Program-made: the position numbers and the translations under genes
Origin: a virus
Strand: one strand, 5' to 3'
Virus record (IMG/VR): IMGVR_UViG_3300031857_000306
Coordinates: 1-49,603 of that record
Length of the DNA: 49,603 nucleotides
Shown here: positions 1-49,603 of the stretch, one piece after another
Position numbering within the stretch: the first letter of the stretch is position 1
How the letters are laid out: each line of letters starts with the position of its first letter
Notes under the pieces: generated by a model
The model's input: only the letters and a program-made list of their open reading frames with translations
Told to the model about the DNA's origin: nothing
Database searches by the model: none

Positions 1-1227
1 TATGCTAAGAAGATGGGAGTTAATTTAAATCAATCTTCAGAAGCTTCACAAGAATTTCCTATGGGTGGTGTTAAATTACCTATGTATCCTTATGGTGGAG
101 AAGGTAATATGTTATCTTATGGAGATGATCCTAGATTTTATAACTACCAAGGAAATAAAGTTATAGCTCCTAATTTAAAAGCTTTAAGTAAAGATAAAGG
201 TGTATCTACAGACATAGGATTAAATAATTATAATAATTTACTTAATACTAGAACTCAAGTAAGAGATTCTAATGTTCAAATGGATAAACAATTACCTAAA
301 TTTGAATACTTAAATGATCCTACTAAAGGTACATATGATGAACAATTTAATGATTATAAAAAAGTTTATTTACCAGGATTTGCAATGGGTGGTAGAAAAC
401 TATCTCAATATGAATTTGGAGTATTGACTCCGGAAGAAGAAGGTGATGACTTAGAATCTGTATGGAAAAGTTCATCAGCTAAAATAGATGCTCAACATAG
501 ATGGAATTCAAATAATAAAGTAACTAGTTCAGCATGGTCTCCAGAAGAATTACAAGCTAGTTCTGAAGTTAGTAGTGTTGGGTCCAAACGTGATCAAGAA
601 CTTTATGATGCAGAATTAGCTAGAATGAATGCTTCTGGTGGAAGAAATACTAATAAGTTTGATTGGAAAAATACTTTAGGACAAGTAGGTAATTTTGCAG
701 CACAGAATGCAGGTAATATTTATAATCTATCTCGATATAATAAACCAGAAGTTGAATCTTATGAACGTATGAAAGCTACTTATTTAGATCCTAGTGCAGC
801 TTTAAGAGATGCTGAGGCTCAAACTCGTAGAGCTGAATATAATGTTAGAGGAGCAAGTGGTGGAAATGCTGGAACTTATTTAAGTAATAGAGTTGCATTA
901 AATGCTCAAAATACAATTAACAAAGCTAGAATTCATACAGATTATCAAAATGCTAATGCTGGTATTTCTAATTCTGTAGGTCAATATAACAATGAATTAG
1001 CTAGACAAGAAGTTATTGCGAATGCTATGAATAGAGCTAGAAATAGATCTGGTAAAGGCGAAGCTATTGGTTCATTAGGTTCTAATGTAGCTAATCAAAT
1101 GATGGATAATAAAAAGACTAATATGGATCAAGAAACTTTACAGTTGATGATGAAATATTATAATGATCCTCAGTTTAAAAAATATCTAGAAGAATCTGGA
1201 TTTAATAAAAAGAAAACTGGTAAATAG
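1..1227 (+). CDS. Virion/cargo-type structural protein, 5' end cut by window edge
   Basis: The reading frame is open from base 1 (Y-A-K-K before the first Met at position 13), so the true start may lie outside the window; at least 404 residues are visible. The N-terminal part has FPMGG and FAMGG glycine motifs. Residues about 255-400 are rich in Ala, Asn, Arg and Gln and look helical or coiled-coil. The gene ends in TAG, 36 bases before the next gene, and sits directly upstream of the giant virion RNA polymerase. In crAss-like phages this place is held by virion proteins packaged with the polymerase. No enzymatic motif is visible. The virion role is inferred from position and composition. Confidence 0.6.
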   Translation, partial: YAKKMGVNLNQSSEASQEFPMGGVKLPMYPYGGEGNMLSYGDDPRFYNYQGNKVIAPNLKALSKDKGVSTDIGLNNYNNLLNTRTQVRDSNVQMDKQLPKFEYLNDPTKGTYDEQFNDYKKVYLPGFAMGGRKLSQYEFGVLTPEEEGDDLESVWKSSSAKIDAQHRWNSNNKVTSSAWSPEELQASSEVSSVGSKRDQELYDAELARMNASGGRNTNKFDWKNTLGQVGNFAAQNAGNIYNLSRYNKPEVESYERMKATYLDPSAALRDAEAQTRRAEYNVRGASGGNAGTYLSNRVALNAQNTINKARIHTDYQNANAGISNSVGQYNNELARQEVIANAMNRARNRSGKGEAIGSLGSNVANQMMDNKKTNMDQETLQLMMKYYNDPQFKKYLEESGFNKKKTGK

Positions 1228-1263
1228 TTTTGTTATTCAGTAATTAATTAATATCTTTATAAG

Positions 1264-3264
1264 ATGCCAAGTAATCGCTTTGACACTAGTCAACAACAAC
1301 AATATGTAAGTTCTTATGTTCCATTACCTTTTGAACAAATAGGAACTTTAGGAGCTAAAATGCAACAAAAATATGATTCTGATATCGCAGATACTTATAA
1401 GTTAAATGATTTAATGTCACAGGTTCCAGCAATACATGACCCTCAATTAGGTTTATCTAACATTAAAAAGAAGCAAGAATTAGATGCTAAATATCATCCT
1501 GTAATTCAAGGATTAACTGATAAAATTGTAGCAGGTGATCCTAATGCTTCTAGGGAATTAGAGCAAGTTAAAAGACAGTTTTTTAATGATCCTGATAGAC
1601 AAGAATTAGAAAATTCTTATTTAAACTATAAAGCATATAAAGAAGATAAAACTAAGAAAGGTGGAAAATATGATCCTTTATTAGATGATTATTATGGGCA
1701 ACAATTAGTTGGAGAAGATGGTTCTTTAAAACCATTTAGATATTCTGGAATGGAGGATTCTTTAGATATTGAAGCTAGATTTTCTAAAGCTATGGATGGT
1801 ATTAAAGAAGATATTAAAGGTTGGGACGTTGAAAGACTTGGTGCTGATGGTATTAAAATTGGTAGTAAAGGTAAACAAGCTGGTATTACTCCTAATAAAG
1901 TAATGGGTGTTGCTAAAGATAAAGTATCTGATATGTTAAAATTAACAGATGAAGGTAAACAATTTGCCAAAAAACTTCGTAAGTTAAATCCTGGTATATC
2001 TGATGATCAAATTCTTAATGAAGGAGTTAAAGCTTTATTTTCATCAGCCTCTGAACAAATTGGATCAGAAAAAACTTCAGGTAATTCTATTAGTTTAACT
2101 GATATGTGGTCTAGAAATCAAGATAACCAAGATGAAGAGGCTTCATTTAACAGATTACCAATGCATGAATTACCTGTACAAACACCAGGAGAAGTTTCTA
2201 ATAAGGATGCTTTAAATGTTTTTGGATTAGGTTCTAACTTAAATAAAGATGGTAAATTTGACTATAATACAAAAGTACAAAGTACTTCTGTAAAGGGACC
2301 AGGATTGTTTAATGCTCCAGTCTTTATATTTGATAAAAGTAATTCTAAAGAAAATACTCAAAAATTAACAGAGTTTTACACAGGATTAAATAATACCGCT
2401 AAAAATTTAGGTATTCAAATTCCTAAATTAAAAGATGGTAAAACAGACTATGATAAATTACAACAAACAATAACTGAAGTTGGTAAAAATATGTTAATCA
2501 ATGGTCAAGTTGGTCAAGGATTACAAGCAGAATTAAGTAACAATATTTCAAGTTATTATTTAGGTACTGTAGACTCTAAAGGTGAAGGATTTAAAAAATC
2601 TCCATTTTTAGAAACAGCTAAAATTACTGAAACAGGTAATCCTTCTAATCAAATTATTGATGATGAAAATAAGTCAAAAATTGCTGAAAATGGTGTAATT
2701 AAAGATATTAATTTTTATGCTGAAAACCCAGGAACTTTTGTAATTACTACAAATGATGGTGAAAAATCTAAAAATTATGATATTTATTTAGGTGAAAAAG
2801 TTTCTAAAGCATTAATTGAACCTACTTGGAATTTAACTAAATCTTTTGAAAGAAATGCTAAAGGACAAATTAAACCAGAAGAAGTTAAACAATTACAGAA
2901 CGTAGAATCATCTATTGGTAATAGTTTAATTAAACAATATCAAAATATACAAAATCCTAAATTACAACAATATTTATTAGATAATTTAAAAAACACTTTA
3001 GATGGAACTCAAGACATGAAAACTACACAAGTAGTTAATAGTGCTGAAAGATTAAGTGACGGGTCTCCTAAATACGTATTTATAGGAAAACAAGGATTTG
3101 ATTCTGAAAATAATAAACCTATTGAAAAAGTTATTGCAATTAATAAATCTAATGGTAGTGTTGAATTAATGGATTTAAATGAAGTACAAGCTATGGAAAG
3201 TAGCTTTATTCAAAAACAAATTAGTACAGGATATAAACCTAAATTAGCTAAAGACGAAAGATAG
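1264..3264 (+). CDS. Virion/cargo-type protein of crAss-like phage
   Basis: A 666-residue soluble protein with no signal peptide or membrane segment. The N-terminus has a Gln tract followed by YVPLPFEQI and a helical stretch with LNDLMSQVPAIHD, a style I associate with the large protein encoded just before the virion RNA polymerase in crAss-like phages. The rest is charged, repetitive alpha/beta sequence without recognisable catalytic residues. It ends with TAG at 3262-3264, one base before the ATG of the polymerase gene, so the two are almost certainly co-translated. Packaging in the capsid or tail as cargo is an inference from context. Confidence 0.6.
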   Translation: MPSNRFDTSQQQQYVSSYVPLPFEQIGTLGAKMQQKYDSDIADTYKLNDLMSQVPAIHDPQLGLSNIKKKQELDAKYHPVIQGLTDKIVAGDPNASRELEQVKRQFFNDPDRQELENSYLNYKAYKEDKTKKGGKYDPLLDDYYGQQLVGEDGSLKPFRYSGMEDSLDIEARFSKAMDGIKEDIKGWDVERLGADGIKIGSKGKQAGITPNKVMGVAKDKVSDMLKLTDEGKQFAKKLRKLNPGISDDQILNEGVKALFSSASEQIGSEKTSGNSISLTDMWSRNQDNQDEEASFNRLPMHELPVQTPGEVSNKDALNVFGLGSNLNKDGKFDYNTKVQSTSVKGPGLFNAPVFIFDKSNSKENTQKLTEFYTGLNNTAKNLGIQIPKLKDGKTDYDKLQQTITEVGKNMLINGQVGQGLQAELSNNISSYYLGTVDSKGEGFKKSPFLETAKITETGNPSNQIIDDENKSKIAENGVIKDINFYAENPGTFVITTNDGEKSKNYDIYLGEKVSKALIEPTWNLTKSFERNAKGQIKPEEVKQLQNVESSIGNSLIKQYQNIQNPKLQQYLLDNLKNTLDGTQDMKTTQVVNSAERLSDGSPKYVFIGKQGFDSENNKPIEKVIAINKSNGSVELMDLNEVQAMESSFIQKQISTGYKPKLAKDER

Positions 3265-3265
3265 T

Positions 3266-6200
3266 ATGCCAGATAATAATAAATTAGATTTAAATATTAA
3301 TTTAGATCCTCAATCTATTTTAAATGAAAAAACTTCAAAGTATAATTTAAATACTGGAAGTAAAGGTTATTTTGGAGATACTGATTTTGGTAAATCTCAA
3401 TATGATAGACCACAAGAAACTTCATGGAATGATATTACTCCTGAAAAACTACAACAACTTCGTGGTGAAAGACAAGGTTGGGGTGCTGAAGCAGCTAATG
3501 CTATTGGTGGAGGTATTGCTAAAATTCCATTTACTGTAATTGGTAATGTAGCTTCAATGTTAGATTTTGAAGATTATTATAATACAAATAATGAAGTTGG
3601 TAATGCTGTTACTGCCTGGGCTGAAGAGGTTAAAGGTGATATTGAAGGAGCTACTAAAATCTATAAATCTAACGATAACACCTTAGGTTCTAGAGAATGG
3701 TGGTTAAATAATGCTAAAGGGTTGATTGATTCAGCAGGAGCATTTGCCATCACTGGTGCAGGATTAGGTAAAGGTGTTCAATTATTATCTCAATTAACTA
3801 AATATTCTAAAGTAGTACAAGGTATTGGTACAGTAACTAATGCTGCAATGCTTAATCAAGCTGAGAGTATTCCTATTGCTATGGGAGTATATCAAAAATC
3901 TTATGATATTGAATTAAATAAATTACAACAATCTCAGGATCCCTTAAACCCATCAATGAGTGATGAGGAAATGGACGCTAAGGCTAGACAAGCGGCTGCT
4001 GATGCTGCTGCATATTCTATTAATATAAATAGAATTAATATACCATTAAACTTAACTAGTGCTGGAGCTTTCTTAAGGCCTATTGCATTAACTAGACAAG
4101 TTGCTAAAGATGCTTCTAAAAAACAAATCTTAGGTAAATTATTATTAGAAGGTTCTCAAGAATATGTTGAAGAGAATGTAAATATGATTGCTGAAAATGA
4201 AGCGATTAGAAGTGCTAAGGAAGGTAATAAATATACTTATGACTTTAATAATACTGTGAACGAAGTTCTTTCTAAAGAAGGATTTGAAACAGGTATTGTA
4301 GGATTTTTAGGTGGTATTATGCAAACAGGAGCTACTAATGCTATAAAATATTTACAAAAAGATTCTCCTTCTTATGATGAAGATGGAAATGTTAAATTAA
4401 ATGAAGATGGTTCTCCTGTATTAGTTAATACTTACCAATCTCAGAAAGAAAGATTTAGAGCTCAACAAAAATCTATAAATAATATTGAAATACTTTCTAA
4501 ATCTGAAAGTGTTCCTACTATTAAAGAAACTTTAGATAATGTTAAAACTACTGCTACAATATTGAACGATATTCAAGAAGCAGCAATGAATAATGATGAG
4601 TTTAAAGTTAGTGAATTACAAAATGATTTATTAATTAATCAAGCTACAGATGCTTTTAAGAATGGTACTACTGAACAACTAATCAATTTATATAAATCTA
4701 TTACTAATGATCCTTCATCTAAAGAAAAGTTTGGTGAAGATTATAGAATTAAAGCTCAAGAAGCAATTAAAGAAATTGAGAACTTAGAAAAAGTTTACCA
4801 AAAACATTCTGTATTACCTCAAGTTGGAGAAGTTATTGCTAATAAAGCTAAAGTTAATCATAATATTAAACAAGCTGAAGCAGTTAAACAAGAAGTACTT
4901 AATGCTCAAATTAATCAACAGAGAGAAATGGAAGTTACTGGTTTTAGTACACCAGAACAAATAGCTACATTATCTAGTACTAAAGATTTACAAGAATTAA
5001 AAGCTAAAGAAGAATTAATTAAAAGTAATGTAATTGCTTTAACTGAAGAATATAATAAGATTATATCTCCAGAATATACTCAAGTATTTACTAATAAAAA
5101 ATTAGAAGATGTTGCAGCTAAAGAAGTAGCAATTGAAGATAACTTTAGAGAACCAGTAGTTACTACACCAGGTGAAACTCCAGTAACTCCTGTTGAAGAA
5201 GATGTAGTTAGTGAAGAAGGTCAACCTGCTTCTGAAGAACAAATTATATCTTATTTGGGAGATAAAATTATTAATAGGAAAGGAGGTGAAATATTTACTC
5301 CTGAAGAACAACAAATCTATGACAACTTCAAAGATAGAGTTAAAAAATATATTGCTTCTAAGGCTAATGTAAATTCACAACCTGCCGGATATGCAGATAT
5401 TGCTTTAGATTATTTATTTACAGGAGGTAAAGACACAATACTAAGTACTGATTATTTATTACAAGCTTTAGTTGGTGGATTTCCAAAAGCAGCTATTGAA
5501 ATAAATAATATTAGAAATAAATATGCTGATAAATTAGGAAATATTAAAGATGATATTAATTCTGATATTTATAATAAAACAATGCAAGAGATTAGAAATG
5601 TTATAAATAAAAATTATAATAACCTTAAAGCACTTGAAATTCTTGATAAAATATTAAAAAATCCAACAGGTTTTACAACTAAAGAAGGAAGACAAGTAGA
5701 GATTGAATTAGATAATTTAAATCAACCTGAAGTAACTACTCCAGAAGTATCTGAATCAGATGAAACTATATCTAACGGTGCTTCAAATGCTTTTGATATT
5801 TCAACTAACTTAGATGAAACTTTAGATAAACCTACTCAAATATCAGATAAAGAATTTACTAGTAAAGTACCTAATGCTTTAATGATGAAGCATTATGAAT
5901 TTCAACCTGGTAAAAAAGTATGGGCTAGAGATTCAGAAGGTTTGGTTATTGAAGAATCTAATCCTAGTGTTTCAATAGCTGTAAGTAACCCTAATGTAGC
6001 AGAAGTTGGTTCTGAAGTTACTTATGTACATGCAGGTGATGAGATTACATTATTACAAAATGCTGAAACTGAGCAAGAATTAGTAGTTGGTAAATTAGCT
6101 TTACCTCATGAAACTACTTCTACAGATCCTAAAGTACTTGCTGCTTTAGAAGAATTAAAAAAACTTAGAGCTTATATTTTATCTAAACCTTCAGGTAGTC

Positions 6201-9200
6201 TTAAGACTACTATCGCTGAGAAAGGTAAAGGTAAATTATTAATTAAAATTAAGAATAATCTTCCTGTATTAGATCAAAAAGTATCTACTAGACCTCAAGA
6301 TTTAGTAGATAATAAACCATTATTTTTATATGATAATGGAGAATCTTTAGTAGGTAAAGAGTTATCAGATAATCAACAAGTTGTTGCTAATCAATTTACA
6401 GGTACTTCTTATGCTGTAGAAAATCCTAGTGATCCACAAGGAACTAAATTAGGTGTAGGTAGAGTATTTCAAGTAGTTAAAACAGCTAATGATAGTTGGT
6501 CTGTTATTCCAGTATTTACAGAGTTTATTGGTAAATCAAGTAATTCTGAGAAAGTAACTAATACTATTGTTGAATCTTTAATTAATAATATATCAAATAA
6601 TGGTATGTCTATTAATTACAATAAGTTAATTCAAGAATTAAATAAATATATTTTTATTAGTAGTGGTAATAAGTTTAAAAACCATAGTGGTATTAAAGTA
6701 TTTGAAAGTAAAGAAGGTACTGAGATAGGTAAAATTAATGTTGCAGGAAATACTTTTAAATTTACAGATATTAAATCTAATAATCCTGTAATTATTGCAG
6801 AATTAAAACAAGCTTTACAATCTAGTAGATTTAATTTAGATGTAAACAATTTAAATAAATCTGATTATCAAGAAGAGTTATTAGGTAATAATGTATTAGT
6901 AACTAATGCTTATACTGATTCTAATGATAATTATTATGTACAACCTTATATTCAAATTAATAACCCAGAAGGTTATATAGCTACAGAAGTAGTTGTTAAA
7001 AAACCTTTTGAATTAGTTACACCAACTAATGTAAATTCAGAAAATTCTTATTACGATAAAAGAAATAAAATTTTAAGTGATAAAAGAGATGAAATATTAA
7101 CTAAATTAAAAAATAAAGATTTATTACTTGCTGCTCATTATTTATTATCAAAAAGTGGAATTTCAAATGAGTATGGTTCAGACACAACTTTATTTACAAA
7201 AGTTTTAAAAATATCTTTTAAAGAAGCTGAAAAATTATCTAAACAACATTTAGAAGCAATTAAACCAGAAGGTTGGAAATTTGGGGATGATTATGATAAT
7301 TCTAAATTATCTAATAAACTAAATGAAGAAATACTTGAAATTAATAATAAATATGATAAAATATTAACTGATTTTGAAACTAATTTTAAAAATAGTAATA
7401 CTACTGAAACTAAAGAGTCTGATGTACTTACATCTAAACATGATTTAGAGAACTTTGAAGAAGGTAGTGACTTAGCTTTTAGTAGAACTAAATTAGAAGG
7501 TACTGAAATAACTTCTAAGTCAATTGAAAAACTAAATAAGATTTTACCAGGATTAACTTTAGCTGATGCTAAACAAGTTGAAGAAGTTGGTAAAAATATG
7601 AAAGATACTTATGGTATGTTTCACAATATGCTTATTTACTTATTTAATGGAGCTACAAACCAAACAATGTATCATGAAGCATTTCATGGTGTATTTAGAA
7701 ACATATTATCTAATACTGAACGTATTGGAATATTAAATGATGCTGTTGTAAAATATGATAAACCTACTGTTGAGAGATTACAATTCTTAAGAGAGGGTAA
7801 AGGTAATGAAAATTTATCTGATGAAGTATTAACTCAATTACATTATGAAGAAAGATTAGCTGATGACTTTGGTAAATATGCTGATGGAGAATTAAACCAA
7901 TCTTTAGGTAAGAAGATATTAAACTTCTTTAAAAAGATATTTGATTTATTTAACATATTTAAAAATAGTAATCCTACTCAAACTGATAAATTATTTTCTG
8001 AAATAGTTAAAGGTAAATTAGCTGATCGTAGTAAAGGTGCTAAATTAGCAAACTTACCTATTAGTTATAAAGACTTTGGACAAGCCTATGTTAGAGTATT
8101 GAATAAAATATCTATGGCTGCTGAATTAGATAGAACTAAATCTATTGCTGATCAAGTATTAGATAGAATATCTCAAGAAGTAGCTAAAGGAACACCTTTA
8201 AATAAAATTACTAATACTACATTAGCTCAGATTATAGCTGATATTAAGAAACAGTATGCTAAGACTTTTGCAGAAGAAGATTCTAAAGCTAATCCAGATT
8301 TAAATAAGTTAAAAATTATTAAAGAAGTTTATGATAATTTTAATGGGCTATTAGAAAATATTTCTAAACAAATTAAATCTACAAGAAATTTAAATATTGA
8401 TTTATCTAATTTAAGTGACCCTAAAGTATTAGATTTAGAAGGAATACAAGATACTAAAGAAGATGAGATTGTATCTTCTATGGAAGGTAATGAAACTAAA
8501 GGATGGAAAGAAATGACTACTATTTCAGGTATTAAAACAGCAACACATGAAATTAAATTATTCTTATCTAATATTCCTGTAGTTAAAAAGAATGGTGAAG
8601 TAGATATAGATATTTATGGATTTACAAAGTTTCATTCATTTGAAGAGATATATCATACCTTAGAACATACTTTAATAGGTACTACTACATTTGCTGGCCA
8701 GGCTAAAAAATTACAAGATTTATCTGCTTACAAACCTGTATTAAAACAAGTATTAGAAGCTATTGAATCTATTAAAAACCCTGAAACTAAAGCTAAATTT
8801 AAACAACAATTTGCAGCTAATTTTAATAAACAAGTTTTAAACTATAAATTAATTACTTATAAGAAAGTAGGAGATTCTTTTGACTTTAAAATATTTGATC
8901 CAAATAGAGAAGGTGTTGAAGTAGCATTAAAAACTAAATGGGAGTCTACTAATATTTTAGATCCTAATAATTTAGTTACTAATGATATTAGAACATTTAA
9001 TACTGAAGAAGGTAGTTATGAAGTTAACTCTGATAAAGTTAAAGCTTTAGTAGAGTCATATAAAGGTAAAGATTTAAATGTTCAAGAAGTATTTGAATTA
9101 GCTAATAAACTAGGTGTTGGTTTATCTTATGATACTATTGAGACTTTTAATAATATTCCTTCAGTAAATAAATTTACCCCATTACAAAACTTAACTAGAG

Positions 9201-12200
9201 ATTTATTAAGTTATGCAAGTAATAAGTGGGTTAATAAAAAATTTAGTGATGCTAGAACTACATTTAATCAATTAGTTAAAATGGAACTTAATGCTCAAAC
9301 AGCATTATTTACTTCATCATTTAATAATGTTGAGAATTCATCGGTATACGCTATTCAATACCAATCTTTTGCTTCTAAACTAGTAGATAAATTATCTAAT
9401 GATCAATTAGGTTCTGAATTAAAAAAAGATTTAGAAAGAGATCCTTTATTTAAAAATAACTTCTTATTTAAAAATAGACATAATTTAGTTATGTTTCCTT
9501 TAGATGGTTTAAAAATGGAAGGTGATACTAACGAGGGTAAGAAATTTAATCAAATAGATTCTGATGATTATATAGCAATGATTATTAACATGTTTGTTAA
9601 TAAGCAAGCTGAGGGTAATATGACTAATGCTCCGGCACTATATGCCCCAATTATTCCTGCAGAAAAAGGATTATCTTTTGGATTTAGTTATGATAAATTA
9701 ACAGTTCCAGAGAATTTAGAAGGTTCTACATTCTTAGGTGAATTTAGACAATTATTTTTAAATGAGTTAGCTAGAATTAAACAAGTAACTAAAGATATTA
9801 AATCTCTACCTAAAGAAAAATTAGTTAATAATTATCACTTAGGTAAAAAGTTAGGATTAGAGTTTAATTTAACTAATGCTATAAATTCTGAATTAAAAAC
9901 TGAATTAAATAAGTTCTTAGAAACTCAATTAGATTCTAATGAAGATTTATTAACTGCATTAAGTAAAACTAATTTATTAGCTAAAGTAGATGCTGCTTTA
10001 ATTAAAGAATTAGAACATGTTGCTAAAACTGAAAAACAAGCTTTATTAGATAAAAATATTGTTCAATTAGTTGATGGTAAATTAGTATCTGATAAAATAT
10101 CAAGTACTATTCCAGAGAATACTATTGATAAAATAGTTAGAGAGTGGTCTTTAAACTCTTATTTATTTAATATTTCAAGTTCATTATTAATTAATGGTGA
10201 TCCTGCATTCTATAAAGGTCCTGCTGATAATGGTAAACGTTATTACCAAGGATACTCTATGCTTAAATTTGCAGATACTTCTACAATAGATGAATCTTAC
10301 AAATATTTAAAAGGAGCTAAGTTTAAAATGAATATTATTGAAGATGTATACTCTGCATCAGAATCATTAAATGACTTAGTTGCTATTGCTGAAGAGACTA
10401 ATAATCCTAGAATTAAAGAATTAGCTGAAGATAATTATGCTACTAATGATAAAGGTGTAGGTATGATTAATAATACTGATGCTCAAATGTTTGTATCAGA
10501 AGCCATGTTTAAAGAACTACAAAAAGTATTTGGTCAAGAGTCTGATAAATTAGCAGTATTAAAACCATTTTCTTATGGTAATCAATGGAATGCTGAGACT
10601 AAAAGATATGAACCTGTACAAGTAAAATGTAGTATTTTTCCATTAACTAATGCTTATGTAGAAAATAATCCTTTATTAGCTGAACATAAGAAACTAATGG
10701 ATGTTGATGAGAATTATCCACAAGTAATTGCATTTGAATCTACTATGAAGGCTTTATCTCCATTTAAAGCGGATATTAGCACTCCTGAATCTACAAGTAT
10801 CGTAGAATTAGACTTAAACAATTTTGGTGAACAAGTAGCTAATCCTGATCACATGTTAGATTCAGAAAATAGTTCTTTAAGACAATTAAAAATGCTATTC
10901 TATGGAATGGTTGAAAATAAACAAGATTATAATGGTAGATCTGGTAGAGATATTAAAAATGAAATTGCATTATTAGATAAAGCTAATATTGAAGAAGCTT
11001 TACAGAAAGTTATTGAAGGATTTGCAACTAATAATCCAGAATTAACTAAGATGATTCAAGAAGCAATTACTTCTAGAAATGCTACTTCTATTATTGAAAA
11101 AGTATTTCAGCAAAACCCTGATGGAACATTCCAATATCCTTTAGATTTAATTAGTTCTAAATCTACTATTCAATTAATATCATCTATATTTAGTGGTAAT
11201 GTAACTAGACAAGCATTTACTGGTGGGGCTGCTGTACAAGTATCTTCAATTGGTTTACAAGTTGGTGCAAGCACATTAACTTCAGAAGATTTAAATTCTG
11301 ATGCTAAAATTAATAAATTAAGAACTTCTTTAAAGTATATTAAGAGTACAGGTAAAGATTCTATTGATTTCTGTGAAGCTGCAGCTCCTGTTTGGATGAA
11401 AGAATTTGTTAATCAAGATGGTAGTATTAAAGATAATATTCCTGAAGAGATGAAACAAATGTTAGTTTATCGTATCCCTACTGAAGGAGCTCACTCAATG
11501 ATGGCTGTTAAAGTTGTACATTTCTTACCTGCAGAGTATAAAGGTGTTATGTTATTACCTTATGAGGTAACTACACAATTTGGTGCTGACTTTGACTTTG
11601 ATAAAATTATGTTTATTTCTAGAGCAAGTAAATCTGTTAAAGGAGAAATTAAACCTTATGTATTCATACCTGAAGTAGATAAAACTGAAGAAAGATACTC
11701 TATCTATAAAGAGTATAGTAAGGATAATAAATTAACTTTAGAAGAGTTTTCTAAATTATCTATTATTGAACAAAACATTAAGCCGGCTAGAGATAATAAA
11801 TTATTAGATAATTATTTTGATATACTTAAATCTACAAGTATGTTAGAATCATTAATTACCCCATCTGGACCAGGTAATATTGCTAAAGTTGCTAAGGAGT
11901 TAGAAGAAAAATCTACTAAGAAGAAATCTAATAACTATTTTACAGCTTTAAATCAAGTTGCATTAAAAGATTTATTCCATAAAATATCTAGATTAAAAGG
12001 TATTGCTGCATTACAGGTATCTGGACATGCTTGGGCTACTGAAGGTAATTTGAATATTAAACCTAAAACAAAAACTGATGGTACATTTATTCCTCAAGGA
12101 GTTAAAATTAAATCAGGGAATACTACTAATACTAGAAATAATTTAAATCAAGTAATATCTGATGATAATACTAAAATTGTAGAAGAGTTATCAGCAATGA

Positions 12201-14458
12201 TGGCTGTAATTTTAGATGCTGTAAAAACACCTGAGATGTTACCTTCTATTGGTATTACTGAAAAGACATTACCTTTATGGTCTTATATAGTTATATTAGG
12301 ATTAGGTGCAGATATAGCTAGTAGAATTACTGCTCAACCTGCAATCAAAGATTTATCTAGTGCTTTAGAATCAAATGATAAACAATTAAAATCTAAAAAT
12401 TTTAAAAGAAAATCTATTGATACAGTAATTGGTGATTACAAAGCTTTGTATAATAAAGAGTTTGAAAAAATAGCTTCTAGTACAAATACTAGTGAAGCAT
12501 ATACTGCTTTAAAAGATAAAGTTTTAGGTAATAATACATTAAGTTCTATTGAAGAGAATGATATTATTGATTCTAATGAGTTAAAACAATTTACAGGATT
12601 AACTTTAGAAGATTTAAATAATCCTAAAGCTTTTGATGAAGTATCTTTATCTAATAATCCATTAGCTTATGAAGTATTACCTGAATATAAGAAATTGAAG
12701 TTTTTACAGTTACAAATTGCATTACTTAATATGTATGCAAATAATGAGAAAGTAATTACTGAGTTAGGTCAATTAAATAACTTATTTAGTATTAATAAAG
12801 AGACTGGACCTAACTTTGAAGATGTTAATGGTAAATTAGAATTATATAAAACATTAAGTTCTGAAAATACTTTAATTGAAGGTATTGCTACATTATTAAA
12901 TTCTAATGCTATTAAACCTTATATTGATACTGTACAAGCTCAATATAATGTGTTACAACAACATTATAACTTTGCATCAGGATTCTTTAATACTATTAAG
13001 AATGAAGTAGCTCAAAAGGTTTATGGAACTACTAATATTGATTTTACTAGATTAAAGTCTGATGACAGAGACGCTATTAATGGATTTATTCAAATGTATT
13101 TAGATGCTGAAACAACATTTAAAGACATTTATTTAGATGAAAATAGACTATCTGAGAAAGAGTTTATGGATGATATGGCTATGCTAACTAGTGAGAATAC
13201 ACATAAAGATGTAATATTTAAAATATTTGGTAAAGCAATTCCTGTAGTTATTCAAGAAAGATTAAAAAATATGGCCTTATTTCAATTGTTACAAGTATCT
13301 AATTTGAAGAATTCAGATGTTAGGACTTTATCAATTAGAGGTAATGGTAAGATTGAGTTAAATCAAAAAGAATTAATAATTAATGATTTATTGACTTTAT
13401 GGAATGAACCTTCAAAAGTTTATAAGCCATTAGTTAAACATTTAGTTGAACATTCATTTATTAATACAGGATTTTTCAGTGGGTTTAGTAGTTATGCTGG
13501 ATATATTGATCCAAGTATATTACAAGATTTAGGTTTATCTGAAAATAGAGCTAATATTAGAAAAACTATTTTAAATAATGCTCCAGAAACTAATAAAGTA
13601 AATAATATTGTTGATCAGTTGTTTAGAAACTTTGCTAAGAAGTTTACTAAAACTTATGATAATGAGAATAAGTTATTTAATGTATTAGAAGATGGTAAAA
13701 CATTAGTTATTGATAAAGATTCTACTGATCCTAGATTAAAAGAAATTACTGGTGGTGAAATATTAGTTCCTTATATTAGATTTAAAATGAATAAGGATTA
13801 CACTCCTTTATATAAATTAGATGAAGAAGCTTCTAAAATTAGTAAACAACCTACTTACAGACAAATCACTTATTTAGGTCAACCTGGTAAGAGATTAGAA
13901 ATTAATCCTTTTGGTGAAGTAATTACTGAGTTTCCTAATAATCGTTATGAGAAATTAGAAATTAAAGTTAAAGCTTTAAGTAAGCCTAAGAATTTAGTTC
14001 CTGTACCTCAAGTTGAATCTGAAGAAGTTGTAGATAACTCTGAATCTTTATATGAAGGATTTAATGAGATATTACCTAGTGATCAAGATGTGATTGAAGA
14101 AAGTATTAATTTTAGTAATAATGATTGGCAATCTCAAGAAAAAAGTGTACCTTTAAAAAATAGAGAAATTAAGGTTAATCAGTATACTTTTATATTAAAA
14201 CCTAATGGTGAAATAACTTATTCTGATGGTAAAATATTAACAGATGAAACAATTATAAATAAAGTTAATATTAGAAAAGAATTACAAGATGGTACTTTAA
14301 GAACATCTAATCATAAGGGTAATAATTATTTTGTAACATCGGATAATAAAATATTAGGTAGTGGTATAACTAACTTGGGTAAAGAAAGTGTTAGCAATCC
14401 TAAAATTAAAGAATTAATATTAGCAAAAGCAGTAATTTATAAAAAAAATTGTAACTAA
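3266..14458 (+). CDS. Giant virion-packaged RNA polymerase candidate with DFDFD motif
   Basis: One uninterrupted 3730-residue ORF. Residues 2772-2781 contain FGADFDFDKI; the aspartates at 2775, 2777 and 2779 form the DxDxD motif that binds the catalytic metal in two-barrel RNA polymerases, including the crAss-like virion enzyme of phage phi14:2. This enzyme is carried in the particle and transcribes early genes after injection. The N-terminal third (about 75-360) has Gly/Ala-rich, membrane-interacting-looking stretches. A zincin-like site occurs far upstream of the polymerase motif: HEAFH at 1470-1474, followed by EERLADDF at 1528-1535. The remainder is long helical filler without motifs I can name. 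It overlaps the next gene by one base (TAATG). The polymerase assignment is strong from size, motif and order; the protease-like site is only a motif match. Confidence 0.82.
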   Translation: MPDNNKLDLNINLDPQSILNEKTSKYNLNTGSKGYFGDTDFGKSQYDRPQETSWNDITPEKLQQLRGERQGWGAEAANAIGGGIAKIPFTVIGNVASMLDFEDYYNTNNEVGNAVTAWAEEVKGDIEGATKIYKSNDNTLGSREWWLNNAKGLIDSAGAFAITGAGLGKGVQLLSQLTKYSKVVQGIGTVTNAAMLNQAESIPIAMGVYQKSYDIELNKLQQSQDPLNPSMSDEEMDAKARQAAADAAAYSININRINIPLNLTSAGAFLRPIALTRQVAKDASKKQILGKLLLEGSQEYVEENVNMIAENEAIRSAKEGNKYTYDFNNTVNEVLSKEGFETGIVGFLGGIMQTGATNAIKYLQKDSPSYDEDGNVKLNEDGSPVLVNTYQSQKERFRAQQKSINNIEILSKSESVPTIKETLDNVKTTATILNDIQEAAMNNDEFKVSELQNDLLINQATDAFKNGTTEQLINLYKSITNDPSSKEKFGEDYRIKAQEAIKEIENLEKVYQKHSVLPQVGEVIANKAKVNHNIKQAEAVKQEVLNAQINQQREMEVTGFSTPEQIATLSSTKDLQELKAKEELIKSNVIALTEEYNKIISPEYTQVFTNKKLEDVAAKEVAIEDNFREPVVTTPGETPVTPVEEDVVSEEGQPASEEQIISYLGDKIINRKGGEIFTPEEQQIYDNFKDRVKKYIASKANVNSQPAGYADIALDYLFTGGKDTILSTDYLLQALVGGFPKAAIEINNIRNKYADKLGNIKDDINSDIYNKTMQEIRNVINKNYNNLKALEILDKILKNPTGFTTKEGRQVEIELDNLNQPEVTTPEVSESDETISNGASNAFDISTNLDETLDKPTQISDKEFTSKVPNALMMKHYEFQPGKKVWARDSEGLVIEESNPSVSIAVSNPNVAEVGSEVTYVHAGDEITLLQNAETEQELVVGKLALPHETTSTDPKVLAALEELKKLRAYILSKPSGSLKTTIAEKGKGKLLIKIKNNLPVLDQKVSTRPQDLVDNKPLFLYDNGESLVGKELSDNQQVVANQFTGTSYAVENPSDPQGTKLGVGRVFQVVKTANDSWSVIPVFTEFIGKSSNSEKVTNTIVESLINNISNNGMSINYNKLIQELNKYIFISSGNKFKNHSGIKVFESKEGTEIGKINVAGNTFKFTDIKSNNPVIIAELKQALQSSRFNLDVNNLNKSDYQEELLGNNVLVTNAYTDSNDNYYVQPYIQINNPEGYIATEVVVKKPFELVTPTNVNSENSYYDKRNKILSDKRDEILTKLKNKDLLLAAHYLLSKSGISNEYGSDTTLFTKVLKISFKEAEKLSKQHLEAIKPEGWKFGDDYDNSKLSNKLNEEILEINNKYDKILTDFETNFKNSNTTETKESDVLTSKHDLENFEEGSDLAFSRTKLEGTEITSKSIEKLNKILPGLTLADAKQVEEVGKNMKDTYGMFHNMLIYLFNGATNQTMYHEAFHGVFRNILSNTERIGILNDAVVKYDKPTVERLQFLREGKGNENLSDEVLTQLHYEERLADDFGKYADGELNQSLGKKILNFFKKIFDLFNIFKNSNPTQTDKLFSEIVKGKLADRSKGAKLANLPISYKDFGQAYVRVLNKISMAAELDRTKSIADQVLDRISQEVAKGTPLNKITNTTLAQIIADIKKQYAKTFAEEDSKANPDLNKLKIIKEVYDNFNGLLENISKQIKSTRNLNIDLSNLSDPKVLDLEGIQDTKEDEIVSSMEGNETKGWKEMTTISGIKTATHEIKLFLSNIPVVKKNGEVDIDIYGFTKFHSFEEIYHTLEHTLIGTTTFAGQAKKLQDLSAYKPVLKQVLEAIESIKNPETKAKFKQQFAANFNKQVLNYKLITYKKVGDSFDFKIFDPNREGVEVALKTKWESTNILDPNNLVTNDIRTFNTEEGSYEVNSDKVKALVESYKGKDLNVQEVFELANKLGVGLSYDTIETFNNIPSVNKFTPLQNLTRDLLSYASNKWVNKKFSDARTTFNQLVKMELNAQTALFTSSFNNVENSSVYAIQYQSFASKLVDKLSNDQLGSELKKDLERDPLFKNNFLFKNRHNLVMFPLDGLKMEGDTNEGKKFNQIDSDDYIAMIINMFVNKQAEGNMTNAPALYAPIIPAEKGLSFGFSYDKLTVPENLEGSTFLGEFRQLFLNELARIKQVTKDIKSLPKEKLVNNYHLGKKLGLEFNLTNAINSELKTELNKFLETQLDSNEDLLTALSKTNLLAKVDAALIKELEHVAKTEKQALLDKNIVQLVDGKLVSDKISSTIPENTIDKIVREWSLNSYLFNISSSLLINGDPAFYKGPADNGKRYYQGYSMLKFADTSTIDESYKYLKGAKFKMNIIEDVYSASESLNDLVAIAEETNNPRIKELAEDNYATNDKGVGMINNTDAQMFVSEAMFKELQKVFGQESDKLAVLKPFSYGNQWNAETKRYEPVQVKCSIFPLTNAYVENNPLLAEHKKLMDVDENYPQVIAFESTMKALSPFKADISTPESTSIVELDLNNFGEQVANPDHMLDSENSSLRQLKMLFYGMVENKQDYNGRSGRDIKNEIALLDKANIEEALQKVIEGFATNNPELTKMIQEAITSRNATSIIEKVFQQNPDGTFQYPLDLISSKSTIQLISSIFSGNVTRQAFTGGAAVQVSSIGLQVGASTLTSEDLNSDAKINKLRTSLKYIKSTGKDSIDFCEAAAPVWMKEFVNQDGSIKDNIPEEMKQMLVYRIPTEGAHSMMAVKVVHFLPAEYKGVMLLPYEVTTQFGADFDFDKIMFISRASKSVKGEIKPYVFIPEVDKTEERYSIYKEYSKDNKLTLEEFSKLSIIEQNIKPARDNKLLDNYFDILKSTSMLESLITPSGPGNIAKVAKELEEKSTKKKSNNYFTALNQVALKDLFHKISRLKGIAALQVSGHAWATEGNLNIKPKTKTDGTFIPQGVKIKSGNTTNTRNNLNQVISDDNTKIVEELSAMMAVILDAVKTPEMLPSIGITEKTLPLWSYIVILGLGADIASRITAQPAIKDLSSALESNDKQLKSKNFKRKSIDTVIGDYKALYNKEFEKIASSTNTSEAYTALKDKVLGNNTLSSIEENDIIDSNELKQFTGLTLEDLNNPKAFDEVSLSNNPLAYEVLPEYKKLKFLQLQIALLNMYANNEKVITELGQLNNLFSINKETGPNFEDVNGKLELYKTLSSENTLIEGIATLLNSNAIKPYIDTVQAQYNVLQQHYNFASGFFNTIKNEVAQKVYGTTNIDFTRLKSDDRDAINGFIQMYLDAETTFKDIYLDENRLSEKEFMDDMAMLTSENTHKDVIFKIFGKAIPVVIQERLKNMALFQLLQVSNLKNSDVRTLSIRGNGKIELNQKELIINDLLTLWNEPSKVYKPLVKHLVEHSFINTGFFSGFSSYAGYIDPSILQDLGLSENRANIRKTILNNAPETNKVNNIVDQLFRNFAKKFTKTYDNENKLFNVLEDGKTLVIDKDSTDPRLKEITGGEILVPYIRFKMNKDYTPLYKLDEEASKISKQPTYRQITYLGQPGKRLEINPFGEVITEFPNNRYEKLEIKVKALSKPKNLVPVPQVESEEVVDNSESLYEGFNEILPSDQDVIEESINFSNNDWQSQEKSVPLKNREIKVNQYTFILKPNGEITYSDGKILTDETIINKVNIRKELQDGTLRTSNHKGNNYFVTSDNKILGSGITNLGKESVSNPKIKELILAKAVIYKKNCN

Positions 14459-15330
14459 TGGCTTGTAGTATAGAAATAGAAAAAACAATAAATAAAAGTA
14501 TTGATGAAAAATTACCTAACAAACAGGATATTTTTTCAAAAAATGCAGCTAAAAAAATAAGTGATGATTTAAATAACCTTTGGGGATTTAATTTAACTGA
14601 TGTTAGAGAACATTCTGGGATAGGTGGTTATAAAGTAATTGTTAATAATTTTCAAAAACTTGTAGACAGAGAATTAATAAGACAAAAATTAGCTGAAAAA
14701 ACATTTGAAAGAGATTTAGACTTTTTTAATGGCGATGTTGCTTTAATGGAACAAGAATTTAATGATCCAATTGAACAAGGAGAGATTGATGATGTAGATT
14801 ATGGTATATCACAAGAAACTAAAGAAGGTGTAAGTGATATTTTTAAACAATCTCCTGAATTAGCTAGTATAGGAACTTCACAAGAATACTCTGCGTATTT
14901 AGATAGTATATTCCCTAATAGTAAAGTAAAAGATATTGTTTATCATGGAACTACTAATAAAAAGCAAATATTTACAGAAGGTTTTAAAAATAATTCTGAG
15001 TTATATCCATCTGATGATGATAGGGCTTATGAAAGTGGGGAATTAGGGTACGGATATTATTTTACACCCTCTCAAAAAGCTGCTAAAAATTATGGAGAAA
15101 TAGTTGCTGTAATTTTAAATAATCCTGATATTACAAATGAAACAACTTTTAATCTTATTACTAATGAAAGAGGTATACAACACTTTGTTAAAACTCAAAA
15201 ACAAATACATATATTAGGTTCTAAACAAGATATAGAAGGTTTTAAAGACTGGGTTAATTCTAAGGATGATTCTAATCAATATGGAATATCACAAGAAAGT
15301 ATTGATGAATATAAAAAACAATGTAAATAA
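14458..15330 (+). CDS. ADP-ribosyltransferase of the phage polyvalent-protein (ART) type
   Basis: A 290-residue protein. Its C-terminal half carries the hallmarks of ART domains found in phage polyvalent proteins: VYHGTT at 161-166 (His163 contacts NAD), GYYFTPS at 199-205 (Tyr), and QKQIHILGS at 247-255, where Gln249 occupies the usual third catalytic position. The segment ASIGTSQEYSAYLDSIF just before the domain is also typical. The N-terminal 150 residues are helical and unassigned. YGISQE occurs twice (115 and 275), framing the domain. It overlaps both large neighbours by one base. Because it sits inside the virion polymerase operon it could be injected like T4 Alt and modify host transcription or translation proteins; that role is inference. 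A Gln rather than Glu at the last position could mean altered or weak activity. Confidence 0.75.
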   Translation: MACSIEIEKTINKSIDEKLPNKQDIFSKNAAKKISDDLNNLWGFNLTDVREHSGIGGYKVIVNNFQKLVDRELIRQKLAEKTFERDLDFFNGDVALMEQEFNDPIEQGEIDDVDYGISQETKEGVSDIFKQSPELASIGTSQEYSAYLDSIFPNSKVKDIVYHGTTNKKQIFTEGFKNNSELYPSDDDRAYESGELGYGYYFTPSQKAAKNYGEIVAVILNNPDITNETTFNLITNERGIQHFVKTQKQIHILGSKQDIEGFKDWVNSKDDSNQYGISQESIDEYKKQCK

Positions 15331-18170
15331 TGGCTAGTTGTATAAATATTAACTCTCAAGAGTTCAAGCATTTATTAATGCAAAGTAAATTACCTCAAAT
15401 AATATTAGAACTTAAAGTTAGTTTGTGGCAAAAAGAACATGGTGTAGATTCATTTCCTACACTAGAAGATTTACCAGGAATTAAAGAAGTTAAAGTTGAA
15501 AAACCTAAAGTTGAGGAAGTTAAACCTCAAGAACAGTTTAAAGAACAAGTAGTTAATTTAAAACGTAGTATTGCTAATGTTACTAACATATTAGCTAAGA
15601 CCCCTCAAGGCACTCCTCGTTATGATAAGTTTAAAGCTATGGAGGCTAATATGAAAGATTTATTAGCTAAATATGAAGTTAGTAATAATAAAGCTTATTT
15701 ATATGAATTAGCAGAATTAGATTTAGATAATATTGAAGGTTTAATTAAAGCTTATGAAATGGGTAGTAGAGAAACTGAGATTTCTCGAGTAGCTGAATTA
15801 TCTGAAAGATTAGATAGTTTATACTTTTTACCTGAAATTGCAGCTAGAGTTGATGAACTACAAAAGAGATTTTTAAATATTGCTAAACATATTGTTGAGA
15901 CTACTGTTGAAAAACAAGCTAATATTAAACAAGGTAAAACTTTTGAACAATTAAAATCTGAACAAAAAGATATTGGTGGTTTTGAAAAGTATACTGGTGC
16001 ATTAACTAATGTTGAAAACACTATTGCTAGAACTGTGGGATCATTAATTAAAAGTACTCAACTAAGTATTTCTAGTAATCAAGGTAAAGTTTATGAAGAT
16101 GTAAAATCTGAAGTTGAAAAGTTAAAAGAATATGCTAAGTCTAATAATATGACTATGAAGGAAGTTTATTCTTTATTTATTCAAGATACAGATAAAACTA
16201 CAGTATTAACTAGACCTTATACTACGGAGTTTTATAATAAGTTATCTGAATCTCGTAAAGCTAAAGATGGTTCTATTTATAAAATAGCAACTTATGATGA
16301 AACTTTAGGTAAATTTGTACCAATTGATAAGTTAAAATATACTAATCCTAATTATGTTAAAATCCAAAAAACTAAAGAATTAAAAGCTTTTTATGAATTT
16401 TATCAAAAAACTATTAAAGAAGCTGTAGAAAAGTTACCTATTAATAGACAGACTCAGTGGTTAAAAGAACATCCCGAAGATTTTATACCTAATTTATATA
16501 CAGAATCATTAGCAGATGTGTTAAAAATTGAAGGAACTTGGGGTAAAACTAAAGGATTAGTTAAGTATATTACTGGGATGAAAAGATATGAAATTAGTAA
16601 AGATGATTTTGTAAAAGACGCTAATTTAGAAAGAGATGTTATTCCTGTTCAATATATTACTAAATTAACTGGAGATAATAAATCTAAAGACTTAGGTGAA
16701 AGTTTATTTAAGTTTGCAGCAATGGCTATTGAACATGAAGAACTTTCTGAAATATTACCTCAAACTAGATTATTACAAAGAAGTTTAGCTGATAATAAAT
16801 TTATTAATCCTCATAAAGCTAATGAATTAATTGATGGTAAAGAGTCTAATATCTATGAAATGGTAGATGCAGTAATTGATATGCAGATATTAGGTAAGAA
16901 GACTAAAGGTAGAGATGAGATTACTGTGGAAACATTATATGATACTGATGGTAATGTTACAGGTAAGAAAGTGATTAAAGCTGGTGAATTAGCAGACTTT
17001 GCATTAAATTGGAATAGTTTATTAAGAATAGGTTTAAACCCATTTACAGCCTTTACTAACGTTGTAGTAGGTGAAATTGGTAATATTATTGAAGCTACTG
17101 GAGGGAGATTCTTTAATGCTTCAGATTTAAATAAAGCTTCAGGAATGTTCTTTGGACAAACTTTTTCTAAGGATTCTAAAATGAATGCTTTAGTAGAACG
17201 TTATCCTATACTACAAGAACTTACTGATTATGAATATGCTAACAATGTTAGTATTAGACAAGGTTTAACAGGTGAGAAGTTAAAGAACTATATGTACTCT
17301 GCACAAAAAGCAGGTGAGGTATTCTTACAAACTAGAACAATGGTTGCCATGATGTTACATACTAAACCTGATGGTAAAACTAGTTTATGGGAAATGATTG
17401 ATGATAAAGGTGATGTTAAACTTGAATATTTAAAACATTTTGGTACAAAAGCTGATTTTCAAGATTATATGTTAAGAACTTCTACTAGAATTATGGGAGT
17501 TAATGAACAGATACATGGTAGGTATTCTACTAGAGATGCGGCTATATTAAATCAAAATGTATGGGCCAGATTAGCTTTTCAGTTTAAGAAGTGGATTCCT
17601 GCAGCTATTGAATCTAGAGTTGGTGAAAAGAAGTTTAGTGATAGATTAATGGTAGATACTGAAGGTAGGTGGAGAACAGTATTTAATTTAGCTAGAAATG
17701 CTAAAGATACTTTAGATAGAATCCAGAAAGGTGAATTAACTGAATTAGAAGTCTATAATGCTAAAAAAACATTAACTGAAGCTGTAATATTATTAGCTAC
17801 AATAGTTGGTGCAATGGCTTTAGGTTGGGATGATGATGAAAAACGTAAAAGATCTGCTTGGTATAAAGAAACTATGAATCAATTAGATAAAGTATCTGGT
17901 GATATACTATTCTTTGCTAATCCTAAGAATGTTACAGCAATGTCTAAATCACCATTTGCAGTAACTAAATTAGCTAATTCAGTAATTACTACAGTAACTT
18001 ATTTACCTTATGGTGCTTATATAAGAGATTATAAAGTTAAAGCAGGTTCACATAAAGGTGAGAATAAGTTTTATAGAAGTCTAGGTTCTATTTTACCTGG
18101 TTATAATCAATTAGGTCAAAACTTACCAGACTTATTTGATAATTCAAAATATGTAGATAGGACTAAATAA
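15330..18170 (+). CDS. Large virion protein downstream of virion RNA polymerase
   Basis: A 946-residue protein, last gene of the plus-strand block. The N-terminal region (about 55-130) is Lys/Glu-rich and coiled-coil-like. The middle and C-terminal regions are well-ordered alpha/beta sequence. One likely membrane or hydrophobic helix lies near residues 815-832 (ILLATIVGAMALGW). In crAss-like phages the polymerase gene is followed by further large proteins that are packaged with it or form part of the polymerase complex; I see no DxDxD motif here, so a catalytic role is not supported. The start ATGGCTAGTTGT closely mirrors the start of the preceding gene. The gene ends with TAA just before a strong terminator. 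Confidence 0.65.
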   Translation: MASCININSQEFKHLLMQSKLPQIILELKVSLWQKEHGVDSFPTLEDLPGIKEVKVEKPKVEEVKPQEQFKEQVVNLKRSIANVTNILAKTPQGTPRYDKFKAMEANMKDLLAKYEVSNNKAYLYELAELDLDNIEGLIKAYEMGSRETEISRVAELSERLDSLYFLPEIAARVDELQKRFLNIAKHIVETTVEKQANIKQGKTFEQLKSEQKDIGGFEKYTGALTNVENTIARTVGSLIKSTQLSISSNQGKVYEDVKSEVEKLKEYAKSNNMTMKEVYSLFIQDTDKTTVLTRPYTTEFYNKLSESRKAKDGSIYKIATYDETLGKFVPIDKLKYTNPNYVKIQKTKELKAFYEFYQKTIKEAVEKLPINRQTQWLKEHPEDFIPNLYTESLADVLKIEGTWGKTKGLVKYITGMKRYEISKDDFVKDANLERDVIPVQYITKLTGDNKSKDLGESLFKFAAMAIEHEELSEILPQTRLLQRSLADNKFINPHKANELIDGKESNIYEMVDAVIDMQILGKKTKGRDEITVETLYDTDGNVTGKKVIKAGELADFALNWNSLLRIGLNPFTAFTNVVVGEIGNIIEATGGRFFNASDLNKASGMFFGQTFSKDSKMNALVERYPILQELTDYEYANNVSIRQGLTGEKLKNYMYSAQKAGEVFLQTRTMVAMMLHTKPDGKTSLWEMIDDKGDVKLEYLKHFGTKADFQDYMLRTSTRIMGVNEQIHGRYSTRDAAILNQNVWARLAFQFKKWIPAAIESRVGEKKFSDRLMVDTEGRWRTVFNLARNAKDTLDRIQKGELTELEVYNAKKTLTEAVILLATIVGAMALGWDDDEKRKRSAWYKETMNQLDKVSGDILFFANPKNVTAMSKSPFAVTKLANSVITTVTYLPYGAYIRDYKVKAGSHKGENKFYRSLGSILPGYNQLGQNLPDLFDNSKYVDRTK

Positions 18171-18192
18171 TATCTTAATACTTGCGGTGAAT

Positions 18193-18230
18193 AAAAAAAA
18201 CCCTCTTAGATTTCTCTAGGAGGGTTTTTA
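18193..18230. terminator. Bidirectional intrinsic terminator between convergent blocks
   Basis: A 13-bp stem (18198-18210 with 18215-18227, one G-T pair) closes a TTTC loop. It is flanked by eight A on the left and five T on the right, so it gives a hairpin plus U-tract on either strand. It sits between the last plus-strand gene (stop 18170) and the last minus-strand gene (stop 18279). A second, AT-only hairpin (ACTAAT/ATTAGT) follows at about 18236-18251. Confidence 0.9.
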
Positions 18231-18278
18231 ATTTACTAATATTAATTAGTATTTCGATTATGATGATCTGTTAAAATT

Positions 18279-19496
18279 TTAATGTGAGTCTGTTGTTCCA
18301 TGTTTTTCTCCATAAGTTAAATAGTCAGGATTAATTACTTTAGAAATCTTCTTCCTATCTCCAGATATACATTTAACTACGACACCTTCATGTGGTACTT
18401 TAGAATTCTCAATAAAGTTATTAAATACAAATTTATCTTGAATTTCTTTAGACCAGTTACCCTCATATAAATAATCAACTACATTTTGAGCAGTTAGTAT
18501 ATCTTTAATCCTAGATTGAAATTCAAAATCAGATAAATATTCTCCATTAAATTGAATATCAAAAGCTTCAAATTCTATATTTTCATACCCATAATCATAA
18601 TTCTTTTGAATACCTGGTCCAAATATCTCACCATAAATAATGATACCTTTACCTAATAATTTAGGAGTATAATTAGTTTTAACATATCCCCAAAGTAACT
18701 GTTTTATTTGATACTTATCAGCAATTTCTTGCCAAACATCTGTAGAGTAAAAACCTTGAGAATCAGAACCTTTTTCTACATTATGAGAACCATAGACATA
18801 TTCATATTCTATCCATTCATCTCCAAATAATTTCTTAAGTTTATCTAAAGGACTTATAAGATTCTTTTTAACAATACCATATCTAGCATTAGTTCCATGC
18901 ATTTTACGAGTAATTACAACTACATCTAATTCACTAAACATGTGTGGAGTATTCTTTTGATTAGGAAATTTATAATATTTATCAAAATTCACATTATCTT
19001 TATAATATTTTTTAAACTTATTTCTAAGTTTATTAATTTTATAATTTACAAATGATCTCCACATTGAAAATTTATGTATTTTATTCCATTTAAAATATAC
19101 TTTAGGAACACTTACATTTAACATTTCTCTCACAGGAGGTTCATATTTAAATATTTGTAAATCTTCAGATAAATCTTGACCTTCTTTAAAAGTATTTTTA
19201 GTTAATATATCTTTTAAAGGGATTAAAATACATTCACTATAAACACCTTTTAGTTTAACTGTTCTAACCCTAGATTTATTTCTAAGATAGCTAATACAAC
19301 CCCATTGCGTAGCTAAATCTTCAGGTATTACTGCATCAGTTGTAATACATAATATCAAATCACCTTCTTTATGGATGCCTTTTTGGGTAACAGATGTCCA
19401 TCCATTAACAGTACACAATTCTATTTTGTCTGCACCTTCAATAGATTCAATTTTATTAATTTTGTTTATATAACAAACTGAGTTTATATTTTCCAT
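18279..19496 (-). CDS. RNA ligase, Rnl5/DraRnl-like with N-terminal OB-type domain
   Basis: A 405-residue ATP-dependent RNA ligase. The nucleotidyltransferase motifs are visible in order: motif I KMHGTN at 198-203 (Lys198 forms the ligase-AMP adduct), IIYGEIFGPG at 286-295, EFEAFDI at 308-314, EGVVVK at 370-375 (motif IV) and KKISKVI at 382-388 (motif V). About 120 residues of an OB-like domain precede motif I, the arrangement of the Deinococcus Rnl5 family, which seals nicks in RNA or RNA/DNA hybrids. The start is four bases after the stop of the phosphatase-like gene, so the two are co-transcribed. A role in repairing RNAs cut by host defence nucleases is plausible but inferred. Confidence 0.85.
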   Translation of the reverse strand: MENINSVCYINKINKIESIEGADKIELCTVNGWTSVTQKGIHKEGDLILCITTDAVIPEDLATQWGCISYLRNKSRVRTVKLKGVYSECILIPLKDILTKNTFKEGQDLSEDLQIFKYEPPVREMLNVSVPKVYFKWNKIHKFSMWRSFVNYKINKLRNKFKKYYKDNVNFDKYYKFPNQKNTPHMFSELDVVVITRKMHGTNARYGIVKKNLISPLDKLKKLFGDEWIEYEYVYGSHNVEKGSDSQGFYSTDVWQEIADKYQIKQLLWGYVKTNYTPKLLGKGIIIYGEIFGPGIQKNYDYGYENIEFEAFDIQFNGEYLSDFEFQSRIKDILTAQNVVDYLYEGNWSKEIQDKFVFNNFIENSKVPHEGVVVKCISGDRKKISKVINPDYLTYGEKHGTTDSH

Positions 19497-19500
19497 TAGT

Positions 19501-19893
19501 TTAATATTTTACTTGTTTATTCTCATACTGCTCTTTACAAATCCTTACCAATTCAGGATCATTAAAGTTGTACATGTCTGGTATGTCTAATATGTAACAT
19601 TTGTAAGAAATACCTAAAGTATCTATTTCATGCTTAACATCATTATAATTCTCTTGATTAACAAATACTATTTCATCAGCCCATTTAACCAGAGCTTCAC
19701 TAATAGGTATTAATGCATAAGATTCTACAGTACCACAATTTCTTACATTGTAACCATATTCTCTAATTAACATATTTTGTAATGTAGCAGATCTTAATAA
19801 TCCTGCTGAACAAACAGTTAATACTTTCTTAGTTTCTCCTTGAGAGGCATTAGTAATGTTGTATAATTGATTTCTAGTTCCTTTTATCATCAT
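19501..19893 (-). CDS. Low-molecular-weight protein tyrosine phosphatase-like protein
   Basis: A 130-residue protein with the phosphate-binding loop CSAGLLRS at 28-35 (Cys28 nucleophile, Arg34; CX5R pattern) directly after a beta strand, and DIPD at 103-106 near the C-terminus, where LMW phosphatases place the general-acid Asp. The GTVE at 54-57 after the loop also fits the fold. It is smaller than cellular LMW-PTPs (about 150-160 residues). It lies immediately upstream of the RNA ligase in the same operon, so the substrate might be an RNA end or nucleotide phosphate rather than phosphotyrosine. The fold is confident, the substrate unknown. Confidence 0.7.
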   Translation of the reverse strand: MMIKGTRNQLYNITNASQGETKKVLTVCSAGLLRSATLQNMLIREYGYNVRNCGTVESYALIPISEALVKWADEIVFVNQENYNDVKHEIDTLGISYKCYILDIPDMYNFNDPELVRICKEQYENKQVKY

Positions 19894-19899
19894 TTAATT

Positions 19900-20097
19900 T
19901 TAATCTGGTAATTCACCAGGTTCTTTAATTCTTACTTCATTAATATGTTCAAAATCTGAATCTTGCCACATATCTTCATTACCTATTACAGCCCAACAAG
20001 GTTTGTTACTCATCCAGTTTAAATTCCAAAAAGCAACTGAAAATGGACCATCTTTATACTTAACCCAATAATATCCTTCTTGTCTAGACTGATTCAT
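19900..20097 (-). CDS. Small hypothetical protein (Trp-rich)
   Basis: A 65-residue product if translation begins at the ATG at 20097. An upstream in-frame ATG at 20166 would give 88 residues but would overlap the preceding gene by 83 bases, whereas the internal start leaves a 14-base overlap, similar to other junctions in this operon. The core contains YYWVKYKDGPF and five Trp residues, a beta-rich small domain often seen in Bacteroidota phages. No function is known to me. The start choice is uncertain. Confidence 0.5.
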   Translation of the reverse strand: MNQSRQEGYYWVKYKDGPFSVAFWNLNWMSNKPCWAVIGNEDMWQDSDFEHINEVRIKEPGELPD

Positions 20098-20485
20098 TAA
20101 TTCTAAATTTAAGTTCTTCTTTAAATAATTCTTTATAAAATGGATTTCTATTTGCATATCCACCATCTAGTATTGCTTGAATATGTTCACTTGTCATGTT
20201 CATAATTGAAGTATAAACTGTTTCAGGTAATCTATTCATATCTTTATCATAGTTATTACCCCATGTAAGATATTGTCTTCTTAATTCATGAGTTCCATCG
20301 TCGTAGATTGAAGTATCTGTATAATCAGATTCTTCAGTGTATAATATTCTACCATAATCTTTACCACCGTCAACACTAACTTTACCACATTTACATGTAA
20401 CAAAATTATGTCTATGTTTAGATTCTATTTCATCATTACAATGATTACATTTGATACTATTTCTTAATATTACTTTCATCTTCAT
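20084..20485 (-). CDS. Hypothetical zinc-ribbon-like protein
   Basis: A 133-residue protein whose first 40 residues hold CNHC at 13-16 and CKCG at 31-34, a compact four-Cys zinc ribbon, then the tract DGGKDYGRILY. The rest is charged and helical. I recognise this as a small conserved phage type without known function. ATG at 20485 or 20479 (Met3) could be the start. It overlaps the upstream gene by 29 bases. Confidence 0.6.
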   Translation of the reverse strand: MKMKVILRNSIKCNHCNDEIESKHRHNFVTCKCGKVSVDGGKDYGRILYTEESDYTDTSIYDDGTHELRRQYLTWGNNYDKDMNRLPETVYTSIMNMTSEHIQAILDGGYANRNPFYKELFKEELKFRINESV

Positions 20486-20753
20486 ATACTTTTAACCCCC
20501 ACATTAAATCTATAGATTCAACTATATCATCAATTGAGTTTGGTTTGTAATTAACAGTTGCTTTAATAAATTCTCTTAACCAATCTAAAAACTGTTTTTT
20601 AGTTTCTGGTGTATCCCAATAATATTGAAACCAAGGTGTATTACCATACATCTGTTTCTTCTTCACAGATTCATAATCTGCATCAAATTCTCTTAACATG
20701 TAATTAATTACAAATCTAAGGAATTTTTCACTATTTAATTCTACCTTTTCCAT
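20457..20753 (-). CDS. Hypothetical protein
   Basis: A 98-residue acidic helical protein with several Trp and Tyr residues (NTPWFQYYWDTPETKK in the middle). No motif is recognised. It is the first gene after the structured non-coding stretch at 20790-21144 in the direction of transcription, so its translation could be influenced by that RNA. Confidence 0.55.
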   Translation of the reverse strand: MEKVELNSEKFLRFVINYMLREFDADYESVKKKQMYGNTPWFQYYWDTPETKKQFLDWLREFIKATVNYKPNSIDDIVESIDLMWGLKVYEDESNIKK

Positions 20754-20789
20754 TATTTAATAATTTAAAAATCCCCGACTTTTGCTTAG

Positions 20790-21144
20790 GAGTTTTGTAT
20801 AAGCACTAGATAAAAACTAATCTTATACAGCAACTTGAGATTAGAGCTAGCTTCTACTCAAGGAACTCAAACATTTGAACATATACAGAGGTTGTTTGGT
20901 ACAATCTTTTCAAATAACTACAATACATTAGGTGTAAAAAATAAACTAACTTCTTTAAAAGGTTAAGGTTAAACTAATATGTGTAGTTATTTAATGTGTA
21001 AATAAGTTATCCTCTGACGAGTCCAACGTCCCCTCTATTAATGATACAGGTACAGAATCTAGAAACCTAGAAAAGAAAACCTAGCTTTAAAGCAGCCAAC
21101 TTATAGTGTAAACCTAGCACCTTCACTATCGGGATAACTTATTT
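20790..21144 (-). ncRNA. Large structured intergenic RNA region, family unknown
   Basis: No gene of useful size occurs in this 380-base gap. Instead there are four successive folded units. A 13-bp perfect stem (21000-21012 with 21132-21144) closes a 145-base domain containing further hairpins. An 11-bp stem (20912-20922 with 20982-20992) closes an 81-base hairpin. A 6-bp hairpin spans 20868-20898. A three-way junction spans 20790-20868: GAGTT/AACTC closes an 8-bp arm at 20796-20829 and a 6-bp arm at 20834-20862. The first stem overlaps the stop codon of the phosphoesterase gene, so the RNA is probably made by read-through and processing. It matches no riboswitch, group I intron, tmRNA or RNase P pattern I know. 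Strand is assumed from the operon. Confidence 0.5.
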
Positions 21145-22180
21145 AATATTTATAAATTTTATTACCAAATACAAAGCTGTTGTTATAACAAACTATTTGT
21201 TGAATATGATAAAATCCTTGTTCATCTATATGAACAGTATTAAATCCATTAAGCCAACTGTTTTTCATAGCTCTTGATGCATATCCAAATACAGGGGCAT
21301 TAAAGTCTGCCATAGAACCACCATTATAACCACCTACAGCACCTTCAATATATTGTTGCACTCTATGAGTATGGTAATATAAAATAGATCTTCTATAAGT
21401 ATCTATGTGTTTCTTAGCGCTATGCACGTTATAGAATTCGCCGTGAGATACATCTAAATGATGACCTAATGTAACAAAATCTTCTTTCCAGTTTTCATAA
21501 ATATCAAACCCTTTTTGTACAAGCTTTAATCCCTCAATAGGAGATTGTAAACTTGCCCCTAACTTAGAGTTATCGATATCAGACATATATCTATTATATC
21601 TATCCTCGTGGTTACCGTAAATAAATATTTTAGCAATATTTGAAGCTAAAGGATTTAGTAAACTATCTAATAAAATTTCAGATTCTTTGTATTCCCAATC
21701 TAATGTTACACCTGGAATAGGTTTTCTACCTTTATCATGATTACTGAGTGAATTTATATCTGTAAAATCACCATCTAACACTAACCCAACTATTTCAGAT
21801 TTGTTATCATGCAACAATTGTTCAACAGCTTTAAATGCAGGGGCTAAGTGAAATGGTGCATGTACACAACCTAGTACAATATACATACCAGGAGTTAAAT
21901 ATCTTTGACCTCTAATTGTAGGTTTAGATAACTGTAAATCATTTGTAAATTTAATTTTTTTCTCAACATTTACACCATTTCTAATCTGCTGTAAAGATAT
22001 TACAGGTTTAATATTAGCTTGTTTACAAGTTACCCTAGCTTGTTCTAATGCTATTTGAATATTTTTAGAATTAGCTTTCTTAGGATAATATTTAGATACT
22101 ACTTTAGGACTACATTTTAAATATCCGGGATTTGATAAAATCCAATCGTAAATTGGTTTTTGTAATTTATTTAACTTCAT
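21143..22180 (-). CDS. Calcineurin-like metallophosphoesterase
   Basis: A 345-residue protein with the metal-ligand series of the calcineurin-like superfamily: GCVH at 104-107 (first motif, Cys in place of the usual Asp), DGDFTD at 136-141, GNHED at 189-193, His246 in LDVSHGEF, and YHTH at 269-272. Residues 1-60 look like a separate helical, helix-turn-helix-type segment. Members act as nucleases (SbcD/Mre11-like), phosphodiesterases or phosphatases. In a phage replication operon a DNA-end or RNA processing role is likely, but the substrate cannot be read from sequence. It overlaps the upstream nucleotide pyrophosphohydrolase gene by 14 bases. Confidence 0.8.
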   Translation of the reverse strand: MKLNKLQKPIYDWILSNPGYLKCSPKVVSKYYPKKANSKNIQIALEQARVTCKQANIKPVISLQQIRNGVNVEKKIKFTNDLQLSKPTIRGQRYLTPGMYIVLGCVHAPFHLAPAFKAVEQLLHDNKSEIVGLVLDGDFTDINSLSNHDKGRKPIPGVTLDWEYKESEILLDSLLNPLASNIAKIFIYGNHEDRYNRYMSDIDNSKLGASLQSPIEGLKLVQKGFDIYENWKEDFVTLGHHLDVSHGEFYNVHSAKKHIDTYRRSILYYHTHRVQQYIEGAVGGYNGGSMADFNAPVFGYASRAMKNSWLNGFNTVHIDEQGFYHIQQIVCYNNSFVFGNKIYKY

Positions 22181-22517
22181 TCTTAGATTTTAAAGAGTTT
22201 ACTATTAACATGCTGTTACATGCTAAAGCATAATAATGTGAATATTGTTGCTCATCATCTTGCAATTCACCTTTTAGTATAGCAATTAAATGCCTTACTA
22301 GAGCTTGATTCATTTCACTAATATCTACACCATTATCTCTCCATCCAAATCTATCATACTTACCGTTTTGTTTATTTAAAGCCATTCTAGTGGCCATACC
22401 TTCAATAAACTCCCAATCTATTTCATAAAATAATTTACCTTCAGATTGTTTAGTTGGTTTATTAGTTTGTTTAACATACTCTACTTTCTCCTCTAAAGGA
22501 ATTAGTTCTTTACTCAT
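22167..22517 (-). CDS. DUF5664-type dATP/dGTP pyrophosphohydrolase-like protein
   Basis: A 116-residue protein starting at ATG 22517, which forms an ATGAGTAA overlap with the upstream stop; an earlier ATG at 22556 would overlap 47 bases and is less likely. The domain shows the family pattern: FIEGMATRMALN, KYDRFGWRDNG, ALVRHLIAILKGE and YYALACNSMLIV, the all-alpha MazG/DUF5664 fold. Related phage enzymes hydrolyse purine dNTPs to monophosphates and feed or clean the dNTP pool. Family assignment is fairly good; substrate is inferred. Confidence 0.7.
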   Translation of the reverse strand: MSKELIPLEEKVEYVKQTNKPTKQSEGKLFYEIDWEFIEGMATRMALNKQNGKYDRFGWRDNGVDISEMNQALVRHLIAILKGELQDDEQQYSHYYALACNSMLIVNSLKSKNEVK

Positions 22518-23328
22518 ACTTTTTAATCTTTTGTTTAATTCTATATAACTCAACACTAATTTGTTGAGTTGGTATTTTAAATTCTTCAGATATATCTTTT
22601 AAACTAACACTTTGTAAATATAGTGAATACATTTTAATAAATTTATCATTAGACCTTTTAAAATTAAAAACATTATCGTATGAAGGTATTTTAGACCTTA
22701 AAAATGCTATATTATCCTCTTCTAAAGTTACTTTTTTCTCTACTTTACCACTAATAGGCTTAGAAGGTTTAATTTTATCTTTTTGAATAATCTTATAAAG
22801 TTTTCTTCTAACAAGATACTCAAAAAAACCTCTACGTTTATTACACTTAAGATCTATTTCTTTAATAGGATACCCTTCTAAATACATTAGTAAGGCTTTA
22901 ATCTCAATAGAATTTAATGTTTTAGTATAATACTTAAAGTCTATAGTTTCTATAAAGTTAATATAACCTGTACCATATTCATACCTAGATTGTTCAAATA
23001 AAAATAAATCTTTAGGTGAATCATCTATACGATTTAAACTTTGATATAGTTTGTGCCCTTTAGTTGTAAATCTTCTATGATATGTCCAGTAAGTACAATT
23101 CTTCATTAACTGAATAAATTTACCTTCTACCATCTCTTCTTTAGGTTTATTGAAATAGTTATCATGTACATAAAGAAAAACCTCTTGATATAAATCATTT
23201 GCATCAGCAAAATCTCTAAACCAAGAGGTTGAAGTTTTCTTTTGAGTTAAATTTACACAATATTCATATATAATTGGTTTTAATTTAATAAAATCATCTA
23301 TTGTATATTTATTTAATGTTGTTGTCAT
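22510..23328 (-). CDS. RNA polymerase sigma-like factor with two HTH segments
   Basis: A 272-residue protein. DLYQEVFLYVHDN at 45-57 is a good match to sigma region 2.1/2.2 (the DLxQExFL signature that binds the RNA polymerase coiled coil), followed by aromatic basic WTYHRR at 81-86 in the region 2.3/2.4 place. A helical segment at 139-180 and a second helix-turn-helix at about 232-268 (SLKDISEEFKIPTQQISVEL) resemble region 4-type -35 readers. ECF sigma factors are about 180 residues with one region 4, so this is a longer architecture with a duplicated or degenerate C-terminal part. A role in switching host or phage polymerase to later promoters is inferred. Confidence 0.65.
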   Translation of the reverse strand: MTTTLNKYTIDDFIKLKPIIYEYCVNLTQKKTSTSWFRDFADANDLYQEVFLYVHDNYFNKPKEEMVEGKFIQLMKNCTYWTYHRRFTTKGHKLYQSLNRIDDSPKDLFLFEQSRYEYGTGYINFIETIDFKYYTKTLNSIEIKALLMYLEGYPIKEIDLKCNKRRGFFEYLVRRKLYKIIQKDKIKPSKPISGKVEKKVTLEEDNIAFLRSKIPSYDNVFNFKRSNDKFIKMYSLYLQSVSLKDISEEFKIPTQQISVELYRIKQKIKKYE

Positions 23329-23530
23329 CTATATGTTCATCTAATCTTTTTGTTAAGTCTAAATCATCTAAATTACCATCAATCCCTAAAGCTTTTATAA
23401 CTTCACAAAAGGTTAACTCTGAATTAGTAGTCCAGTAGCGGTCAACTTTGTTCAATATGGGAAATATTCGATCTTTAGATTTCTCTTTAATTAATTGTTC
23501 AATTCTTTCACTAGAGTTCATAATTTTCAT
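23309..23530 (-). CDS. Hypothetical protein
   Basis: A 73-residue acidic protein between the sigma-like gene and a conserved unknown, overlapping both by about 20 bases. Met4 (23521) is an alternative start. No motif is recognised. The overlap pattern suggests translational coupling with its neighbours. Confidence 0.5.
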   Translation of the reverse strand: MKIMNSSERIEQLIKEKSKDRIFPILNKVDRYWTTNSELTFCEVIKALGIDGNLDDLDLTKRLDEHIDDNNIK

Positions 23531-24107
23531 TTAATTGATTAATTGTTTTAAATAATTCATATTCTTTTAAACGTGGTCTACTAGATACTTCATCTATTAG
23601 ATTTACATCTACATTTAAGTAATTTGCATAAAGCTTACGTTTAATATCATCAGGATATAAACAGTCATGCATATATGGTTTATGGTCTTTAGTATTTCTT
23701 TCAACACCATAGATATTAAGTATTACACTCTTATATCCATCTGATGTTTTAGAATACTTACCTTCAATAATCTTGTCAAAATCTTCATAGAAATGTTGAG
23801 GTATTTTATAATATAATAAATACTCTTCATCATCTTCTATACATTCAATAAAGTTTTCATTTAAGTTTTGTAATAAAATAAATGTAATAGATTCTTCTGT
23901 AAAATCTAATTTATTTAATACTACAACAACTTCTTTATCAATAATATTTTTAATATGTGCGTTAATGAACATCTTAGGATGATGCTCCATAATTTTTGTT
24001 TCTGATATACCTATTAAAGGCATTAAAAACAAAGTCGTCCTAGTTCTTCTTACAGAACTATTTTCTATATAGCCAAAATTATTCAGCCATTCCAAGCGTT
24101 TTTGCAT
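23511..24107 (-). CDS. Conserved hypothetical protein of the replication operon
   Basis: A 198-residue protein without signal peptide or membrane helix. The N-terminus (LEWLNNFGYIENSS) and the YGVERNTKDHKPYMHD segment are well ordered, but I cannot assign a fold. It overlaps the FEN-like nuclease gene by 29 bases and the next gene by 20, so it belongs to the same transcript. Confidence 0.55.
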   Translation of the reverse strand: MQKRLEWLNNFGYIENSSVRRTRTTLFLMPLIGISETKIMEHHPKMFINAHIKNIIDKEVVVVLNKLDFTEESITFILLQNLNENFIECIEDDEEYLLYYKIPQHFYEDFDKIIEGKYSKTSDGYKSVILNIYGVERNTKDHKPYMHDCLYPDDIKRKLYANYLNVDVNLIDEVSSRPRLKEYELFKTINQLNENYEL

Positions 24108-24828
24108 AAACTTCAGTACTTTTAATTGGTGTAATAAACTCCATACCTTCGTATGAGTCTTTAATTTTTAGACATTTATAGTTTTTATAAAATTCTTCAA
24201 TTCCTAATTCTTCACCAAAATAGTTTATGTATTCACAAATTACTTTACTTTTAAATAAATTTATATCCTTAGTACTTTCCCATAACTTTTTAATAAAAGC
24301 AGGACCTTTACCAGGAACACCTTTAATATGATCTGCTGTATCTCCGGTTATTATAGATCCCCAAAAATATTGATCAGCAAATTCTTGATCCACTAGTCTT
24401 GCAACATTGTTTTTAATATCGTAGTTTAGTCCAACTAAGTTATTAATATCTTTATCAGTAGATATTACAATATAACTTACTTGTTCTTTAATGTACTTAT
24501 TTTTATAAATATTAAGTACGTCATCAGCTTCTAAATTAGCTTTATAAATTCCACAATACTCATTAATTAGATAATCTCTTACTTCATTAAAGAAAGGTGG
24601 TTTCTCATTATTCTTTCTATTAGCTTTGTATTCAGGATAAATCTGATAACGAAAATTAGTTCCAATTGTGAAGTACAAATGAAATTCATCTATCTTAGTA
24701 CCATTGATTAACCCTGAAAGATAACTATTTGCAGAATGAATAGCTTCTTCCAGAGTTTTCTCAGGTTCCCCTGCTTTGTTATAACATACTATGTATGGTA
24801 TATGATCTGCATCAATTAGTCCTATCAT
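24079..24828 (-). CDS. 5'-3' exonuclease / flap endonuclease-like nuclease
   Basis: A 249-residue FEN/PIN-like nuclease. Acidic metal ligands are visible: Asp6 and Asp8 in LIDADH, EADD at 100-103, STDKD at 123-127, and GDTADHIKGVPGKGP at 162-176, the last being the helix-3-turn-helix that grips duplex DNA. It is the size of the 5' nuclease domain of bacterial Pol I, and the family A polymerase in this window lacks that domain, so this is its natural partner for RNA primer and flap removal. Its start overlaps a 54-codon ORF by 17 bases. Confidence 0.85.
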   Translation of the reverse strand: MIGLIDADHIPYIVCYNKAGEPEKTLEEAIHSANSYLSGLINGTKIDEFHLYFTIGTNFRYQIYPEYKANRKNNEKPPFFNEVRDYLINEYCGIYKANLEADDVLNIYKNKYIKEQVSYIVISTDKDINNLVGLNYDIKNNVARLVDQEFADQYFWGSIITGDTADHIKGVPGKGPAFIKKLWESTKDINLFKSKVICEYINYFGEELGIEEFYKNYKCLKIKDSYEGMEFITPIKSTEVYAKTLGMAE

Positions 24829-24976
24829 AATCAGGTTTTATTTCAGTGTATTTATCTTTGATCATTTTAGATAAGTTATTAGATATTGTTTTAATACCTT
24901 CAGATACATTTTCTTTAACTAATTTATCTAAAAACTTTGTAACCTCTTCTAGGTCTTTATAATCTACTTTAGGCAT
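24812..24976 (-). CDS. Small hypothetical protein (54 aa)
   Basis: An ATG-started ORF (MPKVDYKDLEEVTKFLDKL...) of 54 codons ending in TGA inside the start of the FEN-like gene (17-base overlap). It starts one base before the stop of the upstream glucosaminidase gene. The product is an amphipathic, Lys/Glu-rich helix. It fills what would otherwise be the only large gap in this part of the operon, and its codon use matches its neighbours, so it is probably real. Confidence 0.6.
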   Translation of the reverse strand: MPKVDYKDLEEVTKFLDKLVKENVSEGIKTISNNLSKMIKDKYTEIKPDYDRTN

Positions 24977-24977
24977 A

Positions 24978-25442
24978 CTAATATTGTTTTAACTTGTTAA
25001 TATAACTTGAATCTTGAGAATACTTAACTCTAACTAGAAAGTCATAGTAATTTTCATCAGGTTTAAGTCTTTTCATCTGCCAACATTTATAAGCAATTAC
25101 TGATTCTTTCCAAGATTTATACTTAATAATACTTGTATCAGATGTTTGAAATCCAAACAAAGCATTATATTTTATAAATCTATTAGATGTGTAATTACCT
25201 GTTTCATGTTTAGCTTGAGCTAATACAATAGATGGATATTCTATTTCTAAAATATCCATAAATTCTATTAGTTTAGCTTCACTAAAACCTTCAATTTTAA
25301 TAGTGTCTATTGTATTTGTAGGTTTTGGTAAGGTTAATTTATCATCATTTTTAGTAGTTATGTAAATTAATGCAATACATAATGCTATCATGTTGATAAT
25401 TAATAATTTCTTAACCATTTTATACTTTTCTCTATAATCCAT
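24978..25442 (-). CDS. Membrane-anchored glucosaminidase-type peptidoglycan hydrolase
   Basis: A 154-residue protein with one N-terminal membrane segment (about residues 12-29, LLIINMIALCIALIYI), then a FlgJ/LytF-like glucosaminidase core: YPSIVLAQAKHETGNYTS at 69-86, in which the Glu after AQAKH is the expected catalytic acid, followed by YNALFGF. The domain is short but complete-looking. The uncleaved anchor suggests periplasmic display, as in signal-anchor endolysins, so lysis or entry-related wall cleavage is likely. It overlaps the nuclease gene upstream by 11 bases. Confidence 0.7.
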   Translation of the reverse strand: MDYREKYKMVKKLLIINMIALCIALIYITTKNDDKLTLPKPTNTIDTIKIEGFSEAKLIEFMDILEIEYPSIVLAQAKHETGNYTSNRFIKYNALFGFQTSDTSIIKYKSWKESVIAYKCWQMKRLKPDENYYDFLVRVKYSQDSSYINKLKQY

Positions 25443-26004
25443 AATATTTAGTTTTAATTAGTTTAACACACTTGTTTACATTAGTTAAGTTATTAGGAGC
25501 AAAGTAATCTATATTCCAACCATTTATAGTCCACCAATATTTAAACAATCTAAGTTTAAGAAGATATTCTTCTGTGTAGGATCCCTTAGTTTCAATGATC
25601 CAACCAGTCTTAGTATCTTTATCTAAACAACTAAAATCAGGTTTAATAGTTATTGCTCTAAGATTATTAGTTACTTCACCAAATTGATACACATACTTAG
25701 CTTTCTTCTTATCTTTAAATCTAGCATTAATTCCTAAAGCTTGAGCTTCATCATAAGTCATCATTCTTTTATAAAGCTGATAACTGACTCCTGAAGCTGT
25801 AAATTTACTTTGTAGTTCAAATACATCATCTTCATAGTTAAAGTGTGTTATATTGGCTTTCTGTAAGGCCTGATAACATGCTTTTTCTAATCCAGATCTT
25901 AGTTGAACACCATCATGTACTGTTGGTACACCATGAGGAACAGCTTTCTTCTTTGGTTTTGGGGTAGCTTTAGCTTTCTTAACAAACTTTCTTCTCATCA
26001 CCAT
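25432..26004 (-). CDS. PD-(D/E)XK nuclease, phage endonuclease I / Holliday resolvase type
   Basis: A 190-residue protein. A Lys-rich N-terminal tail is followed by RSGLEKACYQAL at 36-47 (Glu40), KPDF at 121-124 (Asp123) and IIETKG at 136-141 (Glu138, Lys140), which is the E...D...ExK active site of T7 endonuclease I-like and DUF1064-type phage nucleases. Such enzymes resolve branched DNA before packaging. The ATG at 26004 overlaps the upstream gene by 26 bases; Met3 is an alternative. Confidence 0.75.
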   Translation of the reverse strand: MVMRRKFVKKAKATPKPKKKAVPHGVPTVHDGVQLRSGLEKACYQALQKANITHFNYEDDVFELQSKFTASGVSYQLYKRMMTYDEAQALGINARFKDKKKAKYVYQFGEVTNNLRAITIKPDFSCLDKDTKTGWIIETKGSYTEEYLLKLRLFKYWWTINGWNIDYFAPNNLTNVNKCVKLIKTKYYGL

Positions 26005-26425
26005 TTCTTTCTCTCATAATAGCAGTAGTCCAAGTATCAAAGTTTTTAATATACTTTAATCCCATACCTGGATAATCTATCTTTCTATCTACTAATATAC
26101 CTACAGCATCAATTGTAGTATTAGGTTTTAAAGTACTAATAATAGATTGTTCACCATCAAAATGAATATCACTATTAGCTACTATTAATCCTACTTTAGT
26201 AGAGTCATTTAATGCCATTTGAACTCTATCTGTTGGAATATCAAATTGACTAGCAATTGCATTGATATAAATTAAACTATCATTTGTAGTGATAATCCAT
26301 AATTCAAATTCAAATCCTTTAGAAGAATAATCATTCTCTTTTATACCTTTAATTAATTGTCTAAAATCTTCGTTATTCCATATCGAACTTGGTTCAAAAC
26401 TTACCTTAATTTTCTCCATCTTCAT
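25979..26425 (-). CDS. HAD-like hypothetical protein
   Basis: A 148-residue protein. FELWIITTNDSLIYINAIA (39-57) followed by NDSTKVGLIVANSDIHFDG recalls the motif II-III and final-Asp layout of HAD phosphatases, but the N-terminal DxDxT nucleophile motif is absent, so catalysis is doubtful. Met3 is an alternative start. It overlaps the nuclease gene downstream. Confidence 0.45.
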   Translation of the reverse strand: MKMEKIKVSFEPSSIWNNEDFRQLIKGIKENDYSSKGFEFELWIITTNDSLIYINAIASQFDIPTDRVQMALNDSTKVGLIVANSDIHFDGEQSIISTLKPNTTIDAVGILVDRKIDYPGMGLKYIKNFDTWTTAIMRERNGDEKKVC

Positions 26426-26711
26426 CTTTTTTAATATCAGATTCTGCTAATCTAACTTCAGTTAATTCATCTAATTCCCATGATTCTCTAGTTACTAACC
26501 AGCCTAAAGCATTAATTACTCTAGCACCATTAGTAATGTACATATCATCATTTAGTGAATCATCAATTAATGACCATATTCTTTCTAAAGGAACATCTCT
26601 AAGTTGGTCTTTATCTAAGAATAGAAATCCATCTACAGGAGTATCTTTCTCAATAGTATTCTTTATTGGAGAATACTTATCACAAAATTGTGTAAAGTTT
26701 AAGTTAATCAT
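26406..26711 (-). CDS. Hypothetical protein
   Basis: A 101-residue acidic protein. The start chosen at 26711 gives an ATGA overlap with the stop of a 36-codon membrane-protein ORF; an earlier in-frame ATG at 26723 is less likely. The core DDMYITNGARVINALGWLV is orderly, but no family is recognised. Confidence 0.5.
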   Translation of the reverse strand: MINLNFTQFCDKYSPIKNTIEKDTPVDGFLFLDKDQLRDVPLERIWSLIDDSLNDDMYITNGARVINALGWLVTRESWELDELTEVRLAESDIKKDEDGEN

Positions 26712-26818
26712 TTTATTATACATGTTAAAATACCTATTACAATTATTGCTGTAATTAAAATAGAATATCCCACATATTTTAAAGTTTGTAGGAAAATATC
26801 TTCATCATCAGGTATCAT
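26708..26818 (-). CDS. Small single-span membrane protein (36 aa)
   Basis: A 36-codon ORF (MIPDDEDIFLQTLKYVGYS...) with an acidic N-terminus and one strong hydrophobic helix rich in Ile (about residues 16-34) ending CIIK. It is joined to both neighbours by ATGA-type overlaps (26815-26818 and 26708-26711), which strongly supports translation. A holin, spanin-like or membrane-tether role is possible but not shown. Confidence 0.6.
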   Translation of the reverse strand: MIPDDEDIFLQTLKYVGYSILITAIIVIGILTCIIK

Positions 26819-27807
26819 AATAACTTCTTTTTAATTAATTTTTTAGCTTTTTCTAAGTTATACTTTTTAATGTAATCACTAATATCTTTTTCATTAGGTA
26901 TAAAGAAGAACTCTATATCATAAGTTAATAAGAATTCACAAGTTGAAGTATATCCTTGGTCATCATTATCTAGCAATAAAACTAGTCTTTTAAATCTTTT
27001 AGATAATTCATCAAATGATTTCTTACTCATCTTATTAGTTTCAGCTTGTAAACCTACTGCCGATATACCCATTTCATAAAAACATAAAACGTCTTTTAAA
27101 CTTTTTGTAATAATAAGTAAATCTCCTGTTTCTGGTAATTGATCGTATCCCTGCAAACAATCACTACCTACATTACTTAACCACTTACCTTCTTTAGTAA
27201 TAGAATAAGGATTATAGATTTTAAAATATTCCATATTATTTTTAAAGAATTTATAAGAATATAAAGGATTACTATTTTTATACTCAAATACATAATGTTT
27301 ATCTCCTTTATTTAGATAAACATGACTACAAGCTTTAACATTAAAAAATTGCAATGTTTGTAAAGATATACCATATTGCATCCAATACTCATAATCTATT
27401 AAACTAAATGGTTTAACAATTACTTGAATATTAGATTTAACTTTAACTAACTTAGGAGAATCATTGGTTAATAGTAATTGAGGTGTTACACTCAAATTAG
27501 TTCTCTTTAATCCAAAATCATTAGCTATGATATTACACGTTTCATGATAACTAGATCCATACTTTCTACTTACATAATCAAATGCTAGAAAGTAATCTCC
27601 ATTTCCATAATCTTTGTAATAAGGTATTCCTGAAGCACTAATTATAATTCTACAACTACCATTTTTATCTGAGTAAAACTCTGATTTAAAACTAGTGTCT
27701 ATTGATTTATAATTACTACAATATCTTTCTAATATTTGTAACTCTGTAATGTATTTAAGTATTTCATCTTTATTTATCTGTAAACTTGCACTATCAAAAT
27801 TGAACAT
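26815..27807 (-). CDS. TOPRIM (DnaG-type) DNA primase
   Basis: A 330-residue protein with a C-terminal TOPRIM domain: LLIITKSLKDVL at 230-241 (first acidic position replaced, as in some phage primases), GLQAETNKM, LVLLLDNDDQG at 275-285 (Asp280 and Asp282 metal ligands) and EKDISDYI. The N-terminal half resembles a primase catalytic core but shows no classic CHC2 zinc finger. It would make RNA primers with the DnaB-like helicase encoded nearby. It sits between two small genes in the SSB-helicase neighbourhood. Confidence 0.8.
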   Translation of the reverse strand: MFNFDSASLQINKDEILKYITELQILERYCSNYKSIDTSFKSEFYSDKNGSCRIIISASGIPYYKDYGNGDYFLAFDYVSRKYGSSYHETCNIIANDFGLKRTNLSVTPQLLLTNDSPKLVKVKSNIQVIVKPFSLIDYEYWMQYGISLQTLQFFNVKACSHVYLNKGDKHYVFEYKNSNPLYSYKFFKNNMEYFKIYNPYSITKEGKWLSNVGSDCLQGYDQLPETGDLLIITKSLKDVLCFYEMGISAVGLQAETNKMSKKSFDELSKRFKRLVLLLDNDDQGYTSTCEFLLTYDIEFFFIPNEKDISDYIKKYNLEKAKKLIKKKLL

Positions 27808-27811
27808 ATTA

Positions 27812-28063
27812 TTATGTATTATACCAAATTAATTGAGTATCACTAAAGATTTCAATAGTATTTTGACTATCATTTTCATTAGGTGATATAAATTCTTCAG
27901 TATCATATAAAGGTTCACACTGACCTAGTTCCAAATCTATATCGTCATATAACTCTGCAGGTGTTGTACCATTAACAAGTTTATTAGTTACTAATTCTAA
28001 ATCTTCTTTTTTAACAGGAATTCTAAACCAAACTGTTGCTTTGTAATCTATATAGTGCTCCAT
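27812..28063 (-). CDS. Hypothetical protein behind repeated RNA motif
   Basis: An 83-residue acidic protein; VWFRIPVKKEDLELV at the N-terminus and a Glu/Asp-rich middle. No family with known function is recognised. Its start codon lies 17 bases downstream of a stem-closed RNA motif at 28081-28143 that recurs in front of the nucleotidyltransferase gene, so expression may be RNA-controlled. Confidence 0.55.
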   Translation of the reverse strand: MEHYIDYKATVWFRIPVKKEDLELVTNKLVNGTTPAELYDDIDLELGQCEPLYDTEEFISPNENDSQNTIEIFSDTQLIWYNT

Positions 28064-28080
28064 AATTTAATTTTTTATAA

Positions 28081-28143
28081 AGTAATAATAGGCTGAACCC
28101 TCTGCTCGATTTAAGCTAATCCTCTTTAGCACCCATTATTACT
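28081..28143 (-). promoter_or_regulatory. Repeated 5'-UTR RNA motif, copy 1 (riboswitch/operator-like)
   Basis: A 9-bp stem (28081-28089 with 28135-28143) closes a 63-base element. Reading on the minus strand, it holds GGTGCTA, a GCTAA/TTAGC hairpin with loop AGAGGA, then TTAAAT, a GAG-rich strand and AGCC. Copy 2 at 38002-38069 shares the same order of blocks. It ends 17 bases before the start codon of the 83-residue gene. Confidence 0.5.
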
Positions 28144-28375
28144 TAATTATTAATTGCTCTACATGAGATTACTGTAAAGACTAGATTTTAGCTGGTTTCC
28201 TGCTATTTGAGTAACCAATTACTGTCTTACCAGACGTAAACCCTTCAACCATTTACTTGGGGAGAGGATGGTTTTCCAAACGTATTCCCAATGAGTTCTT
28301 TTGTAAAACCTAAGAACCAGCAGCTATAACTTGTGTTAAGGTCAAGTTACCATCACTTTAAGCACCTCTTACTTA
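28144..28375 (-). ncRNA. Structured intergenic RNA region with tandem hairpins
   Basis: No gene is present. Perfect hairpins follow one another: TAGC/GCTA (28189-28205), AGTAA/TTACT (28210-28223), GTCT/AGAC (28224-28235), GTAAA/TTTAC (28236-28256), GTTCTT/AAGAAC (28295-28317) and TAACTTG/CAAGTTA (28327-28349). Three abut with no spacer, which implies coaxial stacking. It lies between SSB (upstream) and the repeated motif. Group I intron core strands and tRNA arms were looked for and not found. Strand is inferred from the operon. Confidence 0.45.
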
Positions 28376-28382
28376 ATATTTA

Positions 28383-28967
28383 TTAAAATGTAACTGAGTC
28401 AGCAGCAGGGCTACTAAAAGTAGTATCTGTTGTAGCTGGTTCAATAGCTAACTTCTTAATGTTTTTCTCAGCACTAAAGAATAACTTAGAATCTGATTCA
28501 GCAACTTGTTTTGATTCACAGAATACACCATTACTAAAAGATGAAGCTACATATTTAGTTCCTTTTTGAGAAACTTTCTCTTCACCAATTACTTTTAATC
28601 TGAATTCTTTACCTGTTAATAAAATAGCAAGTTTTTGAGCTAATTCTTCAGCAGTTTTAGCATTAGGCATCTTAGTCTTAGCTGTAGTTTCATCTAAAGA
28701 GTTAGATGCAGCAACTAAAGCTAATATTGCATTCTTAGAAATATCCCAAGCAGATTTTTGTTTACCTGGATTAACTACTGTACTCAAGTAATACTGTTGT
28801 TTTAATTCTGCTCCATGAGAATCTTCAACTGTAAACTCTAAATAAGGAGTTTGTTTTTGAGTACTTACACCATTAGTAATAGCTGTTACTTTAACAATAC
28901 TAATTCCTGGTTTAATAGTTTCTTTGTAATTACCTTTAGATACTTCTGCGTTTTCAAAATTGAACAT
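28383..28967 (-). CDS. Single-stranded DNA-binding protein, phage type
   Basis: A 194-residue protein with an OB-like beta-rich core (KPGISIVKVTAITNGVSTQ, YLEFTVEDSHGAELKQQYYL) and a flexible Ala/Thr/Ser-rich acidic tail ending DSVTF, the usual SSB protein-interaction tip. It lies just upstream of the TOPRIM primase and next to the Sak4-like ATPase, the standard place for SSB in phage replication modules. The A-rich leader ahead of its ATG (28967) suggests high expression. Confidence 0.75.
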   Translation of the reverse strand: MFNFENAEVSKGNYKETIKPGISIVKVTAITNGVSTQKQTPYLEFTVEDSHGAELKQQYYLSTVVNPGKQKSAWDISKNAILALVAASNSLDETTAKTKMPNAKTAEELAQKLAILLTGKEFRLKVIGEEKVSQKGTKYVASSFSNGVFCESKQVAESDSKLFFSAEKNIKKLAIEPATTDTTFSSPAADSVTF

Positions 28968-29012
28968 AATTTATTTATTTTAATTGTTAATGATTTAATT
29001 TATAGGAGGGAA

Positions 29013-29383
29013 TTACTCTCCTAACTGATATTTTGCTATTTTATCCAAGATTAACTTATAATCATTTGGTTCAAATTTATCTAAACAACCCTCAGGTGAT
29101 TTAGCTAATCTAAGACCATCACTATTAGTTAATAATGAATATTCCATTTTTCCATTCACTTCTTTCACATCAGTGTGAAGGACATAAGTAAAGTATGAAG
29201 GTATTTTGATTTGATTATCTAATAACTTCCCTACTGTTTGTAAAGTAATAACACTATTACCATTCACATCAGTATTTCTTTCTGTATGTCCAATCACTAT
29301 AACATTTAAATCATCACGCAATTGTTCTTCTATTTTAATCAACCCTTGAAATACATCAAGAGCTAAATCTGACCACTTTTGAA
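29013..29383 (-). CDS. RecA/Sak4-like ATPase, exon 2
   Basis: C-terminal part of a P-loop ATPase interrupted by a group I intron. The frame reads QKWSDLALDVFQG, LRDDLNVIVIGHTERN (Walker B strand and sensor), GKLLDNQIKIPSYFTYVLH and AKSPEGCLDKFEPNDYKLI, matching the second half of phage Sak4/RecA-like single-strand annealing ATPases. If read alone the first usable start would be a TTG at 29342, which is not a real start. The exact 3' splice site is estimated (29384 or 29391). Confidence 0.75.
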
Positions 29384-29410
29384 CAAATATCGTATAACTT
29401 TCACTATACG

Positions 29411-29998
29411 TCAGACTATATCTTTTATTATCTTTTTCTTTGCACCAATAGGTTGTTCAAACATTCTTTCAGATGTCCAACCTCTTGATTTTCTATCGTA
29501 AATAATACTTAAAGGTATATTTAATAATTTACTCCATTCTTGAGCAGTTTTAAATTCTCCTTTATAAAAAATTAATTTTAAATTGTTATAAACAATAGCT
29601 TCTTCAAAACTCATATTACTTCTAAATATTCTTTTATGTAAATTATTATAATCTAAATTATATAATTCAGCCCATTCAGAAAGTATTTTTGTTTCTCCAT
29701 TATATGTATAAAGTAAATTAAACTCTCCCCTATTCATACATTGTTGTTTATTTGTAGACCACTTACAATTACCTGGTTCATAGTTTCCTAAATTATCAAT
29801 TCTGTCTAAAGAATGATTTTCAGGAGCTTTTCCCATATCTTGTAAAAAGTCTTCAAAAGAATTCTTCCACCTATCACAAACTTGAATATTATTTTCATAA
29901 TATTTACCGTGATTTTTATTACATGTAGAATAACATCTAGCTTTCATATTTTTCCAAGCTCTATATTCTTTTGTTAATTTACCATTAATTCTTCTCAT
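29411..29998 (-). CDS. HNH homing endonuclease (intron-encoded)
   Basis: A 195-residue HNH endonuclease: YRAWKNMKARCYSTCN at the N-terminus, CDRWKNSFEDFLQDMG, then HSLDRIDNLGNYEPGNCKW, the HNH core of phage homing enzymes, followed by DNA-binding repeats with ILSEWAELYNLDY and SKLLNIPLSIIY. It sits inside the group I intron and would cut intronless alleles to spread it. Its stop codon overlaps the catalytic S strand of the intron. A Bacteroidota-type promoter precedes the ATG. Confidence 0.88.
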   Translation of the reverse strand: MRRINGKLTKEYRAWKNMKARCYSTCNKNHGKYYENNIQVCDRWKNSFEDFLQDMGKAPENHSLDRIDNLGNYEPGNCKWSTNKQQCMNRGEFNLLYTYNGETKILSEWAELYNLDYNNLHKRIFRSNMSFEEAIVYNNLKLIFYKGEFKTAQEWSKLLNIPLSIIYDRKSRGWTSERMFEQPIGAKKKIIKDIV

Positions 29999-30014
29999 AT
30001 TATTTATTTTATTA

Positions 30015-30048
30015 CAAAGATACGATAATAACCTACCTTTTCGACAAA
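30015..30048 (-). promoter_or_regulatory. Bacteroidota-type promoter ahead of HNH gene
   Basis: On the minus strand TTTG (30045-30048) and TATCTTTG (30015-30022), an exact TAnnTTTG -7 box, are 22 bases apart; the HNH ATG follows 16 bases later. Consensus spacing is about 19-21, so spacing is slightly long. Confidence 0.5.
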
Positions 30049-30265
30049 TTTTCGACTAAAATTTATCTACTCTACTCCATTCATATTTTCACAAATATGT
30101 GTTTCGATAGTCGTTGAACCTTCATCTCATAAAGATGCTTGGCTGCTGATTGTCCAATTCTTACCTCTTTTACTATACTACAATCATTACTGTTGTAGGG
30201 AGTGTGTAAGACTCTAAGGAGTTTCCAGTCAGTTAAATAGGTTTATCCTGAGCTTCAATTTTAGT

Positions 30266-30566
30266 AGAACCCATTAATCTTAGAGTCTGCCATAACTCTA
30301 CTAGTTAAAAAGTGAGTAAAATCTTCTATGACAATAGTTTTAAACTTAGTACCTGCATTAGCTTTAGTTAAAATAACTTTAAGCTCAGGAAAAGTACTAC
30401 AATTAACTACATTGCCTTTATCTACACTGTATTTCACAGCACCACCTCTAAAAGGTAGTTCTTTTCTATTAGGTTTAATTAATAGAGTTGTATTCTCATC
30501 TAAATTTAATATACCTCTTGACTTCCCGGAACCAGGTTCTCCAATAACTAATACTATTCTTCCCAT
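30266..30566 (-). CDS. RecA/Sak4-like ATPase, exon 1
   Basis: N-terminal part of the split ATPase: MGRIVLVIGEPGSGKS with Walker A GEPGSGKS at 9-16, then TTLLIKPNRKELPFRG and TIVIEDFTHFL (78-88), the Walker B strand. With exon 2 the protein is about 223 residues, the usual size of phage Sak4-type recombination ATPases that act with SSB. Unspliced reading would stop at 30261 after ...KINGFY. It starts one base after the stop of the DnaB-like helicase. Confidence 0.75.
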
Positions 30567-30567
30567 G

Positions 30568-30903
30568 TTATTTGTTTAAGTATCTTGTGTAATCTTCTGA
30601 TGTCATTTCTTTAGGTAATTCTTCAAAGTAACCAGCTTCAGGTTTGGTATATAAACCAATAGATATATTGTCTTGACCTAATCTATTTTTAATTACCTTA
30701 AGAAGTCTGTATTTACCTTTTAAATTATAAGGAAATCCATCTACTTTAATATTGTAATTTAAGTTGGTTTCTAAATCCATTTTATAGGCATTCATTAAAC
30801 CCATTACTATATCAGCATCTTGGTAAGGAGAAGTTGAGTCTTTGAAATCAGTTTGTTGTGGAGAAATATCTGCACCTTTAAACTTTAATCGTTCAACACT
30901 ACT
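30568..30903 (-). CDS. DnaB-like replicative helicase, exon 2
   Basis: C-terminal part of a DnaB-family helicase: SSVERLKFKGADISPQQTDF, then PYQDADIVMGLMNAYKMD and YRLLKVIKNRLGQDNISIGL with ELPKEM, which correspond to the arginine-finger and C-terminal strands of phage DnaB helicases. It follows a group I intron; in-frame GTG at 30906 is not expected to be a real start. It ends next to the ATPase gene. Confidence 0.8.
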   Translation of the reverse strand, partial: SSVERLKFKGADISPQQTDFKDSTSPYQDADIVMGLMNAYKMDLETNLNYNIKVDGFPYNLKGKYRLLKVIKNRLGQDNISIGLYTKPEAGYFEELPKEMTSEDYTRYLNK

Positions 30904-31092
30904 CACATGTTATGTTAACTGCAACTTATTTTGTTATACTTGCAGAGCAGACTATACCATTATCCTATAGACTATAGGATACCCATTGGTAGTCGTTACG
31001 AGCTTATTAATTTCACAATTAATCTATCTCTCGGTATTGTCCTCTTCAGGATGTCCACCGATATTCTGGGTTATTCAAAGTATGTTACCATA

Positions 31093-31809
31093 CTAGGGGG
31101 CCGAGTAAAACCACTTATTATTTCTGTATATGTTATTTGTTTTTAAACATTTTGTAATATTACTTGGGTGTACATTAAAAAAAACCGCAACATCAGTTGC
31201 ACAATCCCATTTTTTAATAAAGTTACCTTCTAAATCATATTGCAATAATTCACGATGCCTACCTTTTCTTTTAAAAACATTTAATTTATTTTGAAATTTA
31301 AATATTGCCATATCTAATCTTATCCAATAATAATTATATGCTGTTTTTGTTAAATTACTATTACAAGACTCATAAACCCTTGTACACTTTTTAACATTTA
31401 AAAAAGTTTTTACCTCGTCTATTGTTTTAAAAACTTTTACTAACTTACCTTGTTTATTATAACATCCAAAATAGATTTTATCTTTTAATATAATAGGTTT
31501 TTCTATATCGTCCCAAGTATTTGAGACAACAGTGGCCTTATTATATCCGTATTTTGGATTTATTGATTGGTATTTATTAATATAAAATTGTTCAGCTCTT
31601 CTCAGTATATTATTAGAAACTTCTCTTATTAATTCAAACTTGAAATTATTCTCTCCATACTTATTATATGAAGATTGTAAGTGTTTGTTAATGTGTAAGT
31701 TACCTTTTAATTTACTAATATGTGCTTTAATTCTACTATCTATATTTATTGCACTACCAATATAAACTTTGTTTGTTACTAAATTTGTTATTTTGTATAT
31801 TCCTGTCAT
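31093..31809 (-). CDS. GIY-YIG homing endonuclease (intron-encoded)
   Basis: A 238-residue enzyme: GIYKITNLVTNKVYIGSA (3-20) is the GIY-YIG motif, followed by RIKAHISKLKG with the catalytic Arg, NKHLQSSYNKYGENNF and Glu in RRAEQFYI. The C-terminal half carries an intron-endonuclease DNA-binding repeat (LLQYDLEGNFIKKWDCATDV) of NUMOD1/IENR1 type. It lies in the 5' half of the helicase intron and should promote its homing. A promoter-like TTTG-N20-TATATTTA stands just upstream. Confidence 0.88.
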   Translation of the reverse strand: MTGIYKITNLVTNKVYIGSAINIDSRIKAHISKLKGNLHINKHLQSSYNKYGENNFKFELIREVSNNILRRAEQFYINKYQSINPKYGYNKATVVSNTWDDIEKPIILKDKIYFGCYNKQGKLVKVFKTIDEVKTFLNVKKCTRVYESCNSNLTKTAYNYYWIRLDMAIFKFQNKLNVFKRKGRHRELLQYDLEGNFIKKWDCATDVAVFFNVHPSNITKCLKTNNIYRNNKWFYSAP

Positions 31810-31812
31810 ATT

Positions 31813-31844
31813 TAAATATACGAAATAACTTTAACATACACAAA
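31813..31844 (-). promoter_or_regulatory. Bacteroidota-type promoter ahead of GIY-YIG gene
   Basis: On the minus strand TTTG (31841-31844), a 20-base spacer and TATATTTA (31813-31820; TAnnTTTG with one mismatch). The endonuclease ATG (31809) begins three bases later, so transcription from it would be leaderless or start inside the gene; the match may instead serve a slightly downstream start. Confidence 0.4.
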
Positions 31845-31865
31845 TTAATTTGTGATTTTTTTATG

Positions 31866-32588
31866 AAACCCTTGATTAAATTGGGCCACAATATAGAATG
31901 TCATATTAAACATATTTCTACATCCTACAATGTATTCAGATATTTTATCAATATTCTGTTTAAGTGTAAACCCTCTTTCTATCTTACCTAAAGCTAAGTG
32001 ATCTAATACTACAATATTATATTCTTCTTTATTATAAGCTGTCCAACCTGTTATTCTGTCTTTAGGATTACCATCATCATCAATATAAGGTATAGTTGTA
32101 AACTTACCTTTATCTGACATTGTTTTCCACCACTCAGAGTACAATCCAGTAGGATTAACCGGTGTCCAATGCCAAGTAATCTTTGAAAATAGTTCTTCTA
32201 ATTCAGGTAATGTATCATAAACTATTTCTTGTTCTTCTTCAGTTAACCTAGAATCACCTAATCCCTTAATAGTCTGAGGAGAGATAACTCTGTCATACTT
32301 ATTATAGATTAGTACAGATAACCAATTGGCTTTTTTACTTACTTCATCAATCTCCCAAGAGTAATAAGTTACATTAAATGGGATACCTTTTGCCTGAGCA
32401 TCTTGTAAACCATTTAGTAATATAAAATCACAAAGTGTCGTCTTACTAGATCCACTTAAACCACCGATTAAAGTGTAGCAACCTCTTTGTATATTATAAA
32501 TATACTTATTAATTCTGTCAAATCCATTAGCTAATCCTGTATATTCACCTGATAAACCCTGTTCTATCCTCTGTTTAAATTGCGTCAT
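31866..32588 (-). CDS. DnaB-like replicative helicase, exon 1
   Basis: N-terminal part of a DnaB/gp41-type helicase lacking the usual DnaB N-terminal domain. LIGGLSGSSKTTL is Walker A, YNIVVLDHLAL is Walker B, and TFYIVAQFNQG ends the exon at the strand before the H4/arginine-finger region. The start at 32588 (MTQFKQRIEQG) overlaps the upstream gene by 14 bases; an ATG at 32636 would overlap 62. With exon 2 the helicase is about 352 residues. It would unwind the fork and recruit the TOPRIM primase. Confidence 0.8.
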
Positions 32589-33177
32589 AGTCTGTGTTTG
32601 GTTTAGGTAATACTTCAAGATTAGTAACTTCATCAAGATATTGTTCCCAAGTTCTTTGAGAAAGGTAAGTAGCTAATAATTGCATAAATTCTTGTTTATT
32701 ATCTTTAAGATGGTCTCTGTGATATTTTTGCACACATAATAATATCTTCTTATGTAATTCTTTATTAACCAAACCAATACTCACTATCGTCGATTTATAT
32801 AATTTTTTACATCGTTGTAGATCATTATGTAGTGGTCTAGTACCACCAGTAATTCTTTTAACAGATTTTGGATAAGTAGACAGTAGTTCTTTAAATAGTA
32901 TTTCAAATTCTTTATTATCTGAAACATTAAATAAATTTTTAGCCTGGTCTGTTACTTTAATCTCATTAAATAGAATATTTGATTCATCTTTCAAGATAAT
33001 AAATCCAGAATCTCTTAATCTTTGAAATATTAATGTTTCTATTCTACCTGTGGTAGAAATATACTTCATTAACATTTCTTCTTCATTGTGAACTAAACAA
33101 AATAATACGAACCAATCCTCAATTTTAAGCTTATTAGTATATAATTTTGTTAAGTCTACACTAATTTGTTCAATCAT
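32575..33177 (-). CDS. Conserved hypothetical protein upstream of helicase
   Basis: A 200-residue helical protein, IEDWFVLFCLVHNEEEML near the N-terminus, Lys-rich in the middle. Its position between an SF2 helicase and the DnaB-like helicase suggests a replication accessory such as a helicase loader, but no motif proves it. It overlaps the SF2 gene by four bases (ATGA type). Confidence 0.5.
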   Translation of the reverse strand: MIEQISVDLTKLYTNKLKIEDWFVLFCLVHNEEEMLMKYISTTGRIETLIFQRLRDSGFIILKDESNILFNEIKVTDQAKNLFNVSDNKEFEILFKELLSTYPKSVKRITGGTRPLHNDLQRCKKLYKSTIVSIGLVNKELHKKILLCVQKYHRDHLKDNKQEFMQLLATYLSQRTWEQYLDEVTNLEVLPKPNTDYDAI

Positions 33178-34253
33178 ACGTACATAATTTTGTCTTGTCT
33201 AAATCCACTTAACGCAGATTTAACCCACTGTTCATCAATTGTATCTTTATAACATAGTATGTGTATAGTACTACAATCATTAGGATTTAACCTAAGAAAC
33301 CTAAATATCTTTTGACTAGCTTTTCTCTCATTGCCGTAAGAGTGTAGTATTATTCCATATTTAAGATTAGGTATATTAATTCCTTCTGATAGTTGCTCTA
33401 CAGCACATAATTTTAATAATTTACTTTGTTTAAATAACTCTAAATTTGAATCTGAGAACTTATTATTTGAATGATAAGTTGTTGTACAGATTCTAGCTGA
33501 TTGCTCTTGAGTACTAGCAAAACAAAGACATTTATTAAATTCTCCTATACTATTAAGAAGATATCGAGCTTTTAATTCCTTTGATAAAAATCCCTGCATT
33601 GCCTTCATGCGTTGAATAGCTGCAATCTGCTTCATTTTACCAATAGAATTATCTACTCTTCCTGTCCAATAATTATAGACAGCTAATTCACTTGTCATCC
33701 AAGTAGCTTGAGGTTTCACAACCTTAATATTTTTCTCTCCATCTAAATTAATATAATGTACTACAATTCTGTAGTCATTTAAAATAGAATGATCAATTGC
33801 CTCATCAGTATTATATGAGTATATAATAGGACAATACTTATCTATCATAAACCCTCTTTCAGATTTAGAATCTGTAGGAGGAGTTCCTGTTAGTCCTATA
33901 ATATATCCTCGATACTTACTTAACCAAGCATTATGAGAAAGTTTTAAAGAGTGACACTCATCTACATATATCCCATCATAATCATGATTTTGCTTATTTA
34001 AAGATATATATGTAGAAAATGTAATATTTTCAAGAAGATATTCAAGATTAAACTTTTTAGCGTCATCTTTCCAAGACTGAAAAATAGATTTCTTTGGAGC
34101 AACTACTAAAAATCTACAATGACCAAATTGCTTTGTAGCCATATGTTTTAATCCTATAAGGGTTTTACCTGTTCCTCCACTTAATGCTACACTAGCTCTA
34201 CTTTTATCTTCTAATAATGACAATACTTTTTCTTGAATAAGATCTTTAGTCAT
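33174..34253 (-). CDS. SF2 DNA/RNA helicase (DECH box)
   Basis: A 359-residue superfamily 2 helicase: motif I SGGTGKT at 25-31, motif Ia LVVAPKKS, motif II VDECH at 97-101, motif III LTGTPP at 121-126, and motifs V-VI in QLSEGINIPNLKYG and SQKIFRFLR. It is near the size of T4 UvsW-like and other minimal recombination helicases. In this operon it likely acts in recombination or fork restart. It ends in overlap with the unknown gene downstream. Confidence 0.85.
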   Translation of the reverse strand: MTKDLIQEKVLSLLEDKSRASVALSGGTGKTLIGLKHMATKQFGHCRFLVVAPKKSIFQSWKDDAKKFNLEYLLENITFSTYISLNKQNHDYDGIYVDECHSLKLSHNAWLSKYRGYIIGLTGTPPTDSKSERGFMIDKYCPIIYSYNTDEAIDHSILNDYRIVVHYINLDGEKNIKVVKPQATWMTSELAVYNYWTGRVDNSIGKMKQIAAIQRMKAMQGFLSKELKARYLLNSIGEFNKCLCFASTQEQSARICTTTYHSNNKFSDSNLELFKQSKLLKLCAVEQLSEGINIPNLKYGIILHSYGNERKASQKIFRFLRLNPNDCSTIHILCYKDTIDEQWVKSALSGFRQDKIMYV

Positions 34254-34254
34254 A

Positions 34255-34458
34255 TTAGTCTACAATCATGTAAGATGGTTTGTGAAACTTACGAATAGTC
34301 AAATTACAATCTTTTAATAGTTTAGTAGTTTGAGCTACATTTAAACCATAATAAGTTGCAATAGTTTCTTTCTTAGCACCATTATTAACCATAGTAGTTA
34401 ATTCTGATTTAGAAATAGTTTTAGGTGTGTTAGGTGTGTTTAAATTTGTTGTTTCCAT
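34255..34458 (-). CDS. Small HTH DNA-binding protein
   Basis: A 67-residue protein with a Thr/Pro/Asn N-terminal tail and a helix-turn-helix at about 19-52 (GAKKETIATYYGLNVAQTTK). It may regulate transcription of the replication block. It starts after an A-rich leader, directly downstream of the Tad2-family gene, and is followed one base later by the SF2 helicase. Confidence 0.6.
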   Translation of the reverse strand: METTNLNTPNTPKTISKSELTTMVNNGAKKETIATYYGLNVAQTTKLLKDCNLTIRKFHKPSYMIVD

Positions 34459-34480
34459 GTTTATTTATTTTATTTGTTTA

Positions 34481-34753
34481 TTAATTTAATATTATCCAAT
34501 CTTCTGCTAACGTATCACTTCCGCTTGGTGTCCAAGTTGCAATATCTTCTTGCGTTGTTTTTAAAGCCCAATAAGCACGATAAGGAACTAACTCACCTTT
34601 AAAATAATCTTTCATCACTTGTGTGCTTGCTGGATAAGCATTAGCTGGCACAATGTATGCAAACATACCTGAACCATTCCATCCAGTTCTAGCTACTTTT
34701 TTACCTTGTTTGGCAGCTTCAACAGCTTGTCCAAAATTTAAATTTTCTGTCAT
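34481..34753 (-). CDS. tad2: Tad2 (DUF2829) anti-Thoeris protein
   Basis: A 90-residue DUF2829 protein: LNFGQAVEAAKQGKKVAR at the N-terminus, GWNGSGMFAYIVP at 24-36 and AEDWIIL at 83-89, the family's conserved ends. DUF2829 proteins are known as Thoeris anti-defence 2, which forms tetramers and sequesters the cyclic ADP-ribose signal made by ThsB, blocking the Thoeris abortive response. Length and ends are normal for the family. It overlaps the upstream gene by four bases. Activity against a host system is inferred from the family. Confidence 0.85.
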   Translation of the reverse strand: MTENLNFGQAVEAAKQGKKVARTGWNGSGMFAYIVPANAYPASTQVMKDYFKGELVPYRAYWALKTTQEDIATWTPSGSDTLAEDWIILN

Positions 34754-35043
34754 ATTATTTGTTTATTATTTAAAAATTCTATTAAGTAGGTGTAATCTTG
34801 TGGTTCTTCGATAACAGGAGCTAGTTTAATACCTAATACATGTTCTTTGAATTGGTCAAAAGTTATAGAAACCACCCACCCCCCCAGCCAGCACCGAGTC
34901 CCTTCCCAATTTATATAATTAGAAGGACAAGGTTTATCTGAAAATTTAATAATATTAATTCTCCAATTATCTACAATTGGTCTTTGTTCTTCAGTAAAGT
35001 TTAAATACCAATTATTATATGGGAATGTAGATTTTTCTGTCAT
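34750..35043 (-). CDS. Paralogous phage protein with ITxxQFKxxVL module
   Basis: A 97-residue protein started at ATG 35043, one base after the stop of the GIY-YIG gene; the longer in-frame reading overlaps that gene by 86 bases and is unlikely. It has NWYLNFTEEQRPIVDNW, then VVSITFDQFKEHVLG and DYTYLIEFL. The same modules occur in at least two other proteins here (182 and 385 residues). The minus-strand coding sequence contains a run of seven G (34879-34885), odd for this AT-rich genome. Function unknown. Confidence 0.6.
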   Translation of the reverse strand: MTEKSTFPYNNWYLNFTEEQRPIVDNWRINIIKFSDKPCPSNYINWEGTRCWLGGWVVSITFDQFKEHVLGIKLAPVIEEPQDYTYLIEFLNNKQII

Positions 35044-35044
35044 G

Positions 35045-35782
35045 TTATAATACTTTAACTCCTTGAAATAATTTAAATTCCCATTTAAAATTTCCGGCTT
35101 TTTTTGATTTATTTCTACAACAACAACCAATACTTTGACTATTGATGTTTAATTCTAATGCTGCTGTTTTAATACTTTCCCATTCTTTTATAAAATTCAT
35201 ATTTAAATCATATTGTAATACTGGTTTCATTCTTGCTTTGGTAGCATTATTTTTATGTTGTAGAGTTTGCTTTTTTCCTTTATGACAAGCTATAAGTATA
35301 TCTATATGTTTTTGAGGTAATTTTCGTCCTTTAAAAGCATTACTTATATTTTTACGATGTTCTTCTGTAAAAATCCGACCTTTACCTGCCCTACTCATGT
35401 TTTCTCTCGTCTCTTTTGAATGTTTAAATCCTTTATTAGATGTACTAATTTTAAGTCTAATTTCATCACTAAAAACACTATAAGTATCTCCAAATTTAGG
35501 TAATTTACAATTTAACCCCTCTTCTTTTTCTAGCGCATTAAATCCCCATCCAATCATAGTTTCATATTTATACATCTCTTCAATAGGACCAGCCCAAATT
35601 ACATCAAAAGCATGGTTTTCATAACCATATTTAGATAAACTTCTATATAATTTTGTTTGTCCCTTACAATGTAATCTCTTATATTGAGAAAATCTATAAT
35701 CAAAATCAATTGTAGACCCTATATAAATTTTTCTTTTTGGGTTGGTAATCATATAAATAAACCCTATTCCACTTATTTTCAT
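35045..35782 (-). CDS. Free-standing GIY-YIG homing endonuclease (Seg-like)
   Basis: A 245-residue enzyme when started at ATG 35782; the ATG at 35809 would place the start within a promoter-like TATCTTTA. GIGFIYMITNPKRKIYIGS is the GIY-YIG motif. NUMOD3-type repeats follow (SKETRENMSRAGKGR, TEEHRKNISNAFKGRKL), and a NUMOD1-like C-terminal segment (VLQYDLNMNFIKEWESIKTA) ends it. No group I core strands flank it, and the neighbouring genes are not obviously halves of one gene, so it looks free-standing. Confidence 0.82.
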   Translation of the reverse strand: MKISGIGFIYMITNPKRKIYIGSTIDFDYRFSQYKRLHCKGQTKLYRSLSKYGYENHAFDVIWAGPIEEMYKYETMIGWGFNALEKEEGLNCKLPKFGDTYSVFSDEIRLKISTSNKGFKHSKETRENMSRAGKGRIFTEEHRKNISNAFKGRKLPQKHIDILIACHKGKKQTLQHKNNATKARMKPVLQYDLNMNFIKEWESIKTAALELNINSQSIGCCCRNKSKKAGNFKWEFKLFQGVKVL

Positions 35783-35798
35783 ATCTGTATTTTTATTA

Positions 35799-35806
35799 TA
35801 AAGATA
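35799..35806 (-). promoter_or_regulatory. Promoter-like -7 box ahead of free-standing GIY-YIG gene
   Basis: TATCTTTA (minus strand) followed by TAATAAAA, a block nearly identical to that before the HNH gene (TATCTTTG TAATAAAA). No convincing TTTG lies at the proper distance upstream. Confidence 0.3.
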
Positions 35807-35836
35807 CAAAAATAAGAGGAATATTTAAAAGGTTAT

Positions 35837-36304
35837 TTATACATTTTTTGAAAACAAGACTTCTAACCAAGTATTTAATGAAGGTGATGTATTATTGATT
35901 AGATGTTCAATTGTTCTAGGATCTACTCCACCATTCCATCGTACATAACCACCATTATTACCTGTAGATTTATTTTTACCAATTCGTAAATCAATTGAAA
36001 ATTTTGAAGTAGTATTTAAAAGAACTTTATCTCCCGTATAATGTAAAAACACATGCATACCTCCAGATTTAGTTTTATAGTTATAACTTTTAACTAATTC
36101 TTTAAATATATTATCTGGTATATTCTCATATCCATTACCTTTACCTTCCTTACAATCAATATCCACGATAACCATTTTTTCATCTGTTGGACAAACTGCT
36201 AAATTATAATCTTTTCCAGGTAGTTCTCCTTCGTAAAATACACCATCGGGGAGCATTGAAAATTTAATCGTAGGTACGTTTTTATGTAGCAAAAAACTTT
36301 TCAT
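35837..36304 (-). CDS. Prim-Pol-like (archaeo-eukaryotic type) primase domain protein
   Basis: A 155-residue protein with the AEP/Prim-Pol pattern: MVIVDIDCKEGKG at 45-57 (the catalytic hDhD pair), KTKSGGMHVFLHY (GGxH), SIDLRIGKN (third acidic strand) and NNGGYVRWN. It is about the length of the bare catalytic module of bifunctional primase/polymerase proteins, lacking a fused helicase. Having both this and a TOPRIM primase suggests different priming tasks. It overlaps the upstream gene by four bases. Confidence 0.7.
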   Translation of the reverse strand: MKSFLLHKNVPTIKFSMLPDGVFYEGELPGKDYNLAVCPTDEKMVIVDIDCKEGKGNGYENIPDNIFKELVKSYNYKTKSGGMHVFLHYTGDKVLLNTTSKFSIDLRIGKNKSTGNNGGYVRWNGGVDPRTIEHLINNTSPSLNTWLEVLFSKNV

Positions 36305-36603
36305 CTTAAATTATTTAATAAATTTACTAGTGCATCATGATTTTCATAATTTAAATCTCCAATATATTTTATAACTTCTTCCATTGAATTAAAACATTTA
36401 GAATCTTGATTAGATTTAACACCATAGTTTACTACAGTTACTCCAAACATATCTAGATCTAAAAACTTTGAACCAGTAGATATTTCTGCTATACCGTTTT
36501 TAAGATTTACATATCCTAGTATTTGAGGTGTCATAAAATTATTACCTTTTACAACATCTCTAAAATTTATACCTGTTCTTGAATCAAATGGTTCTAATTT
36601 CAT
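36301..36603 (-). CDS. Hypothetical protein
   Basis: A 100-residue protein, no recognisable family. VNLKNGIAEISTGSKFLD and FGVTVVNYGVKSN suggest a small beta-rich domain. It is joined to the Prim-Pol-like gene by an ATGA overlap and to the gene before it by one base. Confidence 0.5.
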   Translation of the reverse strand: MKLEPFDSRTGINFRDVVKGNNFMTPQILGYVNLKNGIAEISTGSKFLDLDMFGVTVVNYGVKSNQDSKCFNSMEEVIKYIGDLNYENHDALVNLLNNLR

Positions 36604-36791
36604 TATATAAATATTTTTAAAGTTTTATTATCATCTTGTAAAGAAGCATTTACTTCATACTCTATGTAATCTGTACCTACACCTTTGCTATGAACTAAAC
36701 ATCTACCAAAAGTATACTTATTACTATTATGGTTAATAACTTCAAATCTAGTTATATCTTTAAGTAACCAATTTAATAATAACTGTTTCAT
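36603..36791 (-). CDS. Hypothetical protein
   Basis: A 62-residue basic protein, beta-rich, no known family. One-base overlaps (TAATG) on both sides argue that it is translated as part of the polycistron. Confidence 0.5.
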   Translation of the reverse strand: MKQLLLNWLLKDITRFEVINHNSNKYTFGRCLVHSKGVGTDYIEYEVNASLQDDNKTLKIFI

Positions 36792-37042
36792 TAGAAAGTA
36801 TATTGCATTTTAGCGTCTTCAGTGCTCCAAAAAGCTTTATAGTTTCTATCTTTACAATAATTGTAAAGTCTATCTACTTCTTGAGCTATGAATGAATCAG
36901 CTTTAATCTCAGGTTCTAATGCATCAAGTAATTGATTCTTAGTTAAACCTTTATGTTGTGCATAACCTATTAAGGTTACTATACTGCTATTTCTTGAACC
37001 TTGTTCAAATGAAATATTATTCTCGTTTATAAAATCTCTCAT
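36791..37042 (-). CDS. Hypothetical protein
   Basis: An 83-residue protein. IVTLIGYAQHKGLTKNQLLDAL followed by IAQEVDRLYNYC resembles the small winged or helical DNA-binding segments at the C-terminus of phage primases (PriCT-like). It could be a detached primase accessory domain for the neighbouring Prim-Pol-like protein; this is inference. Confidence 0.5.
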   Translation of the reverse strand: MRDFINENNISFEQGSRNSSIVTLIGYAQHKGLTKNQLLDALEPEIKADSFIAQEVDRLYNYCKDRNYKAFWSTEDAKMQYTF

Positions 37043-37044
37043 AA

Positions 37045-37227
37045 TTAAATATTGGAATAAGGGTTATCACTTAAAAATTGTTTTAATTCTTCTTCTGATT
37101 GGAAACCTAATTCACTCCAATCTTTTTTTCGAGATATACCATCCCAAACATCTTTAGCATTATGTTTGCTAGCTTCATGTTTCATATTTTGTAATTCTTG
37201 CAATAAGCGATCTATTTCACTTCCCAT
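37045..37227 (-). CDS. Hypothetical protein
   Basis: A 60-residue charged helical protein (IDRLLQELQNMKHEASKHN), probably a coiled coil; no family recognised. Spacing to neighbours is two and twelve bases. Confidence 0.45.
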   Translation of the reverse strand: MGSEIDRLLQELQNMKHEASKHNAKDVWDGISRKKDWSELGFQSEEELKQFLSDNPYSNI

Positions 37228-37239
37228 GTTATGTTGTTA

Positions 37240-37986
37240 TTAAATAAATGTTTGTAATATTAATTGATTTTCAGGTGTCATCTTTTGTTCAAGTTTCCAA
37301 ACTTGTAGTATTTGTAAAACAATACTAAACTCTTTTTGAGTCCTATCATAAAATTCAGTACCTTTTTGTGTTTTGTAAATATTATCTTCATCAAGAATTT
37401 CTTGAATCATAGAAATATATTTTTCAGTTACAGAAGTTAAGTCATACCCTCTTTCTGTATATTTAATTACCCTAAGAAATTGTCGAATTAGTCTTCTACA
37501 AGACCATTGATCTACTATATGGAAACTTGTATTCCAACTATTGTATGTACCAACATAATCTTTAGATTCTCTTAATGAAAGGTACTTACCTGTTTTTAAA
37601 CAGTATCCTTGAGCTATTAAATCAATATCAAATGCACTTAAAACATCAAAGATATTCTTTTGATATTTTTTAAATACAATATTAATTGGAATACATAAAT
37701 TATAAGTAAATTTAAGTGTTATCAACCCTATACTAGCCAATGATGACTTGTTTCTCTGAGTATACTCATTAAATTTGTGTAATTCTAGTTTGTCCAATAT
37801 ATTAAACATTGGATTATAATGCATAAAATATAATAATGCTGTAAAACTTTGTTCATCATAACAGAAGATGTCAATATCTTGATTCCAGTCTTCTTGGTAT
37901 CCTAACATTGCGCTACCTGCAATACAAGCATTTAAGTTTTCTTGCTTTTTAATAAGCGTAATTGCATTTTCAAATTGTTCTTTCAT
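37240..37986 (-). CDS. Nucleotidyltransferase-fold protein
   Basis: A 248-residue protein whose N-terminus has the NTase fold signature: AGSAMLG at 23-29 then NQDIDIFCY (Asp pair) and a third acidic strand in FDIDLIAQGY. Helical segments follow. Substrate is unknown; related proteins include tRNA nucleotidyltransferases, aminoglycoside NTases and MNT-type antitoxins. It may act on the phage's RNAs, but nothing proves it. Its start lies 15 bases downstream of the second copy of a repeated RNA motif (38002-38069). Confidence 0.65.
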   Translation of the reverse strand: MKEQFENAITLIKKQENLNACIAGSAMLGYQEDWNQDIDIFCYDEQSFTALLYFMHYNPMFNILDKLELHKFNEYTQRNKSSLASIGLITLKFTYNLCIPINIVFKKYQKNIFDVLSAFDIDLIAQGYCLKTGKYLSLRESKDYVGTYNSWNTSFHIVDQWSCRRLIRQFLRVIKYTERGYDLTSVTEKYISMIQEILDEDNIYKTQKGTEFYDRTQKEFSIVLQILQVWKLEQKMTPENQLILQTFI

Positions 37987-38001
37987 TTAATTAGTTTTAA
38001 A

Positions 38002-38069
38002 ATAAATAGGCTGTGGTCATTACTCACATTTAACTATTCCCTGTGTCGGCAGAATAGCACCTAATTTAT
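38002..38069 (-). promoter_or_regulatory. Repeated 5'-UTR RNA motif, copy 2 (riboswitch/operator-like)
   Basis: Closed by ATAAATAGG/CCTAATTTAT. On the minus strand it holds GGTGCTA, whose CTATTC pairs with GAATAG (38034-38057), then TTAAAT, a GAG-containing strand and AGCC. Block order matches copy 1 at 28081-28143. It ends 15 bases before the nucleotidyltransferase ATG and abuts the stop of the preceding gene. Confidence 0.5.
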
Positions 38070-38567
38070 CTAGATTGATTTCATTTTCTCAGCATTGATT
38101 TTAACAGCAGCTAAAATCTCTTTAATTGAATAGATAGCATTCAGTTTAGTTAATCCTTCAGAGAAGTAATCTCCAACTGATTCGATAGCTTCAATTGCAC
38201 TAAATTGATCCATTAATTTATTAATTTGTTCAGCTTCTGCTGATTTATCATAATAATTTACAAAATCTAATGCATGTTGAGTTAACTCATCTTGTATTTT
38301 ACTAGTTGGTTTAGTAGGTGCCTTAGCATACTCTTTTACATTCTTAGCATTAATAGAAGCCATTACAGCAGCTTTAATTTCTTCTAAGTTATCTGCTTTA
38401 CCTACTGTAAAGTTCTTGTCTTTAATAGCCTCAGCTAACTTAATTACATACTCAGCAGCTTTTTGTTGAGTTACGAAATCTTTGTGATCTACTGGCTTCT
38501 TAGTAGTTTTGTTGATTAAATACCCAGCTGGGTTCAATGCGATGTCAGATGTTTTTAAAAATTCCAT
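38070..38567 (-). CDS. Hypothetical protein
   Basis: A 165-residue protein rich in Lys, Ala and Glu; mostly helical, probably a coiled-coil or histone-like shape. PAGYLINKTTKKPVDHKDF near the N-terminus is orderly. It lies downstream of the vWA gene after an A-rich leader. No family is recognised. Confidence 0.5.
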   Translation of the reverse strand: MEFLKTSDIALNPAGYLINKTTKKPVDHKDFVTQQKAAEYVIKLAEAIKDKNFTVGKADNLEEIKAAVMASINAKNVKEYAKAPTKPTSKIQDELTQHALDFVNYYDKSAEAEQINKLMDQFSAIEAIESVGDYFSEGLTKLNAIYSIKEILAAVKINAEKMKSI

Positions 38568-38623
38568 GTTGGTTTTTTGTTTTAATTGTTAATTATTAGT
38601 TGTTATTTGTTTTTGTTAATTTA

Positions 38624-39568
38624 CTACTTGTTAACTGAAGAAATCCAGTTTTTAACTTTGATTGTAGTCTTAGGTTCTAATGCTTTAGCATAACCAGTTA
38701 CATTATCACTACTCTTTTCAGTATGTAATGTATATAAAGTTTCACATTTAAAGTTACACTCTTTGATAGTACAACCACTAAATCCAGCTGGAGAATCATC
38801 ATCACCAAATGAAATTACTGTGTTATATTCCTTGTGTTCTTTAACAATCTCTTTATACATAGTACCTTCATTACCTCCACCAAACTTAGCTACAGAGCCT
38901 ACAATGTCATAATTAGGTACATCATCATAATCTATCAAGTAGGTTTCTCTACCTGTCAACATTACATCAGCGTAAAACTTCTTAGACATTAATTTAGCTA
39001 ATTGTGTGATGGTAATTACTACAGATTTAGGCATAGATGATGAAATATCTAAAATTAATAGATTCTTCATATTATGCTTAACTGTGCTAGCTCCAACATT
39101 TAATCCTAATTGTTTATTAAATGCTGCTGGATCAAATATTACTTCATCAATAATATTAGTTTGAATAGCTTGTTTTAAATCATCTAACCATACTGGAAGA
39201 ATCTTTAAATCAGATAGCTTATCAAAATCTACAAAGTATTGATCTTCTACAAAGTCATCTATTGATAAATTGTAATTACCACTACCTCCATCAGTATATT
39301 CTCCACCGGATTTCAACTGATATTGTCTCATACTAGTATGATTATAACCTATTCTCTTTAAACAGTCTAACCACTTTAATGGTAAGTTAGTTTTAAGGGC
39401 AGATTTTAATAATACTTGAAATTCTAAGTATACCGTGATGAACGATAACTCTGATTTGTTACCTATAATATAAGGTAATCCACGAGGCAAGGCTTTAAAG
39501 TCTTCCTCGTTCTCAATTAGAAAGATTGGAGGTAACTCCACTTTCCGACTTACGATTTTTTGAATCAT
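38624..39568 (-). CDS. vWA-domain protein (partner of MoxR-type ATPase)
   Basis: A 314-residue protein. LILDISSSMP at 171-180 is the MIDAS start (DxSxS) of a von Willebrand A domain; later strands include YADVMLTGRETYLID and YNTVISFGDDDS. The N-terminal half is helical. It is encoded right after a MoxR-type AAA+ ATPase, the classic pairing in which the ATPase and a vWA protein together remodel a target or insert a metal (as in CobS/CobT chelatases, also found in phages). The target is unknown. Confidence 0.75.
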   Translation of the reverse strand: MIQKIVSRKVELPPIFLIENEEDFKALPRGLPYIIGNKSELSFITVYLEFQVLLKSALKTNLPLKWLDCLKRIGYNHTSMRQYQLKSGGEYTDGGSGNYNLSIDDFVEDQYFVDFDKLSDLKILPVWLDDLKQAIQTNIIDEVIFDPAAFNKQLGLNVGASTVKHNMKNLLILDISSSMPKSVVITITQLAKLMSKKFYADVMLTGRETYLIDYDDVPNYDIVGSVAKFGGGNEGTMYKEIVKEHKEYNTVISFGDDDSPAGFSGCTIKECNFKCETLYTLHTEKSSDNVTGYAKALEPKTTIKVKNWISSVNK

Positions 39569-39587
39569 TGGTTATTTGTTTGGGTTG

Positions 39588-40670
39588 TTAATTAATTAAT
39601 TCTGCTTTAACTTGTAACTGTTTCTCAGTCTCTTTTACATTCTCATTCTTAACTATTAGTTTTAATAGTTCAATGTAAGGTACATTATCTCCTTGTTTAA
39701 TGTTAATAGATGTAATATCTATTGGAGATATTATTTCTTCACTTAAGAAAGGAGTTAGGATATGACCATAAGGACTTTCCATCTCACAACCTAACTGATT
39801 AATAGCTTTCTCTATACTTCTAGGAGTTACATAATCCCATCCTGCTTGATCAAACTTCTCTTTATTAATTAAAGTACATAAGTGTGCTGAAATCTTCTCA
39901 GGCATACCATATTTACCTTTTAAATAAGCTTGATATTCAGATGCTTCAAATTTTAAATCATATCTAATGAAACGTTCTTTGATTTGAGGTGTAAGATTAA
40001 TTAATCCTTGAGGGTTACTAGCTGCAACAATTAATACGTCAGCTAAGCTTTTACCTGAAAGTAACATCCTATCTTCTAAGAAATTTAAAAATGAATCTAA
40101 AGTTTGTTTTAATGTCCCATTAAATACTTCATCGAAAAATATAATATCTCCAGGATTTAAATTAGCTAATTGATAACTATCTAATAGTACTACTCTATCA
40201 TTGATTAAGTCAGGCATAACCATACCCGTTACTTCATTAGGCATTCTAGTACTAAGAGTTATCTTAACCATTTTAACACCTTTAGACTTAGCAAATGCTG
40301 CTATTGTCTTAGATTTACCTGCACCTGGATTAGACATAAACAGTGGCACAATAGTTCTTCTCAATATTGGATTACTATAAGTTTTCTCTAAAATTTCATT
40401 AATTTGTTTTATCATTCCTTTATTATTTAATTGTTTATTATTTAAGTAATTATTTGTTAATTTTTCCCATTGAGTAAAAGTTAATAATATATGGTATTGT
40501 TTAGCATAAGTTACATCAGAAAAAGTTTCTGATTTCCAATATATACAAACTGTACCATTTTCAAGATACTCTTTAAATGAACTAGTGTGGAATTCTATAC
40601 CAAAACATTTTGATACAAAATCCCATTGTTCTTGTGTTTCACAATGTACACATTCTTCTTTTTTAGCCAT
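39588..40670 (-). CDS. MoxR/CobS-type AAA+ ATPase
   Basis: A 360-residue protein: Walker A SNPGAGKSK at 113-121, Walker B DIIFFDE at 175-181, sensor 1 in VAASNPQ (Asn219) and arginine finger in KERFIRYDL (231-239). The first 85 residues are an extra module with CVHC and ILLTFTQWEKLT, similar to small modules elsewhere in this block, so the gene may be a fusion; Met86 marks the natural start of the ATPase part. With the vWA protein it forms a MoxR-vWA chaperone pair. Confidence 0.8.
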   Translation of the reverse strand: MAKKEECVHCETQEQWDFVSKCFGIEFHTSSFKEYLENGTVCIYWKSETFSDVTYAKQYHILLTFTQWEKLTNNYLNNKQLNNKGMIKQINEILEKTYSNPILRRTIVPLFMSNPGAGKSKTIAAFAKSKGVKMVKITLSTRMPNEVTGMVMPDLINDRVVLLDSYQLANLNPGDIIFFDEVFNGTLKQTLDSFLNFLEDRMLLSGKSLADVLIVAASNPQGLINLTPQIKERFIRYDLKFEASEYQAYLKGKYGMPEKISAHLCTLINKEKFDQAGWDYVTPRSIEKAINQLGCEMESPYGHILTPFLSEEIISPIDITSINIKQGDNVPYIELLKLIVKNENVKETEKQLQVKAELIN

Positions 40671-41123
40671 TTAAGTAATCCCCCTTTCTCTAAATAAATC
40701 TACTAAGTAACTATAATCCTCTTTCTTCTCTTTCTTAGGTTTAACTACTTTACCAGGTATTTCATCTTTAAAACAAGGTCTGTATTTTTCATTAAAACTG
40801 TCTAAATATACCCATTTACTTAATTCTCCATTAACATAAATTCTTTTTTCTTGAATGTCAGTAATTTGACAAATTTGAGGAGTTCCTTGTTCAGTATAAT
40901 GTTTATTAATATCATAAACCCAATCACCTACTTTATAAGGATACTCAACTAATTTAATACTACCTGATTTAAAATCTTTAACCCAAGAAGCTTTAGTGTA
41001 ACTAGCACAGGTTCCTCCATCATCAAATTCTGCAAAAAACTTATTTTTTTCAGCTAGACATTCTTTAACTGTAGCAAGTTTACCAATTTGATACTCATAC
41101 CTGATTCCTTCTCTTATTTCCAT
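40671..41123 (-). CDS. Hypothetical protein with C-terminal DYSYLxxLF module
   Basis: A 150-residue beta-rich protein (YKVGDWVYDINKHYTEQG resembles SH3-like barrels) ending in EDYSYLVDLFRERGIT, a tail shared with the 182-residue and the 97-residue paralogues. Unknown role. It is directly adjacent to the MoxR-type gene. Confidence 0.5.
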   Translation of the reverse strand: MEIREGIRYEYQIGKLATVKECLAEKNKFFAEFDDGGTCASYTKASWVKDFKSGSIKLVEYPYKVGDWVYDINKHYTEQGTPQICQITDIQEKRIYVNGELSKWVYLDSFNEKYRPCFKDEIPGKVVKPKKEKKEDYSYLVDLFRERGIT

Positions 41124-41671
41124 TATTTTATTCCTTTAGTTGTTAAAAATTCAATTAAATAACTATAATCTTCTTTAACTATTACATTGCCTAATACATA
41201 AGTTTTAAATTGAGCTAAAGTTATTTCAGTGTAACCTTCTTCTACTACATCTGATGTTGTACATTCATCATGTTTTGGAAAATGATAATACACACAGTAA
41301 TCAGCTGGTGTATAAGGAGGAAAAGCACCATGAATACCAGCATACTTATACAACTCATTAGATTTTTCACTAGCTGTATCTTTAACACACCATTTCTCAG
41401 GTAATACAAATTTAGGTAATGTAGTTACATCATAAGGTTTACCGAGAAGTTCATAATGTTCAACTTCTTCAGGAGTTGCATAACGCCATTCAGAATACTT
41501 ACCTGTACCGTTATACATTATTAGTGACCAACCATTTACTACACCAGTATTATCTAAATAAACACTTAAACACTCTTCATCATTTCTTTGTTTGTAAATA
41601 TAATTAGGTGGAAAATCACAATCTTTTTCAGGTGTATTTAAACATACAATATATTCATCTTTTCTAAACAT
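41123..41671 (-). CDS. Paralogous phage protein with ITxxQFKxxVL module
   Basis: A 182-residue protein made of recognisable modules: an N-terminal EYIVCLNTPE/ATPEEVEHYELLG part, a PEKWCVKDT middle, EGYTEITLAQFKTYVLG and the tail DYSYLIEFLTTKGIK. The same modules recur at 34750-35043 and 45430-46587. No catalytic residues are visible. It overlaps both neighbours (1 and 8 bases). Confidence 0.55.
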   Translation of the reverse strand: MFRKDEYIVCLNTPEKDCDFPPNYIYKQRNDEECLSVYLDNTGVVNGWSLIMYNGTGKYSEWRYATPEEVEHYELLGKPYDVTTLPKFVLPEKWCVKDTASEKSNELYKYAGIHGAFPPYTPADYCVYYHFPKHDECTTSDVVEEGYTEITLAQFKTYVLGNVIVKEDYSYLIEFLTTKGIK

Positions 41672-41945
41672 GTTTAATATCTTTTAATAGTTTAATTAAT
41701 ATTTCTTCATGACTGGTATCTTCAACTAAAACATCTTCTACATAAACACCTTGTTGTTGTAAATCATATTCTTTTTTAGTAGCTGGTTGAAGTCTAGTTT
41801 TAGCTACAGAATGAGCTATACCTTCTACATACCAATCTAATTCACTATGTTCTTCTCTAATTTTATATATTTTACCAAGTACACCAGGTAACGTTATACC
41901 ATCAGGTTTAGTTTTTAAACTAATACATTTTACATATTCTCCCAT
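41664..41945 (-). CDS. Paralogous small phage protein
   Basis: A 93-residue protein: EYVKCISLKTKP, LGKIYKIREEHS and ATKKEYDLQ resemble the central part of the 385-residue protein at 45430-46587 (EYVECIQ, KGTIYKVTEKS, STKEAFDAQ), so it belongs to the same modular family. The fold is probably SH3-like. Unknown function. Confidence 0.5.
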   Translation of the reverse strand: MGEYVKCISLKTKPDGITLPGVLGKIYKIREEHSELDWYVEGIAHSVAKTRLQPATKKEYDLQQQGVYVEDVLVEDTSHEEILIKLLKDIKHV

Positions 41946-41968
41946 ATTAAAATAAATTTAATTGATTT

Positions 41969-43900
41969 TTATTTGGTCCACGAGTCACTTATAGTAATGT
42001 CAGATAGTACTGGTATATTAGTAATAATTTCTCTACCTGCTGATTCCATAATATCTTTTTGAATTAAAGACCATTCATTTACAAATGATTCTTCAACTTC
42101 ACAATCAATTTGGTCATGTACAGTCATTACAATCTGTACTTTATCTTGTAAATTATTATCCTTAATATACTTTCTTAACACTACTAAAGCACGTTTAGTC
42201 ATCTGACCTCCTGCACTTTGAATAGGTGTATTCATTGAAGCCCTTTCAATACTACCTATTTCTTTAAATTCCATAGCTTCTCTAACAGGTTTCCATTTAG
42301 GAAAATACCTAATGATTTTATATGGAGCAAAGCATCTTATATAACCATATTTCATACCGTAAGCTCTACAACCAGCTAAAAAGTTATTTAGTTGTATTGT
42401 AGCTTTAAAATAATTCTTAATAATCATATCAGCAGCATCTACTTCAATAGATAATGTATCAGCTAATTTATACTTTGACATACCATAAACTAGTCCAAAA
42501 TTAACAGTTTTAGCAGCATCTCTATAAGACTTACCTCTAAGAAAGTCTGGTTTATCTCTAACATTTTCTAATGGTACTTTAAACACCATGGAGGCTACAT
42601 TAGAGTGTAAATCCTCACCTTTATTAAAGGCGTCTACCCATAATGGTTCTTTACTACCAAATGCTGTTAAACGCAATTCCTGACCACTAAAATCACATGA
42701 CACCATTTTAAAACCTGGTTTAGGTATAAAACAGTTTCTGTATTCAACCTTAGCTGGAATATTTTGCATATTAGGAGAATATTTATCACCAGAAGAAACT
42801 CTTGTGGTGTCTAATATTTGCCAAAAACTAGTATGGATTCTTTGAGTTGTTGGGTTTACATACCCTAAAAACTTCTTACCATAAGTAGTAACTAACTTAG
42901 CTTGTTTCTTATAATCTATAAACTTCTTAACTAAAGGATAATCATTTTGATACTTAGTTAAGAATCTCTCACCTGTCTTTTCGATATCTAATCCTAAAGC
43001 TTTGAATACTTTATCCATTTGAGTAGGGCTAGACCATTTGATATTTACATTTCTCCCATGTGAAAAACTTTCATCTATTTCAGCAAATAAATTACCTTGT
43101 ACTTCAGCTTTAACAAACTTACTTAGTTTAGGCTCACTTACAGTTAATGCATCTAGTTCTGCTGTATAATTATGTACATTAGCTTCAGCTTTATTAGCTA
43201 AGTATAACCAAGCTTCTTTATTGAATCCCATACCATTATACTCTATATCAGCTAATGGTAAACTAGCATTCATTTCATTTTGCACCCATTCTACTAAATC
43301 TAACTTTTTAATTAATTCTATTTGTTTAGTTTTAATCTCAGTTAAACAAGTAACATCGCCTACACCATACACTATTTGAGCTTCTGTAAAAGGGTGCCCA
43401 TTTAAACTTGTAAATTGATTTCTAACATCTTTATTTAGATGTATATTACAATATTTTAATGCTAAAGCTTTTAAATTTAATTCTCTATCTTCTTTACCAT
43501 TAGTTAAACAACATTCTGCTAACATAGTATCATATACATTGTCTAGTTCAATACCATGTAATTTAAGGAATTTATAATCAAATTTTAAATTCTGACCAAC
43601 TACTAATATTTTTTCTAGTTTCTCTCTTAGTGGAGAAATATCTACTGTTCTTACATCTATAACAAAACTAACATTACCCCAATTTAATTGAAGCATTACT
43701 ATCTTGTTTTTATGATTGAACATACCTTCAGTTTCTGTATCTAAATTAACTTCATATAAACTATTTAACCAATTAATACATTCATCAATAGTTGTTTGTT
43801 TATATAAAGTGCTTTCAAATACTTCAGTATTACCTATAAAATATAGTTTTTTATTATCTATAGTTTGTAGGGCTTCTAATAATTCATTAATGTTCTCCAC
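41969..43900 (-). CDS. Family A DNA polymerase with 3'-5' exonuclease
   Basis: A 643-residue polymerase. Proofreading domain: LDTETEG at 53-59 (Asp54, Glu56), VVGQNLKFDYKF at 100-111 and YGVGDVTCL at 178-186. Polymerase domain: motif A VSCDFSGQELRL at 400-411 (Asp403), motif B RDAAKTVNFGLVYG at 460-473 and motif C VHDQID at 594-599 (Asp596). There is no 5' nuclease domain; that activity is encoded separately at 24079-24828. This is the replicative polymerase of the phage and is typical of PolA-type crAss-like lineages. Its start overlaps the preceding gene by 14 bases. Confidence 0.95.
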   Translation of the reverse strand: MENINELLEALQTIDNKKLYFIGNTEVFESTLYKQTTIDECINWLNSLYEVNLDTETEGMFNHKNKIVMLQLNWGNVSFVIDVRTVDISPLREKLEKILVVGQNLKFDYKFLKLHGIELDNVYDTMLAECCLTNGKEDRELNLKALALKYCNIHLNKDVRNQFTSLNGHPFTEAQIVYGVGDVTCLTEIKTKQIELIKKLDLVEWVQNEMNASLPLADIEYNGMGFNKEAWLYLANKAEANVHNYTAELDALTVSEPKLSKFVKAEVQGNLFAEIDESFSHGRNVNIKWSSPTQMDKVFKALGLDIEKTGERFLTKYQNDYPLVKKFIDYKKQAKLVTTYGKKFLGYVNPTTQRIHTSFWQILDTTRVSSGDKYSPNMQNIPAKVEYRNCFIPKPGFKMVSCDFSGQELRLTAFGSKEPLWVDAFNKGEDLHSNVASMVFKVPLENVRDKPDFLRGKSYRDAAKTVNFGLVYGMSKYKLADTLSIEVDAADMIIKNYFKATIQLNNFLAGCRAYGMKYGYIRCFAPYKIIRYFPKWKPVREAMEFKEIGSIERASMNTPIQSAGGQMTKRALVVLRKYIKDNNLQDKVQIVMTVHDQIDCEVEESFVNEWSLIQKDIMESAGREIITNIPVLSDITISDSWTK

Positions 43901-44099
43901 GGTGATAATAATTTGATGACACGGTAAACATATGCTCCATGATTGCTTCCATTACATCATTTTGAGGAGGATTAATCTTAACTACTGAAATATCTTCTTG
44001 TTTTAAATCAAAGATATATTTAGCAATTACATTAATTTTATCCTCATAAGATGGTTTAGGTTTGTTAATAATTTGATTTACTTCTTCTTTAGTTATCAT
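43887..44099 (-). CDS. Hypothetical protein
   Basis: A 70-residue protein directly before PolA, overlapping it by 14 bases. Mostly helical with no recognised motif. Co-translation with the polymerase hints at an accessory role. Confidence 0.5.
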   Translation of the reverse strand: MITKEEVNQIINKPKPSYEDKINVIAKYIFDLKQEDISVVKINPPQNDVMEAIMEHMFTVSSNYYHRGEH

Positions 44100-44317
44100 T
44101 ACTTTACCTCCCCTTCTAAATCTTGTTCCATTTTAGCAAAATGTTTCTCTCTAATTACTTGGAAACATACTTCACGATAACCTCCACCAAGTAAAGGATA
44201 CATTTCAGTTAATTCTTCTTCAGTCTTTAAAGAGTATTCTTTATACTTAGCATGTAATTTAGCTTGTTGTCTAATAGCTTCAGATAAAGGTTGTCTTTTA
44301 GTTAATTTCTTTTTCAT
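44099..44317 (-). CDS. Hypothetical protein
   Basis: A 72-residue basic helical protein (LSEAIRQQAKLHAKYKEYS), no family recognised. One-base overlap with the next gene (TAATG). Confidence 0.5.
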   Translation of the reverse strand: MKKKLTKRQPLSEAIRQQAKLHAKYKEYSLKTEEELTEMYPLLGGGYREVCFQVIREKHFAKMEQDLEGEVK

Positions 44318-44325
44318 AATAGTTT

Positions 44326-44685
44326 TTAGTTTAAGTTTAATAATTTCTTTAATATTTCTGCTAATTCAGGATCTGGTTCATTAGAATAAGTAATAGGTTT
44401 TTCTTTAGCAAATGATTCCATAGCTACTTCATAGTCTACAATATAGTTATTTTTTATAGATAGATCTAACCAATGAATTTCTTTTTCTGTTGCTAATCTT
44501 AATTTATCAGTACAACTAAATGCATTACTGCTTAAATAATTATAATTATCCTGTAATTCGCGATAGTATATCCCTGAAGCTTGTTTGAAACTTTTATCGT
44601 GAGTAGCTTTAATAATAGTAGGATTTTCTCCTCCTGGATAATGTGCAGCATAATATTGTCCTGCAATAACATCTTCTAATTTCAT
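44326..44685 (-). CDS. Hypothetical protein, related to the modular paralogue family
   Basis: A 119-residue protein: a beta-rich part (YYAAHYPGGENPTIIKATHD), then RLATEKEIHWLDLSI, the ATxEE-type segment also present in the 182-residue paralogue, and an acidic C-terminal tail. It starts 24 bases downstream of the candidate RNase P RNA. Unknown role. Confidence 0.5.
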   Translation of the reverse strand: MKLEDVIAGQYYAAHYPGGENPTIIKATHDKSFKQASGIYYRELQDNYNYLSSNAFSCTDKLRLATEKEIHWLDLSIKNNYIVDYEVAMESFAKEKPITYSNEPDPELAEILKKLLNLN

Positions 44686-44709
44686 AATTTAAGTTAAATA
44701 GTTAATTTT

Positions 44710-44977
44710 AAAGATGTGAGTTATCTACGCTTACTATGTTCCATGCGATTTTGGTCGGACTTCTTCATCTAGTCAATTGTAGAACCCAGCTAGGATGTTG
44801 TGACTTACGACTCGGTCCTGAAAGGTTTCTTACTTTTAATGGGTGATTTAGGTATTCTATTGCAGTTTCCCACAACAGCACTTAATACCATATCAAACAA
44901 TCAAAAGATTACGAGGTGTATACTTCCTCAGCCCTTTAACAACAACCCATCCAGCGGTGTCTTTACCTCACATCTTT
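44710..44977 (-). ncRNA. Candidate divergent RNase P RNA
   Basis: A 268-base non-coding segment closed by an 11-bp perfect stem (44967-44977 with 44710-44720). Read on the minus strand it contains GAGGAAGT about 49 bases from the 5' end, GTGGGAAACTGCAATAGA with TGCAATAGA at about 114, GTAAGAAACC, and CTAGATGAAGAA about 60 bases from the 3' end. These resemble, in order, the E. coli RNase P RNA blocks GAGGAAAGT, TGCAACAGA (also 65 bases after the first), GTAAGAG and CTAGATGAATGA. Nested stems GGTATT/AATACC fit a P7-like helix. Weak points: I cannot pair a convincing P4, and the ACAGAA/GCTTA block near the 3' end is not clear. It could be another structured RNA. Confidence 0.45.
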
Positions 44978-44980
44978 TTG

Positions 44981-45047
44981 AACACTCAACAGGACTCGAA
45001 CCTGCATCGCTATATCTAGTGCTCTAACCAATTGAGCTATGAGTGTT
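44981..45047 (-). tRNA. tRNA-like element with shortened anticodon arm
   Basis: Perfect 7-bp acceptor (ACACTCA/TGAGTGT), D arm GCTC-AATTGGTTA-GAGC and T arm GCAGG-TTCGAGT-CCTGT are all present. Between D and T arms only 15 bases remain (23 expected), allowing just a CTA-GATA-TAG hairpin instead of a 5-bp stem with 7-base loop. No normal anticodon can be read. The 3' end is three bases from the candidate RNase P RNA. It is either a decayed tRNA or a tRNA mimic, for example a processing signal. Confidence 0.6.
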
Positions 45048-45067
45048 ACTTATTTTAATTGCCTAGA

Positions 45068-45418
45068 TTAAAATTTATCTTTTAACAATGCTTGAGCGTA
45101 ATCAATAGATTTCTTAATGTTTGCTAAAGCTTCTTCAGCATCATCTAACTTTGATTGAGCACCAACTATATTGTTATAATAACCTTGTTGATTACTAATT
45201 AATACTGTAGGATAAATTGCTTTAGTTAAATTCTCTTTAGCATTCTCTACATCTACTTCAGCATTAACTAAAGCACCTTCTAAAGCACTTAATTGACCTT
45301 TGATACTAGCTTGAGCTAATCTCTCATTCTTTAATGCTGTTGCAGTATCAGAATCTCCTGTTAAAAATGCAATTGTTGCAGCTACAAATTTACTTACTGA
45401 TTTACTTGTTACTTCCAT
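45068..45418 (-). CDS. Hypothetical coiled-coil protein
   Basis: A 116-residue Ala-rich helical protein with heptad-like spacing from residue 30 on (LSALEGALVNAEVDVENAK). It starts after an A-rich leader, a sign of good expression in Bacteroidota. It is the gene directly upstream of the tRNA-like/RNase P-like RNA pair. No known family. Confidence 0.55.
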   Translation of the reverse strand: MEVTSKSVSKFVAATIAFLTGDSDTATALKNERLAQASIKGQLSALEGALVNAEVDVENAKENLTKAIYPTVLISNQQGYYNNIVGAQSKLDDAEEALANIKKSIDYAQALLKDKF

Positions 45419-45429
45419 GTTGTTTTTGT

Positions 45430-46587
45430 TTATTGGTTTATGATTATTAATTTACTTTTCTTTTTATTTCTTACATTAATTACAGGATATTGAAACTCTA
45501 AATCATTTGATTTACTTTTAGTATTAAAAAAAGAATTTAAATGATTACCAGGTGTCATATTACCCTCCCATATTATATTTTCTAATTCTTGATAATTACC
45601 TTTATGTATATGAACTCCAAAATCTTTAAATGATAAATCAGGGTATTTAATAGGTTCAGGTAATGAAATGATTTCAGCGTATTCTTTAGTTGAACCTCGA
45701 TATAAAATTAAATCTCCTTTACTATCACTAGTGGCAAAAATGTTATTTCTATCAAATATATGATAATTGCCAGTTATAACACCACGTTTACCATAAACAG
45801 ATTTAATTTCAGTGTCAATAGGATATTTCTTCTTGCAGATTTCTAATATTTCTTCAATAGATTGTTCTTTAGGCTTATTCTGAGCATCAAAAGCTTCTTT
45901 AGTTGAAGGTTTGAATCCTAGACAATAGCCTACACCACCACCTTCAAGTACATAAGCTTCAGATTGAGCTCCTTTATTAGGCATGCTTTTTTCAGTAACC
46001 TTATAAATAGTACCTTTTACAACATCAACACCACAATACTTTTGGTGCATTGTAGCATTATTACCATTTTGTATACACTCAACATATTCAGGTATTTCAG
46101 GTTCAACTTTTTTACTTGTAACATCTTTTACAACATATTCTTTAAATTGTTCTAAAGTTATTTCAGTATATCCTTTTAAAGGTTCATTATTATGAAACCA
46201 ATAATTATGTATATTGTGACTTAAAGAAGAGTGAATATATCCTATAATATCAAAACTCCAAGCTCTTTTAGAACTAACATAACTTAAATTATCTTTAGTA
46301 ACTTCTAAATACCATTTTTCAGGTAATGGAGAAGTTTCAGACTTATTAACAAATTTATCTGGATGCCCATCTGGTAAATATTGTTGAATTTCAGATAAAT
46401 CAGTTAATAAAATTGGGTTATCTACTTTTCTAAAAATATAAGTTGGGCTGTCATAAATAGATTTTCGGTATTTATCATTATAAATATGGTCAACACCATA
46501 AAACACGCCTTCAGAACCTAAAGAATGAAACTTAGTATATTCATTATTCACTTTATACCATTTGCCTACTTCAAATTTATTTTTCAT
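45430..46587 (-). CDS. Large modular paralogue with ITLEQFK module
   Basis: A 385-residue protein composed of repeating small modules: FEVGKWYKVNNEYTKF at the N-terminus, PLPEKWYLEVTKDN, KGYTEITLEQFKEYVV, PEYVECIQ with KGTIYKVTEKS, and a C-terminal unique part. Each middle module has single-module relatives elsewhere in this block. The first module and the EYVECIQ module look like SH3-type barrels, suggesting binding rather than catalysis. Unknown function. Confidence 0.55.
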   Translation of the reverse strand: MKNKFEVGKWYKVNNEYTKFHSLGSEGVFYGVDHIYNDKYRKSIYDSPTYIFRKVDNPILLTDLSEIQQYLPDGHPDKFVNKSETSPLPEKWYLEVTKDNLSYVSSKRAWSFDIIGYIHSSLSHNIHNYWFHNNEPLKGYTEITLEQFKEYVVKDVTSKKVEPEIPEYVECIQNGNNATMHQKYCGVDVVKGTIYKVTEKSMPNKGAQSEAYVLEGGGVGYCLGFKPSTKEAFDAQNKPKEQSIEEILEICKKKYPIDTEIKSVYGKRGVITGNYHIFDRNNIFATSDSKGDLILYRGSTKEYAEIISLPEPIKYPDLSFKDFGVHIHKGNYQELENIIWEGNMTPGNHLNSFFNTKSKSNDLEFQYPVINVRNKKKSKLIIINQ

Positions 46588-46593
46588 AATTAT

Positions 46594-46932
46594 TTAAGTT
46601 AGTATTAATTTTCTTCTAGATTTCTTTTCTGTATTAATCATTGATTGTAATATTAAATCAGTTAATTGTTTACTAGTTTCTAATGCTTTATTAGCTAATC
46701 TAGTTTCAATAATATTACGTTTATAATCTCTACAATGTAATCTTTCATTAAGTATGTACTTAACTGCTGTAATATATTCTGATTTATCATATCCATTTAA
46801 AAGTCCTTGAGGATATTTATTAATGTGTAATAATATACCATTTAATTCCCAGTTACTTAAAGTACTTAAGTTTGTAGGCTTGCCTTTACAAAAGTATAAC
46901 ATACGACAGTATGTATCGAGTAGTTTATTCAT
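46594..46932 (-). CDS. Hypothetical protein
   Basis: A 112-residue basic, helical protein (TNLSTLSNWELNGILLHIN); no family recognised. Seven bases separate it from the large modular paralogue downstream. Confidence 0.5.
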   Translation of the reverse strand: MNKLLDTYCRMLYFCKGKPTNLSTLSNWELNGILLHINKYPQGLLNGYDKSEYITAVKYILNERLHCRDYKRNIIETRLANKALETSKQLTDLILQSMINTEKKSRRKLILT

Positions 46933-46951
46933 AATTTCTTTGTTTTAGTGA

Positions 46952-47305
46952 TTAGTTTTTAATTAATTTAAGTGCTTCATAAAGTCCTTCTTCCAAAGCT
47001 TGTTCGTATTTTATAAAAGGTTTACTTTTAAATAATTTAGTATTAGTTTTAAGATTTGTAATAATTGAATTATATCCTAATATATGATCAATAAAATATA
47101 AATGTATGTGTAAACCATGTATTTCTCTTAACCAACGTTGTAATAAACTTTGAGTTTCACAAGGATAATGATTTATATTATTTAAATCATAGGACATTGC
47201 CATATCATTTTCCTTATCACTATAATAATTAATTCCTGTTTTTAAAACAAACCCTTTTTCTTTAGCTAATTTAGCTATTTCAAATGTAATAAATTCATCT
47301 TCCAT
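46952..47305 (-). CDS. Conserved phage hypothetical protein
   Basis: A 117-residue protein started at ATG 47305 (MEDEFITFEIAKLAKEKGF). A GTG at 47332 would lie inside the terminator hairpin and is rejected. The sequence FEIAKLAKEKGF...YY followed by TQSLLQRWLREIHGLHI and ALEEGLYEALKLI is a familiar small Bacteroidota phage family without assigned function. Confidence 0.6.
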   Translation of the reverse strand: MEDEFITFEIAKLAKEKGFVLKTGINYYSDKENDMAMSYDLNNINHYPCETQSLLQRWLREIHGLHIHLYFIDHILGYNSIITNLKTNTKLFKSKPFIKYEQALEEGLYEALKLIKN

Positions 47306-47323
47306 TTTATTAGTTTTTAAATT

Positions 47324-47351
47324 AAAAACCACTCAGGACTTTCCTAAGTGG
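47324..47351 (-). terminator. Intrinsic terminator after the 47 kb RNA region
   Basis: Hairpin CCACTTAGGA-AAG-TCCTGAGTGG (47329-47351, one mismatch) followed by TTTTT on the minus strand (47324-47328). It would end or attenuate a transcript carrying the tRNA-like element before the 117-residue gene. Confidence 0.7.
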
Positions 47352-47355
47352 TTTA

Positions 47356-47460
47356 CTCTGACGTCTAGAGATAATTAAACACTCTAAGCTTATACACATT
47401 AACTCTGTAATGAGGATCTAAATTATTCTGTACCATTCACAGAACTTATTTGTTTAATTA
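47356..47460 (-). ncRNA. Stem-closed RNA domain downstream of tRNA-like element
   Basis: A 10-bp stem (47372-47381 with 47451-47460) closes an 89-base domain with an inner TTCTGT/ACAGAA hairpin; a CTCT/AGAG hairpin (47356-47370) follows, then the terminator. It begins two bases after the tRNA-like element, the same layout as at 44.7-45.0 kb, where a stem-closed RNA follows a tRNA-like element. No known family recognised. Confidence 0.45.
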
Positions 47461-47462
47461 GT

Positions 47463-47579
47463 GTTCAAGGAAGGAATCGAACCTTCAAATGAGTAGCCTC
47501 TTGGCCTAATTGGTTTAAACTGCATTACCAGTCCTACTCGCCGACACCTCGGTATGTCTTCCATTTCCACCACTTGAAC
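47463..47579 (-). tRNA. tRNA-like element, class II-like, aberrant anticodon region
   Basis: Perfect 7-bp acceptor GTTCAAG/CTTGAAC, a Leu-type D region (TGGTGGAAATGGAAGACAT) and T arm GAAGG-TTCGATT-CCTTC. The place of the anticodon arm holds only CCGA-GGTG-TCGG (4-bp stem, 4-base loop), followed by an extra 50-base region closed by GAGTAG/CTACTC with inner hairpins, much longer than a class II variable arm. No anticodon can be assigned. This resembles the other tRNA-like element in having lost its decoding loop. Confidence 0.55.
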
Positions 47580-47584
47580 TGTTT

Positions 47585-47672
47585 GATGTCTTTCCATCAG
47601 TCATAGCTTAACTTGCAGCTAACCGTGTTCCCTTTTCTTCAGAGACCAATAGCACCCATTTAAACTCTGGGT
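47585..47672 (-). ncRNA. Hairpin cluster upstream of tRNA-like element
   Basis: Three hairpins in a row: ACCCA/TGGGT (47654-47672), TAGCT/AGCTA (47604-47621) and GATG/CATC (47585-47598), ending six bases before the tRNA-like element. AAAAGGGAACACGG lies between the first two and resembles part of a cobalamin riboswitch, but the rest of that riboswitch is missing. No gene is present. Confidence 0.35.
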
Positions 47673-47774
47673 ACACTGAGTATTTTATAAAAACAATATA
47701 ATCTGCTTTACATAATCAATTTTCATAAGATTTATGTTCTGTACTTTTATCTTCATATAGTTATTTCTTTCAAA

Positions 47775-47900
47775 TCATCTATATTTATAAATTTCCTCCC
47801 AGTAATCACTCAAATTTGGCCAATTGTATAATTCCTTAGGGTCAGCACTATTAAAGTCATGGTTAATTACCCCATGTTTAATTATATTGTTTTTAATGTT
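47775..47900 (-). pseudogene. In-frame extension after stop codon (gene remnant or read-through)
   Basis: The frame of the preceding gene continues after its TAA for 41 sense codons to a TGA. The later part (NHDFNSADPKELYNWPNLSD...) has protein-like composition (Trp, Tyr, Asp, Pro) unlike random AT-rich sequence. There is no in-frame ATG. Either an older, longer gene was cut by a stop mutation or the stop is read through at low level. Confidence 0.4.
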
Positions 47901-48212
47901 TTATTCAATTAATTCTAAATTATTTTCTTCAATTAATTCTTGAATATCTAATTTACCTAATTCAGTACAATCTTGCATTAATTCAATTAGTTGTTCAATA
48001 CCTTCTTTAGTGAAGGCAAATCTATCTAATCTATAACTTGAATATATTTCTGATTTAGTTTGTACTTCATCTAAAGTAACTCCTTGTATTCCTTGATTAA
48101 CATGGTAATATACATAGTTTATTGTATATTCTGTACCTTCATTAATCCAATTTTGAGGAAGTATTTCTTTAGGTCTTAATTTATTGTTTATACATAAACA
48201 TTTTACTGACAT
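47901..48212 (-). CDS. Hypothetical protein, possibly truncated
   Basis: A 103-residue acidic protein: VKCLCINNKLRP, NEGTEYTINYVYY and GVTLDEVQ at the N-terminus resemble the SH3-like first module of the local paralogue family; the C-terminus is an acidic helix. The frame continues past its TAA (see 47775-47900), so the ancestral protein may have been about 145 residues. Unknown function. Confidence 0.5.
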   Translation of the reverse strand: MSVKCLCINNKLRPKEILPQNWINEGTEYTINYVYYHVNQGIQGVTLDEVQTKSEIYSSYRLDRFAFTKEGIEQLIELMQDCTELGKLDIQELIEENNLELIE

Positions 48213-48213
48213 A

Positions 48214-48405
48214 TTATTCTTTTTTAAATATTTCTAATAATATAAAACTTGATGGGTATATAATTATTGCACAAAGTATTGCGTAATAAGGATGTCCTTC
48301 GCTATATGTTACAAAAGGCATTATTATTATACCAAATGAAAATAAATGTAAAGCGCACATAATCATCATATACCTATAGAATATTTCTTGTAATATTTCT
48401 TTCAT
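48214..48405 (-). CDS. Small two-span membrane protein
   Basis: A 63-residue product from ATG 48405 (MKEILQEIFYRY); an upstream in-frame ATG at 48471 would add 22 polar residues. Two hydrophobic helices (CALHLFSFGIIIMPFV and YAILCAIIIYPSSFILL) flank a short SEGHPYY loop. The C-terminus is EIFKKE. A membrane role such as holin or exclusion protein is possible but unproven. Confidence 0.55.
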   Translation of the reverse strand: MKEILQEIFYRYMMIMCALHLFSFGIIIMPFVTYSEGHPYYAILCAIIIYPSSFILLEIFKKE

Positions 48406-48606
48406 ATTATTAAATTTATGGTTTTTATTTATAATAGCTGCGAGTTTTAAGCAACACATTAAATCTTGCAATTTTAATTAGCTTCACTATTACTAGTATC
48501 TATTTAATTATTACTATTAGATTCACTATTATAAACTATCAAATCTATATACAAGCTCTTTTCATATTTGTAATGATGCACCTAGTGTATGTTGTAACCT
48601 TTAGAG

Positions 48607-48795
48607 TTACTTAAATTTAATGTTGTATTTACTTAATTTATACTTTTGATCTATTTTATCACTTTTAACAATACATTTGAGATTAATAAATACAAATATA
48701 TTGCTTTGACTCCAATAAATCATTTCTTCCATTGTTGGGTTAAGTAATGTAATATTCTTTGTAGTTATTAGTTCAATATGTCGTTCTAGTGTCAT
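48607..48795 (-). CDS. Hypothetical protein
   Basis: A 62-residue basic protein, no family recognised. Its ATG overlaps the stop of the preceding 37-residue ORF (TAATG). The C-terminus is Lys-rich. The 200 bases downstream (48406-48606) hold no convincing gene. Confidence 0.45.
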   Translation of the reverse strand: MTLERHIELITTKNITLLNPTMEEMIYWSQSNIFVFINLKCIVKSDKIDQKYKLSKYNIKFK

Positions 48796-48908
48796 TACTT
48801 AATTCTTAGTTTATAAAGTCTTTTTAATTCTTTAAGTTTCTTCTTTTCTTCAGAAGTTTTCTTAAACACTGTTCTATCAATGTCTATCTTTTCAATAATA
48901 ATTGCCAT
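48795..48908 (-). CDS. Small basic hypothetical protein (37 aa)
   Basis: A 37-codon ORF, MAIIIEKIDIDRTVF then a Lys/Glu-rich helix ending LYKLRIK. One-base overlap with the next gene (TAATG) and two bases from the previous gene support translation. No known family. Confidence 0.5.
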   Translation of the reverse strand: MAIIIEKIDIDRTVFKKTSEEKKKLKELKRLYKLRIK

Positions 48909-48910
48909 AA

Positions 48911-49066
48911 TTAATCTATTAATTGTGTTTTAAGTTTTTCAATTTCTTTTTGTAATTTGTTAAATTTTATCTCATCTCGATTAGTAGGCATAGCTAAGTT
49001 TTTATGATTTGAATAAAATTGTGCCCATGCAATTAAGCATTCTAATTGTTTAAATTTACTTTTCAT
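48911..49066 (-). CDS. Small hypothetical protein (51 aa)
   Basis: A 51-codon ORF: FKQLECLIAWAQFYSNHKN followed by a Lys/Glu coiled-coil tail (FNKLQKEIEKLKTQ). Typical tiny phage protein with a leucine-zipper-like end; unknown role. It starts after an A-rich leader. Confidence 0.5.
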   Translation of the reverse strand: MKSKFKQLECLIAWAQFYSNHKNLAMPTNRDEIKFNKLQKEIEKLKTQLID

Positions 49067-49086
49067 ATTTATTGTTTGTTTATTGA

Positions 49087-49404
49087 TTATTTTAAAAATA
49101 CAAGTATACTATCTGATTCAGATATTAAACGTCTAACTTTATACGCTTGTTCTATTTTAGTATTTAATATAATTGTTGATTTCGCATGTTTACCAATTTT
49201 ATAAGTTGTAGAATTAACTTTATTATCTAGTATTGCTACTTTAACATAATTACCACTACCTGTAGCAATATTATATATTTTTAATCCTTTTAATTCTTCA
49301 GGTAAATTTGCTTCAGTGCCTGTTAATCTCATTGTTGTAGTTCCTGGTGTATCACAAGAATTTAATGTTAATAATGTTATAATTATTATAATAATTTGTT
49401 TCAT
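49087..49404 (-). CDS. Small lipoprotein
   Basis: A 105-residue protein with a signal peptide (MKQIIIIIITLLTLNSC) whose Cys17 fits a lipobox, giving a lipoprotein starting CDTPG. The mature part is a small beta-rich domain (GLKIYNIATGSGNYVKVAIL). Phage-encoded lipoproteins often block superinfection at the outer membrane; that role is inference here. Confidence 0.65.
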   Translation of the reverse strand: MKQIIIIIITLLTLNSCDTPGTTTMRLTGTEANLPEELKGLKIYNIATGSGNYVKVAILDNKVNSTTYKIGKHAKSTIILNTKIEQAYKVRRLISESDSILVFLK

Positions 49405-49438
49405 AGTTGTTTATTTAAGATTTATTAGCTGCAAAACG

Positions 49439-49603
49439 TTAGTGGCAATCAACAGGAAATCCCCACCAACATATTTTTGAACAATATCCATTCCATTCAT
49501 CGCTATCGTGTTCTTTACCGCAATTAGGACAGAATTGACTGCCACTAACATCACCCTTATTCAATGCGGGGTTTTCGGCTTCGTTGGACACATTTTCACT
49601 ATT
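49439..49603 (-). CDS. Zinc-finger-like small protein, start beyond window
   Basis: Open frame from the right edge to TAA at 49439-49441 (at least 54 residues). FCPNCGKEHDSDEWNGYCS shows CPNC plus CSKIC, a four-Cys zinc-binding pattern. Codon use (GCC, CCC, GTC) and GC content are clearly higher than in the neighbouring genes, suggesting recent acquisition. Confidence 0.55.
   Translation of the reverse strand, partial: NSENVSNEAENPALNKGDVSGSQFCPNCGKEHDSDEWNGYCSKICWWGFPVDCH

Follow-up and report, generated by a model that had tools for sequence, protein, structure and literature searches.

Two sites in a viral sequence of 49,603 nucleotides (IMG/VR record IMGVR_UViG_3300031857_000306, analysed over its whole length and hereafter called the window) belong to a family of small three-armed RNA folds, about 45–80 letters long, whose reality as an RNA family is nearly certain. 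The consensus is a tight three-way junction with an outer stem (P1) closed by two G-C pairs and a U.G pair, a hairpin of free sequence (P2), the joining strand U(U)AAAU, a second hairpin (P3) usually opened by a G-C pair, and a conserved A. The fold is modular and bounded by P1; it is a cis element of phage transcription units, located at unit boundaries and kept across hosts. This covarying family spans four host groups and reaches into a classic model phage (Lactococcus sk1), yet in Rfam 15, at gathering and relaxed thresholds, the window copies and members of several subfamilies gave chance-level matches only and no family. A search of the open-access literature found no description of the element; most subscription journals and bioRxiv lay outside its scope, and a prior report is possible. 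We regard the element as a new RNA family, one of the orphan RNAs of phages, and there is a real chance that it represents a new functional class. From the comparative analysis, our tentative reading is a module for RNA processing at the boundaries of phage transcripts, which may be a self-cleaving ribozyme. Whatever its role, the element works across hosts, and its locations include tRNA arrays and the gaps between core replication genes. A ribozyme class, a device for antitermination or a block to nucleases could come to light through it, and some of the non-coding RNA found in the tRNA clusters of phages would be accounted for.

Two copies of the element in the window

Both copies lie on the minus strand: copy 1 from 28143 to 28081 (AGTAATAATGGGTGCTAAAGAGGATTAGCTTAAATCGAGCAGAGGGTTCAGCCTATTATTACT) and copy 2 from 38069 to 38002 (ATAAATTAGGTGCTATTCTGCCGACACAGGGAATAGTTAAATGTGAGTAATGACCACAGCCTATTTAT). 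An earlier, sequence-only reading had reported this repeated motif 15–17 bases before start codons, and the measured gaps agree: 17 nt separate copy 1 from the ATG of an 83-aa gene (27812–28063, minus strand) and 15 nt separate copy 2 from the ATG of a 248-aa gene (37240–37986, minus strand). The window contains the gapped core GGTGCTA..TTAAAT..AGCC twice, whereas none of 200 dinucleotide shuffles contains it. A covariance model built with both copies scores copy 1 at 42.3 bits and copy 2 at 54.2 bits, and detects no further significant site in the window. The sequence-only reading described a stem with one hairpin. That motif is real, but the stretch between TTAAAT and AGCC, which it noted as 'GAG...', forms the second hairpin, P3, and turns the layout into a three-way junction.

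The two copies share one architecture: a long P1 ending in GGU/GCC, the P2 hairpin, the joining strand U(U)AAAU, the P3 hairpin, an A and the 3' strand of P1. The covariance score and the minimum free energy (MFE) fold both support the whole junction of copy 1 (28081–28143), with an MFE of -19.2 (z = -3.65 against its own shuffles, 0 of 200 as good). In this fold, the P1 5' strand (AGUAAUAAUGGGU, 28131–28143) pairs with 28081–28093 through 13 bp that include a G.U and the invariant U.G. The P2 hairpin (GCUAA-AGAGGA-UUAGC) occupies 28115–28130 and the P3 hairpin (GAGC-AGAGG-GUUC) 28095–28107; between them lies the conserved joining strand J2/3 (UUAAAUC), at 28108–28114. The conserved A (28094) and the P1 3' strand (GCCUAUUAUUACU) complete the element at 28081–28094. 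Copy 2 (38002–38069) has the same order of parts, assigned from its covariance score and fold: a P1 5' strand ending in AGGU (38059–38069) with its partner at 38002–38011, a P2 hairpin (GCUAUUC ... GAAUAGU, 38033–38058) that covaries across members, the joining strand UAAA (38029–38032) and a P3 hairpin (UGUG ... CACA, 38012–38028). Its folding energy is only moderate (z = -1.5, with 17 of 200 shuffles as good) and would be unremarkable on energy alone.

The sequence-only reading proposed looking for further copies in related phages; these exist in two crAss-like relatives (loci L210 and L313) and, beyond them, in many unrelated phages. Upstream of copy 1 lies a 194-aa gene (28383–28967, minus strand); in L210 and L313, its orthologues (71% and 28% identity, respectively) also precede the element. 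Downstream of the 83-aa gene is a DNA primase-like gene with a Toprim domain (26815–27807, minus strand). In all three phages the element occupies the slot that separates the 194-aa gene from the primase, while the gene behind it differs: the 83-aa gene in the window, a 56-aa ORF in L210 and the primase itself in L313. The L210 slot copy has diverged (12.8 bits); the L313 copy scores 44 bits and adjoins a primase that is 42% identical to the window primase over the aligned part. For the 83-aa protein, we found no relatives in phage isolates and a single near-identical locus in a scan of IMG/VR. Between the 194-aa gene and copy 1 are about 240 nt without an ORF (28144–28382, minus strand) with an ordinary fold (z = -0.85); the counterpart of this gap in L210 is about 22 nt.

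Copy 2 sits between a 165-aa ORF (38070–38567, minus strand), whose stop codon abuts P1, and the 248-aa gene. The latter encodes a protein without relatives in phage isolates and has an orthologue in L210 that is 58% identical. There too the element is found, 25 nt before the start codon, and this copy has been kept with wholly different hairpins.

Family searches and covariation

A loose first pattern scan of IMG/VR returned mostly chance matches and was reused as a negative control pattern, in which the P2 bases are unpaired. A few of its matches carried CTANN..NNTAG immediately 5' of TTAAATG. The tighter CTA/TAG pattern identified 49 loci (37 distinct) in IMG/VR with P1, P2 and P3 pairing in most of them, and two scans that exchanged the third P2 pair (CTG/CAG or CTC/GAG) or the second (CCA/TGG) added 90 and 34 matches. 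Together, the three IMG/VR scans gave 86 distinct matches with P1 extended by at least two pairs. The pairing statistics cover all distinct pattern matches and involve no selection. P1 continued through all three of its next pairs in 38%, 38% and 64% of the three sets versus 6–9% after shuffling, and P2 through its next two in 78%, 56% and 52% versus 20–23%. The control pattern (P1, 4%; P2, 14%) had no excess over its own shuffles. P3 paired in 38% versus 14%, often with a two-base bulge. P1 ranges from approximately 5 to 15 bp among members and has no fixed ends.

The search patterns fix GGTG, TTAAATG and AGCC, so that the conservation of these letters in pattern-found members is by construction and core conservation can be tested solely on members recovered by BLAST, model or synteny. 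An alignment of 20 hand-chosen, and hence somewhat selected, members (A2) has a covariation score of 0.385 versus 0.137 ± 0.019 when shuffled and at most 0.147 when slid. In Vibrio phage ZQ26 and Pelagibacter phage HTVC115P, the replacement of G-C by A-U in P1 gives AGUG..AGCU, and the P2 stems of skunaviruses change freely (GTAC/GTAC, GTGC/GTGC, CAAAC/GTTTG) around an unchanged joining strand. Variants of the joining strand (UCAAAUG, AUAAAUG) are present in further copies of the multicopy locus L157. Furthermore, the covariance model R1, built from the CTA/TAG types and the two window copies, recovers the other P2 types and the skunavirus copies; a further model, R2, detects the CCA/TGG type poorly. 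The suggestion that differing hairpins which still pair reflect covariation is borne out across the family: P1, P2 and P3 covary, P1 and P2 strongly.

The element looks self-contained because the flanks outside P1 are not conserved among members. Long complements of UUAAAUG are not clearly enriched in flanks or loops, and no outside pairing partner emerged. As a general family feature, Watson-Crick pairing between the P2 and P3 loops (L2 and L3) was not significant by permutation: native loops paired no better than permuted ones overall (140 of 500 permutations as good). Single subfamilies do show L2/L3 swaps (ACGAG/CUUGU and ACGGG/CCUGU). One subfamily common to Bacillus and Vibrio phages (L142, L130, L259, L286, L200, L201 and L318) has conserved loops (ATAGNGAGGCT and GTAAATGAGGAACTAAC) on changing stems, which suggests tertiary contacts of the loops or exchange between phages.

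Distribution of the element

Isolated phages with the element include Lactococcus phages 53802, CHPC781 and other skunaviruses, among them sk1 with two tandem copies upstream of tRNA-Trp, at 27387–27501 of NC_001835. It is also carried by Bacillus phage Eldridge, phage f2b1 (Bastillevirinae; host given as Staphylococcus), the Vibrio and Pelagibacter phages named above, Bradyrhizobium phage BDU-MI-1 and Lactococcus garvieae phage PLG-II. The hosts of the carrier phages belong to Bacteroidota, Bacillota, Pseudomonadota and SAR11, from gut, marine, soil and dairy sources, and the members' contigs range from approximately 28 to 62% GC. Several copies per phage occur, for example three clear ones in L157 and five in L294. 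A mobile element with an empty site was considered and rejected: the skunavirus alignment has two tandem copies, kept or partly deleted, and no clean empty site.

A slightly stricter pattern matched four times in 84,980 bacterial and archaeal genomes, and two of these matches are convincing. Under strict filters, the covariance model found the element in 1 of 398 genomes around Peribacillus, the positive being the centre genome itself, and in none of 296 genomes of a Bacteroidetes sample. At 1 of 694 bacterial genomes over these two samples, the family is close to virus-only. The Peribacillus simplex copy (L196, 4049–4107) is single and lies among transporter, GyrI-like and aminotransferase genes with no obvious prophage. 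Its position between ordinary chromosomal genes means that the family is not strictly viral.

Genomic context

Most of the 82 matches that were placed relative to genes are intergenic and have the same orientation as the flanking ORFs. More than a quarter begin 7–18 nt 3' of a stop codon. The genes that follow are diverse in function (primase, exonuclease, PhoH, a polymerase subunit, tRNAs). A tRNA lies within 400 nt of 32 of the 102 distinct members, as against 13% of positions drawn at random from these loci. All 57 nearby tRNAs are on the element's strand, which amounts to at most 32 independent observations, since tRNA arrays are co-oriented. In the Trp, Ile, Leu, Asn and Tyr cases, the tRNA begins 6–19 nt after the element, and a spacing of 6–12 nt recurs in several unrelated phages; a preceding tRNA ends 2–36 nt away. 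These distances do not fit a theta or HDV-like ribozyme, for which a cleavage site within about 1 nt of a tRNA end would be expected. The element is not itself a tRNA as judged by ARAGORN and the Rfam tRNA model, neither of which calls it. An integron attC reading of GTTAAAT was also rejected, as the complementary box is absent and the topology is wrong.

A candidate RNA-processing module

The presence of like cores in phages of several phyla, without a conserved flank, argues for an element that would work without a host-specific partner. It probably acts alone or on a very conserved target, as it needs no flanks and recurs across host phyla. Acting on its own transcript at cistron or tRNA boundaries, it would be a processing module, perhaps a small ribozyme that cleaves itself, and would cut apart or trim the units of which long phage transcripts consist. 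Processing, possibly by self-cleavage, is the leading reading because phage hammerhead and theta ribozymes are the closest parallels in anatomy and context: a small junction core, an outer stem that is arbitrary and several copies on one transcript (PMC3088659; PMC10879173). Its mostly intergenic, strand-consistent placement, the recurrent spacing to tRNAs and stop codons, and the turnover of neighbouring genes favor processing as well. More doubtful is the narrower proposal that the family is a new class of small self-cleaving ribozyme cutting polycistronic and tRNA transcripts in phages of several phyla. Against processing, the core resembles no known ribozyme, one copy is in a bacterial chromosome (L196) between metabolic and transporter genes, and the L157 copies, each 36–174 nt behind a sigma70-like promoter, fit leader functions too.

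Hammerheads in prophages and phages are reported to flank genes (PMC3088659), and the element resembles them in its three-way junction, short conserved core, free stems, intergenic location and copies flanking changing genes (PMC3088659). Unlike hammerheads, it lacks the hammerhead core strings and is not matched by the Rfam hammerhead models. Theta ribozymes are minimal HDV-like ribozymes with nested double pseudoknots, more than 80% of them from gut phages, whose cleavage site adjoins a tRNA (±1 nt) in 77% of cases and which are proposed to process tRNA 3' ends (PMC10879173). Like them, the element is a small RNA of tailed phages found beside tRNA genes and also away from tRNAs (PMC10879173). 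In contrast to theta ribozymes, the element is a simple nested three-way junction for whose joining strand no pseudoknot partner emerged; it usually stands 6–12 nt before the tRNA 5' end when adjacent to one, and extends to phages of marine, soil and dairy hosts. In a check for an HDV-like double pseudoknot, the strand between the hairpins had no outside partner and the Rfam HDV models were silent.

Alternative functions

Processive antitermination or anti-Rho activity, in which the nascent fold would bind RNA polymerase for read-through of tRNA arrays and intercistronic gaps, is rather unlikely as the general function. The put RNAs of phage HK022, the precedent for such activity, consist of two hairpins rather than a three-way junction. 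The likeness is one of possible function only, a cis-acting phage RNA at the start of an untranslated transcript. The elements do sit where translated RNA yields to untranslated: after stop codons, before tRNA arrays, and behind promoters in L157, where the three copies are in a long non-coding tRNA transcript, and in L125, where the promoter is also clear. The polymerase would furthermore provide a conserved target common to phages of very different hosts. However, promoter-like sites upstream of the element are only slightly enriched (14% versus 6% at a threshold of 10.5, redundant loci included), and this mild enrichment led us to reject a promoter-proximal leader as a general rule. The model had no match in HK022 25000–40751, and antitermination leaves the crAss-like copies 15–30 nt before start codons unexplained.

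Unlikely, too, is a nuclease roadblock or stabiliser, a junction that halts exonucleases and protects one side after a host RNase cut, for example by RNase P at the following tRNA. The recurrent location right after stop codons and 6–12 nt before tRNA 5' ends would suit such a block, as would the long P1 of some members, and a ligand would be unnecessary. Yet plain stable hairpins would suffice for this purpose, leaving the strict U(U)AAAU and closing U.G unexplained unless they build a special fold, and the same core is found in phages whose hosts have different exonuclease sets.

We consider it quite unlikely that the family as a whole is a cis-regulatory aptamer, that is, a riboswitch or translational operator with a ligand or phage protein at the junction altering translation of the next gene. 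The sequence-only reading favored such a regulator. Of that reading, a structured, covarying RNA in cis in transcripts stands, whereas the general rule of an operator of translation at start codons is not supported. Both window copies and those of L210, L266, L217 and others are 15–32 nt before a start codon. After four of the five L294 copies (948–1730 and 6622–6700) come a second, similar hairpin and a ribosome-binding-like site, GGAGAGAAA. Across the 82 matches, however, the distance to the next ORF start ranges from 8 nt to over 500 nt (quartiles 66–357 nt), and many copies stand before tRNA genes, for which there is no start codon. The downstream genes have no common function, the gene behind the conserved slot of copy 1 changes, and no conserved flank could serve as a common expression platform. 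We therefore rejected a riboswitch or operator whose position relative to the start codon or to an expression platform is constant, a relation that holds for a subset of copies only. Purine-type riboswitches are three-way junctions in which P1 is open and both hairpins vary, an architecture that the element recalls. It differs from them in its junction letters and in its absence from the leaders of purine genes, and general loop-loop pairing is not supported.

A small trans-acting RNA cut from tRNA-type transcripts, such as a decoy for a host factor or for a tRNA-attacking host defence, is highly improbable: the location in tRNA arrays and spacing like that of another array member (L145, L325 and L329) are in its favor, but P1 varies in length without fixed ends and most copies have no tRNA nearby. 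The T4 tRNA cluster encodes rnaC and rnaD (species 1 and 2), small stable RNAs that are themselves unexplained. The element is like them as a small RNA in a phage tRNA cluster, but the model had no match in T4 69000–74000.

tRNA-like sequences and an RNA ligase gene

We also identified in the window a sequence at 44981–45046 (minus strand) that matches the Rfam tRNA model with 51 bits and is not called by ARAGORN. Its anticodon arm looks shortened (CTA-GATA-TAG), and the RNA may be tRNA-like without a normal anticodon loop. In sk1 (L341), the non-coding end of the middle transcript (3500–4000) contains many degenerate tRNA-like T-arms after tRNA-Trp. The window also encodes an RNA ligase (phrog_968; 18279–19496, minus strand), and an RNA ligase of the DRB0094 family is mentioned in phages with tRNA-associated theta ribozymes (PMC10879173).
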